From the IMG/VR virus record IMGVR_UViG_3300033156_000223, positions 1-43,211 of that record: a DNA stretch of 43,211 nucleotides. One strand, 5' to 3'. Position numbers and translations under genes: made by a program. Positions 1-43,211 of the stretch are shown one piece after another. The stretch comes from a virus. Below the pieces are notes generated by a model, which saw only the letters and a program-made list of their open reading frames with translations, was not told the origin of the DNA and searched no databases. Within the stretch, counting starts at the first letter, position 1; each line of letters begins with the position of its first letter.

Positions 1-114
1 GTTACCTTTGGTAACATTGGAATTGCCCGCTTCGCACTCTCCCGCCGGCATATTTCGTTCCAGTCCAGTACCGCATCCCGATTGCCACACCTGGAGTTGA
101 TGTTCTACGGCTTC
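1..114. repeat. Direct terminal repeat, left copy
   Basis: The first 114 bases are identical to the last 114 bases of the window. Either the assembled molecule is circular (or circularly permuted) and was cut with an overlap, or the virion DNA has short direct terminal repeats. The gene spanning the junction reads through without a break, which supports a circular contig of about 43,097 bp. Confidence 0.95.
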
Positions 115-399
115 AAGATCGACCTTGTAGTGGAGCGTGGGTGCTCCGTTTACTTTGAGCAACCGAGTTGTTAGCAACCCTTTGTCCTCAAAGTACTTGC
201 GGCACTTGTCCTGCTGTTTCCACGTTAGCGTGGTTTCGTCTTCGAGTTCCTTTTTGGTTTTGTAGATGTGGCCATCCTCCCGCTTGCCCTTATCCGACCA
301 GTAGATCAACTGCTGGAGGTAAATGGCGTTGTTTATACCCCCGAAACAACGTGCAAAAACAGGGTAAAACGCTATCGGCTTGCTGAATGGAATGTTCAT
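1..399 (-). CDS. Replication initiator / replisome organizer, N-terminal part (continues at the right end of the window)
   Basis: Reading the minus strand from the ATG at 399 through position 1 and on into 43097-42675 gives one unbroken 273-residue protein. This piece is residues 1-133. Residues about 20-90 look like the winged-helix domain of phage DnaD/replisome-organizer proteins, with an 'IYKTKKELEDETTLT' helix followed by 'KYFEDKGLLTTRLL'. This domain normally binds the origin and recruits the helicase loader. A GAGGTG ribosome binding site lies 5 bases before the ATG. A terminator-like hairpin at 413-474 sits directly upstream. The assignment to a replication role is inferred from this domain, from the repeated palindromes in its coding sequence and from the neighbouring helicase-loader-like gene. 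Confidence 0.8.
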   Translation of the reverse strand, partial: MNIPFSKPIAFYPVFARCFGGINNAIYLQQLIYWSDKGKREDGHIYKTKKELEDETTLTWKQQDKCRKYFEDKGLLTTRLLKVNGAPTLHYKVDLEAVEHQLQVWQSGCGTGLERNMPAGECEAGNSNVTKGN

Positions 400-412
400 T
401 GCGACACCTCAT

Positions 413-474
413 AAAAAACCCCCTGGAGCCGGTATGAGCGCCAATGCAAGCGAGGAGAGGCCCGGCCCAGGGGG
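413..474 (-). terminator. Terminator-like hairpin in the leader of the initiator gene
   Basis: An 8-bp perfect stem (419-426 with 467-474, CCCCCTGG/CCAGGGGG) is followed on the minus strand by a run of six U at 418-413. The loop of about 40 bases contains a pyrimidine tract (minus strand CTCTCCTCG). The hairpin lies between a candidate promoter (522-549) and the ATG at 399, so it could end transcripts from upstream or act as an attenuator of the initiator gene. Confidence 0.6.
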
Positions 475-521
475 ATTTTCTCAAACCACAGCATTTTGCT
501 TGCATTAACACTCGTACCCTC

Positions 522-549
522 ATCATATAGCACCCCGCAAGTGTCTCAA
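522..549 (-). promoter_or_regulatory. Candidate sigma70 promoter for the replication operon
   Basis: On the minus strand TTGAGA (549-544) and TATGAT (527-522) are separated by 16 bases, and a TG lies near the -10. An inverted repeat TTTTTGGA/TCCAAAAA (554-561 with 568-575) sits just upstream of the -35 and could be an operator. Transcription would start near 515 and pass the hairpin at 413-474 before the initiator gene. Confidence 0.45.
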
Positions 550-596
550 GTGATTTTTGGAGAAATTTCCAAAAAATTTTACCGGCTGCGATTTTT

Positions 597-1598
597 TTAT
601 ACGTCCGCCTTGATGATTTTCTTGCGCCACATCGTATATGGCCCACCAGGCGAGGGTTTTCGCTCTCCCTCGATTTTCTTCCATAAAACTAACCATTTAC
701 CTGTTGAAATATTCTGTCCCTTCTTCAGCAAGGCATCCCGTTGCTTCTCGAGGTCTTTGTGCTCGGCAACGATAGGCTTCAACTCGTACAGCCTATCGAG
801 GATAGCCTCAAGCTCCCCACTATCGTCTATCACGAGACCCTCCGGTGGCGTGTATTCCGGCAGACAGATTGCCTCGAATGGACAGCCCGGGCATACATCC
901 GGGTCGTTCAATTTGTCAGGCAAAGTTTCGTTTTGCACGTGGCCGTTGATTGCCTTGGCCTTTTCGAGCAGGCTTTCGGCATATTCGTAATCCAATTGAA
1001 CCGGTAGCAGCTTAAAATCGTACCAGCTTGACTTGTTGATGAGCAGAAAGAACCCTTGCTCGTAGTTGGTTCCCAGCATGTAGATTTGTAGCTGGGCCAT
1101 GTATTTTCGAGTCCACTCGTAGCGGTTCAGGCTATCCACCGTTTGGATTGTACGATAGATATTGGGGTCCATCGTCTTGATTTCAACAGGGCCGAGGACC
1201 TGAGGTCTATTACTACCGTCCTGAACTTCGAGGAATCGGTCCGGTCGCCCGCCGATTTGGTGGTCCTGGAGCATCTTATCGTTGAGTTCATGCTGCAACT
1301 GCACCAGTCGCCAGGCAGGATCGCCGTTCTCGCCGATGCGATTCAGTCGATTAACGACGATTCGCTCCATTTCGGAGCCGGTCTCAAAAATGCTTTGCAG
1401 CCCCGGCGACACAGGCGGAAGAATCTCCCATCGTGTTCGATAGTACACGAGTCGCCTCAGGCACTTGTCCCCCAACCGGCTCGCCCAATTGCTGCGAACT
1501 GGATATGGCGTATCTGCCTTTTCGCTCAGATAGGTCTGGACGTCATTCCGGATTAGGTCAACTACATCTTGATGTTCTGTCGTTTGTGTGTTTTGCAT
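597..1598 (-). CDS. PD-(D/E)XK exonuclease, Cas4/AddB-like with a four-Cys Fe-S signature
   Basis: This is a 333-residue nuclease of the PD-(D/E)XK superfamily. D120 lies in 'GGRPDRFLE', the E-x-K is 'VEIKT' (E139, K141), and a later 'QLQIYM' fits the conserved Q/Y motif. One Cys near the N-terminus (C46, 'GDKCLRR') and three near the C-terminus (C236, C239, C245, 'CPGCPFEAIC') match the split 4Fe-4S ligand pattern of Cas4 and AddB. The expected activity is processive DNA-end resection. The annealing-type recombinase gene at 1951-2907 lies just upstream, so the two likely form a phage recombination pair. The ATG at 1598 is chosen because AGAGGAG lies 8 bases before it. Longer in-frame starts lie inside the upstream hairpins and lack a ribosome binding site. 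Confidence 0.85.
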   Translation of the reverse strand: MQNTQTTEHQDVVDLIRNDVQTYLSEKADTPYPVRSNWASRLGDKCLRRLVYYRTRWEILPPVSPGLQSIFETGSEMERIVVNRLNRIGENGDPAWRLVQLQHELNDKMLQDHQIGGRPDRFLEVQDGSNRPQVLGPVEIKTMDPNIYRTIQTVDSLNRYEWTRKYMAQLQIYMLGTNYEQGFFLLINKSSWYDFKLLPVQLDYEYAESLLEKAKAINGHVQNETLPDKLNDPDVCPGCPFEAICLPEYTPPEGLVIDDSGELEAILDRLYELKPIVAEHKDLEKQRDALLKKGQNISTGKWLVLWKKIEGERKPSPGGPYTMWRKKIIKADV

Positions 1599-1623
1599 GG
1601 CTCTTGCTCCTCTAAAAATAGGT

Positions 1624-1694
1624 GGGCAGGCTATCACTGGTTGACCCCTGAAATGGGATGGAGGAGGAAAGGAGAAAGGGACGATAGCCTGCCC
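1624..1694 (-). terminator. 12-bp perfect hairpin with U-run, directly upstream of the nuclease gene
   Basis: GGGCAGGCTATC (1624-1635) pairs perfectly with GATAGCCTGCCC (1683-1694). On the minus strand it is followed after a few bases by TATTTTTAG and then by the AGAGGAG ribosome binding site of the nuclease gene. The 47-base loop carries a long pyrimidine tract. It may be a terminator of the upstream operon or a translation/transcription attenuator of the nuclease. Confidence 0.55.
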
Positions 1695-1710
1695 GTAAAG
1701 CCGCATTAAG

Positions 1711-1746
1711 AAAAAGACGGGCGATGCGTTCACGGTAACATCGCCC
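1711..1746 (-). terminator. Rho-independent terminator-like hairpin
   Basis: GGGCGATG (1719-1726) pairs with CATCGCCC (1739-1746) with a 12-base loop, followed on the minus strand by GTCTTTTTCTT. It is placed as the end of the operon that runs from 5648 to 1951, in tandem with the second hairpin at 1624-1694. Confidence 0.6.
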
Positions 1747-1761
1747 ATCCACAGGAGAAAA

Positions 1762-2019
1762 ATGAAACTCGCTCAGAAAAAACAGCGCGGCCGTGCAGGA
1801 GGTCCGGCGAGACGAATACGACCGCGGCATAAATTGTTCCCGGAAAAGGCCAGCCGCACGAATCGCATCCGTGCAAACTGTGCGACTGACCCCAACCAAA
1901 AAGGAGACCCACGAACGTTGAATGCTATCCCAAAGCATTTTGTGTCCCCGTCAAATTCCAGCCTCTTTTACGCATTCTCTGGCTTTCTGGAGGGCGATGT
2001 CAAGTCTTTTTCCGTGTAA
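1762..2019 (+). CDS. Possible small basic protein on the opposite strand
   Basis: This is an 85-residue plus-strand frame. The ATG has a strong ribosome binding site (AGGAG with 5 bases spacing) directly after the hairpin at 1719-1746. The first 60 residues are rich in Lys and Arg, and the last third overlaps the 3' end of the annealing-protein gene antisense. No family is recognised. Nearly all other genes are on the minus strand, so it may be fortuitous; the start site and the lack of a minus-strand gene here are the only support. Confidence 0.25.
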   Translation: MKLAQKKQRGRAGGPARRIRPRHKLFPEKASRTNRIRANCATDPNQKGDPRTLNAIPKHFVSPSNSSLFYAFSGFLEGDVKSFSV

Positions 2020-2907
2020 TTTTGATGCGGGCTTACCCTGTACCCAGCCATTTCGGCCCTTGAAAGCACTCAGCGTGCAGCAGATTTCGGAGGCAAGTTT
2101 TATCTCGTCGTAATCCTCCGGGCCCTCATAGGCCATCGTAGTGCAATCTCCGTTTTCGCAGACGACCGTAAGGCCGGCACGAGCCAGGTTGATGCAAAGC
2201 TCAGCGAGTTCCTTCTGCTTGTCATGGTCGTCGGCGGCCGTGCCCCCCTGCGAGCCTGTCGCATAGCTGTGCTGTCCCGTCGTGGCAGCATTTTTGCCGG
2301 CGACCTGCATTAGCTCCTTGTACTCGTTGAATGAAAGGTTCCGCAAGCCCAGTAGAGTTTTGATTGCATTGCCAACAAATACGTGATAGGCGGCATTTTG
2401 GATGTGACCTTCATTGATTGCTTCGACTGGTCGCCATTGTCCGTTTGCGTATCCGAGGAACTTGTCCCTCGTCCCATACGTGCCGATAGCGTGCACGATA
2501 CTGTCGCCGAGTCGGGCCTTGCCCTCGTAGATATAGCGATAACCTTTGCCGTTGGCGTCTGTGAACAATTCCTTTTTGTACGATACATCCGAAAAGATGA
2601 TGCTGAAGTGTTTGGCGATTCGCTCGGCACCGGCACTTGTCAAGCAGACCTTAGCCTGGTCCCCCTCTCCGAACACATGCCAATCCGAAGGCGTGGTGCA
2701 AGCAATGAGTATTTGCCGGATCGCCCGCTCGTACCGTGGCACCAACTCGGCCAACCGTTCGAGTCTGCTTACCTTAGTCTCCATATCCTCGGTAACAAGC
2801 AGATTGCCCATCTCGGACTCAGGCGTTTCGATAGCCTGAATCTCCAGGGCTTCATCGGGAACGATTGTTGGGGACTCGTCTGGATGTTTCTTAACCTTTG
2901 ATTTCAT
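1951..2907 (-). CDS. Probable single-strand annealing protein (phage recombinase)
   Basis: This 318-residue protein resembles a phage family found beside PD-(D/E)XK exonucleases. Conserved-looking stretches are 'TTPSDWHVFGEGDQAKVCL', 'SAGAERIAKHFSI', 'ARLGDSIVHAIGTYGTRDKF', 'INEGHIQNAAYHVFVGNAIK' and 'LLGLRNLSF'. Such partners normally anneal complementary single strands after exonuclease resection, but that function is inferred here from context. The N-terminal 50 residues are charged and probably disordered. The ATG overlaps the stop of the upstream small gene (ATGA), and AGGTG lies 5 bases before it. The gene ends at a region with two terminators. Confidence 0.65.
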   Translation of the reverse strand: MKSKVKKHPDESPTIVPDEALEIQAIETPESEMGNLLVTEDMETKVSRLERLAELVPRYERAIRQILIACTTPSDWHVFGEGDQAKVCLTSAGAERIAKHFSIIFSDVSYKKELFTDANGKGYRYIYEGKARLGDSIVHAIGTYGTRDKFLGYANGQWRPVEAINEGHIQNAAYHVFVGNAIKTLLGLRNLSFNEYKELMQVAGKNAATTGQHSYATGSQGGTAADDHDKQKELAELCINLARAGLTVVCENGDCTTMAYEGPEDYDEIKLASEICCTLSAFKGRNGWVQGKPASKLHGKRLDIALQKARECVKEAGI

Positions 2908-3095
2908 AGCTTCACCTCTCGATTAAGTTCTTTTTTTGCGGCCTTTAACAGCGTTCGCCGGCACCATTCAGAGATGTTGTACGTTGCCTGTTCCACTGAT
3001 ACAGCTCCAGCAGCAGCTTTATAAGCGGCTTGGTGGATTAAGAGCTTCTGCTCTGGCGTTACTTTCAAAATCAGGAATTTCTTTTTCGGTTTCAT
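2904..3095 (-). CDS. Small ribbon-helix-helix-like protein
   Basis: This 63-residue basic protein begins with a short strand ('KKFLILKVTPEQKLLI') followed by two predicted helices, the layout of Arc/MetJ-type ribbon-helix-helix regulators. The start at 3095 overlaps the stop of the DUF7666-like gene (ATGA), and its own stop overlaps the annealing-protein ATG (ATGA), so all three are probably translationally coupled. It may be an autoregulator of this operon; no direct proof. Confidence 0.55.
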   Translation of the reverse strand: MKPKKKFLILKVTPEQKLLIHQAAYKAAAGAVSVEQATYNISEWCRRTLLKAAKKELNREVKL

Positions 3096-3979
3096 GCTGT
3101 TCTCTCGAATTTCAGTTCGCCATTCTCGAACCAATACCAGGTATCTGCCTTGATTGTTACCCCCTTGATTTTTTCGCCTACCTTAGCAGCATACACACCT
3201 CGCAGGGTTCCATCATCTCCCCAGTCTGCCAATACGATAGCACCCCCAGGGCCTGCCTTAGTACGACTTCCACATCCCAAGGCACAAGCGATTGAGTTTT
3301 TTCCTGCTGTCGCCGAACGAGCATGATTGCCTGCTGTCGCCGAATGGGCATAATCGCCTGCCGTCGTGGAGCGAGCCCCATAGCCTGCCGTCGCCGAATG
3401 GGCGTAATAGCCTGACGTCGCAGAATGAGCGTAATCGCCTGCTGTCGCCGAACGAGCGTAATTGCCTGCTGTCGCAGAATGGGCCCCATTGCCTGCTGTC
3501 GCCGAATGAGCGTAATTGCCTGCCGTCGCAGAATGAGCGTTATCGCCTGCTGTCGCCGAACGAGCGTAATTGCCTGCTGTCGCAGAATGGGCCCCATTGC
3601 CTGCCGTCGCCGAATGAGCGTAATTGCCTGCCGTCGCAGAATGAGCGTAATCGCCTGCCATTATTGGTTTTACAGCTTTAATAAGTTCTTCCAGGTCGAT
3701 TTCGCGGATGAGTTTAATCTGGGAGGCACAAATCTTTGTATCTTTGCTGTTCTGGATTATTTTGCCCCCGACTTCCACTTCGAAGAATCGAGAATCAGCA
3801 GGACCGTAATATGTCCACACATCGAGCGGATTTATGCAGGCATGAAAACCCTGCCGGCACATTTCGATTTTCTCTTCCGGCATTGTATATATCTTGCCAA
3901 GCTCATATAGAAAACCGTAGCACCATATGTTCCTATCGGTTCCCTTATATGCCCTGGTCGGGTTATCTATCTGTTCCAT
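3092..3979 (-). CDS. DUF7666-like protein with a nine-residue tandem-repeat solenoid
   Basis: The N-terminal ~100 residues of this 295-residue protein match the phage DUF7666-type pattern ('AYKGTDRNIWCYGFLYELGK', 'CRQGFHACINPLDVWTYYGP', 'SRFFEVEVGGKI'). Residues 108-224 are 13 tandem copies of a nine-residue unit close to A-G-[ND]-Y-A-[HR]-S-A-T, which should form a small beta-solenoid. A C-terminal cap has 'GGAIVLADWGDDG'. The start at 3979 has AAGGAG 7 bases upstream and overlaps the end of the transglycosylase gene by 17 bases. No biochemical function is known to me. The operon position suggests an early, host-interaction or regulatory role. Confidence 0.7.
   Translation of the reverse strand: MEQIDNPTRAYKGTDRNIWCYGFLYELGKIYTMPEEKIEMCRQGFHACINPLDVWTYYGPADSRFFEVEVGGKIIQNSKDTKICASQIKLIREIDLEELIKAVKPIMAGDYAHSATAGNYAHSATAGNGAHSATAGNYARSATAGDNAHSATAGNYAHSATAGNGAHSATAGNYARSATAGDYAHSATSGYYAHSATAGYGARSTTAGDYAHSATAGNHARSATAGKNSIACALGCGSRTKAGPGGAIVLADWGDDGTLRGVYAAKVGEKIKGVTIKADTWYWFENGELKFERTA
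3308..3658 (-). repeat. 27-bp tandem repeat array (13 units) inside the DUF7666-like gene
   Basis: Thirteen adjoining 27-bp units encode the nine-residue repeats. Units alternate between a few near-identical variants, and one pair of four-unit blocks is almost duplicated. There are no unique spacers, so it is not a CRISPR array. Such an array can gain or lose units by slippage, and short reads may miscount it. Confidence 0.9.
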
Positions 3980-4517
3980 TTTGCGTCTCCTTTTCCAGCT
4001 TGTGCATGATTCGCATAACTCGTTCGGCGTAATTCCTCGTCGATTCCTTCTTCCATCCGTTCGGCCCGCCGTTGTGGATGCGAGCCAGGTCGGCGTAGCT
4101 GGCGAGATGATGCAATCGCGAGGGCCTGCCATACCAGGACAAATACGTTACGACCATCTGAGTCGCTTTTTCGAGGTCGTATCTATCCTGGGCCGCAAAG
4201 GGAGATAAACCCTGTAGTTTGCGGATGCGATTGACGTCCTGTAGATAGATAGGCCGGATTTGATACGGTCCCGCAGCCTGCTCGGCAGCATTGTAAGCAC
4301 GAAGATCGCCACCGGATTCGACAGCGACCAGGGCGGCGAGGAACATCCGCCATCTCATTTCTGGGTTGATTTGTGGAACTGGAGTAGAGCATTTTTGTGC
4401 TGGCGACAAGGATGATAGTGACGATACACAGGTCTTTGTGGGTAGTTTCCAAACGGCCAGCCCGACCAGTAAAATGAGCCAAGCCAGCAGCGTGATTGAT
4501 ACCAGTCTGATTTTCAT
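3963..4517 (-). CDS. Membrane-anchored lytic transglycosylase / endolysin, SLT-like
   Basis: Residues 5-25 form one transmembrane or signal-anchor helix in this 184-residue protein. The catalytic region has 'AVESGGD' (putative catalytic E67), 'AAGPYQIRP' and 'IHNGGPNGW', the usual E-S-x-G, G-x-x-Q-I and H-N-G-G blocks of lysozyme-like transglycosylases. It would cleave peptidoglycan glycan strands. The start at 4517 has AGGAG 7 bases upstream; two earlier in-frame Met codons lack one. It sits in the early operon rather than beside the holin at 5909, so a role in entry or host-wall remodelling is possible as well as lysis. Confidence 0.75.
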   Translation of the reverse strand: MKIRLVSITLLAWLILLVGLAVWKLPTKTCVSSLSSLSPAQKCSTPVPQINPEMRWRMFLAALVAVESGGDLRAYNAAEQAAGPYQIRPIYLQDVNRIRKLQGLSPFAAQDRYDLEKATQMVVTYLSWYGRPSRLHHLASYADLARIHNGGPNGWKKESTRNYAERVMRIMHKLEKETQNGTDR

Positions 4518-4545
4518 AGTTTTCTCCTGATTCATTACGGCCTCG

Positions 4546-4811
4546 TTAGAGATCAACTAAGATATAGGTGCCATTTTTGATTTTCTTTTCGGTCTCGGCC
4601 TTGGTCTCATCGAGGAACTGATTGCGATATACATCTATGGTACTATTGAGGTCCCATTTTGTGCGGTTTAGCTGGACTGGCCCCGTAGGAGGTATTTTGG
4701 CGATGACGGTGTCGTATGACAAGAAAAGGAGATTGTGGTCGTTGTCCTCAATGATGAACTTGCTGGGACTGGCCGTCCTGTTCGCGGTGATCGCATGTTA
4801 CACACTCTCAT
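4546..4811 (-). pseudogene. DUF8033-like small protein gene with a one-base frameshift
   Basis: From the ATG at 4811 (AAGGAG upstream) the frame reads 'MRVCNMRSPRTGRPVP'. The conserved remainder ('SKFIIEDNDHNLLFLSYDT', 'KWDLNSTIDVYRNQFLDET', 'KKIKNGTYILVDL') is in the -1 frame and ends at 4546. Adding one C to the CCC run (G run at 4765-4767 on the plus strand) restores a single 88-residue protein of the DUF8033 type. Either this is a sequencing error, a recent mutation, or a -1 frameshift. The start overlaps the upstream gene by 14 bases, as expected for a real operon member. Confidence 0.65.
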
Positions 4812-5196
4812 TTTTTTCGCTCCTTCTTACATTTAGATTTGCGCCGAATTCGGTGGCCGCTACTTGGACTGCCTTGCGGGCATCATGCCGGCCATGTTGC
4901 TCCAGCCAATCGGCCATATTGGTGATTAACTGGGCGGTGTAGGGTCTTAGGGCAGGGTCGCTCAATAAGCTATTGGCTAATCGGTGACCTGCTCCGAGCC
5001 AGTTATCCCGTAGATACACAGTGGCCATGACGTTGTAATCCTCTGTGAATAGCCGATTGAGCAGGATATCGCAATCCCAGCCGTCCTCGGCGAGCAACTC
5101 AGCGACTCTATCAGCGAACCGCTTCCAGTCGCGGCGAGGGGTTGGCAGTTGGGCGAATAGTCCGTACGGTACGGTGATTTCGATTTGCGGGTTCAT
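4798..5196 (-). CDS. Hypothetical protein, paralog of the adjacent upstream gene
   Basis: This is a 132-residue protein. Its start ('MNPQIEITVPYGLFAQLP') and overall layout match the upstream neighbour ('MKPTITFTVPRIYFEQFPAP'): a short N-terminal strand, an acidic helical region with a W-D-x-(D/E) motif, a 'DNWLGAGHRLANSLLSD' helix, and a C-terminal 'AARKAVQVAATE'-like helix. AGGAGG lies 7 bases before the ATG at 5196, which overlaps the upstream stop (ATGA). Function unknown. Confidence 0.7.
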   Translation of the reverse strand: MNPQIEITVPYGLFAQLPTPRRDWKRFADRVAELLAEDGWDCDILLNRLFTEDYNVMATVYLRDNWLGAGHRLANSLLSDPALRPYTAQLITNMADWLEQHGRHDARKAVQVAATEFGANLNVRRSEKNESV

Positions 5197-5648
5197 TTGT
5201 CTGCCTCCTGTGTTTCGCGGGCCACTGCCTGTGAGATCGCTTCGCGAGCTTCTGCCATCTTCCATACCTCGGCGGTAGCGTGCTCGATGGCGTCGGCGGC
5301 TGTCCGTTGGCCCATGCGGCCTGCAAAGTCGATGAGAGAAGTTACGGTGTTGATGGTGAATTCACGCTCCACTACGATGTCGCTAAGCAGGTCGGCAGCG
5401 AGATAATTTGCTCGACCTTGCCAGTCATCATTGATGGAAACAGTGAATGCGCCGATATCAACGGCGACTTTGATGGCCGGATCGCTGCGTTTGACGAACT
5501 CGACCTCTACATCCCAGTCGGCGGCGAGGTGGGTTTCGAGTAGATATGCGAATTGCTCGCGATAATCGCGTTCATCTTCCTCGCCGCAAGGGGCGGGGAA
5601 TTGTTCGAAGTAGATGCGAGGAACGGTGAATGTAATTGTAGGTTTCAT
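5193..5648 (-). CDS. Hypothetical protein, first gene of the left early operon
   Basis: This 151-residue protein is related to the downstream gene and so probably arose by tandem duplication. 'DDWQGRANYLAADLLSD' aligns with 'DNWLGAGHRLANSLLSD' of the paralog. AAGGAG precedes the ATG at 5648. It is the first gene after the promoter at 5688-5715 and is expected to be among the first expressed. No known family recognised; no catalytic motif seen. Confidence 0.7.
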   Translation of the reverse strand: MKPTITFTVPRIYFEQFPAPCGEEDERDYREQFAYLLETHLAADWDVEVEFVKRSDPAIKVAVDIGAFTVSINDDWQGRANYLAADLLSDIVVEREFTINTVTSLIDFAGRMGQRTAADAIEHATAEVWKMAEAREAISQAVARETQEADK

Positions 5649-5687
5649 TTTGGGCTCCTTTCTGATTTTCAGTCATCAACCACTTCA

Positions 5688-5715
5688 ACTATACCATATA
5701 ATCGGTATATGTCAA
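5688..5715 (-). promoter_or_regulatory. Sigma70 promoter for the 5648-to-1951 early operon
   Basis: On the minus strand TTGACA (5715-5710) and TATAGT (5693-5688) are separated by 16 bases. The first gene starts about 40 bases downstream. Confidence 0.65.
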
Positions 5716-5724
5716 GGATTTCTT

Positions 5725-5756
5725 GAGATTTTTTGCAATATTTTCGGGAAAATCTC
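5725..5756. promoter_or_regulatory. Inverted repeat upstream of the early promoter, candidate operator
   Basis: GAGATTTT (5725-5732) is the inverse of AAAATCTC (5749-5756), centred about 25 bases upstream of the -35. The interior TTTTTTGCA...TTTTCG resembles sequence upstream of the late promoter near 36360, so one factor may control both. Confidence 0.4.
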
Positions 5757-5833
5757 GTAAGTCTCATGTATGCAAAGACTTATATCGCCCCAAAATTGCC
5801 GTGAAATTGCCCCGCTCGGGCGAGATCCAGTGC

Positions 5834-5872
5834 AAAAAAAGCCAGGGGCAGCGATACACAGCCGCCCTGGCT
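5834..5872 (-). terminator. Rho-independent terminator after the lysis genes
   Basis: AGCCAGGG (5840-5847) pairs with CCCTGGCT (5865-5872); on the minus strand the stem ends in a run of seven U (5840-5834). It lies downstream of the holin stop and marks the end of the late transcript before the early promoter at 5688-5715. Confidence 0.8.
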
Positions 5873-5883
5873 CGGGAGGAGAG

Positions 5884-5922
5884 ATGAAGCCTAATTTGGC
5901 TTGTGACTCTATTTGGTCTTAG
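5884..5922 (+). other. 12-codon plus-strand mini-ORF with a strong ribosome binding site
   Basis: Directly after the terminator stem the plus strand reads GGGAGGAGAG then ATG and 12 codons to TAG, overlapping the holin stop antisense. It could be a leader peptide or a chance frame. It is recorded because the same order (hairpin, purine tract, short ORF) recurs at 36092-36171. Confidence 0.2.
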
Positions 5923-6166
5923 GCGCCTTCAACAAATCATATCCGCCTGAAGCTACCAGGCCTATTATGATCGATGGAAGTATCGGATCTTCCATCTTAG
6001 TCAGATATGCCAGGCCCAATGAGACTCCGACAGATACGAATGGTAGCCAGGCTTTGACTTTATCGTCTTGAAACCAGGACACTCTCTTTATCACTTGCAG
6101 TATTGCGGCGACCAATGGCACCAACGCCATCATCTCGGGTGTTAGAGTTATTTGCAGTTCATTCAT
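5909..6166 (-). CDS. Holin-like small membrane protein
   Basis: This 85-residue protein has hydrophobic segments at about residues 13-26, 41-55 and 62-78, a short linker with charged residues and a basic C-terminus ('LLKAPKTK'). Size, topology and position at the end of the late operon fit a holin that permeabilises the inner membrane at lysis. AAGGAG precedes the ATG, and the ATG overlaps the stop of the upstream lipoprotein gene (ATGA). The gene ends in TAG, followed by a terminator. Confidence 0.65.
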   Translation of the reverse strand: MNELQITLTPEMMALVPLVAAILQVIKRVSWFQDDKVKAWLPFVSVGVSLGLAYLTKMEDPILPSIIIGLVASGGYDLLKAPKTK

Positions 6167-6399
6167 TTATGACTCCTTTTACTTGACTTTGAGTTAGACA
6201 TCAGCTTTCCAAGCATAACACAGAGACCTCCGAGCACTAAAATAATTCCTCCTATCTCAGGCCGGATTTGACTTGCCGCCGGAGCAGCATCTACCAGGAC
6301 CTGGCCCGTTTGTTGTATGTCCTGGCCATGAGTAGATACAGATTCCCATGTAGCACAACCATTCACAAATACTAAACACAACAACCATATTTTATACAT
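6163..6399 (-). CDS. Small lipoprotein with C-terminal membrane segment (spanin-like candidate)
   Basis: A 78-residue protein. The N-terminus is a lipoprotein signal ('MYKIWLLCLVFVNGCATW') with a lipobox-like V-N-G-C, and a second hydrophobic segment lies at about residues 47-65. A lipid anchor plus a transmembrane segment is the plan of unimolecular spanins, which would fit the neighbouring holin, but the protein is short. The start at 6399 is chosen because AGGTG lies 5 bases before it; the Met 7 codons upstream has none. Confidence 0.5.
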   Translation of the reverse strand: MYKIWLLCLVFVNGCATWESVSTHGQDIQQTGQVLVDAAPAASQIRPEIGGIILVLGGLCVMLGKLMSNSKSSKRSHK

Positions 6400-6410
6400 A
6401 TCGTCACCTA

Positions 6411-6839
6411 TTATCTGCATCCCAATATCGGCGGTTCATTAGGTTTCAAGCAATAGAGCAAAATAGTTCCTTCATCATACAATGATTGATTCGGGTCAGG
6501 TGGATGGTCTGTTAGCTTGGCATAAACGTAGAATACTTGATTTATCTGACTGCTGTCCGGTGACCAATTTATTGTCCAGCTGTTGGCATCGAAGGTTGCG
6601 TTCTCCGGCAGATTGACGACCTCTAAAGTCATCGGGTCTCCATCAGGATCGCAACCTATGATTTCTCTCGATGCAGATTGACCGGCATACGCTCCGATAA
6701 CACAAACCTTTCTATCCAGAATCTTATTCGGGTCATAGGGCAGCTTATCAAAAGGCACATCGACTCTGTCATGGCAGGGCGGAGGTATCGGTGCCCCGAG
6801 ACACAACCAGGCTAAGATTAAAATAGTCATGTGTTTCAT
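6411..6839 (-). CDS. Secreted Ig/cadherin-like domain protein
   Basis: An N-terminal signal peptide ('MTILILAWLCLGAP') begins this 142-residue protein. The body has a 'GCDPDGDPMTLEVVNLPEN' motif followed by 'SWTINWSPDSSQIN', typical of putative Ig or cadherin-like beta domains that bind calcium or glycans. Four Cys residues could form disulfides. It is the first gene of the lysis/end-of-tail cluster and could decorate the virion or act outside the cell. The start codon follows the upstream TAA by 2 bases; only a weak ribosome binding site is visible. Confidence 0.55.
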   Translation of the reverse strand: MKHMTILILAWLCLGAPIPPPCHDRVDVPFDKLPYDPNKILDRKVCVIGAYAGQSASREIIGCDPDGDPMTLEVVNLPENATFDANSWTINWSPDSSQINQVFYVYAKLTDHPPDPNQSLYDEGTILLYCLKPNEPPILGCR

Positions 6840-6841
6840 CT

Positions 6842-7354
6842 TTAGTCCATCCTAAAAGCCAATACCCGATAGTGACCTGACCCATATTGTGTTACATCAT
6901 TACCGTTGGAATCTGGATAGTACGCAACGCGGTTATTCCCCGCTTGAACCGTTAGCTGAGTAGTTGTGATGTCTATTATTTGAGCGCCTTTCTCAACACC
7001 GCCATCGTGATGCCACTGCTCAATCTTCACCTTGGTGAGGTCCGGGCTGCCGCCATCGTCTGGAGCAAATAGAATCTGTGCCATCAATGCTACACTGCCC
7101 AGATTATGTGTCTTCGTGTACGTACCTCCAGACACACAAGCGAACCAGCCGCTATCGTATTTTTTGACCTTGTCCTCCAACTGAGAAATCTTGTAATCAT
7201 GGCTGGTAGCTACACCACTGCCATCAATGCCGACTTTGGCTTCCAGTGCTTCGACTGCATCCTGCAAATCATTTATATGTGAGGCCATTACATCGTCTAC
7301 ATTATCCGTTTTTGTCGTGTACGTATCTAATGATGTAGGGAAGTTAGTTGCCAC
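6842..7354 (-). CDS. Putative tail fibre / tail tip-associated protein
   Basis: A 170-residue protein with a GTG start (AAGGAGG 7-8 bases upstream). Residues 1-45 resemble the 'SHINDLQDAVEALEAKVG' trimerisation-like segment common in phage fibre-associated proteins. The C-terminal half is beta-rich with 'DSGWFACVSGGTYTKTHNLG' and ends 'SGHYRVLAFRMD', like small receptor-binding or fibre-cap proteins. It follows the tail tip gene. Confidence 0.6.
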   Translation of the reverse strand: MATNFPTSLDTYTTKTDNVDDVMASHINDLQDAVEALEAKVGIDGSGVATSHDYKISQLEDKVKKYDSGWFACVSGGTYTKTHNLGSVALMAQILFAPDDGGSPDLTKVKIEQWHHDGGVEKGAQIIDITTTQLTVQAGNNRVAYYPDSNGNDVTQYGSGHYRVLAFRMD

Positions 7355-7598
7355 GGTTTTGCCTCCTTCTTATAGATTGATAGGAACCTAACTGGGATTT
7401 CAGGTTTGTAAGATTCTGTCTGACATGGCCGATATAGTTTTCGTTGACTCTACTCTGAAGAAACCCTCTGATGATATTAGTGAGATACCCCGCGAGCGTC
7501 ATTGTCTCTCTTGGATTCTCAGTATTGATTTCGTTTACTATCTCCTGTAATTCTATTAGTTCGTCGCTATCATCTGGTAGTTCGATTGTAAACTTCAC
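7344..7598 (-). CDS. Hypothetical small acidic helical protein
   Basis: 84 residues, GTG start with AAAGGAG 7 bases upstream. An acidic N-terminus ('MKFTIELPDDSDELIELQEI') is followed by helices with a basic C-terminus. It lies between the tail tip and a fibre-like gene and overlaps the next gene by 11 bases. No family recognised; a chaperone or regulator of fibre assembly would be a guess. Confidence 0.55.
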   Translation of the reverse strand: MKFTIELPDDSDELIELQEIVNEINTENPRETMTLAGYLTNIIRGFLQSRVNENYIGHVRQNLTNLKSQLGSYQSIRRRQNRGN

Positions 7599-7610
7599 CT
7601 TGTACTCCTT

Positions 7611-10600
7611 TCATGTTTGCGTCCCTACCTTAGTCCAAGTGCCTGGTGTTCCTGCTCCCGTACAAACATATAGTATCCCGTTTACTACGGCCAAGTCACC
7701 GACTGAGGCTTTGCCCGAGGGCGTGCTGCTCCTGTTGAAAAGGCGTATATCGGCGACCGTCTGTTCCTGTTGAATCTCCATAGGCAAGCCGCCGGTATCT
7801 GTATTTGCAAACTTTGCCAGGTAACCTGTGCCGTACTTTGTCCCGTCCCCGTATTTGAAGTTGGAGTATTTGCCTGTCGTAACATCCGAAGAGACGAATT
7901 TAATTCCATTTGCATCGACTACAACACGACGGCCCGAAGTAGCCGTTCTCAACGTGCTGCCGGTAATGGTAGTTCCGGTTATCGTGCCGGCCAATACATC
8001 GCCGAGTTGGGCAGTGATAGCACCTAAAGTCTCGACAACTAACATCTCGCCCCAGTATGGTTCTCCGCGTCTAACCGGATATGGTTTCCCAGCTTGGTTT
8101 ACGCACAGTATGAACTTTCCGTTGCCATAGGCATCGGCTAATGTATTTGTAGTATGCAGTATGTTTGGATTAGCGTTTACATCCCAGTAGATATACCTGT
8201 TTGTGTCTCCCGTCGTCTCTGCTGAAACAGTGTAAGCAGTGCCTGCATAGGTTACAATACCCTCTGTCCATGTAACTTTGTTGCCGTTGCTGTAGAACTC
8301 AATGCCGGTAACGAGGGGGACATCCAAAGTTGGGGGACCAATAACTACATCCTTGGGATAAACTTCCTTGATTGCATTCCATCTTGGGGGCATTTTGATT
8401 TCATCTTGTCCTACGGATTGTGGTGGAGAATAACCTTGAATAGGTATCTCCGGCGTATCGCTATCCATATCGTATACGGACTCATTGTACTCGATAGCTG
8501 TAATGTTGACCGTTTGGTCCGATCGTTTCCGCAATCCTATAATGCGGTACTTTCTGGCAGATAAATTCTGCTGTCCGTACGCGTATACATCTCCTGCTTG
8601 CGGGGTGATGGTCCAGGTGTCTTGAATAGTAACCTTGTTCCCGTCTATCCCGGAGACAAGGTGTGTTTCGATTGATTCATTGCCCTGGCCGTCTGTACAA
8701 CGGACCATGATTTCATCGGCACCGCTTAGCTCAGTCAATTCTTTGTCTACTGTTACAGTATGGAAATCGGCATGTAGAACCCTGCCGCCCTCACTCCAGT
8801 TCGGTACATCATGCTGGACATATATCACGTCGCCAAGCGTACATGCAATGGCGTCGATATCCGCCTCGAATTCGATAGTGGACTTCAGGTATCTGTTCTG
8901 GGCCAACCGGTACTTTCCGGCACGCCATGCCTCCGATTGTTTCGTTATACCGAAAAGCTCCAGGCTTACTTTCTTAGTCGCCGTCCCGGCGTTCGTATCA
9001 AACACAGTGAAGGTAGTTCGCTGGTAGTCTTGGAGTTGATCGCGATAGTGGACTTCTATTTCGCTCGCACGATCTTCCTGGGGTAGAAACGTCTCCTTGA
9101 AAGTGTTCTTCAGGATATTACCGATTGTAAACATTTGAACTGGAGTATCCACCGGCTTATCTATTGCCAAGGTCAACTCTATGCCGTTCCAGATCAAACA
9201 GCATCGAGCTATCTCGCACACCTTCAAGGCAGCTTCCCACATAGTAGTGCCGACGTCAAAACCTCCGTTGAAGGTGATACGCTTTTCGGTACCCCCTTCT
9301 CCATCGTCAACCATCTCGTCACACCATTCGGCCAGTTCATAGAACTTTGCGAGGTCGAGTCTATCAGGGTCTATCCCGTCATATCTTTCTACCGTCCAGG
9401 GATTACCATCTCCGTCTCCGCTAATAACTGGCTGGGTCAATATATCGTACAGTACCCAAGCGGGGTTGGTTGAATACTCTATCGACCAACTACTTCCGTT
9501 GTACACTCGAACCAGGCGACCTTCTACAATACATGAAACCTTGATGCTGCCGGAAAGCTGTTCTGTTGCAACGGCGGATATGCCCAATAAAGCACGACCC
9601 GGGTAGGTAAACTCTGTGTTTATGATTTCCCTCACGCCCCCGATGCGCAATTCGTCGCCGTACCTCGTGCCCTTGTCTTCAGTCGTTTTAGTCACCTTCA
9701 CCACATACTGTTTGCCGTGTGTGATAGTTACGGGGCTGCCCCCGGAGTATGTTTGACTTGCACGATATGTCTTCCACAATGCCGAAGTGGTTTTGTTCGA
9801 TTCTGTTGAATCTACAAGTGTGGAGTAGGAGCCTCCGACTTCTTTGATTTCAATCTTCAGGCCTACAGTGTGGGTAGATAAACCTCCCTGGTCATTCGCG
9901 TAATATAGACCCCGTGGGAATACAAGGTCTATTTCCAAATCGTCAAAGTCATTATCTGGTGTAGTATATTCCTCGGAACCTCCGGTGTATGATACAGTGC
10001 GGTTGGGCCTGTAGTCAGGCTTGCATATCATGTTCCCGCCTGAGAAGCTGATAACAGTCTGGTTGAGAGTGCCGAGTTTGGTATCAACTTCTACATCTTC
10101 ATAGTTTCCGATAGGTTGGTCGTTTATTTCGATGCTGCTGATGTTATGCACGGGTCCCTGGCAAAGACACAACAGCATATTCAGTATTTGTTTGGTATTA
10201 TCCTCAGTGTCCACCTCTGTATTGACAGAGATAACGTTACCATACAATTTGTTCTTACCGTAGAAACGAGGGATAACTATGCCTTGCTTTTGCACTGAGG
10301 CGGGATTCCAGCCGTAAGTTTGGCTCTCCTCTACCGAGTCGAAGGCTCCCGACTTCAGTGATGGTTTGGGCATTACCGAGTTGATAAGCATCCCACCTGC
10401 TAAGAGAATCCCAACTCCGGCTACTGCATGCCAAAGACCTAATCCAGCAAATCCTGCAGCCATTCCTACTTTCCAGGCTTCTCCTATAGCCATAGCAGAT
10501 AAACCAGGTGTCGCCCAAATCAGGGCTATCATGGTAATGGCACCCAATACGTTCTTGCCACCGTCCCCTCCTCCTGAAATTAGCGGGACGATTGCTATCT

Positions 10601-10805
10601 GGTCGCCGGGTCTTGGGTGAACATAAGGCCAATGTTCTTTTTCGATTATGGTCCCGTTGATACTTATGGCTACTTCGATATCGGCAGGAACATACTGTGT
10701 CCTCAAGTCATACAGCGACTGGCCTTCGTATGATACTGAAGACAATGCACGCTTACGACGGTCGAACGGATTTTGGACTACCAGTAGCTCTAAGGTTCGT
10801 TCCAT
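7611..10805 (-). CDS. Central tail tip protein, gpI/gpJ-like fusion
   Basis: About 1,064 residues. Residues 1-80 look like the ubiquitin-like fold of tail assembly protein I ('PADIEVAISINGTIIEKEHW'), followed by a Gly-rich hydrophobic segment (about 85-150). The J-like body then starts ('GIVIPRFYGKNKLYGNVIS') and includes baseplate-hub and fibronectin-like portions. The C-terminus is a small fibre-like region with 'TVADIRLFNRSSTPSG'. It would form the distal tip and contact the receptor. The ATG at 10805 is tentative; an ATG at 10820 and a TTG at 10823 are also in frame, and none has a strong ribosome binding site. Confidence 0.8.
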   Translation of the reverse strand: MERTLELLVVQNPFDRRKRALSSVSYEGQSLYDLRTQYVPADIEVAISINGTIIEKEHWPYVHPRPGDQIAIVPLISGGGDGGKNVLGAITMIALIWATPGLSAMAIGEAWKVGMAAGFAGLGLWHAVAGVGILLAGGMLINSVMPKPSLKSGAFDSVEESQTYGWNPASVQKQGIVIPRFYGKNKLYGNVISVNTEVDTEDNTKQILNMLLCLCQGPVHNISSIEINDQPIGNYEDVEVDTKLGTLNQTVISFSGGNMICKPDYRPNRTVSYTGGSEEYTTPDNDFDDLEIDLVFPRGLYYANDQGGLSTHTVGLKIEIKEVGGSYSTLVDSTESNKTTSALWKTYRASQTYSGGSPVTITHGKQYVVKVTKTTEDKGTRYGDELRIGGVREIINTEFTYPGRALLGISAVATEQLSGSIKVSCIVEGRLVRVYNGSSWSIEYSTNPAWVLYDILTQPVISGDGDGNPWTVERYDGIDPDRLDLAKFYELAEWCDEMVDDGEGGTEKRITFNGGFDVGTTMWEAALKVCEIARCCLIWNGIELTLAIDKPVDTPVQMFTIGNILKNTFKETFLPQEDRASEIEVHYRDQLQDYQRTTFTVFDTNAGTATKKVSLELFGITKQSEAWRAGKYRLAQNRYLKSTIEFEADIDAIACTLGDVIYVQHDVPNWSEGGRVLHADFHTVTVDKELTELSGADEIMVRCTDGQGNESIETHLVSGIDGNKVTIQDTWTITPQAGDVYAYGQQNLSARKYRIIGLRKRSDQTVNITAIEYNESVYDMDSDTPEIPIQGYSPPQSVGQDEIKMPPRWNAIKEVYPKDVVIGPPTLDVPLVTGIEFYSNGNKVTWTEGIVTYAGTAYTVSAETTGDTNRYIYWDVNANPNILHTTNTLADAYGNGKFILCVNQAGKPYPVRRGEPYWGEMLVVETLGAITAQLGDVLAGTITGTTITGSTLRTATSGRRVVVDANGIKFVSSDVTTGKYSNFKYGDGTKYGTGYLAKFANTDTGGLPMEIQQEQTVADIRLFNRSSTPSGKASVGDLAVVNGILYVCTGAGTPGTWTKVGTQT

Positions 10806-11166
10806 ACTTGTAATATCCATCAATGCGTTTTTGCCAATATGGATTATCTATACGTTCTAAGCATACATTACGTTTTTTCATCACATGCAGAAAATGAAGC
10901 CGGTCCAACATGATACCAATATGGGTACAAAAACGCGGATGTAACTTGAAGACTACTAAGCAATAAGGTTCCGGTTCAGACAATTCTATGAACAGTCGTT
11001 TGGCGTTTTTTATAGTCTCCGACCGTAAGGACAAGTCTGCGACCCAGTTCCAGGAAGGTAGCCTGATGCCTGCTCTCTTATACACCTCTTGGCATAACGA
11101 ATAGCAGTTGTATCCGTTGAGTCCATACTCATCAAATGGTTGACCTATCAAGTCGGAGATATCCAT
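10753..11166 (-). CDS. NlpC/P60-family tail assembly protein (gpK-like)
   Basis: A 137-residue protein with the NlpC/P60 pattern: catalytic Cys in 'GYNCYSLCQEVYKRAGI' (C21) and His in 'FCTHIGIML' (H82), with a further His at about 94. These cell-wall peptidases at the tail tip help DNA delivery through peptidoglycan. Gene order L, K, J agrees with lambda. The ATG at 11166 follows the upstream stop by one base. Confidence 0.8.
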   Translation of the reverse strand: MDISDLIGQPFDEYGLNGYNCYSLCQEVYKRAGIRLPSWNWVADLSLRSETIKNAKRLFIELSEPEPYCLVVFKLHPRFCTHIGIMLDRLHFLHVMKKRNVCLERIDNPYWQKRIDGYYKYGTNLRATGSPKSVRPS

Positions 11167-11167
11167 G

Positions 11168-12004
11168 TTACGCAATCCTCACCGATCCCGTCCTGATCCC
11201 TGGAAAACCCCCAAAGCGTGTTTGGTTCTCATGAGTATAGCAATCAGCCAATGTACGGTTGCAAGAGTGGAAATATACCTTACCTCCAGATGTATAGGCT
11301 GAGTAGCCGGTGGTATTGATATCCACAGTGAAGGCATTGCCGTCGGCATCCGGGTCCGCATCGACTACTGTGCCTGTTTGACCGTTGATCTCGGTCATGC
11401 CTTCGACATCCTCGAAGTCCACTTCATCGTCTACCGAGAACGGATGATTAGCGACAGAAACCTTTGCATTGGCCGCTTGCGTTATGCCCGTTATTGTACT
11501 TCCTGCATATCCGCATTCAACAGACCGGTAAGTGAAGCTGCAATGCAAAGCCAAGTAGCGTTCCAGTGGAAAGCGTTGTCTGAGTGGATTTGGCGCGCCG
11601 AGGGTAAATACCGCCCAATCTACATCGCTGTAGCAGCCGAGGACATCGAAGGTCATCTCCAATTCGGAGTAGTCCTCCGATAACAGGTTAAGATTCACTA
11701 CGATTACCCGGACAGTAGAGCCCACGCCCCCGTCAAGCTCATCCAAGTACTGCTGCAAAAGCCTGGTGACATTGCTGACCCGCAAGGTAACCGTAGGTAT
11801 CTCCCCATGTGTATCTTGCGAGGTAGGCTCAATCTCAAAAGGGAAGGCCGTAAAGGTATGACCCTCGAACGTGACATCCTCTGTATTCCTGGCGAATCTT
11901 AGAACAGTGCTGTCTGTCAGGGTTATCTCAAGCAAGACCACCCAGGGATTGGGCGATGCCAACTTGTTCTTCTCGATTATAAGATTTGCTGGCAGATTCT
12001 TCAT
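11168..12004 (-). CDS. Minor tail protein L-like with an inserted E1_FCCH-like beta domain
   Basis: 278 residues. The N-terminal 150 residues are the gpL/DUF2163-like beta fold ('WVVLLEITLTDSTVLRFA', 'GEIPTVTLRVSNVT'). Cys residues at 124, 155, 164, 248 and 255 and the ending 'ENQTRFGGFPGI' match the metal/Fe-S end of the lambda gpL family. Between C164 and C248, residues about 172-245 are a separate beta module ('FSVDDEVDFEDVEGM', 'GYSAYTSGGKVYF') of the kind annotated as E1_FCCH in phages. The ATG overlaps the upstream stop (ATGA). Confidence 0.75.
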   Translation of the reverse strand: MKNLPANLIIEKNKLASPNPWVVLLEITLTDSTVLRFARNTEDVTFEGHTFTAFPFEIEPTSQDTHGEIPTVTLRVSNVTRLLQQYLDELDGGVGSTVRVIVVNLNLLSEDYSELEMTFDVLGCYSDVDWAVFTLGAPNPLRQRFPLERYLALHCSFTYRSVECGYAGSTITGITQAANAKVSVANHPFSVDDEVDFEDVEGMTEINGQTGTVVDADPDADGNAFTVDINTTGYSAYTSGGKVYFHSCNRTLADCYTHENQTRFGGFPGIRTGSVRIA

Positions 12005-12729
12005 GTGTAGTAGAACTCCAGTACGACATAGAAAGCTGGCATTATCGGCGAGCCGCTATGAGTCAGACTCAAAGTCGCATGTTCGCCTGCGAGCATAGAT
12101 TCGTTAGACAGCGTTCCCAGGTCTGAATAGTCGTAGCCGGCAGGCAACGAAGAAGAAGTGTATTCCTTGGACACTATTGTATTGCCGGCATCATCTTTAA
12201 GAGTCAGGGTAATTGTATCGCTGCCTGTGATAGTAGCATCGCCTTGGGTAAGGATGCCAATGGAATTGAAGGTGATGGCCTTCGGGCTGGCGAAAATGGG
12301 CCGTGTGTCAACGTCCGAACCTTCGGTCCATTCAACCCAAATCAGGTCTTGTCGCATTTTGCTTATCTCCTTACCAAACATTTCTATAGTAGCTGAATAG
12401 CGTTCTGGATATTGCGGTTCTACCGCGTATTTAATGGGGACAAGCAAGCGCATTTCCCAGTCTTCGTTTGTGATTGGGTTTCTAAAATCGAATGTGCTTG
12501 CTCCTACTTTGACATGCTGCTCGAAGTCTACTATCAAATCCTTATCCGCCTGGGTGAGCCAATTATACGTAAAGCTCACTCGATAAAGCAGAGAACTGAA
12601 TCGCGCCCTGGATAATACTGCGCCAGACTCAAACACTGATCGTATCGTCGGGTCTACCAGAACTTCTTCCTTCCAACTACTCGGAGTTGGAGTTCTGCTC
12701 AGGCTAAAGGTCGGGAATGGTTTTGCCAC
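12001..12729 (-). CDS. Minor tail protein, M-like position
   Basis: 242 residues. The N-terminal ~120 residues carry a pattern of the gpM/DUF2460-like tail proteins ('FESGAVLSRARFSSLLYRVS', 'FRNPITNEDWEMRL'). The C-terminal ~100 residues are a separate Thr/Ser-rich beta domain. It lies between tape measure and L, as gpM does in lambda. The GTG at 12729 is chosen as start because AGAGG lies 7 bases upstream; the TTG two codons earlier is too close to that site. Confidence 0.65.
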   Translation of the reverse strand: MAKPFPTFSLSRTPTPSSWKEEVLVDPTIRSVFESGAVLSRARFSSLLYRVSFTYNWLTQADKDLIVDFEQHVKVGASTFDFRNPITNEDWEMRLLVPIKYAVEPQYPERYSATIEMFGKEISKMRQDLIWVEWTEGSDVDTRPIFASPKAITFNSIGILTQGDATITGSDTITLTLKDDAGNTIVSKEYTSSSLPAGYDYSDLGTLSNESMLAGEHATLSLTHSGSPIMPAFYVVLEFYYT

Positions 12730-12731
12730 GA

Positions 12732-14882
12732 TCAACCTCTCTCAAAGACACTCTCAATTGCTTTCCGAGACCTGCCGTAATGAGATACATCATTGACTAC
12801 GATATCGATAATAGCATCTCTCATATTCATATAACGCCTCCGAGAACTGGTCACACCTAAAGGTACACCAGACTCATTTACGATATTTACAGTTACCTCT
12901 GGTGTATTTCTACCTGCAGGTAAGATAGTTTCTCCAGTATGGATTTTTGCCAAACCTCCTTCAGCAACAAAACCACCTGTCTGTGCTTTCGGTACTGCGG
13001 CGGTAGTTGGCTTTGGACCGAACATGCCGGACAGCCATCCGCCTATGCTGACCGCTAAGGGTTCCGTGACCATCTTCTGCATTTGGATGCGTACAATATC
13101 CTGGAGCAGAGACCTGAGCACCTGGCTGGCTCGTTCAGCCCCGAATACCATCTTGCTGAATGCATCGGCAGCCGACTGTCCTATGCCTTCGAACATTTCC
13201 CTCAATCGCTTGGCAGACTCTAACTCTTTCAGCTTTTGATTGATTTGGGATTGGACCTTCATAAACTTTTCAGAAGTTTCACCATACTGCTGTTTTGCTG
13301 CATCCAAGGCTTCTATCATTGCCCTGGCATGCTGGTATGCCTCCCCTGTCATCCAAAGCGTTTGTTTCTCTGTCTCCAAAGTGTCAAGGAAGCTCTGTGT
13401 GGTTTCATTCAGCGGTTCTTGAGACTGAGTTCTCAATTTGTAGAGAGCAACTTGATAAGTCTCCACCTTGTTCTTCAGGCTTTCAAGAGTATCCAGCGCA
13501 TACTGTTTTAGCTTTTGCCACATAGATGGATGATATTCCGATTCTAAAGCCTGGAGCCTATTCACCAGCTTCTCTTGACTTTTGGATATATCGATATCAG
13601 ACTTTGACAAAAGGGCTTTCACGGTAGCTGAATACCGTGCCACGTGCTGTGCCATTACACTGCCCAGGCCTGCGATAATCTGTTCAGTCTTTTTTGCGAT
13701 AGCTTCTTGTTTCAGTGCTTGTTCCGCCTGAGCCCAGAGTTGTTCATTAACACGGGCTACTCGAACAGCACTATGCAGAGATATCAGTGGGCCTTTCGGG
13801 GCTGGCTCTGGTATATAAATCTTCTTGCCGCCAGCTACACCCAATTTGCCTCCCAGTTCCTGATATTTTTTGAGAATCGCAGTAACATCTGACGTTTTTG
13901 GAATGAGGCCCTCCTTAATGCCTTGCCATATTCCTTTGCCCGCAGCAATCGATAATGTTACTATTTCTCTCAATGCCAGATACATCGTCTGAACGAACAA
14001 GTCCCAGACAAGTTTCCAAGACTTTCGGAAATCGGATTTCATAAAACTAATGAAGTCTTTGAATATATCCTTTGCGAATCCCAAGTAAGCTACTAACCTA
14101 TGAGCCCAATATCCTATTTGTTGCTGGTTCTCTTGTGCCCAATTCTTTATTGCTATCGCAGCAGATTTGACTGAGGGAAGAAGCGCCGCCCCAATGACTT
14201 CGGCGACATCCCCTATAGCGTTTTTCATCTGTTTGAGTGCGCCCGAAGTAGTATCCGCCCTTGCCTTGGCTATCTCGAAACCTCTCGCCGCAAATTCGGT
14301 AAGAATTTGCAGTTGCTTGGTCTTGTCCGTCGTGGTGCGCAGTGCTGGAATGTATCGGCGCAACATAGTGAATTCGCCTTGCTGTGCCATAGCTACATAC
14401 ATAGCCATGGAATTTACGTCTCTCCCAGTTGCTGCGGCCAATCCAATCGCAGTGCGAGTTGCCTCCTTCAGCTTATCAGTAGATACTCCGAGGGACTTCT
14501 CCAACTGCATCAGCATGAGAACCTCTTCGTCGCCGTATGTAGTGACCTGCTGTATACTGGCAGCGAAATCTGTAAAGTCCCTCATTGCTCCCCGACTGTA
14601 TTCACCTGCCGCCTTCAGAGATGCCCCAAGTAAGAATACAGCATCCTCCTGCTTCATTGCTGCTTTTGTGGCCAGTGTCAGGGCGCCTGTAACCGCGACA
14701 GCACCCCACTTGGCGTACCTGACCATTTTATCAAAGGCATCCTTGAAGGACGTAGCCATCCGCCGGAAAGAAGATTTGATTCTATCCACCGTTTTAGTTA
14801 CGGCACTTTTAGCCTTCGATAGTTGTGATGGTAGCTTTGAATCGTCAACCTTGATCGCGACATCGGCTGTCAAGAAGTTCAT
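12732..14882 (-). CDS. Tape measure protein
   Basis: This is a 716-residue, largely helical protein with a hydrophobic segment at about residues 56-76 ('YAKWGAVAVTGALTLATKAA'), a conserved-looking 'LGVSTDKLKEATRTAIGLAA' tape-measure block, a long coiled-coil middle (about 370-560) and a C-terminal 'GGFVAEGGLAKIHTGETIL' segment common to siphophage tape measures. It sets tail length and probably forms a channel at injection. The length predicts a relatively short tail. It follows the frameshifted chaperone genes, the normal order. Confidence 0.88.
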   Translation of the reverse strand: MNFLTADVAIKVDDSKLPSQLSKAKSAVTKTVDRIKSSFRRMATSFKDAFDKMVRYAKWGAVAVTGALTLATKAAMKQEDAVFLLGASLKAAGEYSRGAMRDFTDFAASIQQVTTYGDEEVLMLMQLEKSLGVSTDKLKEATRTAIGLAAATGRDVNSMAMYVAMAQQGEFTMLRRYIPALRTTTDKTKQLQILTEFAARGFEIAKARADTTSGALKQMKNAIGDVAEVIGAALLPSVKSAAIAIKNWAQENQQQIGYWAHRLVAYLGFAKDIFKDFISFMKSDFRKSWKLVWDLFVQTMYLALREIVTLSIAAGKGIWQGIKEGLIPKTSDVTAILKKYQELGGKLGVAGGKKIYIPEPAPKGPLISLHSAVRVARVNEQLWAQAEQALKQEAIAKKTEQIIAGLGSVMAQHVARYSATVKALLSKSDIDISKSQEKLVNRLQALESEYHPSMWQKLKQYALDTLESLKNKVETYQVALYKLRTQSQEPLNETTQSFLDTLETEKQTLWMTGEAYQHARAMIEALDAAKQQYGETSEKFMKVQSQINQKLKELESAKRLREMFEGIGQSAADAFSKMVFGAERASQVLRSLLQDIVRIQMQKMVTEPLAVSIGGWLSGMFGPKPTTAAVPKAQTGGFVAEGGLAKIHTGETILPAGRNTPEVTVNIVNESGVPLGVTSSRRRYMNMRDAIIDIVVNDVSHYGRSRKAIESVFERG

Positions 14883-14894
14883 CGTCTATACTCT

Positions 14895-15167
14895 TCAGCT
14901 ATATTCTCTCTCTATCTCGAAGCAAGTACACATTGCTTGGAGTAAACGTTTGTGGTCCTCTTTGGGTATATCACACATTTCGAATACCCTTATTACACTG
15001 CCAAAGTCGAGGCCAATAGGATCGCCCATAGAAGTAAGTCTTACCTGAGTTCTGGCCATCGTATACAGTTCCAGGATATCTCTATTATATTCAGATAGCT
15101 CAACGTGGCACCTTTCGCACGGAGGAATCAGTCCTTTGTCTCCGTAGAGCTTTTGGCAGACTTCGCA
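14895..15167 (-). CDS. Tail assembly chaperone, -1 frameshift extension (gpT-like)
   Basis: This 90-residue frame has no start codon of its own. It begins at 'CEVCQKLYGDKGL' and ends 'CFEIEREYS' just before the tape measure. Two C-x-x-C pairs (CEVC, CERC) suggest a zinc knuckle. It is reached from the upstream chaperone gene by a -1 slip at C-CCC-CCT (15173-15167), giving a fused protein of about 231 residues. This is the classical G/GT arrangement in long-tailed phages, in which the extended form binds the tape measure. Confidence 0.8.
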   Translation of the reverse strand, partial: CEVCQKLYGDKGLIPPCERCHVELSEYNRDILELYTMARTQVRLTSMGDPIGLDFGSVIRVFEMCDIPKEDHKRLLQAMCTCFEIEREYS

Positions 15168-15589
15168 GGGGGGCTTTTCGTGTTGCCACTTGAAATACTC
15201 TCTGAGTTTTTTAGTCTGGCCTCCTCAAGAGCCCTGTTTGTTTCCACCAACTTCTCAATGCACTCGGAGACGAACTTTGCAAAATCGATGCACTTCATCA
15301 GCTTGAGTTTATTCTCTGCCGTACATTCTACGGGCTTGCCGTCCAGATATACGTTTGACCAGTCTACGATACAATAGTCCCAGGTAAGCCGGGCAGACTG
15401 CTTAGCATCCTCTTCTCTCACCTCCACCATATTGCCTCGGATGTATTTACGTTTCACCTTGACCGTGAGCTTTTCGATTCGGGTCGCTTCCTCGGTGGAC
15501 AGTTCCCGCAAACAAACGCCCCCCTGCTCAGGGTCATCATCGTTGAAATAGAACCAAGTGCCAGCATTAGACGAGCTAAAGTTGACCAT
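15128..15589 (-). CDS. Tail assembly chaperone (gpG-like)
   Basis: 153 residues, starting at the ATG at 15589 with AAGGAG 8 bases upstream. The body has 'REDAKQSARLTWDYCIVDW' and 'CIDFAKFVSECIEKLVET', and the C-terminus is Ser/Lys-rich. The last residues ('NTKSPPAKSAKSSTETKD') follow the slippery site in frame 0. Position between tail tube and tape measure genes and the slip site identify it as the short form of the tail chaperone. Confidence 0.8.
   Translation of the reverse strand: MVNFSSSNAGTWFYFNDDDPEQGGVCLRELSTEEATRIEKLTVKVKRKYIRGNMVEVREEDAKQSARLTWDYCIVDWSNVYLDGKPVECTAENKLKLMKCIDFAKFVSECIEKLVETNRALEEARLKNSESISSGNTKSPPAKSAKSSTETKD
15167..15173 (-). promoter_or_regulatory. Programmed -1 ribosomal frameshift site
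   Basis: On the minus strand the heptamer is CCCCCCT, positioned as C-CCC-CCT in the chaperone frame, so both tRNAs can re-pair after slipping back one base. The -1 frame then stays open for 90 codons and ends just before the tape measure gene. Confidence 0.8.
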
Positions 15590-15623
15590 GTTTAGACTCC
15601 TTGTACAAAGTAGGGTATCTGAA

Positions 15624-15680
15624 TCAGATGCCTTCAGCACATGGCAGCAGCATCATCCTACCCAAACCTTTTTCAGCCAT
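15624..15680 (-). CDS. Possible 18-residue micro-protein
   Basis: An ATG with GGGAG 8 bases upstream opens an 18-codon frame ('MAEKGLGRMMLLPCAEGI') that fills the gap between a structural gene and the tail chaperone. The good ribosome binding site and gap-filling position support translation; no homolog is recognised, so it could also be a leader. Confidence 0.35.
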   Translation of the reverse strand: MAEKGLGRMMLLPCAEGI

Positions 15681-15732
15681 GTTTAGGGCTCCCTTTAATA
15701 TAGGAGCGACCCAGATACCCGTATGTCGTTTA

Positions 15733-16236
15733 TCAATCCAGACCCAACGCAACTATATCATACGTAATAGTGCCCGAGGACTTGGAAGCAATCTTCAAGT
15801 TCTTATTCGTAGTAGTCACAATCCCGGCAGCAGTCGGGCAGCACCACAAGAAAAATCCGCCTGGAGGTATTTCTATGATGTCCGTAGTGTCCGAGAAAAT
15901 ACCTATCGCAGCAGAAGAAGCACCTCCGACTTTCAGCGTCAGAGTTGCATGTGTGTTCTTCACATACAACAGCTTGATGGCTTCCATTGTCAAATCGCCA
16001 CCGAAAGCATCGGTTTCGCTACCTCCATCATACACATTGATGGTCTCGCCCGTATCATCCGTGCTGCGTGAATCGTGCCACAGTAGATTTGCCTGGTTGG
16101 CTCCGGTGCCGAACGTCCAGGACACTCCGGTGTTTACGTTCAATGTGTCAAGCACAGTATCCAGATCGAGGGCTTTCTTGTTCTGGATATTGATGACAAC
16201 ATTCGAACTACCGGTTAATGCCGTACTATTAGCCAT
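15733..16236 (-). CDS. Phage structural protein (tail-associated, beta-rich)
   Basis: 167 residues, beta-rich, with 'EAIKLLYVKNTHATLTLKVG' and 'IIEIPPGGFFLWCCPTAAGI', a pattern seen in small virion proteins of siphophages. It lies directly after the tail tube gene, so it may be a tail tube decoration or a second tube subunit. AAGGAG lies about 10 bases before the ATG. Exact function not known. Confidence 0.6.
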   Translation of the reverse strand: MANSTALTGSSNVVINIQNKKALDLDTVLDTLNVNTGVSWTFGTGANQANLLWHDSRSTDDTGETINVYDGGSETDAFGGDLTMEAIKLLYVKNTHATLTLKVGGASSAAIGIFSDTTDIIEIPPGGFFLWCCPTAAGIVTTTNKNLKIASKSSGTITYDIVALGLD

Positions 16237-16259
16237 TACACTTTTACTCCTTCATATTT

Positions 16260-16688
16260 TTACGAGTAAACCGGTTTCAGCTTTCCACTTACTTTCAAGG
16301 TGCATGTGAAAGTACCGACCCCGGATTTATCGTTAGTAACGTTATCGTAATTGGTAATGGTGCAAAAAGATGCCGGCGTAGTCGTATCGTCCGGTGTAAG
16401 GTAGATGCTTTCGGTTTCATCGATATACAGCGCGATATCTGTAATGCTGTCGCCTGAATCAAAATCGGTCTTCAGTAGCTGCTGACCGGCATCCTCGAAC
16501 ATCAGATAGTTACCAGTGATAGTAATCTCGCCTCCTTCAATCTGACCCGGAATAAAGGTCTTGTGCTCGTCCCCAAACTCGGTATCTTCCAGCATCTCAC
16601 GAACCGAACCTGAATATGACCAGGTCGTACTACCACCGATTGTGGTTGCACCAATTTTGACCTTGCCTTTGTAACCCGCTTTCAACAT
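16260..16688 (-). CDS. Major tail tube protein
   Basis: 142 residues, small and beta-rich ('GATTIGGSTTWSYSGSV', 'PGQIEGGEITITGNYLMFED'), starting with AAGGAG before the ATG. It lies between the tail terminator (16707-17159) and the chaperone genes, the standard place for the tube subunit. The fold pattern (Ig-like sandwich with long loop) is compatible with gpV-type tube proteins, though the sequence alone does not prove it. Confidence 0.75.
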   Translation of the reverse strand: MLKAGYKGKVKIGATTIGGSTTWSYSGSVREMLEDTEFGDEHKTFIPGQIEGGEITITGNYLMFEDAGQQLLKTDFDSGDSITDIALYIDETESIYLTPDDTTTPASFCTITNYDNVTNDKSGVGTFTCTLKVSGKLKPVYS

Positions 16689-16706
16689 AATAAGTGCTCC
16701 TTCATT

Positions 16707-17159
16707 CTAAATGGACAGTAAGTTGTACAAACGCCCAGTTACTTCATGTGCTACTTCACCCGTGTATTCCAACAATACTCGATATGTTACAGTATATTGC
16801 CAAATCCCCTCCAATCGTATCAAGGTGGCATTCTCTCGAACGAGACTAACCGTTTCATAGTTCTCAATGGATAACTCCAGGAAATCAAAACCTTCGCCAA
16901 TAGTAGGATCCCCTTTCAATAGCTCATACAAATTACATATTTCCTCCGGCGAGCTTTTGTCACTGAATAAATCTATCTGCACCAGACAATTCTCGAAATC
17001 CTCAGTGAACGTAAAGTCTTGTGTATTCGATACTAACGAAAATATCGCATACGGGAACTCGGCATCGTAGGGAGCTTCCGTATTGTACATTGCAGTCAGA
17101 CTATCTGATAACGGGTCACCCGTATAATGGTCGTATACTGCTCTGAATAAATCTTTCAT
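16707..17159 (-). CDS. Tail completion / tail terminator protein
   Basis: 150 residues with 'FPYAIFSLVSNTQDFTFTED' and 'LVQIDLFSDKSSPEEICNLY', the layout of the DUF3168-like tail terminator (gpU-type) family. The start overlaps the upstream stop (ATGA). It would cap the tail tube and join it to the head-tail connector. Confidence 0.65.
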   Translation of the reverse strand: MKDLFRAVYDHYTGDPLSDSLTAMYNTEAPYDAEFPYAIFSLVSNTQDFTFTEDFENCLVQIDLFSDKSSPEEICNLYELLKGDPTIGEGFDFLELSIENYETVSLVRENATLIRLEGIWQYTVTYRVLLEYTGEVAHEVTGRLYNLLSI

Positions 17160-17545
17160 TTTACACCAAAAATCCGCTTAATTTGTGGTATCGACATTTC
17201 CAGTGCCGGCCTCAAATATGGTTTAGCCCTTGTGCCAGGATGGCGGACAACCTTCGCAAACACTTCTTTGCCCCCGACAGTAAAATGCAGGGCTTTCGCC
17301 TCTTTTGGTCTGATTGTATGTGGCCGCGTACCAAGTTCTACATAAGGTGCATACTCCACGTTTGAACCTACATAAGCTACCTTTGATTCTATTTTATGGG
17401 TAATAGATCGAGCCAGAGTTGTAGTTTTTCGTGGGCACAGAATTTTAGCGTTACGTTCTACTAACAAAGCGGCAGCAGTCAATCGCTCTTTCACCAAACG
17501 ATTGGATTCTTTTATCACTTTGTCCGTGTTATCTTCAATCGGCAT
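17156..17545 (-). CDS. HK97 gp10-like head-tail joining protein
   Basis: 129 residues. 'AYVGSNVEYAPYVELGTRPH' followed by 'RHPGTRAKPYLRPALE' is the hallmark of the HK97 gp10-type family. It acts in head completion or tail joining. The start at 17545 has a GAGG 6 bases upstream and lies inside the end of the small coiled-coil gene 17535-17696. Confidence 0.8.
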   Translation of the reverse strand: MPIEDNTDKVIKESNRLVKERLTAAALLVERNAKILCPRKTTTLARSITHKIESKVAYVGSNVEYAPYVELGTRPHTIRPKEAKALHFTVGGKEVFAKVVRHPGTRAKPYLRPALEMSIPQIKRIFGVK

Positions 17546-17696
17546 CTAAGACCTCGCCCAGCTTTCTGTACAATTCCAGAATCTCTTTCTTGATTTCGGT
17601 CAGCTTTACTTCTATATCCTTGACACATCCATTCAATAGAAGAACCTCTCTCAACAAATCCTTTGCCTGATGTCGTTCTTGTTCTTCTATCGTCAT
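17535..17696 (-). CDS. Small coiled-coil protein
   Basis: 53 residues, Glu/Lys-rich with a heptad-like Leu/Ile pattern ('LRKLGE' type helices; 'VKLTEIKKEILELYRKLGE'). It fills the gap between the head-closure and gp10-like genes and overlaps the latter by 11 bases, consistent with a true operon member. The ribosome binding site is weak. Function unknown; a small assembly factor is possible. Confidence 0.5.
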   Translation of the reverse strand: MTIEEQERHQAKDLLREVLLLNGCVKDIEVKLTEIKKEILELYRKLGEVLDAD

Positions 17697-17735
17697 ATCT
17701 TTAAGTGAGCATAGGTCAATCGAATAACTGTTAGT

Positions 17736-18047
17736 TTATGAAATAAGCCGCAAGTCAAGAACAAGCAAGCGGTGTAGATTGTCCACGTCTTCGATGTCCA
17801 CTATCTCATACGTAACATTTTGATACTTTACTCGATCGCCTGTCAGTACTTCCATATACCTGGTATACAGCTTGGCATCTCGGTAATACGTCGTCTTGTC
17901 AAACTGAATCCTTTCGCTGCCACGAGTCCAGTTGATCCTACAAGGCAAGTCCTGATATACTATGGACTCGGTCTCTTTGAAGCCTCCATAGTCATCTCTT
18001 GCCCGGGTCACCCGGAGGATATCTACTTTGGAGTTAAATTGAATCAT
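17736..18047 (-). CDS. Head closure (head-tail joining) protein
   Basis: 103 residues from the ATG at 18047. 'RARDDYGGFKETESIVYQDL' and the ending 'NVTYEIVDIEDVDNLHRLLV' fit the SPP1 gp16/HK97 gp8-like head-closure family, which are usually about 100-120 residues. A longer form could start at 18092, but this would overlap the connector gene by 35 bases. It follows the connector gene as expected. Confidence 0.7.
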   Translation of the reverse strand: MIQFNSKVDILRVTRARDDYGGFKETESIVYQDLPCRINWTRGSERIQFDKTTYYRDAKLYTRYMEVLTGDRVKYQNVTYEIVDIEDVDNLHRLLVLDLRLIS

Positions 18048-18057
18048 CGTTTGTACT

Positions 18058-18906
18058 CTATACTGCTCCAAGCAGCGGTCTTTTGCGAACATAGTTCTGG
18101 AGCAGCCTGTCTGCCTCTAAAACGCCTGTAAGATACTTTGTGCTCCTGGTATAGCTGTAATCGCCGAGCCGCTCAGAATCAAAATCATTGTACGAAGTAT
18201 ACAGGGTGCTATCGTTCTCATGCTTGGCTAAAATCACACATGCCTCTGAGATAGACATTGGACAACTCGTCCACCCATAAGTACCGGCTACCCTTACATT
18301 CTTGATCCCTTCGGGAAATACGGCCTTTTGCTCATTTGATAGGTAATGCAATTCCGCTAAGGTCGCAACGCATACCGTCCCCGAAGAGAAGGAACCGCTG
18401 TAATCGCTGCTGTCCGTACCATTCAGTTTGAACGAACTGGAGTTTACCTTGGTGACTACGTACTCGCCGTCCAGGCTCGGGGTGATGCCTTCCACCTGAA
18501 CAAGCCTGACAGATTCGCCTGTAGTGTATCCGTGGTTGGTTAGCGTAACAATGACCGGATCGGTATCAGTCAATGTAACCCCTTCGATATCGCTGCACTG
18601 AGCCGTAGACATCGCGGCACGATATAGAGTATGCGCATCGAACCCGTAGAGTGTGCTGCCAAGTGTCACACCGCTAAGCCGGACTTCAGTAATGCTCAGA
18701 ATGTCGGGCATCAAGCCCAGGTCCATGGCATTTTTGCCGTTGCCATTTAGTACAAGAGTGAAACTTTTAGGATAGAAATAATCGTGTGTTACTCTTTCTA
18801 CCAAATCTTCAACTCTTTGTATGACTGCCAACTTCTGAGCGTCTGTGTAATCTGACGGCCAATTATCCACATCTGAATCTGATATGTAGTTGCCTTCTAC
18901 TGCCAT
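18058..18906 (-). CDS. Head-tail connector protein with inserted E1_FCCH-like domain
   Basis: 282 residues. The N- and C-terminal parts are helical gp6/gp15-like connector segments ('YTDAQKLAVIQRVEDLVERV', 'EACVILAKHENDSTLY'). Residues about 106-179 are an inserted beta module ('HGYTTGESVRLVQVEGI', 'LDGEYVVTKVNSSSFKLNG') related in pattern to the one in the L-like tail protein. Connectors of this family are usually about 100-200 residues, so the insertion explains the extra length. Confidence 0.7.
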   Translation of the reverse strand: MAVEGNYISDSDVDNWPSDYTDAQKLAVIQRVEDLVERVTHDYFYPKSFTLVLNGNGKNAMDLGLMPDILSITEVRLSGVTLGSTLYGFDAHTLYRAAMSTAQCSDIEGVTLTDTDPVIVTLTNHGYTTGESVRLVQVEGITPSLDGEYVVTKVNSSSFKLNGTDSSDYSGSFSSGTVCVATLAELHYLSNEQKAVFPEGIKNVRVAGTYGWTSCPMSISEACVILAKHENDSTLYTSYNDFDSERLGDYSYTRSTKYLTGVLEADRLLQNYVRKRPLLGAV

Positions 18907-19421
18907 CCTTCAAGTCCCCTATATGATTGTTCGGACCAGTTGCAGAACAGCCTACCTTTTATAGATGCGTGAGCAGTAAGCTGTATCAGGTATTTGGTAT
19001 TCTGTTTTAGAATCCATTCGTTTTCGTTGCGGGACTCCACTGCCTCAGTCACGAACCGACCCGAAGAGCCGCTGTAAAAGCTCTGCAACAGAGTTCCATT
19101 GTTTGTGACAGTCGGAGTATGTTTTACTACCAGCGACGGCGTTAATGCACTGTTTCGCTGTCTATTGTATATAGACAATGCAGTACCATCATTAGAAGTA
19201 GTGCATGCCTCGTAAAACTCCACTGTACAGTTGCCGGTCGTATCCATGCCCCAAATCAAATGTATCCATGTAGTAGTATCTGGAGTTACCAGTAACAATT
19301 TTATTGTGTCTGTATCTGCCATACTGGAATCTATGTGCTGCGCATAGAAGGCACTGCCCTCGTGGATTCTGTTATGGCTATAGCCAAGATATACTTGGGC
19401 TCTTGTATAAGGATCGACCAT
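18897..19421 (-). CDS. Virion structural protein, beta-rich
   Basis: 174 residues with an AGGGGGG ribosome binding site 8 bases upstream. The sequence is beta-rich with 'TTTWIHLIWGMDTTGNCTVE' and 'NSALTPSLVVKHTPTVTNNG', similar in style to small capsid-decorating or neck-associated proteins in metagenomic siphophages. It lies directly after a terminator-like hairpin (19442-19474). Function not established. Confidence 0.55.
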   Translation of the reverse strand: MVDPYTRAQVYLGYSHNRIHEGSAFYAQHIDSSMADTDTIKLLLVTPDTTTWIHLIWGMDTTGNCTVEFYEACTTSNDGTALSIYNRQRNSALTPSLVVKHTPTVTNNGTLLQSFYSGSSGRFVTEAVESRNENEWILKQNTKYLIQLTAHASIKGRLFCNWSEQSYRGLEGWQ

Positions 19422-19441
19422 AATAGCGCCCCCCTAAATAC

Positions 19442-19474
19442 AAAAAACCAGGTCGTTGTTAAGGCACAACGACC
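19442..19474 (-). terminator. Terminator-like hairpin within the structural operon
   Basis: GGTCGTTGT (19451-19459) pairs with ACAACGACC (19466-19474), 9 bp with a 6-base loop; on the minus strand TGG and then six U follow. It lies between the LamG-like decoration gene and the next structural gene, so it may lower downstream expression relative to capsid genes. Confidence 0.65.
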
Positions 19475-19489
19475 AAAAGCCATATTCCA

Positions 19490-20218
19490 TTATCTCACCT
19501 GCACGGCCTTAACATAGTCGATGCGCAGAACATTCGCACTTGCTTCACCATTGAGTTGAGCAAAGCTGATAGTCAACTCCTCATCATCGGGAACATTGGT
19601 GGTGTGTACAGTACCAGCCTCCCCGTCAATGTATGGAGTTACGTTGCCAGCGCCGTCCCAGTAGAACCCTACCGTGACAAAGGTGTTGTCTACCATGTCA
19701 GTACCGGTATCCGTCTTCGTCTCAGTAGAGTTTTTCTCGGTAACAAAATCAAGGTTCGCATCGCCGTTATCCTTGGTGAAATACACGCCGTCAGTCATGC
19801 CGCCAGCCAGTGTAGTATCCTTGATGCAAAGACCTACAATAACCGTCGGATTTGCAATCGCCGTACAGTTGACGGCAAACCTCGACTCAAAGTAGAGCGG
19901 CTTTCCTGAAGCGAGCTTGAAGCACTCGCCATTCTGCTGAAGGTTGACACTGTCCAAGGCGTTGTCATCGACAGTCAGCGCAAGAACCCCGCCAGGAGTG
20001 TCTTCTATCGCTTGAGCGGCACCAGTATCGCTGTCAGTGTCGATGATAGTCAGAATCCAGCCCTGGCCAGTAGCACTGCTTGTGGCACTTGCCGGAATCC
20101 ACTCGTAGAAATCGTTCTCGTACCGGTGAGTACGCTCAATAAACCAGTTTTGCAATACACGAGACATCGTTTGTTGAATGTCTGTGTCGATAACTTCAAG
20201 ATCTCTGTATGTTGCCAT
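19490..20218 (-). CDS. LamG/concanavalin-like capsid decoration candidate
   Basis: 242 residues, beta-sandwich-like with 'GKPLYFESRFAVNCTA', 'TVIVGLCIKDTTLAGGMTDG', 'GFYWDGAGNVTPYIDGEAG' and 'FAQLNGEASANVLRIDYVKA', the pattern of concanavalin-like jelly rolls. Such proteins beside the capsid gene in other phages decorate the head and may bind glycans. AAAGGAG precedes the ATG at 20218. Confidence 0.6.
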   Translation of the reverse strand: MATYRDLEVIDTDIQQTMSRVLQNWFIERTHRYENDFYEWIPASATSSATGQGWILTIIDTDSDTGAAQAIEDTPGGVLALTVDDNALDSVNLQQNGECFKLASGKPLYFESRFAVNCTAIANPTVIVGLCIKDTTLAGGMTDGVYFTKDNGDANLDFVTEKNSTETKTDTGTDMVDNTFVTVGFYWDGAGNVTPYIDGEAGTVHTTNVPDDEELTISFAQLNGEASANVLRIDYVKAVQVR

Positions 20219-20516
20219 TGGTATGCTCCTTTAACAACTCAATCAAATCGGCTTTCTTGATGTATCCCGAAATTCGCACATTATGGTCTTCGGCGTATTG
20301 ACGTAGTTCTTTGACCGTCATATCAGACAGGCCAGAGCCAGGTTCCGCTTCTACCCGGTCAACCAAATCAATCCGGGGATAGTGTGCCGTGATATAGTCG
20401 CACACGTCCCTGCTTTTGGTCTCCCACGTCATAGAAGCGTAGAAAGTGAAGCTCTTTCCATTGCCGGTCTCAACTATCCGCGTAGGACCATAATTGTGCA
20501 AAACGTAAATAGCCAT
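20196..20516 (-). CDS. Small protein with C-terminal SAP/Rho-N-like helix-extended-helix domain
   Basis: 106 residues. The C-terminus 'MTVKELRQYAEDHNVRISG' plus 'YIKKADLIELLKEH' is a SAP or Rho-N-like fold that binds nucleic acid. The N-terminal part is beta-rich. Found after capsid genes in many siphophages, it may connect genome and capsid interior. AGGAG precedes the ATG; the end overlaps the next gene by 23 bases. Confidence 0.65.
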   Translation of the reverse strand: MAIYVLHNYGPTRIVETGNGKSFTFYASMTWETKSRDVCDYITAHYPRIDLVDRVEAEPGSGLSDMTVKELRQYAEDHNVRISGYIKKADLIELLKEHTNGNIQRS

Positions 20517-20525
20517 TGGCTACTC

Positions 20526-21608
20526 CTATGCAATGTCGAGTTCTACCACCAACACGCAAGCGTTTACGTTCTCAACAGCAACGTCAGCACGCATCGAGTA
20601 GAACCAGTATGTGGCTTCATCAGCAGCCTCCCTTTGCGCCTCGATCTTGATGGACCGCTGAATACCGACAATCAGATTATCCTTGGGAGTAAGCAGAAGT
20701 TCGGTGTGACTACCCCCGCCATACACCCCATCGTCATCCAGATTCGTGGGAATCAGCGGACAGGGCACGATAGGCACCTGGCCGAACTTGAGGCCCTTCT
20801 CGGCGCCGAGAATCGCCTGGTCACCCAGGATAGTAGACCTCGCAGCCAGGGCGTCAATGTAGTCTTGTACGACCTGGTCGTTGCAGCAGAACCTCAGATT
20901 ACTCAGGCCGGCCATCTTGTACTTCGACGGCAACGTCTTCAGGGGTTTGCTGAACTTGAATTCCCAGTTATACGGAGCCGAGCTATTCTGGGTAGCGATA
21001 CGCTGATTGACCGAACCCAGGTCAAAGTCCGAATCGGCATGAAGTATGTGAGACAGACCAGTCACAGCATTCTCATACGTATCTCCAGCCGTATCGGCAT
21101 TTCGGATGCGGTAACTCCAGCCATCCCACAGACTTCTGATATCGTCAGAACCGAACCCGCTGTGACCGGCAGTGTCACCGATATAGAACGCCTCTTCAAG
21201 CTCGTTGGCGATCTTGGCCGCTACCATCCTCATAACCTGGTCCTTGAAGGCGGCAGCAGATTCGATGCCTGTGACGTCTTCCAGGTCATCGTCGTATATT
21301 GCGACACAGCCCCGGACCTTCTTGCTGGTCAGCGTAATCTTCTCCGTTGTCAATTCTTTGAGATAGTTCGACGAGCTAAAGGTCGAAGCGGGCCTGAGAA
21401 ACTTGCCCGTGCCGACACCGAGAGCCCTGATATTCTTAGTCTCGCGGGTCATCTTGACCGTGCGAGCTACGTTCTTCATCAACACTGATTCATCGACAAT
21501 GTAATCGATGAACCTGTCGGCTTCCTCCGCTTCCAGACTGATAGAAGGAAGGGAAACCATTTTTTGGATAAACTCTTTTTTCTTAAGCAATGCGCCATTC
21601 GTTTTCAT
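20526..21608 (-). CDS. Major capsid protein, HK97 fold
   Basis: 360 residues. The N-terminal ~40 residues are a helical arm. The core has 'RGCVAIYDDDLEDVTGIESA', 'VMRMVAAKIANELEEAFYIG', 'LRFCCNDQVVQDYIDALAAR' and a C-terminal 'QREAADEATYWFYSMRADVA' followed by 'AVENVNACVLVVEL', typical of P-domain/A-domain elements of HK97-like capsid proteins in the P2-N-like branch. AGGAG lies 6 bases before the ATG. It follows the scaffold gene directly. No separate delta domain is obvious, as expected when a dedicated scaffold is encoded. Confidence 0.85.
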   Translation of the reverse strand: MKTNGALLKKKEFIQKMVSLPSISLEAEEADRFIDYIVDESVLMKNVARTVKMTRETKNIRALGVGTGKFLRPASTFSSSNYLKELTTEKITLTSKKVRGCVAIYDDDLEDVTGIESAAAFKDQVMRMVAAKIANELEEAFYIGDTAGHSGFGSDDIRSLWDGWSYRIRNADTAGDTYENAVTGLSHILHADSDFDLGSVNQRIATQNSSAPYNWEFKFSKPLKTLPSKYKMAGLSNLRFCCNDQVVQDYIDALAARSTILGDQAILGAEKGLKFGQVPIVPCPLIPTNLDDDGVYGGGSHTELLLTPKDNLIVGIQRSIKIEAQREAADEATYWFYSMRADVAVENVNACVLVVELDIA

Positions 21609-21617
21609 GTCAAACTC

Positions 21618-22214
21618 CTATCCAAATACCTTGATGCTGGGCCAAGGATCCTTTACATCCTTGTCCTTCGAGTCATCGTCGTCATCTTCTGAATCTTGTC
21701 CCTCGACGCTTTTACGTATTCCTACGCCTTTCTCGATTTCCTCCAGGCGCTTGGCAATGGCCTCAAGTTTTGTGGCCTGCTGCTTATTCGTATGTTCCTC
21801 AAGGGACTCGATAGACTTTGAAATCTTCTCAAGAACGCCGTTCAGTACCTCATCCGAGTCCGCATTGGACATGCTCTTCTGCTTTGGTTCCGGCAGGACA
21901 CTTCTCAGGGCCTCCAGTGCCTCAATCGCCTTTTTCAGCTTTTCCAGGGTATCCTTGGAAAACTTGGCTCCTGCCTTTGAAACTGCATCTTTAGTCTTCT
22001 TTGCGGGATAGCCGTATCCATAGCCGGCATACTTAGCCAAGGTCCCGACAGCATCCTGAAGATCTTTGGGGAAATCCTTGCGATATTTATTGACCGTAGA
22101 CAGTGCTTCCTTGATGGCCTTAAGGGCCTCGTCCGAAAGCTCTGCCTTGGTGAAGTCAATCTTGGCTTCTTCGCCAAAATACTCTTGCAGCAATTTTGCG
22201 AGTTCGTCATCCAT
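21618..22214 (-). CDS. Internal-start scaffold product (nested in the longer gene)
   Basis: In-frame ATG at 22214 preceded by AAAGGGG with about 8 bases spacing. The product would begin '[18 protein letters not shown]' and cover the coiled-coil scaffold region only (198 residues). This mirrors nested scaffold genes in lambda-type heads; whether it is made must be tested. Confidence 0.45.
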
Positions 22215-22721
22215 AATGTTTACCCCTTTTACCAAATAAAATGTTTCCGTATGTCTGAACTTGTTTTCTTCTGAAGTTATCTTGGAATAAGAGCAGGAAA
22301 CCGGCGATACATCGTTTTTGTCTTTCGCATTGTAGAAATAGAAGTTGAAATCCTGAAGGTCGGTAAGAGCGTTCCCGTTGACGAGTATCCTTGTGCCCTT
22401 TACAGTCCCATCGCTCTCAATCGAGAGCTTCAGTTCATTCTGCTTGTCTACTTTTACAATGGACCCTTGCATGGGAGTTCCGCATTTGGGACATTTGATT
22501 TCCGTACACGGCACCGATTTCCCTTCGCCTGCTTTCTCGTGTGGTATTGTATATCCACAGTTCGGGCATATACACGTATCCGAGCCGCCATCGGCCTGGG
22601 CTGGACCGCCGACGCCCCTACCTGCCCCTCGTGCCTTGTAGAACAGGAACCTCTTTTTGTTCGCGGGAGCATCGGTAAGGGACACTTCTACCACTTCCAT
22701 GTCTTTGAGTTCTCTCGCCAT
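21618..22721 (-). CDS. Scaffold-type protein with zinc ribbon and internal start
   Basis: 367 residues. Residues 1-30 ('[20 protein letters not shown]') match the tail found after XkdF-type prohead proteases. Residues about 50-90 hold two C-x-x-C pairs ('CICPNCGYT', '[10 protein letters not shown]'), a zinc ribbon. Residues 170-367 are an acidic coiled-coil scaffold. An internal in-frame ATG at 22214 (residue 170) has AAAGGGG upstream and would give a 198-residue scaffold-only product, like lambda C/Nu3. The C-terminus is Asp-rich. It acts during procapsid assembly and is probably cleaved by the neighbouring protease. Confidence 0.7.
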
Positions 22722-22735
22722 TTTCGACTCCTAAG

Positions 22736-25700
22736 CTAAACAGCCTCGGCATAACCTGCCATGCTGTATCCAATTAGTTTGCCCGCCTTGACGGCTTCCC
22801 AAGCATCTTTATCCAAGATTTTAGTAGTCAACAGCCAACTGCCCTTTTTGACTTTCTGGCCTGCAATAACTAAATCCTGGGGAGCAATATAGCTTTCGAG
22901 CACTTTCGCCTTTATCGGCCTGCCGTGATGGTTGAGTTTATACTGCTGTGCATGTTCCATAAAGTAATATGCAGCTTTTCGTATCTCTTCTTCGGAGGCC
23001 GAATCGCCCTGAGCATCTACAGTATCAGGTTCATATACCACCCCACAGACGATTTGTTCATCCGCCTTTTTGATGAATATAGGTACATATTTTTCTATGT
23101 CAAGCTTAGAAATCATCCAAACACGACCTTCTTTAACAGGCACATAGGCGAATAAGTATACTCCATCAGTTAAAACCTTGCAACCAGTAAGTTTAATCTT
23201 TTTAGCGTGCTTGTCAGACTGAATCATCTCGAAATCGAAATAATCCAGCGCTATCATAATACTATACGTATTCGCGAAAGCACCTACTTCTCCCGGCTCG
23301 ATTATCTCCACACGGTCCTTGCCTACATCCATCCAGCTAACCGGGCCGCGTATAGTTTCCGCTGTCGGGTCTTCGACATGCGGAGTTTTCCATCCGAATC
23401 GCAGCTTGGCCTTATCTTCCAGCAGCTTCCTGAGCTTGGTCAGTCCCGATATGTTGCCGACCATTATCTCGCCGCCCTCGAAGTAATCATCCCCCTCGCG
23501 CACCAGTCGTAAATCCAAATGACAAGCCTGCTCTCCAATAGTCTCTTTCAGTATCTTCTGGAGCTTTAAGTAGTCGTGCCTGGCTTCAAAGATTTCTTTG
23601 GCGTGCTCTTTTAGGGCGTCAATGTATTTTTCTTCTATCCCCATCACATGCAACTGCAAAACGCCTTTGCCGGTATCCCCGACTTTGTAGTCGATGTTGC
23701 CTTCCACCTCGGCTTTTTGGAGGATATTGCCGCGAGATGCCAGGGCCACAACCTGATTGGCATAATACGGCGTTGACCGATCCGAGTCGATATCGATAAC
23801 CCTGGGCCCTAACCAGTCTAATTCGTCTCTTGCAATGATTTCCTCTACTCCCACAGTTAGAATATCACCTACATTAGCTTTCAACTTCGTATTGAAAGTT
23901 TTGCCTAACACGACGTAGGTTTCACCGCCGATCTCTTTGGTATTGGTATAGGAAGAATCGCCCGCTAAAACACCTACAGTATAATTATATGTGCCGGCTT
24001 TTGTTTTGTGCACGTCTAATACTATAACCTTAATCTCTGCCTCCAGTTTGATTTTTGACCAGTCCTCGGCACTGCCGTCGGTGTCCCAGATGGAATCCAG
24101 GGCCTTAATCACCACCCCTTCGCTTTGCGGGAGCTTCGAGAGGTCCTCGAAAGCCTTGGTAAGCTGCATCCTGTTCTTGGCAATCCTGAAATGTGTCAAT
24201 GTAAAATTGCGGCTTCCCTTGAGATACTTACCGAAGAACTCCTCCAAGAGCTTCCTGCGCTCCTCAAGGGGGACCAGGTGCTTATCTGTCTTCCAATACG
24301 GAAGATCGAAGCATGCGGCTACGATGTATTCATCTTCATCCAATTCCAGCTCATCCGACATGAGAGTCATCAGTTGGATTCGGGGCAATGGTTTCGTGCC
24401 TTTGTTGATGCCTATGCTCATATCCAAAATGAAGTCGTCGGGTATTTGCTCCAAGACCTCTCGTAATTCAGCGAACTGTTTTGTTCTGTTCTTTCTGCCT
24501 TCTGTCCAAATAGCTAACTTGTTATCCTTCTTTTCTGCAATAACCCTGAAACCGTTCAGCTTTTCTTCAACATCTACTGGCCATCGTTTCTCTACCCAGT
24601 CTTGGATATCCTCATATTTGAAGGCTTCGGTGATATTAGACATGGCAGGCTTCGGAGGTATGTATCTGCCAAATGGTCTTAGCCTCGACTTCTTGGCATC
24701 TACTACTATAACAGCAGTGTTGGTATCCTGTATTTTACGCACTTTGACGCAGCTGCTTAGCTTAGAGGGCTTGATTAAGTCCTCCTCAAGCTGGTCTACG
24801 GAGTCATATTCTTGTTTGTGTGTAGGGTCGAAACGCTTTCCCAAAGGCACTATGAATACACATGCTCGCTTGGCTATCTGTCGAGATTTCTGAAGAATAG
24901 CCACAGGGTCATCCAGATGTTCAAGCAGATGGACACCGATAACATTATCAAACCCACCAGCTTCATAAGGTAGCTCCTCCTTTTCGATATCGAGCTTGCT
25001 GACTTTGAGGCCCTTGGCCTTACTCATCTTAACAGCGAGGTCCTCCTTATCAACGCCTGTTACCCGATAAATGCTTGACAACCGTTTTTCGAGTCTCCCC
25101 GTGCCACAACCCAATGATAACACCGTATCGCCCTGCAAGTACTTGGTTAGTTCGCGGTATTCCACCTCGAAATCGTCAGACCATTCATCGAGACCGTCAT
25201 AGTACTCTTGCAGTGACTTCTTATAGTCTTCTTCCACCACTACCTTATTGAGTTCCGATTTTGGTCTAAGTACCAGGTCGTATAGCGGGAGATACGTAGC
25301 GTGAGGGCCTTTTGTGGAGTATATAAACTCTTTGCCTTTTTTTGCCAAAGTGTCTTGTTTGTCTAATGTCCTGACGAGTTTAAGTTCAAGCCCGGTGTCC
25401 CTATTTCTCTCATCTTCGCGCAGGAGAATGTCCACATCGTTCGCGTCATTCAAATTGGATACTCCAGAGCCAACGAGCGAAACGTAATCTGGCACCACCA
25501 CCATTGTATCCAACATCGAAATATCGAATCCGATTTTGGCAATTTCCATGGACCTCTTAAATGCTGCCCTATCGATATCTTCGGTGCTGTGCTCGAGCTT
25601 GCGTTTGTTGTACTCCCTGAGAAGCAGCCTGTACTTCGCCAGGAAATCGGAACGGTTCAGGCTACCGACTACTACCTTATCATTGTCCTTGAAATTTTTG

Positions 25701-25792
25701 TTCCATAGCTGGATTTGCCTCAGGCGAAGTGCTAATAACTCCCGATTGGGCGCTTTGGCTAAACTTTCGCGAGTAATGTCTTCGATACGCAT
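22736..25792 (-). CDS. Five-domain fusion: nucleotidyltransferase-like, SAM methyltransferase, ATP-dependent DNA ligase, LigD-type phosphoesterase, XkdF capsid protease
   Basis: 1018 residues. Residues about 95-180: pol-beta-type nucleotidyltransferase signature 'LVGSGVSNLNDANDVDILL'. Residues 215-345: Rossmann methyltransferase with 'VLSLGCGTGRLEKRL' and 'IGVHLLEHLDDP'. Residues 395-660: ATP-dependent DNA ligase with motif I 'EEKLNGFR' (nucleophile K411), motif IV 'EGVVIKA' (558-564), motif V 'WSKIKLE' (K580, K582) and an OB fold; the motif III region reads 'FILDMSIGI', without the usual acidic residue. Residues 695-900: LigD-type 3'-phosphoesterase with 'HLDLRL' (H758) and 'EPGEVGAF'. Residues 905-1018: XkdF-like serine protease ('CGVVYEPDTVDAQGD', H954/H955, S1010 in 'GYSMAGYA'). 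It lies exactly where the prohead protease gene should be. Confidence 0.8.
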   Translation of the reverse strand: MRIEDITRESLAKAPNRELLALRLRQIQLWNKNFKDNDKVVVGSLNRSDFLAKYRLLLREYNKRKLEHSTEDIDRAAFKRSMEIAKIGFDISMLDTMVVVPDYVSLVGSGVSNLNDANDVDILLREDERNRDTGLELKLVRTLDKQDTLAKKGKEFIYSTKGPHATYLPLYDLVLRPKSELNKVVVEEDYKKSLQEYYDGLDEWSDDFEVEYRELTKYLQGDTVLSLGCGTGRLEKRLSSIYRVTGVDKEDLAVKMSKAKGLKVSKLDIEKEELPYEAGGFDNVIGVHLLEHLDDPVAILQKSRQIAKRACVFIVPLGKRFDPTHKQEYDSVDQLEEDLIKPSKLSSCVKVRKIQDTNTAVIVVDAKKSRLRPFGRYIPPKPAMSNITEAFKYEDIQDWVEKRWPVDVEEKLNGFRVIAEKKDNKLAIWTEGRKNRTKQFAELREVLEQIPDDFILDMSIGINKGTKPLPRIQLMTLMSDELELDEDEYIVAACFDLPYWKTDKHLVPLEERRKLLEEFFGKYLKGSRNFTLTHFRIAKNRMQLTKAFEDLSKLPQSEGVVIKALDSIWDTDGSAEDWSKIKLEAEIKVIVLDVHKTKAGTYNYTVGVLAGDSSYTNTKEIGGETYVVLGKTFNTKLKANVGDILTVGVEEIIARDELDWLGPRVIDIDSDRSTPYYANQVVALASRGNILQKAEVEGNIDYKVGDTGKGVLQLHVMGIEEKYIDALKEHAKEIFEARHDYLKLQKILKETIGEQACHLDLRLVREGDDYFEGGEIMVGNISGLTKLRKLLEDKAKLRFGWKTPHVEDPTAETIRGPVSWMDVGKDRVEIIEPGEVGAFANTYSIMIALDYFDFEMIQSDKHAKKIKLTGCKVLTDGVYLFAYVPVKEGRVWMISKLDIEKYVPIFIKKADEQIVCGVVYEPDTVDAQGDSASEEEIRKAAYYFMEHAQQYKLNHHGRPIKAKVLESYIAPQDLVIAGQKVKKGSWLLTTKILDKDAWEAVKAGKLIGYSMAGYAEAV

Positions 25793-25796
25793 TTCT

Positions 25797-26102
25797 TTAT
25801 TGGCCTTTGTAAAGGACTAACATCCAGGTCACAAATGACACGACCCCGGCTACAATGAGATATTTGAGTATTTCCATCCAGAAATTATGCCATATCTTAG
25901 CGGAACTTCTATTCTCCCATAAGGAGTTCAATTTATCTAATACCCCGGGATTCTCGAACAGGGCTGCACGGTTACAAGCTATGTCCCTTTCCAGCATTTC
26001 ATGCTGCTTGTTGTGTTCCGCTCTCCATATCAGTAGTTGGTCTACCTTGTTCTCGATAGTCTCCAGCTTTTCGTAAATCTTAGAGCCGTTCAGGTCAGCC
26101 AT
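25797..26102 (-). CDS. Small coiled-coil membrane protein, XhlA-like
   Basis: 101 residues from the ATG at 26102 (GGAG 9 bases upstream). An N-terminal amphipathic coiled coil ('IYEKLETIENKVDQLLIWR', 'HEMLERDIACNRAAL') is followed by one C-terminal transmembrane helix (about 78-96) and a short basic tail. This is the plan of XhlA/hemolysin-type accessory lysis proteins, but its location between MuF and the capsid protease is unusual for lysis. A head-associated role is possible. Confidence 0.55.
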   Translation of the reverse strand: MADLNGSKIYEKLETIENKVDQLLIWRAEHNKQHEMLERDIACNRAALFENPGVLDKLNSLWENRSSAKIWHNFWMEILKYLIVAGVVSFVTWMLVLYKGQ

Positions 26103-26104
26103 AT

Positions 26105-26151
26105 AGTTTTTACTCCACAACAGGTAAAAGTACGCATCTGCAATTTAGCTA
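26105..26151 (-). other. In-frame amber and residual MuF 3' coding sequence
   Basis: After CAC CCA the minus strand reads TAG CTA AAT TGC AGA TGC and continues in the same frame to TAA at 26105. The residues after the TAG ('LNCRCVLLPVVE') complete the H-P-x-C-x-C signature of the MuF family. The TAG lies at 26151-26149. Confidence 0.75.
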
Positions 26152-26943
26152 TGGGTGGGCAGGGATGAGATTTCTTGCCCTGCCCACACTATAAATCCTC
26201 CCATCTAAACTATCACAATAATTACAGCATCCCGGATATGCAGAGAACTCTACTTCATCTACGCCCGAGTCTTTGAGCCCTTCTACGTAGCCGAGGTTCT
26301 GAGCCCGGGCGGTTTCAGTTCGTGCGATGGTTTGCATTCTGCGTCGCCGTGTCTTATCTGCATATCGTTGCACTCTTTTATCTATGTCTCTATCAGAAAG
26401 CTCGGGGTGTTTTGCTTTCAGCATAGACCTGTAGTTTATGACAGATTCTGTCTGTAGCTTGGTGAGCCCGACTATTGACCTAAGCTCGCGGGCAATCTTG
26501 CTCATAGATTTGCCTTCTTTGATCCCGGACTTGATGTAGGCACGAATACCCTTGCGGGTTTGGCCGTTTACTTCGCGGACCAGCTTGGCGGTAAACTTTT
26601 CTGCCGCTTTGACGGACCGAACATTAACTACGTCGAAAGTAGCCGCTATATCAAGAATGTTATACGCGACATTGCCCCCGTCTTTCATAATAGTCAGGGT
26701 AGCGGGCTTAAGTATGTCTTGGCCTCGTTCCCGTAGATACTCCCAGTCAGTAAGCTCGCTTGCTACATCCTTGATGAACATGACCTTGATAAACTTCTTA
26801 GTCAAATCTGCTTGTATCTGCTTAACGGTGAGGGCAAACCATTTCTGCACAGCTTCCTGAAATATCTTTTCGTTGCGCCGCAAATGCCAATCTAATTTAC
26901 GGTGCACGGAGTTCAGCCTGACTTTGTACGTAGCAAACTTCAT
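26149..26943 (-). CDS. MuF-like head morphogenesis / minor capsid protein, ends at an in-frame TAG inside its zinc motif
   Basis: 264 residues. 'RRMQTIARTETARAQNLGYV' and 'GCCNYCDSLDGRIY' are conserved MuF-family blocks (the family C-terminus normally ends in a metal motif H-P-x-C-x-C). Here the reading frame gives 'NLIPAHP', then TAG CTA, then codons for N-C-R-C-V-L-L-P in the same frame (26148-26105). So a six-base insertion creating an amber codon lies inside H-P/N-C-R-C. The product as read lacks the last two Cys ligands unless the amber is read through. It follows the portal gene, the standard order. Confidence 0.8.
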   Translation of the reverse strand: MKFATYKVRLNSVHRKLDWHLRRNEKIFQEAVQKWFALTVKQIQADLTKKFIKVMFIKDVASELTDWEYLRERGQDILKPATLTIMKDGGNVAYNILDIAATFDVVNVRSVKAAEKFTAKLVREVNGQTRKGIRAYIKSGIKEGKSMSKIARELRSIVGLTKLQTESVINYRSMLKAKHPELSDRDIDKRVQRYADKTRRRRMQTIARTETARAQNLGYVEGLKDSGVDEVEFSAYPGCCNYCDSLDGRIYSVGRARNLIPAHP

Positions 26944-26978
26944 ATATCGTATATTCTCATCGACAATCTATAAATCAG

Positions 26979-28295
26979 TTATCCGCCCTCAGGCTCCGAC
27001 TCTCCCGATTCTATCAGATTGCTCGCAATGTAGAACTTATTTCCTTCGTCGTAGGGGTCCATGCCCAAAGCAACACGCGCCTCGTTGGGAGTCAATATGC
27101 CAAACTGTACTTGCTTGATGATCTGGTCTACTTCTTCCGCCCGATTGCGTAAGTCTATATCCTCAAACTTGAATTGGTATACATCGGATTGTAGCAGCTT
27201 CCCATTGATAATATCTTCTATGTCATTTTGCAAAGGCTCGACTACACTTTTGACATAGACCCGAGTAGCTTCTTCAGCGACGTTCCCGCCCAGCTTGCCT
27301 ACCACACGTATGCCCACCCGCTCAGGCGGCATCGAATATGCGATGAGTATGCTGTCCCTTCTGTTTTGCTCGTACAGTCGAAAGCTCGCTTCTTGGGCGG
27401 TAGAATTTATTGGGATGTATGTAAACTTGCAGTTGTCCGGCTGCGTTACTACCAGTGTCTTGTGCGCATTCTCAGTGCCTCTTATCTCCCGGTTCAGGAA
27501 TTCAGTAATGCGACGATCCGAATCCTCCTCCCAGTCACCTTCCAGGATTATGATGGCGGAAGGCACCCCATAGTTCTCGAAAAATGCCAGGTTATAGTCC
27601 CGCAGGCCCATAAGGCCGAGAACGTCGCCAACGGTACTGATGAAATTGGGAACGCCATAATAATCGCTCTTGGCATAGTCGTTGCGATAGAAGATTAGTT
27701 CGTTCGCCCTGGTCTTTAGCGGATACTTGCCTTCCTTGCCGGTCTCCAGAGATATATCCGCAGGGAACCCGAACTTCTTGAACCATATCTTCTTCGTCCC
27801 TCGAATCTGGCAGTACTTCGTCTGTGATTTATGAACTCTTATCGTGTGTGCAGGGACATGGTATAATGCTACGATATCGCCTTGAAGATTGCGAACCACC
27901 TCCATGCAACACCAGCCTACAGAGCCCCAATCCTTCAGCATTCTGCGTATGATAGTGCGGAAATAATCTTCCTCATTTGGCCTGTGCAAAAGCTGGGTAA
28001 TCCTCTCCTTTTCCTGGACCGATTCCTTTTGGTTCTCTTTTAGCTGTAAGGTCCAGCCAAGACCGGCGACATCTGCCGCTAACTGGTTGACGCAACGAAA
28101 CAGTACCGAATTGGATTCGTATAAGGCCAGCAAGGTATCCGGGGAATACGGAGGCTCAACGAGGCCCTGCTCAAAGGCCCAAGTCGCCTCTTTCTTCAGC
28201 TGCTTGGAAGCGCTGTAATCTTGTGCCTTTCGGAGAAACGAATACGGGTAAATGCCTTTCGTAGTTTTGACAAATACCTTGCCCTTAGCCGACAT
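26979..28295 (-). CDS. Portal protein
   Basis: 438 residues with HK97-type portal blocks: 'YESNSVLFRCVNQLAADVAG', 'YYGVPNFISTVGDVLGLMGL', 'FFENYGVPSAIIILEGDWEE' and 'LTPNEARVALGMDPYDEGNK'. Twelve copies form the DNA entry ring at one capsid vertex. AAAGGGG precedes the ATG at 28295. The start overlaps the TerL stop by 11 bases, the usual TerL-portal order. Confidence 0.88.
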   Translation of the reverse strand: MSAKGKVFVKTTKGIYPYSFLRKAQDYSASKQLKKEATWAFEQGLVEPPYSPDTLLALYESNSVLFRCVNQLAADVAGLGWTLQLKENQKESVQEKERITQLLHRPNEEDYFRTIIRRMLKDWGSVGWCCMEVVRNLQGDIVALYHVPAHTIRVHKSQTKYCQIRGTKKIWFKKFGFPADISLETGKEGKYPLKTRANELIFYRNDYAKSDYYGVPNFISTVGDVLGLMGLRDYNLAFFENYGVPSAIIILEGDWEEDSDRRITEFLNREIRGTENAHKTLVVTQPDNCKFTYIPINSTAQEASFRLYEQNRRDSILIAYSMPPERVGIRVVGKLGGNVAEEATRVYVKSVVEPLQNDIEDIINGKLLQSDVYQFKFEDIDLRNRAEEVDQIIKQVQFGILTPNEARVALGMDPYDEGNKFYIASNLIESGESEPEGG

Positions 28296-31200
28296 AAATA
28301 GACCCCTTTCTACCAGGTCTGTCTACAGAATATATGACATATCTCAAGGCGTCACAATTACTTACAAGAATGCTGTTCGCATAGTACTCATGGACTGTAT
28401 CTACAGTCAGGTTGTAGACGGGCGCCTTGCCTGCTCTTTTTGCGCCTAAATAGACCACCGCATTTTCGGGAACAGCATTTTGTCTTGCTGTATTTGTTGG
28501 TTGAAAACTGCTTTTTGCATATAATGCAGGTTCTGATTTCGTTATCAACTTGGTTTTCCCGTCGCCAAGCAGATTTGCACTTATTGGAGCAAAATCTGGT
28601 ATTATTTCTCCGGGCCATATCATTATATTTTTTGCCACACTGTATACATGTCTTAACCAGCGGTTTGCGCTTCTTATAGATCTCTTTAGCATGTTGGCTA
28701 TGCCATTTGCGGCCCTTAATGGATCTGTGCCATTCGGCAGCCGCCTGAAGGATTTCTGGGCGTAGCCTTGAACCTTTTGGGTTGTTGCGTCTGGAGTGTT
28801 CGCTTTTATGTAAACGACTCTCTTTGAGTTCAAGGTTATCGAGCTCGTTATTGAGCGGATTCCCGTCTTTATGATGGATCTCATAACCTTCAGGAATTTC
28901 GCCATAAGCATCTTTCCAGATTTCCCTGTGTAGGTACCGGGTGCCGAATTCTGGATGCCAGCTGGCTCGGTAGTATACTTTATCTGCCCATACTGTTGAA
29001 TCGGGGTATCTTCTATATGGCACATCTTTGTATATGATTTTTTCGTGTAGCATGATGATACTATTGTGTCTCCATATCTCAAATCCACCAGAGGAATAAA
29101 TCCTTTTCCCTGTACATATATCGGATGTTCTTTTGTGCCCGTAAGCTCACTGCCGTCGGAAAAGGCGACTGTTATTACATCAGCATTATTATATGTCATC
29201 CCTGATGCAACTACTGGATAATACCCCTGCCTTGTCAAAACTTTATCGCCTCGCTGTATTTGCTCAATAGGTTTTTCGCCTTCTTGCGTCTCTATAAGCG
29301 TCCCCGCAACAAAGCATGTGTGGTCGTTCTTTGGCATCGGCAGGTCCTGGGCGTTTCTCTGCTTCGATGCCGAAGGATAACTGTATGTGGCAAGCTCCCT
29401 ACAAGTGTTCCTGCAATTGTTGAAGATGTACAAGCCCGGTTTGCCGTTCTCTCGTATCTTCAACTTCGCCTGGACGGTCTCGATACCTCTGGCAACGTCT
29501 TTTCTGGCCGGCTTTGTCGGGATACCAGCCTTGCGAAGTGCGGCCCGGTCCGCTGCATTCTCCGGGTCTGCCCAGGATTCTATGTAATGCTCGTCGCCGC
29601 TGAGCCTCAGAATGTTCCCGATGTGCTCGTCAATCCCCGTTTTGGCCTTGTAGTACTCTCGATACACATACCAGACGTTGTCTTTATCCTTGGTCATCCA
29701 CAGACACACAAACGGATTCGTGAAGCCGAAATCAAAGCCTCGATACTTAGGCCACCCTTCGGGAATTTCAAACGGCTTGATGACATGAGTTCTACGATTG
29801 AACGTCTTGTATACCGCTCCGTAGAACGAGGCGAATTCACCTCTTATGCGTGTAGCTTGCACCTCCTCGGGCCAGTCATCAATCATGGCGTCGATTCTCT
29901 CGTCTGGTATGTAGCCGCCTAATGATACACGATTCGAGTTAAGGTCGGCGTAGAATACCTCGTCCGTGTCCGGCAGGTCCTCAATACGCTCTTCCAAGTA
30001 CGGCTGGGGTATAATGGGCGTCATGGACCAGGAAAGTCTGCCGGATTTGGCCAACAACCTTGCTTGAATTTCGTTGAAAATGCCTTGAAAATCGTGGTGA
30101 CACTGTTCGTCGCAATAGCAAGAATCTATGGCTCGGCCCTGGAAGAGGTCCCTACCCTGGTTGAATGCCTTAAATTCTATGCGGGAGCCGTTCTTTAACA
30201 GTACCCTGCGTGGCACCCTGTCCTGGCCGTAGTTGATACTGAATATCTGGTGCGGAGGGATAAACCTCTTGAGATTCGATTCCCACAAAATATCCCTGAC
30301 CTGCTCCCAGCTTTCGATACACGCCCAATGCAGCCCATTCTTGACGGTCCTGGCAGGATGCACCCCCATCACTAACATTGCCAGGTCCATCATGTTAGTA
30401 AACGTCTTGCCGCTATTGTGGTGAATGATGCCGCCTGCTAAATAGTTGTGGAAATGCGGTACAGTAAAATCCCAAATGTAATCAAAACGCTTGACCTCCA
30501 CACTTGTTACCGCTATAATGCCTTTGCTATCGCTTTTAGGAGTACAGCATGAAACGGAAACTTCCTCTTCGAGATCGTGGCAAAAAGCCGAAATGCTGGG
30601 ACTATCCGGTTGAGTCCATACGGCAGTGGATCGCACAGGGCAAAACGCAGGCATGGATTGGAAACAAGCTCGGCGTAAGTCCAAAGCTGATTTATAAAGT
30701 TTGCAAAAAACACGGTATAAAGTGTCAAAGGCGAGGGCCGAGATCCGGCACCAAACATCCAAATTGGAAGGGCGGTCGAATCGTTGACAAGGATGGTTAT
30801 ATATTATGTTACTGCCCTGGGCATCCTCACGCCCGCCGCCATAGCAACTATGTCTTCGAGCATCGCTTAGTGATGGAGTATCATTTAGGTCGATATCTAT
30901 TGCCCAATGAAGTGGTTCACCACAAAAACGGCAATAAGAGCGATAACCAGCTTGCGAACCTTCAACTTTTTTCGAGCAATGCAGAGCATCTTCGGAAAGA
31001 GCTAAAGGGTCGTTGCCCGGAATGGACGGAGGCTGGAAAAGAAAAGATCCGACTCGCAATTCAGAAATCCGCTGCCATTCGCCGGAAACGCCTAAAACTA
31101 AATGGTCCCCTGAGCAGGTGATCGTTTGTCCATTTGACAGACGTAGCCTGTAAAGCTGTGCTTTCTCTTTCTTGAACGGCGTATTTGCCGATGCAATGAC

Positions 31201-31434
31201 TACCTTTTGGCCGTCAAAGGCGTAAACATGAAAGGGCCTGGTTCTCTCTGATACGGGGATACTTGTTTTTTCTACGGGATCGTAAATCGGCTGTTCGCCG
31301 CCAAGACACTGATTCCCCCCAAAGAACCACCTGATAGGAGCTTGAGACAAGTGGAAGTCACGCCGCACTTTATCTAATGGATGATAAAGCGCCAACTCTT
31401 CGCCCAACCATTTAATCTCTGGAATAGCCAACAT
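28285..31434 (-). CDS. terL: Terminase large subunit carrying two inteins
   Basis: 1049 residues as translated; about 431 after removal of two inteins. Extein ATPase: 'IRWFFGGNQ' joined to 'SGKTFT' (Walker A), 'RAIDSCYCDEQ' (Walker B region, residues 434-444). Extein nuclease: 'GFDFGFTNPF' and 'PKNDHT' joined to 'CDALRY'. Intein 1 = residues 43-340, inserted in the P-loop; intein 2 = residues 707-1026, inserted in the last nuclease motif. Both are sites where loss of splicing would abolish activity. The motor packages DNA into the procapsid. The gene overlaps the stop of the upstream structural gene closely and the portal ATG by 11 bases. Confidence 0.9.
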   Translation of the reverse strand: MLAIPEIKWLGEELALYHPLDKVRRDFHLSQAPIRWFFGGNQCLGGEQPIYDPVEKTSIPVSERTRPFHVYAFDGQKVVIASANTPFKKEKAQLYRLRLSNGQTITCSGDHLVLGVSGEWQRISELRVGSFLFQPPSIPGNDPLALSEDALHCSKKVEGSQAGYRSYCRFCGEPLHWAIDIDLNDTPSLSDARRHSCYGGGREDAQGSNIIYNHPCQRFDRPSNLDVWCRISALAFDTLYRVFCKLYKSALDLRRACFQSMPAFCPVRSTAVWTQPDSPSISAFCHDLEEEVSVSCCTPKSDSKGIIAVTSVEVKRFDYIWDFTVPHFHNYLAGGIIHHNSGKTFTNMMDLAMLVMGVHPARTVKNGLHWACIESWEQVRDILWESNLKRFIPPHQIFSINYGQDRVPRRVLLKNGSRIEFKAFNQGRDLFQGRAIDSCYCDEQCHHDFQGIFNEIQARLLAKSGRLSWSMTPIIPQPYLEERIEDLPDTDEVFYADLNSNRVSLGGYIPDERIDAMIDDWPEEVQATRIRGEFASFYGAVYKTFNRRTHVIKPFEIPEGWPKYRGFDFGFTNPFVCLWMTKDKDNVWYVYREYYKAKTGIDEHIGNILRLSGDEHYIESWADPENAADRAALRKAGIPTKPARKDVARGIETVQAKLKIRENGKPGLYIFNNCRNTCRELATYSYPSASKQRNAQDLPMPKNDHTCFVAGTLIETQEGEKPIEQIQRGDKVLTRQGYYPVVASGMTYNNADVITVAFSDGSELTGTKEHPIYVQGKGFIPLVDLRYGDTIVSSCYTKKSYTKMCHIEDTPIQQYGQIKYTTEPAGIQNSAPGTYTGKSGKMLMAKFLKVMRSIIKTGIRSITSSITLNSKRVVYIKANTPDATTQKVQGYAQKSFRRLPNGTDPLRAANGIANMLKRSIRSANRWLRHVYSVAKNIMIWPGEIIPDFAPISANLLGDGKTKLITKSEPALYAKSSFQPTNTARQNAVPENAVVYLGAKRAGKAPVYNLTVDTVHEYYANSILVSNCDALRYVIYSVDRPGRKGSIYVG
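28357..29316 (-). other. Intein 2 of TerL (320 residues), C-terminal nuclease motif site
   Basis: Begins with Cys ('CFVAGTLIETQEG', block A), has block B 'GTKEHPIYVQGKGF', block F 'APVYNLTVDTVHEYYANS' and ends 'ILVSN' followed by Cys as first extein residue. The penultimate residue is Ser rather than the usual His. The middle ~210 residues do not look like a conserved domain in this frame; instead an HNH gene is encoded in another frame over 28388-29053. Confidence 0.88.
28388..29053 (-). CDS. HNH homing endonuclease nested out of frame in TerL intein 2
   Basis: 221 residues, same strand as TerL but in a different reading frame. HNH_3-type core 'YLHREIWKDAYG', 'EGYEIHHKDGNPLNNELDNL' (H60, H61) and a following His-rich helix. 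Two zinc-finger repeats follow: C136/C139 with C155/C159 and C176/C179 with C193/C198. The only SD-like GGAG lies 16 bases before the ATG, so initiation may be weak or coupled to TerL translation. It probably cleaves intein-less terL alleles to spread the intein. Confidence 0.85.
   Translation of the reverse strand: MLHEKIIYKDVPYRRYPDSTVWADKVYYRASWHPEFGTRYLHREIWKDAYGEIPEGYEIHHKDGNPLNNELDNLELKESRLHKSEHSRRNNPKGSRLRPEILQAAAEWHRSIKGRKWHSQHAKEIYKKRKPLVKTCIQCGKKYNDMARRNNTRFCSNKCKSAWRRENQVDNEIRTCIICKKQFSTNKYSKTKCCSRKCGGLFRRKKSRQGARLQPDCRYSP
30415..31308 (-). other. Intein 1 of TerL (298 residues), Walker A site
   Basis: Begins with Cys 43 ('CLGGEQPIYDPVEKTSIPV', block A), block B 'TITCSGDHLVLGVSGEWQ', block F 'FDYIWDFTVPHFHNYLAG' and ends 'IIHHN', followed by Ser as first extein residue. 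Splicing joins GGNQ to SGKT and restores the P-loop. The ~190 residues between splicing halves are low-complexity-like in this frame because that DNA encodes an HNH endonuclease on the other strand. Confidence 0.9.
30549..31121 (+). CDS. HNH homing endonuclease encoded antisense within TerL intein 1
   Basis: 190 residues on the plus strand, the only confidently coding plus-strand gene. Residues 20-60 are a helix-turn-helix ('WIGNKLGVSPKLIYKVCKKH'). Residues 68-150 are an HNH_3-type nuclease with 'KHPNWKGGRIVDKDGYI', 'FEHRLVMEYHLGRYL' and 'EVVHHKNGNKSDNQLANL' (H124/H125). It has its own ribosome binding site (AGGAG, 6 bases before the ATG at 30549). It exactly fills the space between intein splicing blocks B and F, while the opposite strand stays open for the intein. 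Confidence 0.9.
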   Translation: MKRKLPLRDRGKKPKCWDYPVESIRQWIAQGKTQAWIGNKLGVSPKLIYKVCKKHGIKCQRRGPRSGTKHPNWKGGRIVDKDGYILCYCPGHPHARRHSNYVFEHRLVMEYHLGRYLLPNEVVHHKNGNKSDNQLANLQLFSSNAEHLRKELKGRCPEWTEAGKEKIRLAIQKSAAIRRKRLKLNGPLSR

Positions 31435-31435
31435 A

Positions 31436-31939
31436 CTATTCTAATTCCAACCTACCGAGTACGTTGTTGGCACTGGTTATATTAGTACCAGCCGTATTCT
31501 TCATGGTCTGACGCAACAACACTTCCTTGGTGTCCTTGTCTCTGTACTCTAATACCCAGGGGCTGCTTGTAGTATCTATTACCTTGTCTGCCTCGGCGAG
31601 TTTGCGGAACAATTCGTTTTGGGCCAGGACGTCATCCCCTATCGGTACGTTGAGATTGCCCGATTCCTTGGCGTATAGCCTATATCGCGTCTCGGCAACC
31701 CAGACAGCCGAAGGGAATGATAAGTACCAGTGCCCAGCGGCTCTATGTGTTGCCTCTCCGGCAATTGCCTCCGCAGATTGCCAGGTTTGATCCGAACCTC
31801 GATACCACTTGTCGGCATTCGGACCGTCTTCATCGACCAGGTAGAAATTGACTGTGCCCGACGTAATAGGCGAACCGTCTGAGCGGTTCACCAGAGGCAA
31901 AGACAATACGTTTGCCTGTCCTGCGATTGCAATTTTCAT
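31436..31939 (-). CDS. Virion-associated structural protein, beta-rich
   Basis: 167 residues; begins 'MKIAIAGQANVLSLPLVNRS', with an Ig-like N-terminal part ('ITSGTVNFYLVDEDG') and 'WVLEYRDKDTKEVLLRQTM' near the C-terminus. This pattern occurs in phage structural proteins near terminase genes in metagenomic siphophages. It ends in TAG one base before the TerL ATG. Function unknown, possibly head fibre or neck component. Confidence 0.55.
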   Translation of the reverse strand: MKIAIAGQANVLSLPLVNRSDGSPITSGTVNFYLVDEDGPNADKWYRGSDQTWQSAEAIAGEATHRAAGHWYLSFPSAVWVAETRYRLYAKESGNLNVPIGDDVLAQNELFRKLAEADKVIDTTSSPWVLEYRDKDTKEVLLRQTMKNTAGTNITSANNVLGRLELE

Positions 31940-31947
31940 TTCTACAC

Positions 31948-32355
31948 TCAGCTAAGCGTAATAATACCCGAGGCGTCCCACTGTATCGTAAAGGTGCCGT
32001 TGGAAACCGTTTTCGCCCCTCCAAAGTCGATGGAGCAAATCAAATCATCGCCTACCAGACTATCGTCGTAGATAACTGCATGGTAGGCCGTGAAAGAGGC
32101 GCTGGTCCAGGAAACATCATCGGCATCGAACTTGGTAGTAGCCCCCTGTGTCACAGCCTTGCTCGCAAGAGTTTCTCCGCCGGCAGTATAACCTGTACCG
32201 CTTATTTCATTCGCCGATACGTCGGACCAGGTATTATCCGTAGCCGTAAATGAATGGTTGTCATCCAACAACGCTACCTTTATTGTATCAGCCTCCAGGT
32301 CCACTTCCTTATTCATCAGATTAGCTTTGAACCGATTGTAGCATCCGCTTGCCAT
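31948..32355 (-). CDS. Phage structural (cement/neck) protein
   Basis: 135 residues starting 'MASGCYNRFKANLMNKEVDL' then 'DTIKVALLDDNHSF' and 'FTAYHAVIYDDSLVGDDLIC'; this opening is widespread in siphophage and metagenomic virion proteins annotated as structural or decoration proteins. Beta-rich, with Thr/Ser-rich loops. It lies in a cluster of virion surface genes between TerS and TerL. Confidence 0.65.
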   Translation of the reverse strand: MASGCYNRFKANLMNKEVDLEADTIKVALLDDNHSFTATDNTWSDVSANEISGTGYTAGGETLASKAVTQGATTKFDADDVSWTSASFTAYHAVIYDDSLVGDDLICSIDFGGAKTVSNGTFTIQWDASGIITLS

Positions 32356-32357
32356 AT

Positions 32358-32525
32358 TTAACTCCTATTCTCTTCTTTTGTCCTTATTTCCAGAAAAGGT
32401 ACATGAACTATAACATCTTGTGACCCATCGTCTTTTTTTATTACTTCCGTCCTGCCTTCCAGGACGGGTATACCATGATCAATACGAACTACTTTTACCC
32501 ATTTATTTCCGACTTTAGTATACAT
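32358..32525 (-). CDS. Small hypothetical protein
   Basis: 55 residues from the ATG at 32525, which lies 11 bases after a GGAG and just past the stop of the upstream repeat protein. A TTG at 32558 is a possible alternative start. Beta-hairpin-like with 'GTEVIKKDDG'-type turns and a charged C-terminus ('EIRTKEENRS'). No family recognised. Confidence 0.5.
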   Translation of the reverse strand: MYTKVGNKWVKVVRIDHGIPVLEGRTEVIKKDDGSQDVIVHVPFLEIRTKEENRS

Positions 32526-32530
32526 ATATG

Positions 32531-33859
32531 CTATTTCTCCAACAAGTTCAATGCCCAAGCTACTTGAAATGCGCCCGTGGATATCACTGGTTCTATCACC
32601 GCGCCATTCAACTGCTGTACGATAGCAGCATATTCGGCGCTGGAGCTTACAAGAGCAGCCGGCTGTTGAGCTACTATATCAAGCACAGATACCGATTCTG
32701 TAACGTCGTAAGCCAGTCCTGGAGTACCCGCAGTCAACTGTATCTGTTGTGCGACCGGCTGTACTATAGTCCCATAGATAATAACCGGAGCTTCAACAGT
32801 GCCTGTCAGGGCTTGAGCACCCGGGGCAACGAGACACGTATATCGCACCGAGCCCCCGTAAAGCGTCGCAGACAAGGCCAATACAGAGACATCCAACTGA
32901 TAATCGTAGTTCGTGCCCGGGCTCTGCAGTGATGCTGATATCGCCTGGCTGCTTGGTGATACAATAGTCCCGTAGAGTATCTGGGGACCGTGTTCCGTCA
33001 AGGTAAGACCGAGTGAAGAGGCCGCCCACTTGTAATCGTAGTTTAATGTTGGTGTATGCAAAGCGATGGATAATCCGAGTGCCCCAACAGAAATTGTAGT
33101 ACTCGCTATGATCGAAGGTCCTGGAAGGGCCCCAGATAGCCCAATAGCCGATGCTACCCACTCATAATCATAGTTTAGCGTCGGTGCATGCAGAGTGGAG
33201 GACAGGTCGAGTACCCCGGCTGGTATGATAGTGCCGGCAACAACAGAGGGCTCTTGTAATGCAGAAGTCAATTCGAGAGCAGATGCACTCCACTCATAAT
33301 CGTATCCCAGGGCAGGATCGTGGGCAGATAGGGACAACCCTAACACGCTGGCCGAGACTGTCGCTCCAGCTATTACAGTCGGAGAGTATAGCGTGGAAGA
33401 TAGCTCGACGGAAACAACGCTCCATTTGTAATCGTAGTTCAGGTCTGGTGCAGGGATGGACCCTATCAGTTCCAAGGCAGCGACCGAAACCGTGCTCCCT
33501 GCTGATAGAGCAGGGCTTGGCAAACTCGAAGATATTGTCTGCGTCCCAACCCCAAATATGAAGTCATATTGCACTTGAACGCCCTGCTGCGCAGCAGTAA
33601 TGCTCTGAGCAGCAGGCTGTGTTACGACACTAAGATTCACCTGCGGTTGAGGCAGAGTTGCAGTGATATCCAACGCTGAGGCTACCTGGATAGTCGACAG
33701 TGAGACACTTGCGCTCTGCAATGTAGCAGAAAGCGTTATAGTCGATGGATATACAGTTACGTCTCCAGCAGCCGGCTCGGTATACACATTTGGTATACCG
33801 TTTATCCACTCGTAACGAGTAGTGCTAATCTCTACAGGTATACCGTTCGACCATTCCAT
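32531..33859 (-). CDS. 22-residue repeat protein, probable virion fibre or whisker
   Basis: 442 residues. After a 34-residue N-terminus ('MEWSNGIPVEISTTRYEW'), residues 35 to about 430 are some 18 copies of a 22-residue unit with the core x-A-x-x-L-x-L-S-x-x-L-x-x-P-x-x. Unit ends alternate between 'NYDYEW'-like and 'VAGTT'-like, giving a 44-residue super-repeat. The regular hydrophobic spacing predicts a beta-fibre or solenoid. The ATG overlaps the tailspike stop by one base. It probably forms an extended surface structure; no enzymatic motif is visible. Confidence 0.65.
   Translation of the reverse strand: MEWSNGIPVEISTTRYEWINGIPNVYTEPAAGDVTVYPSTITLSATLQSASVSLSTIQVASALDITATLPQPQVNLSVVTQPAAQSITAAQQGVQVQYDFIFGVGTQTISSSLPSPALSAGSTVSVAALELIGSIPAPDLNYDYKWSVVSVELSSTLYSPTVIAGATVSASVLGLSLSAHDPALGYDYEWSASALELTSALQEPSVVAGTIIPAGVLDLSSTLHAPTLNYDYEWVASAIGLSGALPGPSIIASTTISVGALGLSIALHTPTLNYDYKWAASSLGLTLTEHGPQILYGTIVSPSSQAISASLQSPGTNYDYQLDVSVLALSATLYGGSVRYTCLVAPGAQALTGTVEAPVIIYGTIVQPVAQQIQLTAGTPGLAYDVTESVSVLDIVAQQPAALVSSSAEYAAIVQQLNGAVIEPVISTGAFQVAWALNLLEK
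32570..33757 (-). repeat. Degenerate 66/132-bp tandem repeat coding array
   Basis: The DNA encodes about 18 copies of a 22-residue unit; alternate units resemble each other more than neighbours do, so the higher-order period is 132 bp. The 'TAATCGTAGTT'-like sequence (encoding N-Y-D-Y on the minus strand) recurs through the array. Confidence 0.75.
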
Positions 33860-35406
33860 CAGCTTATCACCGGTTCAACATCAACATATACACCACAACT
33901 TGCAGTGTATTTTGTTAGATTTACAGTCAAATATGCCCAACCTTCCCTGGCTGGAGTAAACGTAACGCTAAATCCTACCCAGGTAGTATTATCTGTTAAT
34001 ACTGCTGTTGATTTGGTTGTTGACCTATCTGCTGTAGCAGCATTGCTGAGGTAGCTTGCTTCTACGTAGAGTTCGGAGCTTGTTGGAAACGAAGACCATC
34101 CGAAACCTCTTATGTAGATAGTCACTGTCGTCTGTGCAGCAGAACACCATATCTTGAAATCCCCATGCAGCCAGTCATCTGCAATAGTCAGCGGTTCCTT
34201 GGAGCTTGCATTGCTTGATGGTTCTAATTTAGCTGAGCTGCTACCTCCACCACTACGCACAACAGTTGTATCCTTCGTAACAGAGCCAGTGTAATACCAT
34301 GACTTATGTGCCCCGAAGATTTGGTCGTGGTCTTCGCTGTGTATGACTCCACCGCCATAACCAGTGCGCTTTTGTTCTGTAGTGCTGGAAAGTATACAGT
34401 TGCGGAGTCTTATTATTCCCCCGGAACCAACACGTAGGTCCGATTCAGAATGAGTAGTGGTGCTTCCGAAAGTTGTGTCCTTTACATCAGTAATTCCGTA
34501 TGCACTATAAATTCCGTAGCTTGTTCCACTGTTACCCGAGTTGAATTCGCAACCTTCAATGAACATTATTCCATCATAGTTTACTACTCCGTAATTTCCA
34601 TTGTCGTAAAACTCTGTATTTATTAGATGCACACTTGAAACGCTTCTGTCATAAGCACCTGTACTTCCATTTCCTTGTATGACACAAGAATCTATGACAA
34701 TTCGCTTTGAATCATTTACACGAACGGCCCCATATGAATCGGTAGAACCCGTTAGATTGAGCTGGTGGAGCTTCCAATAGTTATCCCCACTAAGATACAT
34801 TTGGTATGAGGCGCTGCCGAATGAAATTACAGGCTTAACGTCGCTACCATCTGACCAAGGGTCATCTGTTGAATCACAGCCTTTGATAGTGATGTAGTTG
34901 TCTGCGTTTCCGTCTTCATCGAAAACAATATCAGCAGTATTGTAAGTATGCGTTTGATTCGCTCGAACCTTTGCGATATCTCCCGGAGTTCGAGCAGTTA
35001 CAGTAGTATATTTGGATAAGGTTTTCCAGGCGGCACCGGTTGATAATCCATCGTTTGAATCTGAACCATTCACATAGTCGATGTAGTAGGTTGTGCCGTG
35101 AGGCGTTCGCTTGACTTTTTCTTGGTTACGCCATTCAACTTCTTTCAATGTGCATGCGAACTTGTCTTTGAGGCGCTTCAGTTTTAGCTGCATGGCAACG
35201 CGATCATCGGGATCTTCTATTTCATGCAAGATCTCTAACAGCCTGCTGATTTTTTGGGGATAGAAGTCTAAAAGGTACAGAAGCTGGTCTTTGAACTTTA
35301 TGGGAAGAGCTCTAAGTTGAATCTTGGTTTCCCATTGGGCATCTGTCAACATGTAGTATGTTGGGTCGTTTTGTACTTCTTCTTTGAGTGCTGTATATTT
35401 AGTCAT
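33859..35406 (-). CDS. Right-handed beta-helix tailspike-like protein
   Basis: 515 residues from the ATG at 35406. Residues 1-105 are a helical head ('KFKDQLLYLLDFYPQKISRL', 'RVAMQLKLKRLKDKFACTL'). Then 'YYIDYVNGSDSNDGLSTGAA' starts a pectate-lyase-like beta-helix (about 115-350) with rungs such as 'VIDSCVIQGNGS', 'LINTEFYDNGNYGV' and 'IEGCEFNSGNSG'. The C-terminal ~150 residues are a carbohydrate-binding-like jelly roll ('WLHGDFKIWCSAAQTTVTIY'). It may bind or degrade surface glycans. It overlaps TerS by 8 bases, an unusual site for a tailspike. Confidence 0.7.
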   Translation of the reverse strand: MTKYTALKEEVQNDPTYYMLTDAQWETKIQLRALPIKFKDQLLYLLDFYPQKISRLLEILHEIEDPDDRVAMQLKLKRLKDKFACTLKEVEWRNQEKVKRTPHGTTYYIDYVNGSDSNDGLSTGAAWKTLSKYTTVTARTPGDIAKVRANQTHTYNTADIVFDEDGNADNYITIKGCDSTDDPWSDGSDVKPVISFGSASYQMYLSGDNYWKLHQLNLTGSTDSYGAVRVNDSKRIVIDSCVIQGNGSTGAYDRSVSSVHLINTEFYDNGNYGVVNYDGIMFIEGCEFNSGNSGTSYGIYSAYGITDVKDTTFGSTTTHSESDLRVGSGGIIRLRNCILSSTTEQKRTGYGGGVIHSEDHDQIFGAHKSWYYTGSVTKDTTVVRSGGGSSSAKLEPSSNASSKEPLTIADDWLHGDFKIWCSAAQTTVTIYIRGFGWSSFPTSSELYVEASYLSNAATADRSTTKSTAVLTDNTTWVGFSVTFTPAREGWAYLTVNLTKYTASCGVYVDVEPVIS

Positions 35407-35764
35407 TAAATCTCTCTCTGAGCTTGTTTCTGATGGTCTCGGCCAGGGCATCGTCCATAGAAGAATCTACCAGGTTCACCAGCCCCTCTATCGCACGCAG
35501 CTTCGGCAGCATGTAGTTAGCGATGTTGCTCATAGCCTTGGCGTCGCCCCAGGCCGCCTCTATCCAGGCCTCCATGAAATCCTTCTGCTTCCGCCGCTCT
35601 ACGGCCTTGATAGCTCGTCGCAGTTCTGCAATAGAGAAGTGGTTGATAGAGCCTTTTGGCCTGCCCTTAGGATTAGGAGACACACCCTTCAAGAACCGGC
35701 CCCGATCGTCCCTATCGGCTCGCTTGGCAGATTGCTTTTTTGTCGCCTTCTTCTCAACAGCCAT
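35399..35764 (-). CDS. Terminase small subunit-like protein (DUF5681-type)
   Basis: 121 residues with the DUF5681 motif 'GRFLKGVSPNPKGRPKGS' and a helical C-terminal region ('AMSNIANYMLPKLRAIEGL'). DUF5681 proteins commonly precede terminase large subunits and are taken as DNA-recognising TerS. Here it is separated from TerL by about 4 kb of virion surface genes. The N-terminus is Lys/Arg-rich. Confidence 0.65.
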   Translation of the reverse strand: MAVEKKATKKQSAKRADRDDRGRFLKGVSPNPKGRPKGSINHFSIAELRRAIKAVERRKQKDFMEAWIEAAWGDAKAMSNIANYMLPKLRAIEGLVNLVDSSMDDALAETIRNKLRERFND

Positions 35765-35797
35765 GTTCTCGCATTAAACCTCACGCAACCCCTTATC

Positions 35798-36028
35798 CTA
35801 CCTTGATTTACCTGTAATCCACCTGTAGATATCAGGATCTAATGCTTGATTTTTTTCAACCAATACTATCTTCTGGTACGGCAAATACATACAGTCCAAT
35901 CGGCGTTGATGCCTCAGTGCTTCTTCTTTAGTGTACGTGGTGGCATGTTCAGCGTCAGTCCACAGCGGCTTATTCGATCTATATCCGCCCAAGTACAGCT
36001 TCGTTTTGTTATTCCTTATCGCATACAT
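35798..36028 (-). CDS. Small phage protein, first gene of the late operon
   Basis: 76 residues from the ATG at 36028 ('MYAIRNNKTKLYLGGYRSNK', 'WTDAEHATTYTKEEALRHQ'). A family with this pattern is common near replication and packaging genes of siphophages, with no known function. An upstream ATG at 36055 is in frame but neither start has a clear ribosome binding site. It lies just after the leader terminator. Confidence 0.55.
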   Translation of the reverse strand: MYAIRNNKTKLYLGGYRSNKPLWTDAEHATTYTKEEALRHQRRLDCMYLPYQKIVLVEKNQALDPDIYRWITGKSR

Positions 36029-36085
36029 GATTGCATACGTATATATACATATCAAGATGCGTTTGTATCAACAAAAATGTGCGGA

Positions 36086-36120
36086 CAAAAAAACGGGAGC
36101 CGGAAAAATCAGCTCCCGTT
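36086..36120 (-). terminator. Strong rho-independent terminator in the late leader
   Basis: AACGGGAGC (36092-36100) pairs perfectly with GCTCCCGTT (36112-36120) with an 11-base loop; on the minus strand a run of seven T follows. It lies about 200 bases downstream of the promoter at 36328-36357 and before the first late gene, as tR' does in lambda. Confidence 0.85.
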
Positions 36121-36135
36121 CGAGGAGGAAGAGGA

Positions 36136-36171
36136 ATGATACCAAGACAAATTTTTTACAATCAAGTGTGA
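36136..36171 (+). other. 11-codon plus-strand mini-ORF with strong ribosome binding site
   Basis: After the hairpin the plus strand reads GAGGAGGAAGAGGA then ATG and 11 codons to TGA. Same layout as 5884-5922. It may be chance in a purine-rich tract. Confidence 0.2.
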
Positions 36172-36208
36172 ATTTACAGCTATCTCTCCACGCTTACCCT
36201 TTAGAATT

Positions 36209-36276
36209 ATACTTATATCTAATGCTTTATATACACTACGTTTAGATACTTATATACCAAGAGTAATACTTATATA
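36209..36276. repeat. Three ATACTTATAT direct repeats (iteron- or operator-like)
   Basis: Copies at 36209-36218, 36246-36256 and 36266-36276; the last two share ATACTTATATA and are 20 bases apart, about two helical turns. They lie in the transcribed leader between the late promoter and the terminator and could bind a regulator or act in replication. Confidence 0.55.
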
Positions 36277-36327
36277 CTATACGTTAGGTTATATATAGAG
36301 TCTACCTCCTGGCCCCCGTTGAATGGT

Positions 36328-36357
36328 ATTATATACACATTTTTTGCTTTTTGTCAA
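36328..36357 (-). promoter_or_regulatory. Strong sigma70 promoter for the packaging/structural genes
   Basis: Minus strand TTGACA (36357-36352), 18-base spacer, TATAAT (36333-36328), both consensus hexamers. Upstream A/T tracts could act as an UP element. Transcription would start near 36321. Confidence 0.75.
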
Positions 36358-36466
36358 GAGAAAAATCTGCTTTTTTGCATTTTTCGTTTTGGTGGTGCTA
36401 TTTTCCCGCCGCTAAAAGAGAAATCTTTGCTTTTTTAGGCGTGTTTGAGCCATCTCGAAATAATCC

Positions 36467-37084
36467 CTAATGCTTCGCTGTCGGTAAACACCATTGTGAA
36501 CGATTAAAATAATGTCTGGCCATACCTGCGGTCCCACAAGCCGCATTTGCATCTTTTTGTTTTAGCCCCGCCCTCTTCCATTCCCCAGCCAGATATGCCC
36601 GCAATGGTTCAAATATAAATCCTCGCAATTTGTCGGACTTGGCGCGATAACCTATTTTCCCTTTGGCAATATTATCCGCACCATAATGCTCGGCAAAAAT
36701 GATTGCTTCGTAATTTGATAGATATGACCGCAAGTCTTTCTTTTTGGCTATTTTGTGCCAACCATCATTCTTCACCCATCTAATGCGATTAAGCACATTA
36801 AACCGCTTGCGGATAATACATTCTACTCGCGCCGCCATTTGTGGAGAAGCAAAGCAATATAAACTACCATTCGGTTTTAGTAAATCATACCAGCGATTAC
36901 ATAAATCGCGAATGAAAAACAAAAATTGACTCGGTGTGTTCCATTGCCTATCCCAACTTTCATTCTTTACTTTATAATACGGCGGATCGGTGATAATCGC
37001 ATCTACCTCTACACCCTGTTCAATAAGCTCGTCCATCTTTTGCAAGCAGTCACCGCAGATCAATTCAACTTGTTCTAAACTCAT
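36467..37084 (-). CDS. DNA methyltransferase (amino-methyl type), possibly cut short
   Basis: 205 residues. Motif IV 'DAIITDPPYYKV' (catalytic D-P-P-Y), 'GSLYCFASPQMAARVE', and a C-terminal region 'GTAGMARHYFNRSQWCL' typical of phage N6A/N4C methyltransferases. The FxGxG SAM-binding motif that in beta-class enzymes follows the catalytic motif is not seen. The ending 'LPTAKH' followed by TAG is abrupt; a one-base addition in the preceding TTT or CC would instead give a helix ending 'ISRWLKHA'. AGGG lies 7 bases before the ATG. Probably protects phage DNA from host nucleases if active. Confidence 0.7.
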   Translation of the reverse strand: MSLEQVELICGDCLQKMDELIEQGVEVDAIITDPPYYKVKNESWDRQWNTPSQFLFFIRDLCNRWYDLLKPNGSLYCFASPQMAARVECIIRKRFNVLNRIRWVKNDGWHKIAKKKDLRSYLSNYEAIIFAEHYGADNIAKGKIGYRAKSDKLRGFIFEPLRAYLAGEWKRAGLKQKDANAACGTAGMARHYFNRSQWCLPTAKH

Positions 37085-37088
37085 GCTA

Positions 37089-37995
37089 TTACCCTATCGG
37101 TGTTTGCAGGATTTCGATTTTCGGCATTGCGATATCTTGGCCGTGCGAGGTTGTATGCCAGAAGGGCGTAATCGTGATTTTGACTGTGAACAAGGGCCTT
37201 GCCGGGTAGCAGGCTCGTGAAGCATAGGTGCTCGGCCCCACAGCATGGCTCAATTGCCAGCAACCCCAGTTTGCCGCCCAGCGATACCGGCACAGCAATT
37301 CTTCCGGTAGTTTGCCTGCCTTTGGAATGTACAGAACGGGCTTGGGCGGGAGAATATGATAAACATGCGTATGGCCGGTCAAGCAGATATCTGCCGTTTC
37401 CCATTCATCTAACATGCGGCTTAGCTTAGTCGGCTCGGCGCCCGGTGAACGGCCCGAACCATATCCGTGCCGGATATAGACGATCAAGACTTTTGCCATC
37501 CCCCTTTTCGTCGCCTTATTGCGCATCGCAAACCGCAAGCGAATAAGGGCCTCGTCAGTTAAATCTTCGATGCCGAGCCTCCGGCACAAGGCCCGCTGGA
37601 CGTTTTCGTTGTAATAGCGTTTGATTGTCTGCTCGTGATTGCCCTCTACAGCACCAAGTATCTTGTTAGAGATAGGCTTGAAGAATGAAACAGCCCGTTC
37701 AATTTGCTGATGCAATATGTCGGTCAGTTTTTTCCCGCGTAGTTGTTGCATCACCTTCTACTATCCAATCCGGCAAGGCCTCGAAGTCGAATCGTCTTGT
37801 GTCCTGGGGCTTGATTGCGTCGATTATATCTCCGCCAAGCACTATATATGCCTTGGGGTCTTGAGCAATCTCTTGTATTCTTCGCTTAAGGTGCCCTTCG
37901 GCACAATTTCCGCCGATATGCACGTCACCTATCGGGTACAGTGTTATCGTGTCCGTTCTGCTCGTGCAGGGTATATCCTTGTGGATTAGTCTCAT
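37089..37995 (-). pseudogene. Calcineurin-like metallophosphoesterase split by a one-base frameshift
   Basis: The first half (37995 to about 37735) has the metal motifs 'YPIGDVHIGG' and 'IVLGGDIIDAI'. The second half, in the +1 frame to 37089, has 'ILGAVEGNHEQTI', 'VYIRHGYGSGRS' and 'ICLTGHTHVYHIL'. Removing one A from a run of six (T run at 37728-37733 on the plus strand) restores one 301-residue enzyme with all five motifs. As read, the first half would stop at 37699 and the second could restart at an ATG at 37751. Phage enzymes of this type are phosphodiesterases or nucleotidases. The start at 37995 has GAGGG upstream. Confidence 0.8.
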
Positions 37996-38110
37996 AGGAG
38001 GCCCTCATCTGGAGATAGCATTCTCGGCAGAGGTACCTGTTATCCCCGCCCTTAACTTCCACCCAGCCGTCCTTGCCGCATTTGCATTTGTAGGGGTAAT
38101 TGTCGCTCAT
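37925..38110 (-). CDS. Small zinc-ribbon protein
   Basis: 61 residues with C-x-C ('YKCKCGKDGW') and C-x-x-C ('YLCRECYLQM') pairs that could bind one zinc. It overlaps the phosphoesterase start by 71 bases in another frame, and it is in the same frame as the methyltransferase fragment at 38117-38239, separated by one TAG. It may be an independent small gene or the tail of a decayed one. Confidence 0.5.
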   Translation of the reverse strand: MSDNYPYKCKCGKDGWVEVKGGDNRYLCRECYLQMRASYETNPQGYTLHEQNGHDNTVPDR

Positions 38111-38116
38111 TGCCTG

Positions 38117-38239
38117 CTAATCGCCGCTATCGTTGGATAAATTATACGGAGAATCGGCAAAAATGGTGTCAATATTATCCAGGGGCAGTTTTGCCAAGAT
38201 TTCAAGGCAATCCCCAAGATGTATTTTATATTGTAACAT
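38117..38239 (-). pseudogene. N-terminal fragment of a DNA methyltransferase
   Basis: 40 codons reading 'MLQYKIHLGDCLEILAKLP' then 'DTIFADSPYNLSND', i.e. the opening and catalytic motif (D-S-P-Y-N, variant of D-P-P-Y) of an amino-methyltransferase, then TAG. Nothing of the rest of the enzyme follows; the frame continues after the TAG into the zinc-ribbon protein. It is best read as a remnant of a deleted second methyltransferase gene. Confidence 0.6.
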
Positions 38240-38241
38240 GT

Positions 38242-38481
38242 TTATTTGACGATCCTCACCCGCTTTATCGCACCTAAGGGAATGCTTGTCCTATCCGATT
38301 CGGTTCTGCTGATTGTGTGGCAGAGGTACAAGAACTCTTTGTCGTGGTTGTAATAATATCCAATGGTTCGGCAATCTGCATCGGGCCGCTTCTTCATATC
38401 GCCTTCGTTTCGCCATTCAGGCTCTGTTACTGTGTCAATCCACAGCACTTCAATCCGCTGGTGTTTGCGATATCGTCTCAC
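38242..38481 (-). CDS. Hypothetical small protein
   Basis: 79 residues, GTG start overlapping the upstream stop (GTGA), with GGAG 14 bases before. Basic N-terminus ('MRRYRKHQRIEVLWIDTV'), a beta-rich C-terminal half ('CRTIGYYYNHDKEFLYLCHT', 'IPLGAIKRVRIV') that could be an SH3-like barrel. No family recognised. Confidence 0.55.
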   Translation of the reverse strand: MRRYRKHQRIEVLWIDTVTEPEWRNEGDMKKRPDADCRTIGYYYNHDKEFLYLCHTISRTESDRTSIPLGAIKRVRIVK

Positions 38482-38912
38482 TTCTGAGCTATCTCCGCAA
38501 GTTTGGCGGCCATATACTCATCTTGCTTTTGCTGGACAACGCGAAGTTGTTCTTGATTCATTGCCTGAGTTAGAATCCGCCGAAATAGCCGAGCGATGTA
38601 ATCTCCTGTTATATCCAGGGATGTACGAGCGATATTGCGCAAGTCTTTGGCTTCGTTTTTTGCTATAGCGTTTAAGGTTTCCTCTTGCATCAACGGAATT
38701 GCCACCTCGTCACCAACTTCCAGCTTTACGGCCCTCGATTCTATAGCTCGCGGCAAAGACAATGAGCCAACCATATCTCGCCTTATCTCAAGCTGAGCCG
38801 GCACAAGACAATCGCGACAGCCCGGGAAAACCCGAACCACCAGGACCTCGGTCACTCCTATCGGAATGACGATTGCACCCGATCCGCTGCTTATGCATTT
38901 GCACTTGTTCAT
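38478..38912 (-). CDS. Hypothetical protein with N-terminal Cys pairs and helical tail
   Basis: 144 residues, AGGGAG 8 bases before the ATG. The first half is beta-rich with Cys at 4, 6, 32 and 35 ('MNKCKCISSG', 'GCRDCLVPAQ'), possibly a zinc site; the C-terminal 70 residues are helical and charged ('EQLRVVQQKQDEYMAAKLAE'). Function unknown; operon member. Confidence 0.55.
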   Translation of the reverse strand: MNKCKCISSGSGAIVIPIGVTEVLVVRVFPGCRDCLVPAQLEIRRDMVGSLSLPRAIESRAVKLEVGDEVAIPLMQEETLNAIAKNEAKDLRNIARTSLDITGDYIARLFRRILTQAMNQEQLRVVQQKQDEYMAAKLAEIAQK

Positions 38913-38917
38913 ACTTT

Positions 38918-39061
38918 TTACTCCCTTTTGTTGTTTTCAAAAGCAGGCGCCGCCTGCGTCTGATTGTTGCCTGCTATTTCTGCCGGCACCTGCCGGCAAC
39001 CTAATCCACGCCGTTTGAATCCCGTGTCATTTTCGAGCGTAGCAGCATGCAACATTGACAT
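38918..39061 (-). CDS. Small 47-residue protein
   Basis: Begins 'MSMLHAATLENDTGFKRRGL' with a strong ribosome binding site (GGAGGT 4 bases before the ATG) and ends 'AFENNKRE', its last codons providing the AGGGAG ribosome binding site of the next gene. It fills what would otherwise be a gap. No homolog recognised; composition suggests a largely disordered protein. Confidence 0.5.
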   Translation of the reverse strand: MSMLHAATLENDTGFKRRGLGCRQVPAEIAGNNQTQAAPAFENNKRE

Positions 39062-39107
39062 TGTACCTCCAAAACGATTTTATGTAAATCGCAGGCGGCG
39101 CTTAGGC

Positions 39108-39359
39108 TCAAATGCGTTTCCAGGTGATTTCGACTGCGACAGGTGAGACTGGCATATATCCTACATCTGCCACAGATTCCCAGTACTCCCCCGCAGCCAA
39201 ATCTACAATCCAATCCTCCACCACCATCAACAAACGACCGTCAAAAATGAAACATTCGCCATTCTGCAAACTGCAAATGTCAACCGTTTTCTCAGCAAGC
39301 TTTTCTATTGCCGGCTTAATGACTGGTGTTCTTGGTTTGCGTTTTTGCTTCTTAGCCAT
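39108..39359 (-). CDS. Hypothetical small protein
   Basis: 83 residues, AGGGAG before the ATG at 39359. A basic N-terminus ('MAKKQKRKPRTPVIKPA') precedes a compact beta domain ('CSLQNGECFIFDGRLLMVVE'), a pattern often seen in small phage SH3-like proteins of unknown function. Confidence 0.55.
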   Translation of the reverse strand: MAKKQKRKPRTPVIKPAIEKLAEKTVDICSLQNGECFIFDGRLLMVVEDWIVDLAAGEYWESVADVGYMPVSPVAVEITWKRI

Positions 39360-39369
39360 AATATCTCCC

Positions 39370-39876
39370 TCATTCTACCGGCATCCCAATCTTTCCATCC
39401 GTTTGTGCATATGCCACGGCTATCGCCAGAGCAGCCCATAGGTCCCGCTTGATTCCATACAGCGGACCAGGCTTGGCTTTGGTGCCTATTGCCTTCTGCC
39501 GCGAACCTCCGAACAGGTCGATGAGGGCCTGGCGCACATTCGAATCTCTGGCGAAGGTGTTATGGCATAGCTCCAGCTTGACCTGGCTGCGATGAACAAA
39601 CCTAATCAACCCTATGCCCTCCCGCCGGTAAAGCGTTTCTATGAATCTACCTATCCAAATACAGGTATCAAAGACAGAATCGCCTACGGGCATGCCGTAA
39701 GATTGTACTTTTTCAATTACGAAGTGTATTGGTAGTACTATCTCTGGAATACCATCCAAAACGTCCCTTGCTTTGGTGTTAGGGAAGATTTGATAATCCC
39801 ATATTGTCATTACATTGCTGTCATAGACTACCATCGCACTCTGCTCTGGTCCTGGGTCAATCGCTATTATTCGCAT
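39370..39876 (-). CDS. RuvC-like Holliday-junction resolvase (RNase H fold)
   Basis: 168 residues with acidic residues in the expected order: D7 in 'MRIIAIDPGPEQSAMVVYD', E55 in 'HFVIEKVQSYG', and D145 in 'GIKRDLWAALAIAVAY'. The fold matches RuvC-type nucleases used by phages to resolve branched DNA before packaging. Its length is like bacterial RuvC. GAGGA precedes the ATG. Together with the annealing protein and the PD-(D/E)XK nuclease it completes a recombination set. Confidence 0.75.
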   Translation of the reverse strand: MRIIAIDPGPEQSAMVVYDSNVMTIWDYQIFPNTKARDVLDGIPEIVLPIHFVIEKVQSYGMPVGDSVFDTCIWIGRFIETLYRREGIGLIRFVHRSQVKLELCHNTFARDSNVRQALIDLFGGSRQKAIGTKAKPGPLYGIKRDLWAALAIAVAYAQTDGKIGMPVE

Positions 39877-39890
39877 GATGCTTCCTCATC

Positions 39891-40058
39891 TTACCTATAT
39901 CCCGATTTTTCCATATCAAGAATCATCATAGCCGGTATAAAGCTTACTATCAATACCGGCAGCAAGCCCACCAAGAGCGGCGGGTAAACCAACCACAAGC
40001 CGCAAGCCAAGAAGAAGTACGCTTCACCTAACAGTAGGCCTATTTTAGTGTTAGTCAT
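39891..40058 (-). CDS. Small membrane protein
   Basis: 55 residues, almost all hydrophobic: 'IGLLLGEAYFFLACGLWLVY' then 'PLLVGLLPVLIVSFIPAMM', giving two transmembrane helices with a Pro-Pro turn. AGGAGG lies 10 bases before the ATG, which overlaps the upstream gene's stop by 8 bases. Paired with another small membrane protein (40051-40233). Confidence 0.55.
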   Translation of the reverse strand: MTNTKIGLLLGEAYFFLACGLWLVYPPLLVGLLPVLIVSFIPAMMILDMEKSGYR

Positions 40059-40233
40059 TCCCCCATACCTCCTTCACTATTCGGGCCACCTTGTGCACAG
40101 ACAGCAGGAGACACCCAAACCCAATTAGGTATTTGAGAGTAACGCCTACCACATAAATGGTGTAGAACCAGATTGCTGTAGACGAACCCGTATCTACGAG
40201 CTTGCAAATCATGTCAATAATCTTCTCGTTCAT
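40051..40233 (-). CDS. Small membrane protein
   Basis: 60 residues; hydrophobic segment about residues 15-48 ('STAIWFYTIYVVGVTLKYLI', 'GFGCLLLSVHKVARIV') forming one or two transmembrane helices, with charged ends. GAGGAG lies before the ATG. The pair of tiny membrane genes may alter the host envelope or act in superinfection exclusion; this is a guess. Confidence 0.55.
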   Translation of the reverse strand: MNEKIIDMICKLVDTGSSTAIWFYTIYVVGVTLKYLIGFGCLLLSVHKVARIVKEVWGND

Positions 40234-40386
40234 TTTGTTGGCTCCTCGTTTTTGTAATCAGTTTATAGTCGCTGCCATTTGTTAGCCTCAGCATCTGCGT
40301 ATTGTGTTACCGCCAACGATGCCTCCACTTGCACCTCATCACGATTTTCATTTTTTGCTCCTTTCAGCTTTGAAGTAACCCCTTAG
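40234..40386 (-). other. Short gap with a possible frameshifted micro-gene
   Basis: A strong AAAGGAG and ATG (at about 40348) open only 14 codons. A neighbouring frame reads 'NRDEVQVEASLAVTQYADAE' and ends at a stop about 27 codons in; adding one A to the AAAA after the ATG would join them. It may be a small gene broken by a homopolymer change. Confidence 0.25.
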
Positions 40387-41115
40387 TTACCCAGTCCATA
40401 TTACTGCTCCTTTGTTATGCTGCACAATCTGCGATAATGTAGTGCGGCTAAAGGATAACGTTTTAATGACGCTGCCATGTACGGCATGTTTAATTTGTGC
40501 GTGCGACGAGCGCATGCTGTCAATAATACCATAATAGCCAAGTGTTTTTATTCGGGCATTATCCTCCATGCATTGGATTCTGCCCTCTGCGCGTTCAATT
40601 TTTGCCCTATCCTTCATAGAGAAAACAATATTTGTTCGGTATAACATATTGATTTTGCCTTTGCCACCCAGATATCCGATATAAGACCTATCAATATCGC
40701 CTACCTGGCCAAACAAATAGTCTATATGGCAATTTGCGATTCCATCAACACGACCATAGATAGCAACGATATGCCGGTCTTCCACAAGCAGCTTTGTTTC
40801 GTCGGGCGGAACAATCTTTGCTTTGTGCCATTGGGGAAGCATAAGTCGAACACGTCGTTCCACATCCTCTGCTGTGTACCAGCGAGGCACGAGATCTTGA
40901 ACAGTTTCGAATTTCCATTCTTCTGGCGGAGAAAGAAAATCTGGGTAGCCATATTTATCCTGGGCTTTTGGTTGCAATTCTACCCGCACGAGATTAGGGT
41001 TGCCAGGGTTGCCCTCGTGCAGTTCGTATTCTCGAATTATTGATTCGTGGCTCTCAGTATGCTTCGACCAAAACACGGATTGCTTGGTCACAACAAATGA
41101 TGCTGGCTGACACAT
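40387..41115 (-). CDS. MCQPASF-type phage protein with degenerate solenoid
   Basis: 242 residues. The N-terminal 80 residues match a phage family beginning 'MCQPASFVVTKQSVFWSKHT' with 'SHESIIREYELHEG' and 'LVRVELQPKAQ'. The remainder ('HIVAIYGRVDGIANCHIDYL', 'GDIDRSYIGYLGGKGKIN') is beta-rich with a degenerate period, probably a solenoid like the DUF7666-like protein. GAGGTG precedes the ATG. Function unknown. Confidence 0.6.
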   Translation of the reverse strand: MCQPASFVVTKQSVFWSKHTESHESIIREYELHEGNPGNPNLVRVELQPKAQDKYGYPDFLSPPEEWKFETVQDLVPRWYTAEDVERRVRLMLPQWHKAKIVPPDETKLLVEDRHIVAIYGRVDGIANCHIDYLFGQVGDIDRSYIGYLGGKGKINMLYRTNIVFSMKDRAKIERAEGRIQCMEDNARIKTLGYYGIIDSMRSSHAQIKHAVHGSVIKTLSFSRTTLSQIVQHNKGAVIWTG

Positions 41116-41130
41116 GACTTCACCTCGCTT

Positions 41131-41394
41131 TTATGTTATATCTTTGTTGCCAATTGCCTTCGCGTACTCCTTCAGGGCCTTCTGGAATCGCCGAAAAAGG
41201 CGTTTCGTGTTACGGCCATCCTGCCACGCTGCATACCACAAGTGACCTAATTTTTCGGCTTGTTGGCGTTGAGGAATATCTCGCACGACGTTTATGTATT
41301 CCTTGAATTGCTCCTCGGAGATACTGCTTAGCCATTGCCAACGCTTGATTCGTGCTTTGTTCATTGCCACCAGGTCGTTTTGCTTAGCTTGCAT
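41131..41394 (-). CDS. Hypothetical helical protein
   Basis: 87 residues from the ATG at 41394, which has AGAGGAG upstream. All-helical and basic ('MNKARIKRWQWLSSISEEQF', 'RLFRRFQKALKEYAKAIG'). Longer frames upstream overlap the Cys-rich gene and lack a ribosome binding site. Possibly nucleic-acid binding; function unknown. Confidence 0.55.
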   Translation of the reverse strand: MQAKQNDLVAMNKARIKRWQWLSSISEEQFKEYINVVRDIPQRQQAEKLGHLWYAAWQDGRNTKRLFRRFQKALKEYAKAIGNKDIT

Positions 41395-41411
41395 TATTTC
41401 TCCTCTTACAT

Positions 41412-41612
41412 TTACCATTCCTGCTCGCACGCAATGCAGAGCGGGTCGACAAAGCACTCGGAGCATACGGCCTGGCCGCACCGAGAGCAGGTGTACCAAT
41501 CTATCTCTCGGCAGTCTTCACAGAACCAGTTGTCGCAAATCGGACATTGCTCGAACGCAAAGCGTGTTTCGTCGGTTGGCTTTGCGCCGCAGATAACACA
41601 TTCTATGCTCAT
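41412..41612 (-). CDS. Cys-rich zinc-binding protein, RING/ZnF-like
   Basis: 66 residues with 14 Cys in successive C-x-x-C pairs: 'CVICGAKP', 'CPICDNWFCEDC', 'CSRCGQAVCSECF', 'CIACEQEW'. This could hold three zinc ions in cross-brace style. AAGGAG precedes the ATG. It may be a regulator or adaptor that binds a host factor; no homolog named. Confidence 0.65.
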   Translation of the reverse strand: MSIECVICGAKPTDETRFAFEQCPICDNWFCEDCREIDWYTCSRCGQAVCSECFVDPLCIACEQEW

Positions 41613-41628
41613 CTTCTCTCCTTTCGGC

Positions 41629-42273
41629 TCAAAACGGTAAATCTTTCTCGGCGGCTTTGCGAATCATTGTCTTTATATCTGCTCGCCTTTCTTCTGTAAT
41701 GATTCTCTTCAAGAATCTTTGTCCTGGTGTTTCAGAACCGCTCCAGATATTCAGCACTGCCTGTTCGAGAGCAGCTTTGCCTGTGACCGCCCTGGCTGAC
41801 TCCTGCAAGGGTTCGGCTTGTTCTTTTAGGTCCCGCACGACTATCCAGCGACCTAAGTAAATGTTCTCGCACTTTTGACGTGCGGCCTCGGCTGCCGCCA
41901 AGACATAGTCGGGATTGTCCTGGGCCGTAGTCGGCAGGACATACACGCCGTGCCTGACACCTATCCACCGAGAATCAGGGTGTTCGACGCATTCAATCCA
42001 GGTATTCGTGGTAGGATCACCGCGTTTTGCCGCTCGTTTTGGCTGGTTCTGAAGCCGCAAAGCCACCTTTTTGTTGAACTTCTGGGGGTTGGGACGTCGG
42101 AAGTGGCTGTCTCCGTCCTCGTAAGCCTCGCGAATCGCACTGATGGCGATTTGGCGGTCGAGTCGCAGCAATCGCCTGGTCCAGATTTCGATCTCCGCCG
42201 AGGTCGGCTCCCATTGAGGCCAGAGAGCTGATAGCTGGTCCCGGAAGAACTGATTGGCTTCGTCAGGCGTCAT
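41629..42273 (-). CDS. Helicase-loader-like replication protein
   Basis: 214 residues. The N-terminal ~70 residues ('FFRDQLSALWPQWEPTSAEI', 'ISAIREAYEDGDSHFRRPNP') resemble the helical start of phage helicase loaders such as SPP1 gp39-type proteins. The C-terminus is helical with 'TPGQRFLKRIITEERRADIK'. It lies two genes after the replication initiator, where a loader is normally placed. No AAA+ motif is present. Confidence in function is moderate to low. Confidence 0.5.
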   Translation of the reverse strand: MTPDEANQFFRDQLSALWPQWEPTSAEIEIWTRRLLRLDRQIAISAIREAYEDGDSHFRRPNPQKFNKKVALRLQNQPKRAAKRGDPTTNTWIECVEHPDSRWIGVRHGVYVLPTTAQDNPDYVLAAAEAARQKCENIYLGRWIVVRDLKEQAEPLQESARAVTGKAALEQAVLNIWSGSETPGQRFLKRIITEERRADIKTMIRKAAEKDLPF

Positions 42274-42347
42274 CTCAAAAACTTCTCCTGCATGAAAGCG
42301 ACTTTACGCCGCTCAGAGGCTCTGTTTTTTTGGCCCTACCCACACAA

Positions 42348-42678
42348 CTAACCGGGTTGAGTTTGAACCGTGGCGTTTTTTTTCGTGCCCTTTATCGACA
42401 CCTTGGCGGATTCTGTGAGACGGTCCAACTCCCGATTTGATACAATTTCTTTCTTGCGACGGTTGTATTCGGCATTGTAGGCCTCGCGATATGGGTAAAG
42501 AGGACAATCTACATCGGTGCATAGTGTTACTTCTCTTGCCTGCCACCCCATGCACTCCAAGCAGAAACTACGAATTGCCGCCTTCCTGGATCTGCCGGCT
42601 ATCGCTTTTGCGGTAAAGGCCGCGATACAGCTTGGGCATTTGTTTTAGCCGTTCGTTTGTTTGAGTTGTGCGTCTCAT
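42348..42678 (-). pseudogene. Cys-rich 'CMG...CPLYPYR' family protein with a one-base frameshift
   Basis: From the ATG at 42678 (overlapping the initiator stop, ATGA) the frame reads 'MRRTTQTNERLKQMPKLYRG'; the conserved family core 'AAIRSFCLECMGWQAREVTL' and 'CTDVDCPLYPYREAYNAEY' is in the +1 frame and ends at 42348. Removing one A from a run of four (T run at 42606-42609 on the plus strand) gives one 109-residue protein. This family, common after replication genes in siphophages, has four Cys that probably bind zinc. As read, translation from 42678 stops near 42568, and only a TTG at 42560 could start the second part. Confidence 0.75.
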
Positions 42679-43211
42679 TTCTTATCTCCTACATCCATGG
42701 CATCAAACACTTCATCAATTACCTTACTTATCCTATCCATCTCATCAGCGTTCTTTTTGGGCTTCGGGAAACGCTGGCGATTGTTCCGCCACGACCGGAG
42801 TAGCGCGTGCACCTGATCCCACATCTTAATCTCAATCCCGTTTTTACGCTTCCAGCCGTTGGCCTCATAATACTCGTAGGCATCTTCGGTTTCCTCAGGG
42901 GTTAGACCAGCGTTGAACGCAAAATCGTTCCACCTCTCTCGATCTGGTGGATAAGACTCAATCGGGATCGAATTTTCCAAATACATATAATAATTTGATT
43001 TTGGTGTAGTCTTTGCTGTAGTCTCTGTAGTATTCTCTGTTATATGGAATGTGCCCTTTGGTAACATTCCAATATTACCTTTGGTAACATTCTGATTGTT
43101 ACCTTTGGTAACATTGGAATTGCCCGCTTCGCACTCTCCCGCCGGCATATTTCGTTCCAGTCCAGTACCGCATCCCGATTGCCACACCTGGAGTTGATGT
43201 TCTACGGCTTC
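42675..43211 (-). CDS. Replication initiator, C-terminal part (continues from positions 399-1)
   Basis: The second half of the 273-residue initiator whose start lies at 399; the 114 bases at 43098-43211 duplicate 1-114. After the winged helix come N-V-T-K-G-N repeats encoded by palindromic DNA (43055-43115). The C-terminal part ('RERWNDFAFNAGLTPEETED', 'YYEANGWKRKNGIEIKMWDQ') resembles the C-terminal helical region of phage initiators that recruits other replication proteins. Ends ATGA into the next gene. Confidence 0.8.
   Translation of the reverse strand, partial: EAVEHQLQVWQSGCGTGLERNMPAGECEAGNSNVTKGNNQNVTKGNIGMLPKGTFHITENTTETTAKTTPKSNYYMYLENSIPIESYPPDRERWNDFAFNAGLTPEETEDAYEYYEANGWKRKNGIEIKMWDQVHALLRSWRNNRQRFPKPKKNADEMDRISKVIDEVFDAMDVGDKK
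43055..43115. repeat. Palindromic iterons inside the initiator gene, candidate replication origin
   Basis: CCTTTGGTAACATT occurs three times (43055-43068, 43078-43091, 43102-43115), spaced 23 and 24 bases. The third copy is embedded in GTTACCTTTGGTAAC, a perfect 6-bp inverted repeat with TTT centre; the second lacks one base of symmetry; the first is weaker. On the minus strand they encode N-V-T-K-G-N. Position in the middle of the initiator gene matches lambda ori inside O. Confidence 0.6.
43098..43211. repeat. Direct terminal repeat, right copy
   Basis: Identical to positions 1-114. Removing one copy gives a closed molecule of 43,097 bp with an intact initiator gene. Confidence 0.95.

Follow-up and report, generated by a model that had tools for sequence, protein, structure and literature searches.

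A viral head polyprotein that joins nucleotidyltransferase, methyltransferase, DNA ligase and LigD-type phosphoesterase modules to an XkdF capsid protease

Why would a virus attach a chain of nucleic acid enzymes to the protease of its capsid? The question is raised by a gene for a 1018-residue protein in a stretch of tailed-virus DNA of 43,211 nucleotides (IMGVR_UViG_3300033156_000223), hereafter the window. A first-pass annotation, made from the sequence alone, placed this gene at the protease position of the head operon and read its product as a nucleotidyltransferase (NTase), a SAM-dependent methyltransferase (MTase), an ATP-dependent ligase carrying K-L-N-G-F-R and a phosphoesterase (PE) with the H-x-D-x-R signature of LigD, ending in an XkdF-type prohead protease. 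Pfam, relatives and predicted structure bear out all five domain calls. The gene is an unbroken, ATG-started open reading frame (ORF) on the minus strand; the plus-strand frame over the same coordinates holds no ORF and was rejected. From the N to the C terminus, the product comprises a Pol-beta-type NTase, a SAM MTase, the nucleotidyltransferase domain of an ATP-dependent DNA ligase with its OB fold, a LigD-type PE and the XkdF protease (Table 1; module borders were placed by alignment to the window protein). Three modules match Pfam families in this order, each above the curated cut-off: Methyltransf_11 (residues 225-313, 9.7e-10), DNA_ligase_A_M (394-582, 2.7e-14) and Peptidase_S78_2/XkdF (906-1017, 1.7e-29). 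The NTase and the PE had no match in the Pfam scan of the window protein, and both were therefore tested through relatives and structure. In the AlphaFold model of the whole protein (pLDDT 80.8), confidence falls at residues 172-191, 692-699 and 899-903.

Table 1. Modules of the polyprotein and neighbouring head genes in the window
Feature	Coordinates	Strand	Basis
Whole polyprotein gene, 1018 aa	22736..25792	-	ORF, homologues
Module 1 (residues 1-192): N-terminal helices and probable Pol-beta-superfamily NTase, G108-S/G ... D119-x-D121 ... D172	25217..25792	-	Alignment, Pfam match of L030, PDB profile
Module 2 (residues 193-371): Rossmann SAM-dependent MTase (Methyltransf_11)	24680..25216	-	Pfam
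Module 3a (residues 372-585): ATP-DNA-ligase nucleotidyltransferase domain; K411-L-N-G-F-R416, FDLPY, S-E558-G559, K580-x-K582	24038..24679	-	Pfam, profile, Foldseek, alignment
Module 3b (residues 586-694): ligase OB-fold domain	23711..24037	-	Strand-rich in AF2 model, Foldseek match length
Linker at OB/PE junction (residues 692-699), insert site in several relatives	23696..23719	-	pLDDT < 50
Module 4 (residues 695-897): LigD-type 3'-phosphoesterase, H715, H758-x-D760-x-R762	23102..23710	-	Alignment, AlphaFold, Foldseek
Module 5 (residues 903-1018): XkdF/Peptidase_S78_2 head maturation protease; invariant H955, S1010	22739..23086	-	Pfam, phrog, alignment
Terminase large subunit, two intein/Hint regions; upstream neighbour	28285..31434	-	Pfam/phrog
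Portal protein; upstream neighbour	26979..28295	-	Pfam/phrog
MuF-like minor head protein, ends at in-frame TAG; upstream neighbour	26149..26943	-	Pfam/phrog
Small conserved protein, hydrophobic C-terminal stretch; also adjoins polyprotein gene in L001, L002, L005	25797..26102	-	ORF comparison
Scaffold-like protein, matches C-terminal part of phrog_3017; downstream neighbour	21618..22721	-	phrog
Major capsid protein candidate (phrog_1623); downstream neighbour	20526..21608	-	phrog

The gene lies between the MuF/portal genes and those for the scaffold and the major capsid protein, which is indeed the protease position of the head operon, and the two invariant residues of module 5 are shared across the family and with psiM100 and Laroye. 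In phrog_3017, protease and scaffold form a single gene, the N-terminal part of which matches module 5 and the C-terminal part the gene next to it. With the two halves thus divided between the polyprotein end and its neighbour, the head protease seems, on sequence comparison, to have been separated from its own scaffold and attached to an enzyme chain. An XkdF domain occurs once per record, inside the polyprotein or its split half, in 18 of 19 virus records (the sequence of the remaining one, L029, ends early). The PF01068 ligase is likewise found once in each of the 19 records, and in 18 of them within the polyprotein gene or a split half; the virus of L019 has a polyprotein devoid of the ligase module and a separate 291-aa ligase of the canonical type.

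Two neighbouring genes have peculiarities of their own. The terminase gene, with its intein/Hint regions, is overlapped by HNH-type ORFs (28388-29053, minus strand; 30549-31121, plus strand). The MuF-like gene is interrupted at 26125-26160 (minus strand) by an in-frame TAG within a conserved HP[ND]CRC motif (LIPAHP*LNCRCVLLPVVE*), the frame resuming after TAG-CTA; the same site is unbroken in L001 and carries an intein exactly there in L009. A scar, amber readthrough or an error are possible explanations.

A search of IMG/VR with the single window sequence returned two contigs, one of which (L001), from an independent metagenome, encodes the complete protein as a single ORF, in the same gene order and with 64% identity over residues 1-1017. 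Successive profile searches reached 5, 9, 21 and then 35 loci. The relatives beyond the window are found on approximately 39 IMG/VR contigs, some of them repeat assemblies of one virus, and on three MAG contigs labelled Thermoplasmatota, Desulfobacterales and Aminicenantes, which were obtained by profile search, the genome-contig search with the single window sequence having yielded no match. Typically, the gene again resides between MuF and scaffold/capsid genes.

Among the relatives, modules are gained and lost at inter-domain borders, and these inserts and losses coincide with the borders at which AlphaFold confidence drops. L013 lacks exactly the ligase+OB unit, and L031 has neither MTase nor ligase and retains the NTase and the PE; thus, the polyprotein does not in every case require the ligase. 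The MTase is missing from L051/L052. A D12 DNA adenine methyltransferase follows the NTase in L008 and L025 (Pfam) and in L032 (by eye), and the 2137-aa polyprotein of L030 (5066-11476) contains three of them in that place, along with at least three other inserted units. A Cys-rich unit, probably zinc-binding, is located at the MTase/ligase border in L005 and at the OB/PE border in L011, L017, L020, L023 and L030. The latter border holds an ADP-ribosyltransferase-like unit (by eye) in L007, where the polyprotein is split into two genes; in L010, L019, L020, L027 and L028 the split lies elsewhere. The ligase, PE and MTase modules are under purifying selection, with dN/dS of about 0.05-0.16 in most pairs of close relatives; values for the NTase are 0.08-0.34, and in the L001/L002 pair the NTase and MTase differ at too few sites for a useful estimate. 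These two viruses are otherwise nearly identical, with dS of 0.21 in the ligase versus 0.01 in the NTase and MTase, a contrast that suggests module-wise recombination.

The PE was modelled on its own with an alignment of 31 relatives as input (pLDDT 92.1, pTM 0.88), and Foldseek returned a sole significant match in the PDB, the archaeal LigD 3'-phosphoesterase 3p43 (E 1.2e-4, probability 1.00, target TM 0.72). H715, H758, D760 and R762 are invariant among the 31 relatives and align with the residues that bind metal and phosphate in LigD PE. Fold match and invariant residues together substantiate the H-x-D-x-R signature read from the sequence; the beta-barrel fold, the metal-binding His, the His-x-Asp and the Arg of the LigD PE superfamily are all present. 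The D-H-P-x-x-Y motif of LigD PE, with its phosphate-binding His and Tyr, is changed and reads RGPVSW in the window in the hhalign register. Nothing in the window matched PF13298, the Pfam family of LigD PE, and an hhalign comparison with 15 bona fide LigD PE sequences was in register but weak and below significance; the identity of the module is settled by its predicted structure only, not by a sequence profile. Among viral predicted structures, Foldseek matched the PE model to one protein, A0A516LT18 (3.5e-4).

All 24 aligned relatives, among them the archaeal virus ANMV-1, share G108, D119, D121 and D172 of the NTase, which make up the Pol-beta superfamily motif, G-[GS] ... D-x-D and a third Asp. 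Moreover, L030 matches DNA_pol_B_palm (8.5e-5, slightly below the curated Pfam cut-off), and the NTase profile has a weak match to DNA polymerase beta in the PDB (E 0.17). On these grounds module 1 is assigned to the Pol-beta superfamily with moderate confidence.

The profile of the ligase matched the DNA ligase of A. fulgidus in the PDB (3gde, 6.6e-13), a Foldseek search with the ligase region of the model retrieved DNA ligases from archaea and human (E 3e-16, approximately 350-490 columns), and all 50 of the 50 Foldseek matches listed for the window model are ligases. The match span, longer than the nucleotidyltransferase domain alone, is consistent with AdD plus OB. The structure models therefore contain both the ligase and the PE fold. 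Across 19 sequences, that of ANMV-1 among them, there is no variation in K411, which is the lysine of motif I as had been proposed, in the FD of motif IIIa, in E558-G559 or in K580-x-K582, and hardly any in R416. The canonical motifs KxDG and DGE are absent from the window and intact only in divergent members: in the main clade, motif I has become KLN[GSA], with Asn in place of Asp (KLNG in the window), and motif III D[MFCG][SGN], with S, N or G in place of Glu (DMS in the window). Because the divergent L051 retains KFDGFR and LDGEL, and ANMV-1 KFDG and GEL, the ancestral module looks like an ordinary DNA ligase, the activity of which may have been altered or lost in the window's clade. Taken further, these replacements would make the window-clade ligase a domain that binds nicks or ends but has no catalytic activity, and leave the NTase and PE as the working core. 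The loss of the ligase in L013 and L031 and the canonical stand-alone ligase of the L019 virus agree with this reading, but K411, R416, the EG and the KxK have been kept and dN/dS in the ligase is 0.05-0.12, so that we find a dead ligase doubtful, if a serious contender.

LigD, the bacterial NHEJ ligase, has the architecture POL-PE-LIG. The first-pass annotation described the ligase and PE as the core of such a LigD, and this holds only by analogy: a ligase (AdD+OB), a LigD-type PE and a nucleotidyl-transferring domain are combined in one protein. However, the polymerase type of the window protein is a Pol-beta NTase, whereas that of LigD is of the archaeo-eukaryotic primase type, for which the window protein has no Pfam or NCBIfam domain; no Ku partner was found in the 19 virus records searched, which may be fragments; the KxDG Asp and DGE Glu are missing, these motifs being altered throughout the clade; and an MTase and a head protease are added. 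Given the polymerase type, Ku and the ligase motifs, identification of the protein as LigD was rejected. A functional analogy is provided by the mycobacteriophages Omega and Corndog, in which, according to Pitcher et al. 2006 as cited in PMC7719229, phage Ku and host LigD circularise the genome. There, too, end-joining enzymes act on the phage's own genome ends, but in that account a phage Ku borrows the LigD of the host, whereas here a LigD-like set without Ku is encoded by the virus, within its head module.

The closest general precedent is that of the polyvalent proteins of phages and conjugative elements (Iyer et al. 2017; PMC5512222), which combine many enzymatic domains per polypeptide, are encoded with virion genes, have mosaic architectures in which an assemblin-like peptidase is always C-terminal, and are predicted to be packaged and injected. 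The window protein resembles them in carrying at least two distinct enzymatic domains, in the mosaic architecture of its relatives, and in its location among virion genes with the peptidase at the C terminus. By contrast, we found the set of NTase, MTase, DNA ligase and LigD PE nowhere in the text of PMC5512222, where all three mentions of ligases concern RNA ligases. Since the modules are mosaic and the polyprotein holds the sole XkdF (19 records) and, in 18, the sole ATP ligase, the family constitutes a new lineage among the polyvalent proteins of viral heads, of a general kind already known. In the open-licence literature (subscription papers and preprints were outside the scope), we found no report of this module set on a capsid protease, and nothing on the combination beyond polyvalent, MuF and Nudix fusions.

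Simpler fusions do exist. Gp18 of the cultured Arthrobacter phage Laroye joins a 2H phosphoesterase to XkdF, and fusions of Nudix to a capsid-processing peptidase and of effectors to head proteins have been published (PMC9503650). In these cases, as here, the head protease is preceded by, or otherwise fused to, an enzyme acting on nucleotides or nucleic acids, but each has one small domain and lacks ligase, PE and NTase. XkdF proteins labelled "DNA methyltransferase" were rejected as precedents: those of Pakpunavirus (156 aa) and a Rhizobium phage (212 aa) contain XkdF alone according to Pfam, and that of an Escherichia phage (139 aa) is equally short, for which reasons the label looks like a misannotation. 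A distant version of the polyprotein is AJP62006 of ANMV-1, annotated as "ATP-dependent DNA ligase" and not discussed in the virus's own paper. It shares the order NTase-ligase-OB-PE-like (22-24% identity over the aligned ligase-PE region, the PE by eye) but has neither MTase nor XkdF; even so, its NTase-ligase adjoins the portal gene, with a MuF-like C-terminus downstream. The gene beside the ligase (L003:5868-9368) encodes a 1166-aa Cys-rich repeat protein in which that MuF-like C-terminus was recognized by eye and has no Pfam MuF match.

What, then, might the polyprotein do? We give roughly even weight to its being a head polyprotein of modular, polyvalent type that is packaged, cut and delivers DNA-end enzymes acting on incoming viral DNA. 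Synthesized alongside the capsid proteins, it would be brought into the procapsid through the XkdF protease at its C terminus, and cleavage at the flexible junctions would release the NTase, MTase, ligase and PE, which would stay in the particle, enter the cell with the DNA and act on it there. The PE would clean 3' ends, the Pol-beta-type NTase add or fill in nucleotides, and the ligase module seal nicks or join ends, while the methyltransferases would modify DNA or another target; such a LigD-like toolkit would have been assembled independently of LigD. The D12 DNA methyltransferases of L008, L025, L030 and L032 point to DNA as the target and, taken with the DNA-ligase fold and the LigD PE, to viral DNA as the substrate. 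Packaging, self-cleavage and repair activity are all plausible predictions, the first two fitting the gene order, the low-pLDDT linkers, the modular indels and the concept of polyvalent proteins (PMC5512222). The novel packaged DNA-repair system of the first-pass annotation is accordingly treated as a hypothesis. Its boldest form is a virion-delivered, Ku-independent end-joining machine in which a Pol-beta-type polymerase, PE and ligase freed by the capsid protease trim, fill and seal the genome on entry, LigD-like chemistry having converged on a capsid protease; this we entertain tentatively, as a possibility with less than an even chance.

Injected modules could serve other ends than repair. 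As polyvalent effectors, they might alter or block the defences of the host (nucleotide signals, tRNA/RNA cleavage, restriction), with the ligase and NTase perhaps acting on RNA. We consider this unlikely, as the ligase module is nearest to archaeal and eukaryotic DNA ligases with OB, D12 methyltransferases are enzymes that act on DNA, and LigD PE acts on DNA 3' ends; it is suggested by the ADP-ribosyltransferase-like domain at the junction in L007 and L019, the adjoining fusion of MuF and ADP-ribosyltransferase in L005, the phosphoesterase-XkdF fusion of Laroye gp18 and the view of polyvalent proteins as conflict effectors (PMC5512222). Less probable still is a role confined to assembly in the infected cell, be it end processing of packaged DNA or the provision of scaffold volume, with the modules destroyed or expelled at maturation and none delivered. 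XkdF proteases process scaffold, and the polyprotein gene directly precedes the scaffold gene, but the modules are swapped as units, and, unlike filler, they are under purifying selection, with the enzymatic residues of NTase and PE invariant. A chimeric assembly, including an artificial join of two genes, or chance motif matches can be dismissed with near certainty, because independent metagenomes show the same ORF and gene order, full-length single-ORF homologues such as L001 are joined by many more, the structure matches are significant, and we found no point in favour.

If, as in the preferred reading, the modules are packaged, these viruses send enzymes that process DNA ends into the cell along with the genome and do not depend on the host's repair at the earliest point of vulnerability. 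Nature would then offer a rule for getting foreign enzymes into capsids, namely to join them to the head protease at a junction that stays fixed, and the many unrelated enzymes in front of XkdF would be explained. The published prediction that polyvalent proteins are cut by C-terminal capsid peptidases becomes directly testable, the family being of considerable size and conserved, and its biochemical predictions clear. As for the cleavage site, [ILVF]QK occurs 69 times in 44 proteins versus 26.5 expected by composition and clusters at the OB/PE border, an excess confounded by homology, and a QK[AS] junction motif is only a lead as a candidate site.

Further observations concern other parts of these genomes. 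A GxGSGxxGHxGRPGxVGGS-like linker precedes the ADP-ribosyltransferase-like domain at a module border in L007 (10001-12706) and L019 (8346-9596) and possibly tags head-linked effectors for packaging or cleavage; GHAGRPG appears in no open-licence paper searched. In L005 (6303-9515), the MuF protein beside the polyprotein has an ADP-ribosyltransferase domain (Pfam) and two more by eye. Finally, 13 copies of a 27-bp repeat at 3303-3658 of the window encode repeats of the type A-G-N-Y-A-H-S-A-T that follow a DUF7666 domain, in a protein at 3092-4132 on the minus strand.

Follow-up and report, generated by a model that had tools for sequence, protein, structure and literature searches.

A 22-residue repeat widespread in phage proteins is a candidate stalk module of adsorption fibers

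Triple beta-spiral shafts, of the adenovirus fiber type, are made of 15-residue repeats, and the curli subunit CsgA is made of 22-residue units with two strands and a Q/N/G consensus. We compared both with a repeat protein encoded by a 43,211-base virus record (IMG/VR IMGVR_UViG_3300033156_000223), analyzed over its whole length and referred to here as the window. The window protein resembles the triple beta-spirals in having short serial beta repeats, of the kind that form a shaft, and in the fixed placement of its turn residues; however, its period is 22 or 44 residues rather than 15. Like CsgA, it has a 22-residue unit for which two strands are predicted, but the Q/N/G consensus is absent from the position-by-position profile of the repeat family, which reads PTVTYDCTVTPSAQALTLTLQA.

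Among cultured phages, the nearest relative is gp28 of mycobacteriophage Bask21 (Kostyavirus), a phrog_553 "minor tail protein." It is one of 47 records, all from Mycobacterium phages, that tblastn returned for the repeats of a related locus, L004 (E 3e-6 for gp28), and hhalign gave this link a moderate probability of 44%. The repeats of another related locus, L003, matched gp23 of phiT46-1 at E 9e-3, a weak match that was missed by a profile trained on six loci. Both cultured proteins belong to phrog_553, and a phrog_644 gene comes after each (gp29, E 4.4e-38; gp24, E 1.6e-46); they were found by repeat queries without phrog_644 as bait. In both phages, the repeat gene closes the tail module and adjoins lysis genes. 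Bask21 gp28 shares with the window protein Pro-anchored repeats of about 20 to 25 residues, located at the N-terminus in gp28, and a phrog_644 gene next downstream; in contrast to the window protein, it has few, irregular units and a different C-terminal domain. The window protein itself had no match to phrog_553 (PHROGs, E ≤ 1).

The repeat gene of the window occupies 32531..33859 on the minus strand, with its ATG at 33859 and its stop ending at 32531, and encodes 442 amino acids, which agrees with the coordinates given in a sequence-only reading of this DNA. That reading had also counted about 18 copies of a 22-residue unit, and residues 28-423 do consist of 18 back-to-back units in a single register with zero indels. 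A profile found 17 of these units, and all 16 spacings between them were 22. Residue identity within the protein was 0.209 at lag 22 and 0.291 at lag 44, compared to a maximum of 0.145 at any tested lag in 500 shuffles. The shuffles, together with protein-level relatives that have no DNA repeats, rule out chance or artifact as the source of the repeat.

Tandem Repeats Finder reported no DNA-level repeat in this gene. At identical residues within the array, the same codon was used at 33 of 113 positions at lag 44 (33.6 expected) and at 18 of 88 positions at lag 22 (23.2 expected). Because there are no DNA repeats and codon sharing does not rise above expectation, we conclude that the array is old and maintained by protein-level selection; the codon use rules out a recent tandem DNA duplication as its origin.

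Two kinds of unit are present in the array. In the register that starts at the conserved proline, the motif NYDY(E/K)W falls at positions 4-9, and an aromatic unit reads P-x-L-N-Y-D-Y-E/K-W. Aromatic units start at residues 94, 138, 182, 226, 270, and 314. On average, adjacent units are identical at 4.82 of 22 residues and next-but-one units at 7.12, and a permutation of unit order (20,000 rounds) gave p = 0.00055 for a two-type alternation. Aromatic (Y-D-Y/F) units take turns with non-aromatic ones, producing a 44-residue period, only in the middle of the array (residues ~94-312; 32924..33580, minus strand), and the alternation is lost toward both ends.

We collected relatives using the phrog_644 neighbor as bait, which fetched 80 viral loci and 14 genome-contig loci. 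The set that was kept comprised 99 loci, including the window and phage records, and most of these were fetched by the bait. A periodicity test (12 to 45) on the 755 ORFs of ≥200 aa in the 99 loci identified 45 strongly periodic ORFs after removal of overlapping ORFs. The period was 22 or 44 in 34 of the 45 (22 ORFs with period 22 and 12 with period 44), a count that mixes kinds: in L013 and L034 the period of 44 comes wholly or partly from a distinct DGTN-motif module with a length of about 44 residues, and L081 and L022 have a period of 22 but a consensus of quite another kind, rich in Gly or in Ser/Thr. The 22-column profile detected arrays in 40 ORFs from 39 of the 99 loci, including the window, and the profile trained on six loci gave scores above shuffles to 42 ORFs, spread over 40 of the remaining loci, out of 475 that were at least 250 aa long. 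L001, L005, and L089 to L091 (duplicates) and L082 and L083 (portal relatives) were left out of the periodicity and profile counts, and low scores for L084 8063-9598 and L085 2761-4947 were not counted, each being one weak place with a score raised by the small spread of the null.

An HMM built from the window units only matched L004 (7e-40), L003 (2e-27), L035 (1e-26), L002 (2e-25), L042 (3e-21), L007 (1e-15), and L054 (3e-11), with the best reversed decoy at 0.004. The profile E-value of the window protein against itself was 1.5e-139. We abandoned iterated profile HMMs as a source of E-values when reversed sequences scored, reaching 2.4e-14 at the third round; they do so because the L-x-L-x-L pattern reads nearly alike in both directions. 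With the 22-column profile, reversed repeat proteins scored up to 107 and shuffled proteins reached 0.1, and these controls establish order in the sequence, not direction.

Searches of Pfam, PHROGs (E ≤ 1), NCBIfam, and PDB sequences gave no match to the window protein. The match to a well-known fiber family that the sequence-only reading had named as evidence against itself was thus not found in these libraries. Searches with the window protein against phages (tblastn) and viral contigs found nothing, nor did a profile of 16 segments against PDB sequences. Scans with the repeats of L004, L035, and L042 returned only their own contigs or a duplicate, and the L035 repeats had no match in phages. 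Literature searches on 22-residue repeats in phage tail, fiber, or virion proteins gave no title or abstract that describes this repeat, which may have been published under a different wording. The repeat is part of a widespread, so far unmodelled family. Its spread, in loci mostly baited by phrog_644, and the annotation of Bask21 gp28 do not support a fiber of a "new type" in the form that the sequence-only reading had proposed. The kind of structure is known, and it is the module and its two unit classes that seem to be undescribed in the libraries and literature searched.

The window protein has the properties that define the 22-residue family, namely, ungapped 22-residue units, hydrophobic alternation, proline at position 1 and often at position 11, and a phrog_644 gene close by. 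Spacings and units were counted in 35 proteins, leaving out six near-duplicates. Among 302 spacings, 232 were 22, 30 were 20, 26 were 24, and only 7 were odd (295 even); some of the 20s and 24s could come from the profile slipping by two along the alternating pattern. The even spacings fit strands that are obliged to keep an inner and an outer face. Aromatic-D units make up 25 of 367 units and occur in 8 of the 35 proteins. Proline is at position 11 in just one of these 25, compared to 208 of the 342 others (Fisher p = 9e-9, although the units are not independent of one another), so the existence of two kinds of unit, first noticed in the window, is real across the family. Because aromatic-D units alternate in the window but stand in direct succession in L035, the 44-residue rule is local, whereas the two unit kinds are real. 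Relative to L002 and L003, the window protein has gaps inside the array of exactly 22, 44, and 22 residues, which, together with the aromatic runs in L035, rule out 44 residues as the family unit. A true repeat length of 44 residues, as claimed in the sequence-only reading, therefore holds for the middle of the window array and fails for the family, in which the unit is 22; the two faces that had been derived from a 44-residue unit lose their support with it.

AlphaFold2 modelled the window protein (7 sequences) as nearly all strand, with a strand per 11 residues along much of the model, at a mean pLDDT of 43.6. An eight-unit piece of L004 (14 sequences) was modelled at a mean pLDDT of 53.8 as 16 strands of ~8 residues, one per 11 residues. 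Two strands per 22-residue unit are predicted at low confidence; the secondary structure is consistent between the models, and the tertiary model is not trustworthy. We entertain, as a tentative idea, that the unit is an undescribed fiber fold of two 11-residue strand-turn steps, serving as an exchangeable stalk module in many phage lineages, with the order of proline-type and aromatic-D-type units setting the surface pattern of the rod.

Foldseek found no match to the L004 model at E ≤ 0.001 (276 weaker rows in the viral libraries and 111 in PDB). VIA-align 2 paired this low-confidence model with solenoid-like chains (best Z 12.1 over 175 residues, rmsd 3.2, with SufD, 5awg_B), a pairing that, for a repeat, may reflect common arrangement only. 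The pairing and the clustering of aromatic residues in some units are consistent with a monomeric beta-solenoid with two strands per turn that itself binds glycans rather than acting as a passive stalk. Given the low pLDDT and the Foldseek result, the inability of a monomer predictor to reveal a trimer, and the separate lectin-like domains in most relatives, we consider a glycan-binding solenoid improbable.

We scanned the domain architecture of 20 repeat proteins with Pfam and PHROGs. On the N-terminal side of the repeats, Laminin_G_3 scores above the Pfam cut-off in six of them (L002, L003, L040, L015, L054, and L014), and weak matches are seen there in L012 (to a CBM) and in L004 (to a beta-helix). 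Beyond the repeats, either C-terminal to them or following them, PHROGs recognized a tail or virion domain in 8 of the 20: phrog_396 in L004, phrog_18 in L040, L012, and L015, phrog_376 in L024, phrog_400 in L009, and phrog_26502 in L037 and L013. The other 12 proteins, some of which are cut by contig ends, have no such domain after the repeats. In L004, L040, L012, and L015, a single chain runs from a lectin-like or beta-helix part through the repeats to a minor tail protein. The window protein has the same repeat unit as these minor-tail-protein-L-like fusions but lacks both flanking domains: Laminin_G_3, which L002 and L003 have, is absent from its chain, as is the C-terminal gpL-like domain (PF05100 / phrog_18) of L040, L012, and L015, and the phrog_18 gene of the window is separate (11168-12004). 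No recognized head or tail domain was found in the window protein with Pfam, PHROGs, and NCBIfam. A cell-surface or secreted product of a lysogen, rather than a virion protein, might be suspected if similar repeats exist outside phages, as they might; the tail-domain fusions of the relatives and the placement of the window gene among structural genes on the same strand make such a product highly improbable.

L035 (8721-9370), L034 (7392-8080), and L013 (10542-11200) carry, on the N-terminal side of their 22-residue repeats, another tandem module, about 44 residues long and marked by a DGTN motif. This module appears propeller-like by eye.

The repeat gene of the window has the large terminase gene on one side and a possible small terminase gene on the other. 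The gene preceding it (33859..35451, minus strand) encodes a 530-aa protein with a weak match to the right-handed beta-helix family PF13229, just below the curated cut-off (E 3.8e-5, 23.8 bits; cut-off 25.9), and a weak match to the tail-fiber family phrog_32409 (E 8.5e-5). Its TGA overlaps the ATG of the repeat gene as TGATG, which suggests coupled translation of two parts that form one chain in L004, and the beta-helix-like protein is a candidate partner head domain for the repeat stalk. On the other side of the repeat gene is a small ORF (32358..32525, minus strand; listed as 32358-32558 from a TTG, with an ATG at 32525 by our reading), for which L002 and L003 have a similar ORF at the equivalent place. 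It is followed by the gene for the 135-aa phrog_644 protein (31948..32355, minus strand; E 2.2e-34), the recurrent neighbor of repeat genes, and by a gene for a 167-aa protein (31436..31939, minus strand) that has no family match of weight and no relative in the genome contigs.

L002 and L003, from uncultured phages in IMG/VR, have the gene order of the window: LamG-repeat gene, small ORF, phrog_644 gene, a counterpart of the 167-aa gene, and large terminase gene. Their repeat units, 14 in number, likewise lie in one register, and they share with the window protein the C-terminal sequence AFQVAWALNL (residues 430-439; 32542..32572, minus strand in the window), which is identical in all three and may be the attachment end of the window protein. 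They differ from the window protein in the N-terminal Laminin_G_3 domain, in having four fewer units, and in sequence, with 37% identity over the aligned part.

Elsewhere, the window encodes a tail fiber J (7611-10823), the phrog_18 minor tail protein, a tape measure protein (12732-14882), a tail terminator, and head closure proteins, a gene content that points to a lambda-like siphophage. The terminase ORF (28285-31434, minus strand) contains two inteins. The first (aa 43-340, 298 aa) is at the Walker A site and holds an opposite-strand ORF for a 190-aa HNH endonuclease (30549-31121, plus strand; HNH_3 E 3e-11), and the intein frame is uninterrupted across this insert. At the same site, L002 and L003 contain a mini-intein of 140-152 aa. 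The second (aa 707-1026, 320 aa) overlaps an ORF for a 221-aa HNH endonuclease on the same strand in another frame (28388-29053, minus strand; HNH_3 E 1.9e-15), and L002 and L003 match both of its ends, closer together. Such a pair, in which each intein comes with an out-of-frame endonuclease gene, seems unusual. An ORF of 1018 aa (22736-25792, minus strand) is an odd fusion, with a DNA-ligase-like match to phrog_114 (residues 391-613, E 2.7e-15) and a C-terminal match to the head maturation protease family phrog_3017 (residues 897-1017, E 1.9e-42). Another ORF (3092-4132, minus strand), for a phrog_4433 protein of unknown function, has 13 copies of a 27-base tandem repeat (9 residues) at 3303-3658.

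Because the cassette lies apart from the tail module (~7.6-17 kb) and before the large terminase gene, head, neck, and tail are all compatible as its location. In the satellite phage MiniFlayer, a phrog_644 gene, with a LamG protein (gp8) one gene on, is located after the major capsid gene and before the head-to-tail adaptor. The phrog_644 protein of MiniFlayer (gp6; L086 5001-5435) is the closest to that of the window among cultured phages, at 49% identity, and gp9 is not like the 167-aa protein of the window. The published account of MiniFlayer (PMC10690885) proposes an adsorption module there and reports that its fibers attach to the neck of the helper. The repeat profile matches gp8 at one place only, so MiniFlayer is evidence for the cassette rather than for the repeat; phrog_644 may be a general component of adsorption modules. 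The MiniFlayer arrangement favors a head or neck appendage, such as a head fiber or whisker for loose attachment to surfaces, over a tail part, as does the position of the cassette in the window, L002, and L003, where the large terminase and portal genes come immediately after it. We judge such an appendage unlikely, as gene position is weak evidence for place in the virion, the fused relatives join the repeat to minor tail or tail protein domains, the Bask21 and phiT46-1 genes are in tail modules, and the match in MiniFlayer is confined to that one place. The "head whisker" of the sequence-only reading is accordingly unsupported as stated, since Bask21 gp28, the closest relative from a cultured phage, carries a minor tail protein annotation; its beta-fiber with a possible receptor-binding role fared better, in that near-all-strand models and lectin-like and tail fusions indicate a beta-rich repeat that is probably part of a receptor-binding or adsorption structure.

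We assign a probability of roughly 0.6 to the reading in which the window repeat protein serves as the stalk of a modular adsorption fiber of the virion, an adjustable spacer in the gear that holds the host. Each 22-residue unit would form two beta strands of ~8 residues, connected by tight turns close to the position 1 and position 11 prolines. Units in series would form an extended spacer, the length of which varies by whole units. In relatives, one chain carries an N-terminal lectin-like or beta-helix domain, then the array, and lastly a C-terminal tail-anchoring domain. In the window, the head domain seems to be split off into the preceding beta-helix-like ORF, with the conserved C-terminus as a possible attachment end. 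We infer the stalk function, virion location, host-binding role, and partnership with the beta-helix-like protein from several observations: the indel-free register over 18 units, the strand predicted every 11 residues in the L004 model and along much of the window model, the predominance of even spacings, the whole-unit gaps relative to L002 and L003, the lectin-like and tail domains flanking arrays in relatives, and the pairing of a phrog_553 minor tail protein with a phrog_644 gene in both cultured groups. Against a stalk on the tail, the window gene is outside the tail module; because it lies between the possible small and the large terminase genes, the tail location is taken from relatives. 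Also counting against the stalk reading are the lack of a head or tail domain in the window protein and of a tail or virion domain after the repeats in 12 of the 20 scanned repeat proteins, the low confidence of the structure models, and the moderate and weak strength of the Bask21 and phiT46-1 links, respectively.

If the stalk reading is true, one short repeat would account for many proteins now called "hypothetical" or "minor tail." The repeat would mark the stalk of an adsorption module, with a lectin-like receptor-binding domain on one side and a tail anchor on the other, and a simple profile would let annotators find host-binding genes in uncultured phages. The fold would be directly testable, given that the unit is short and regular and that L004 has near-consensus copies.
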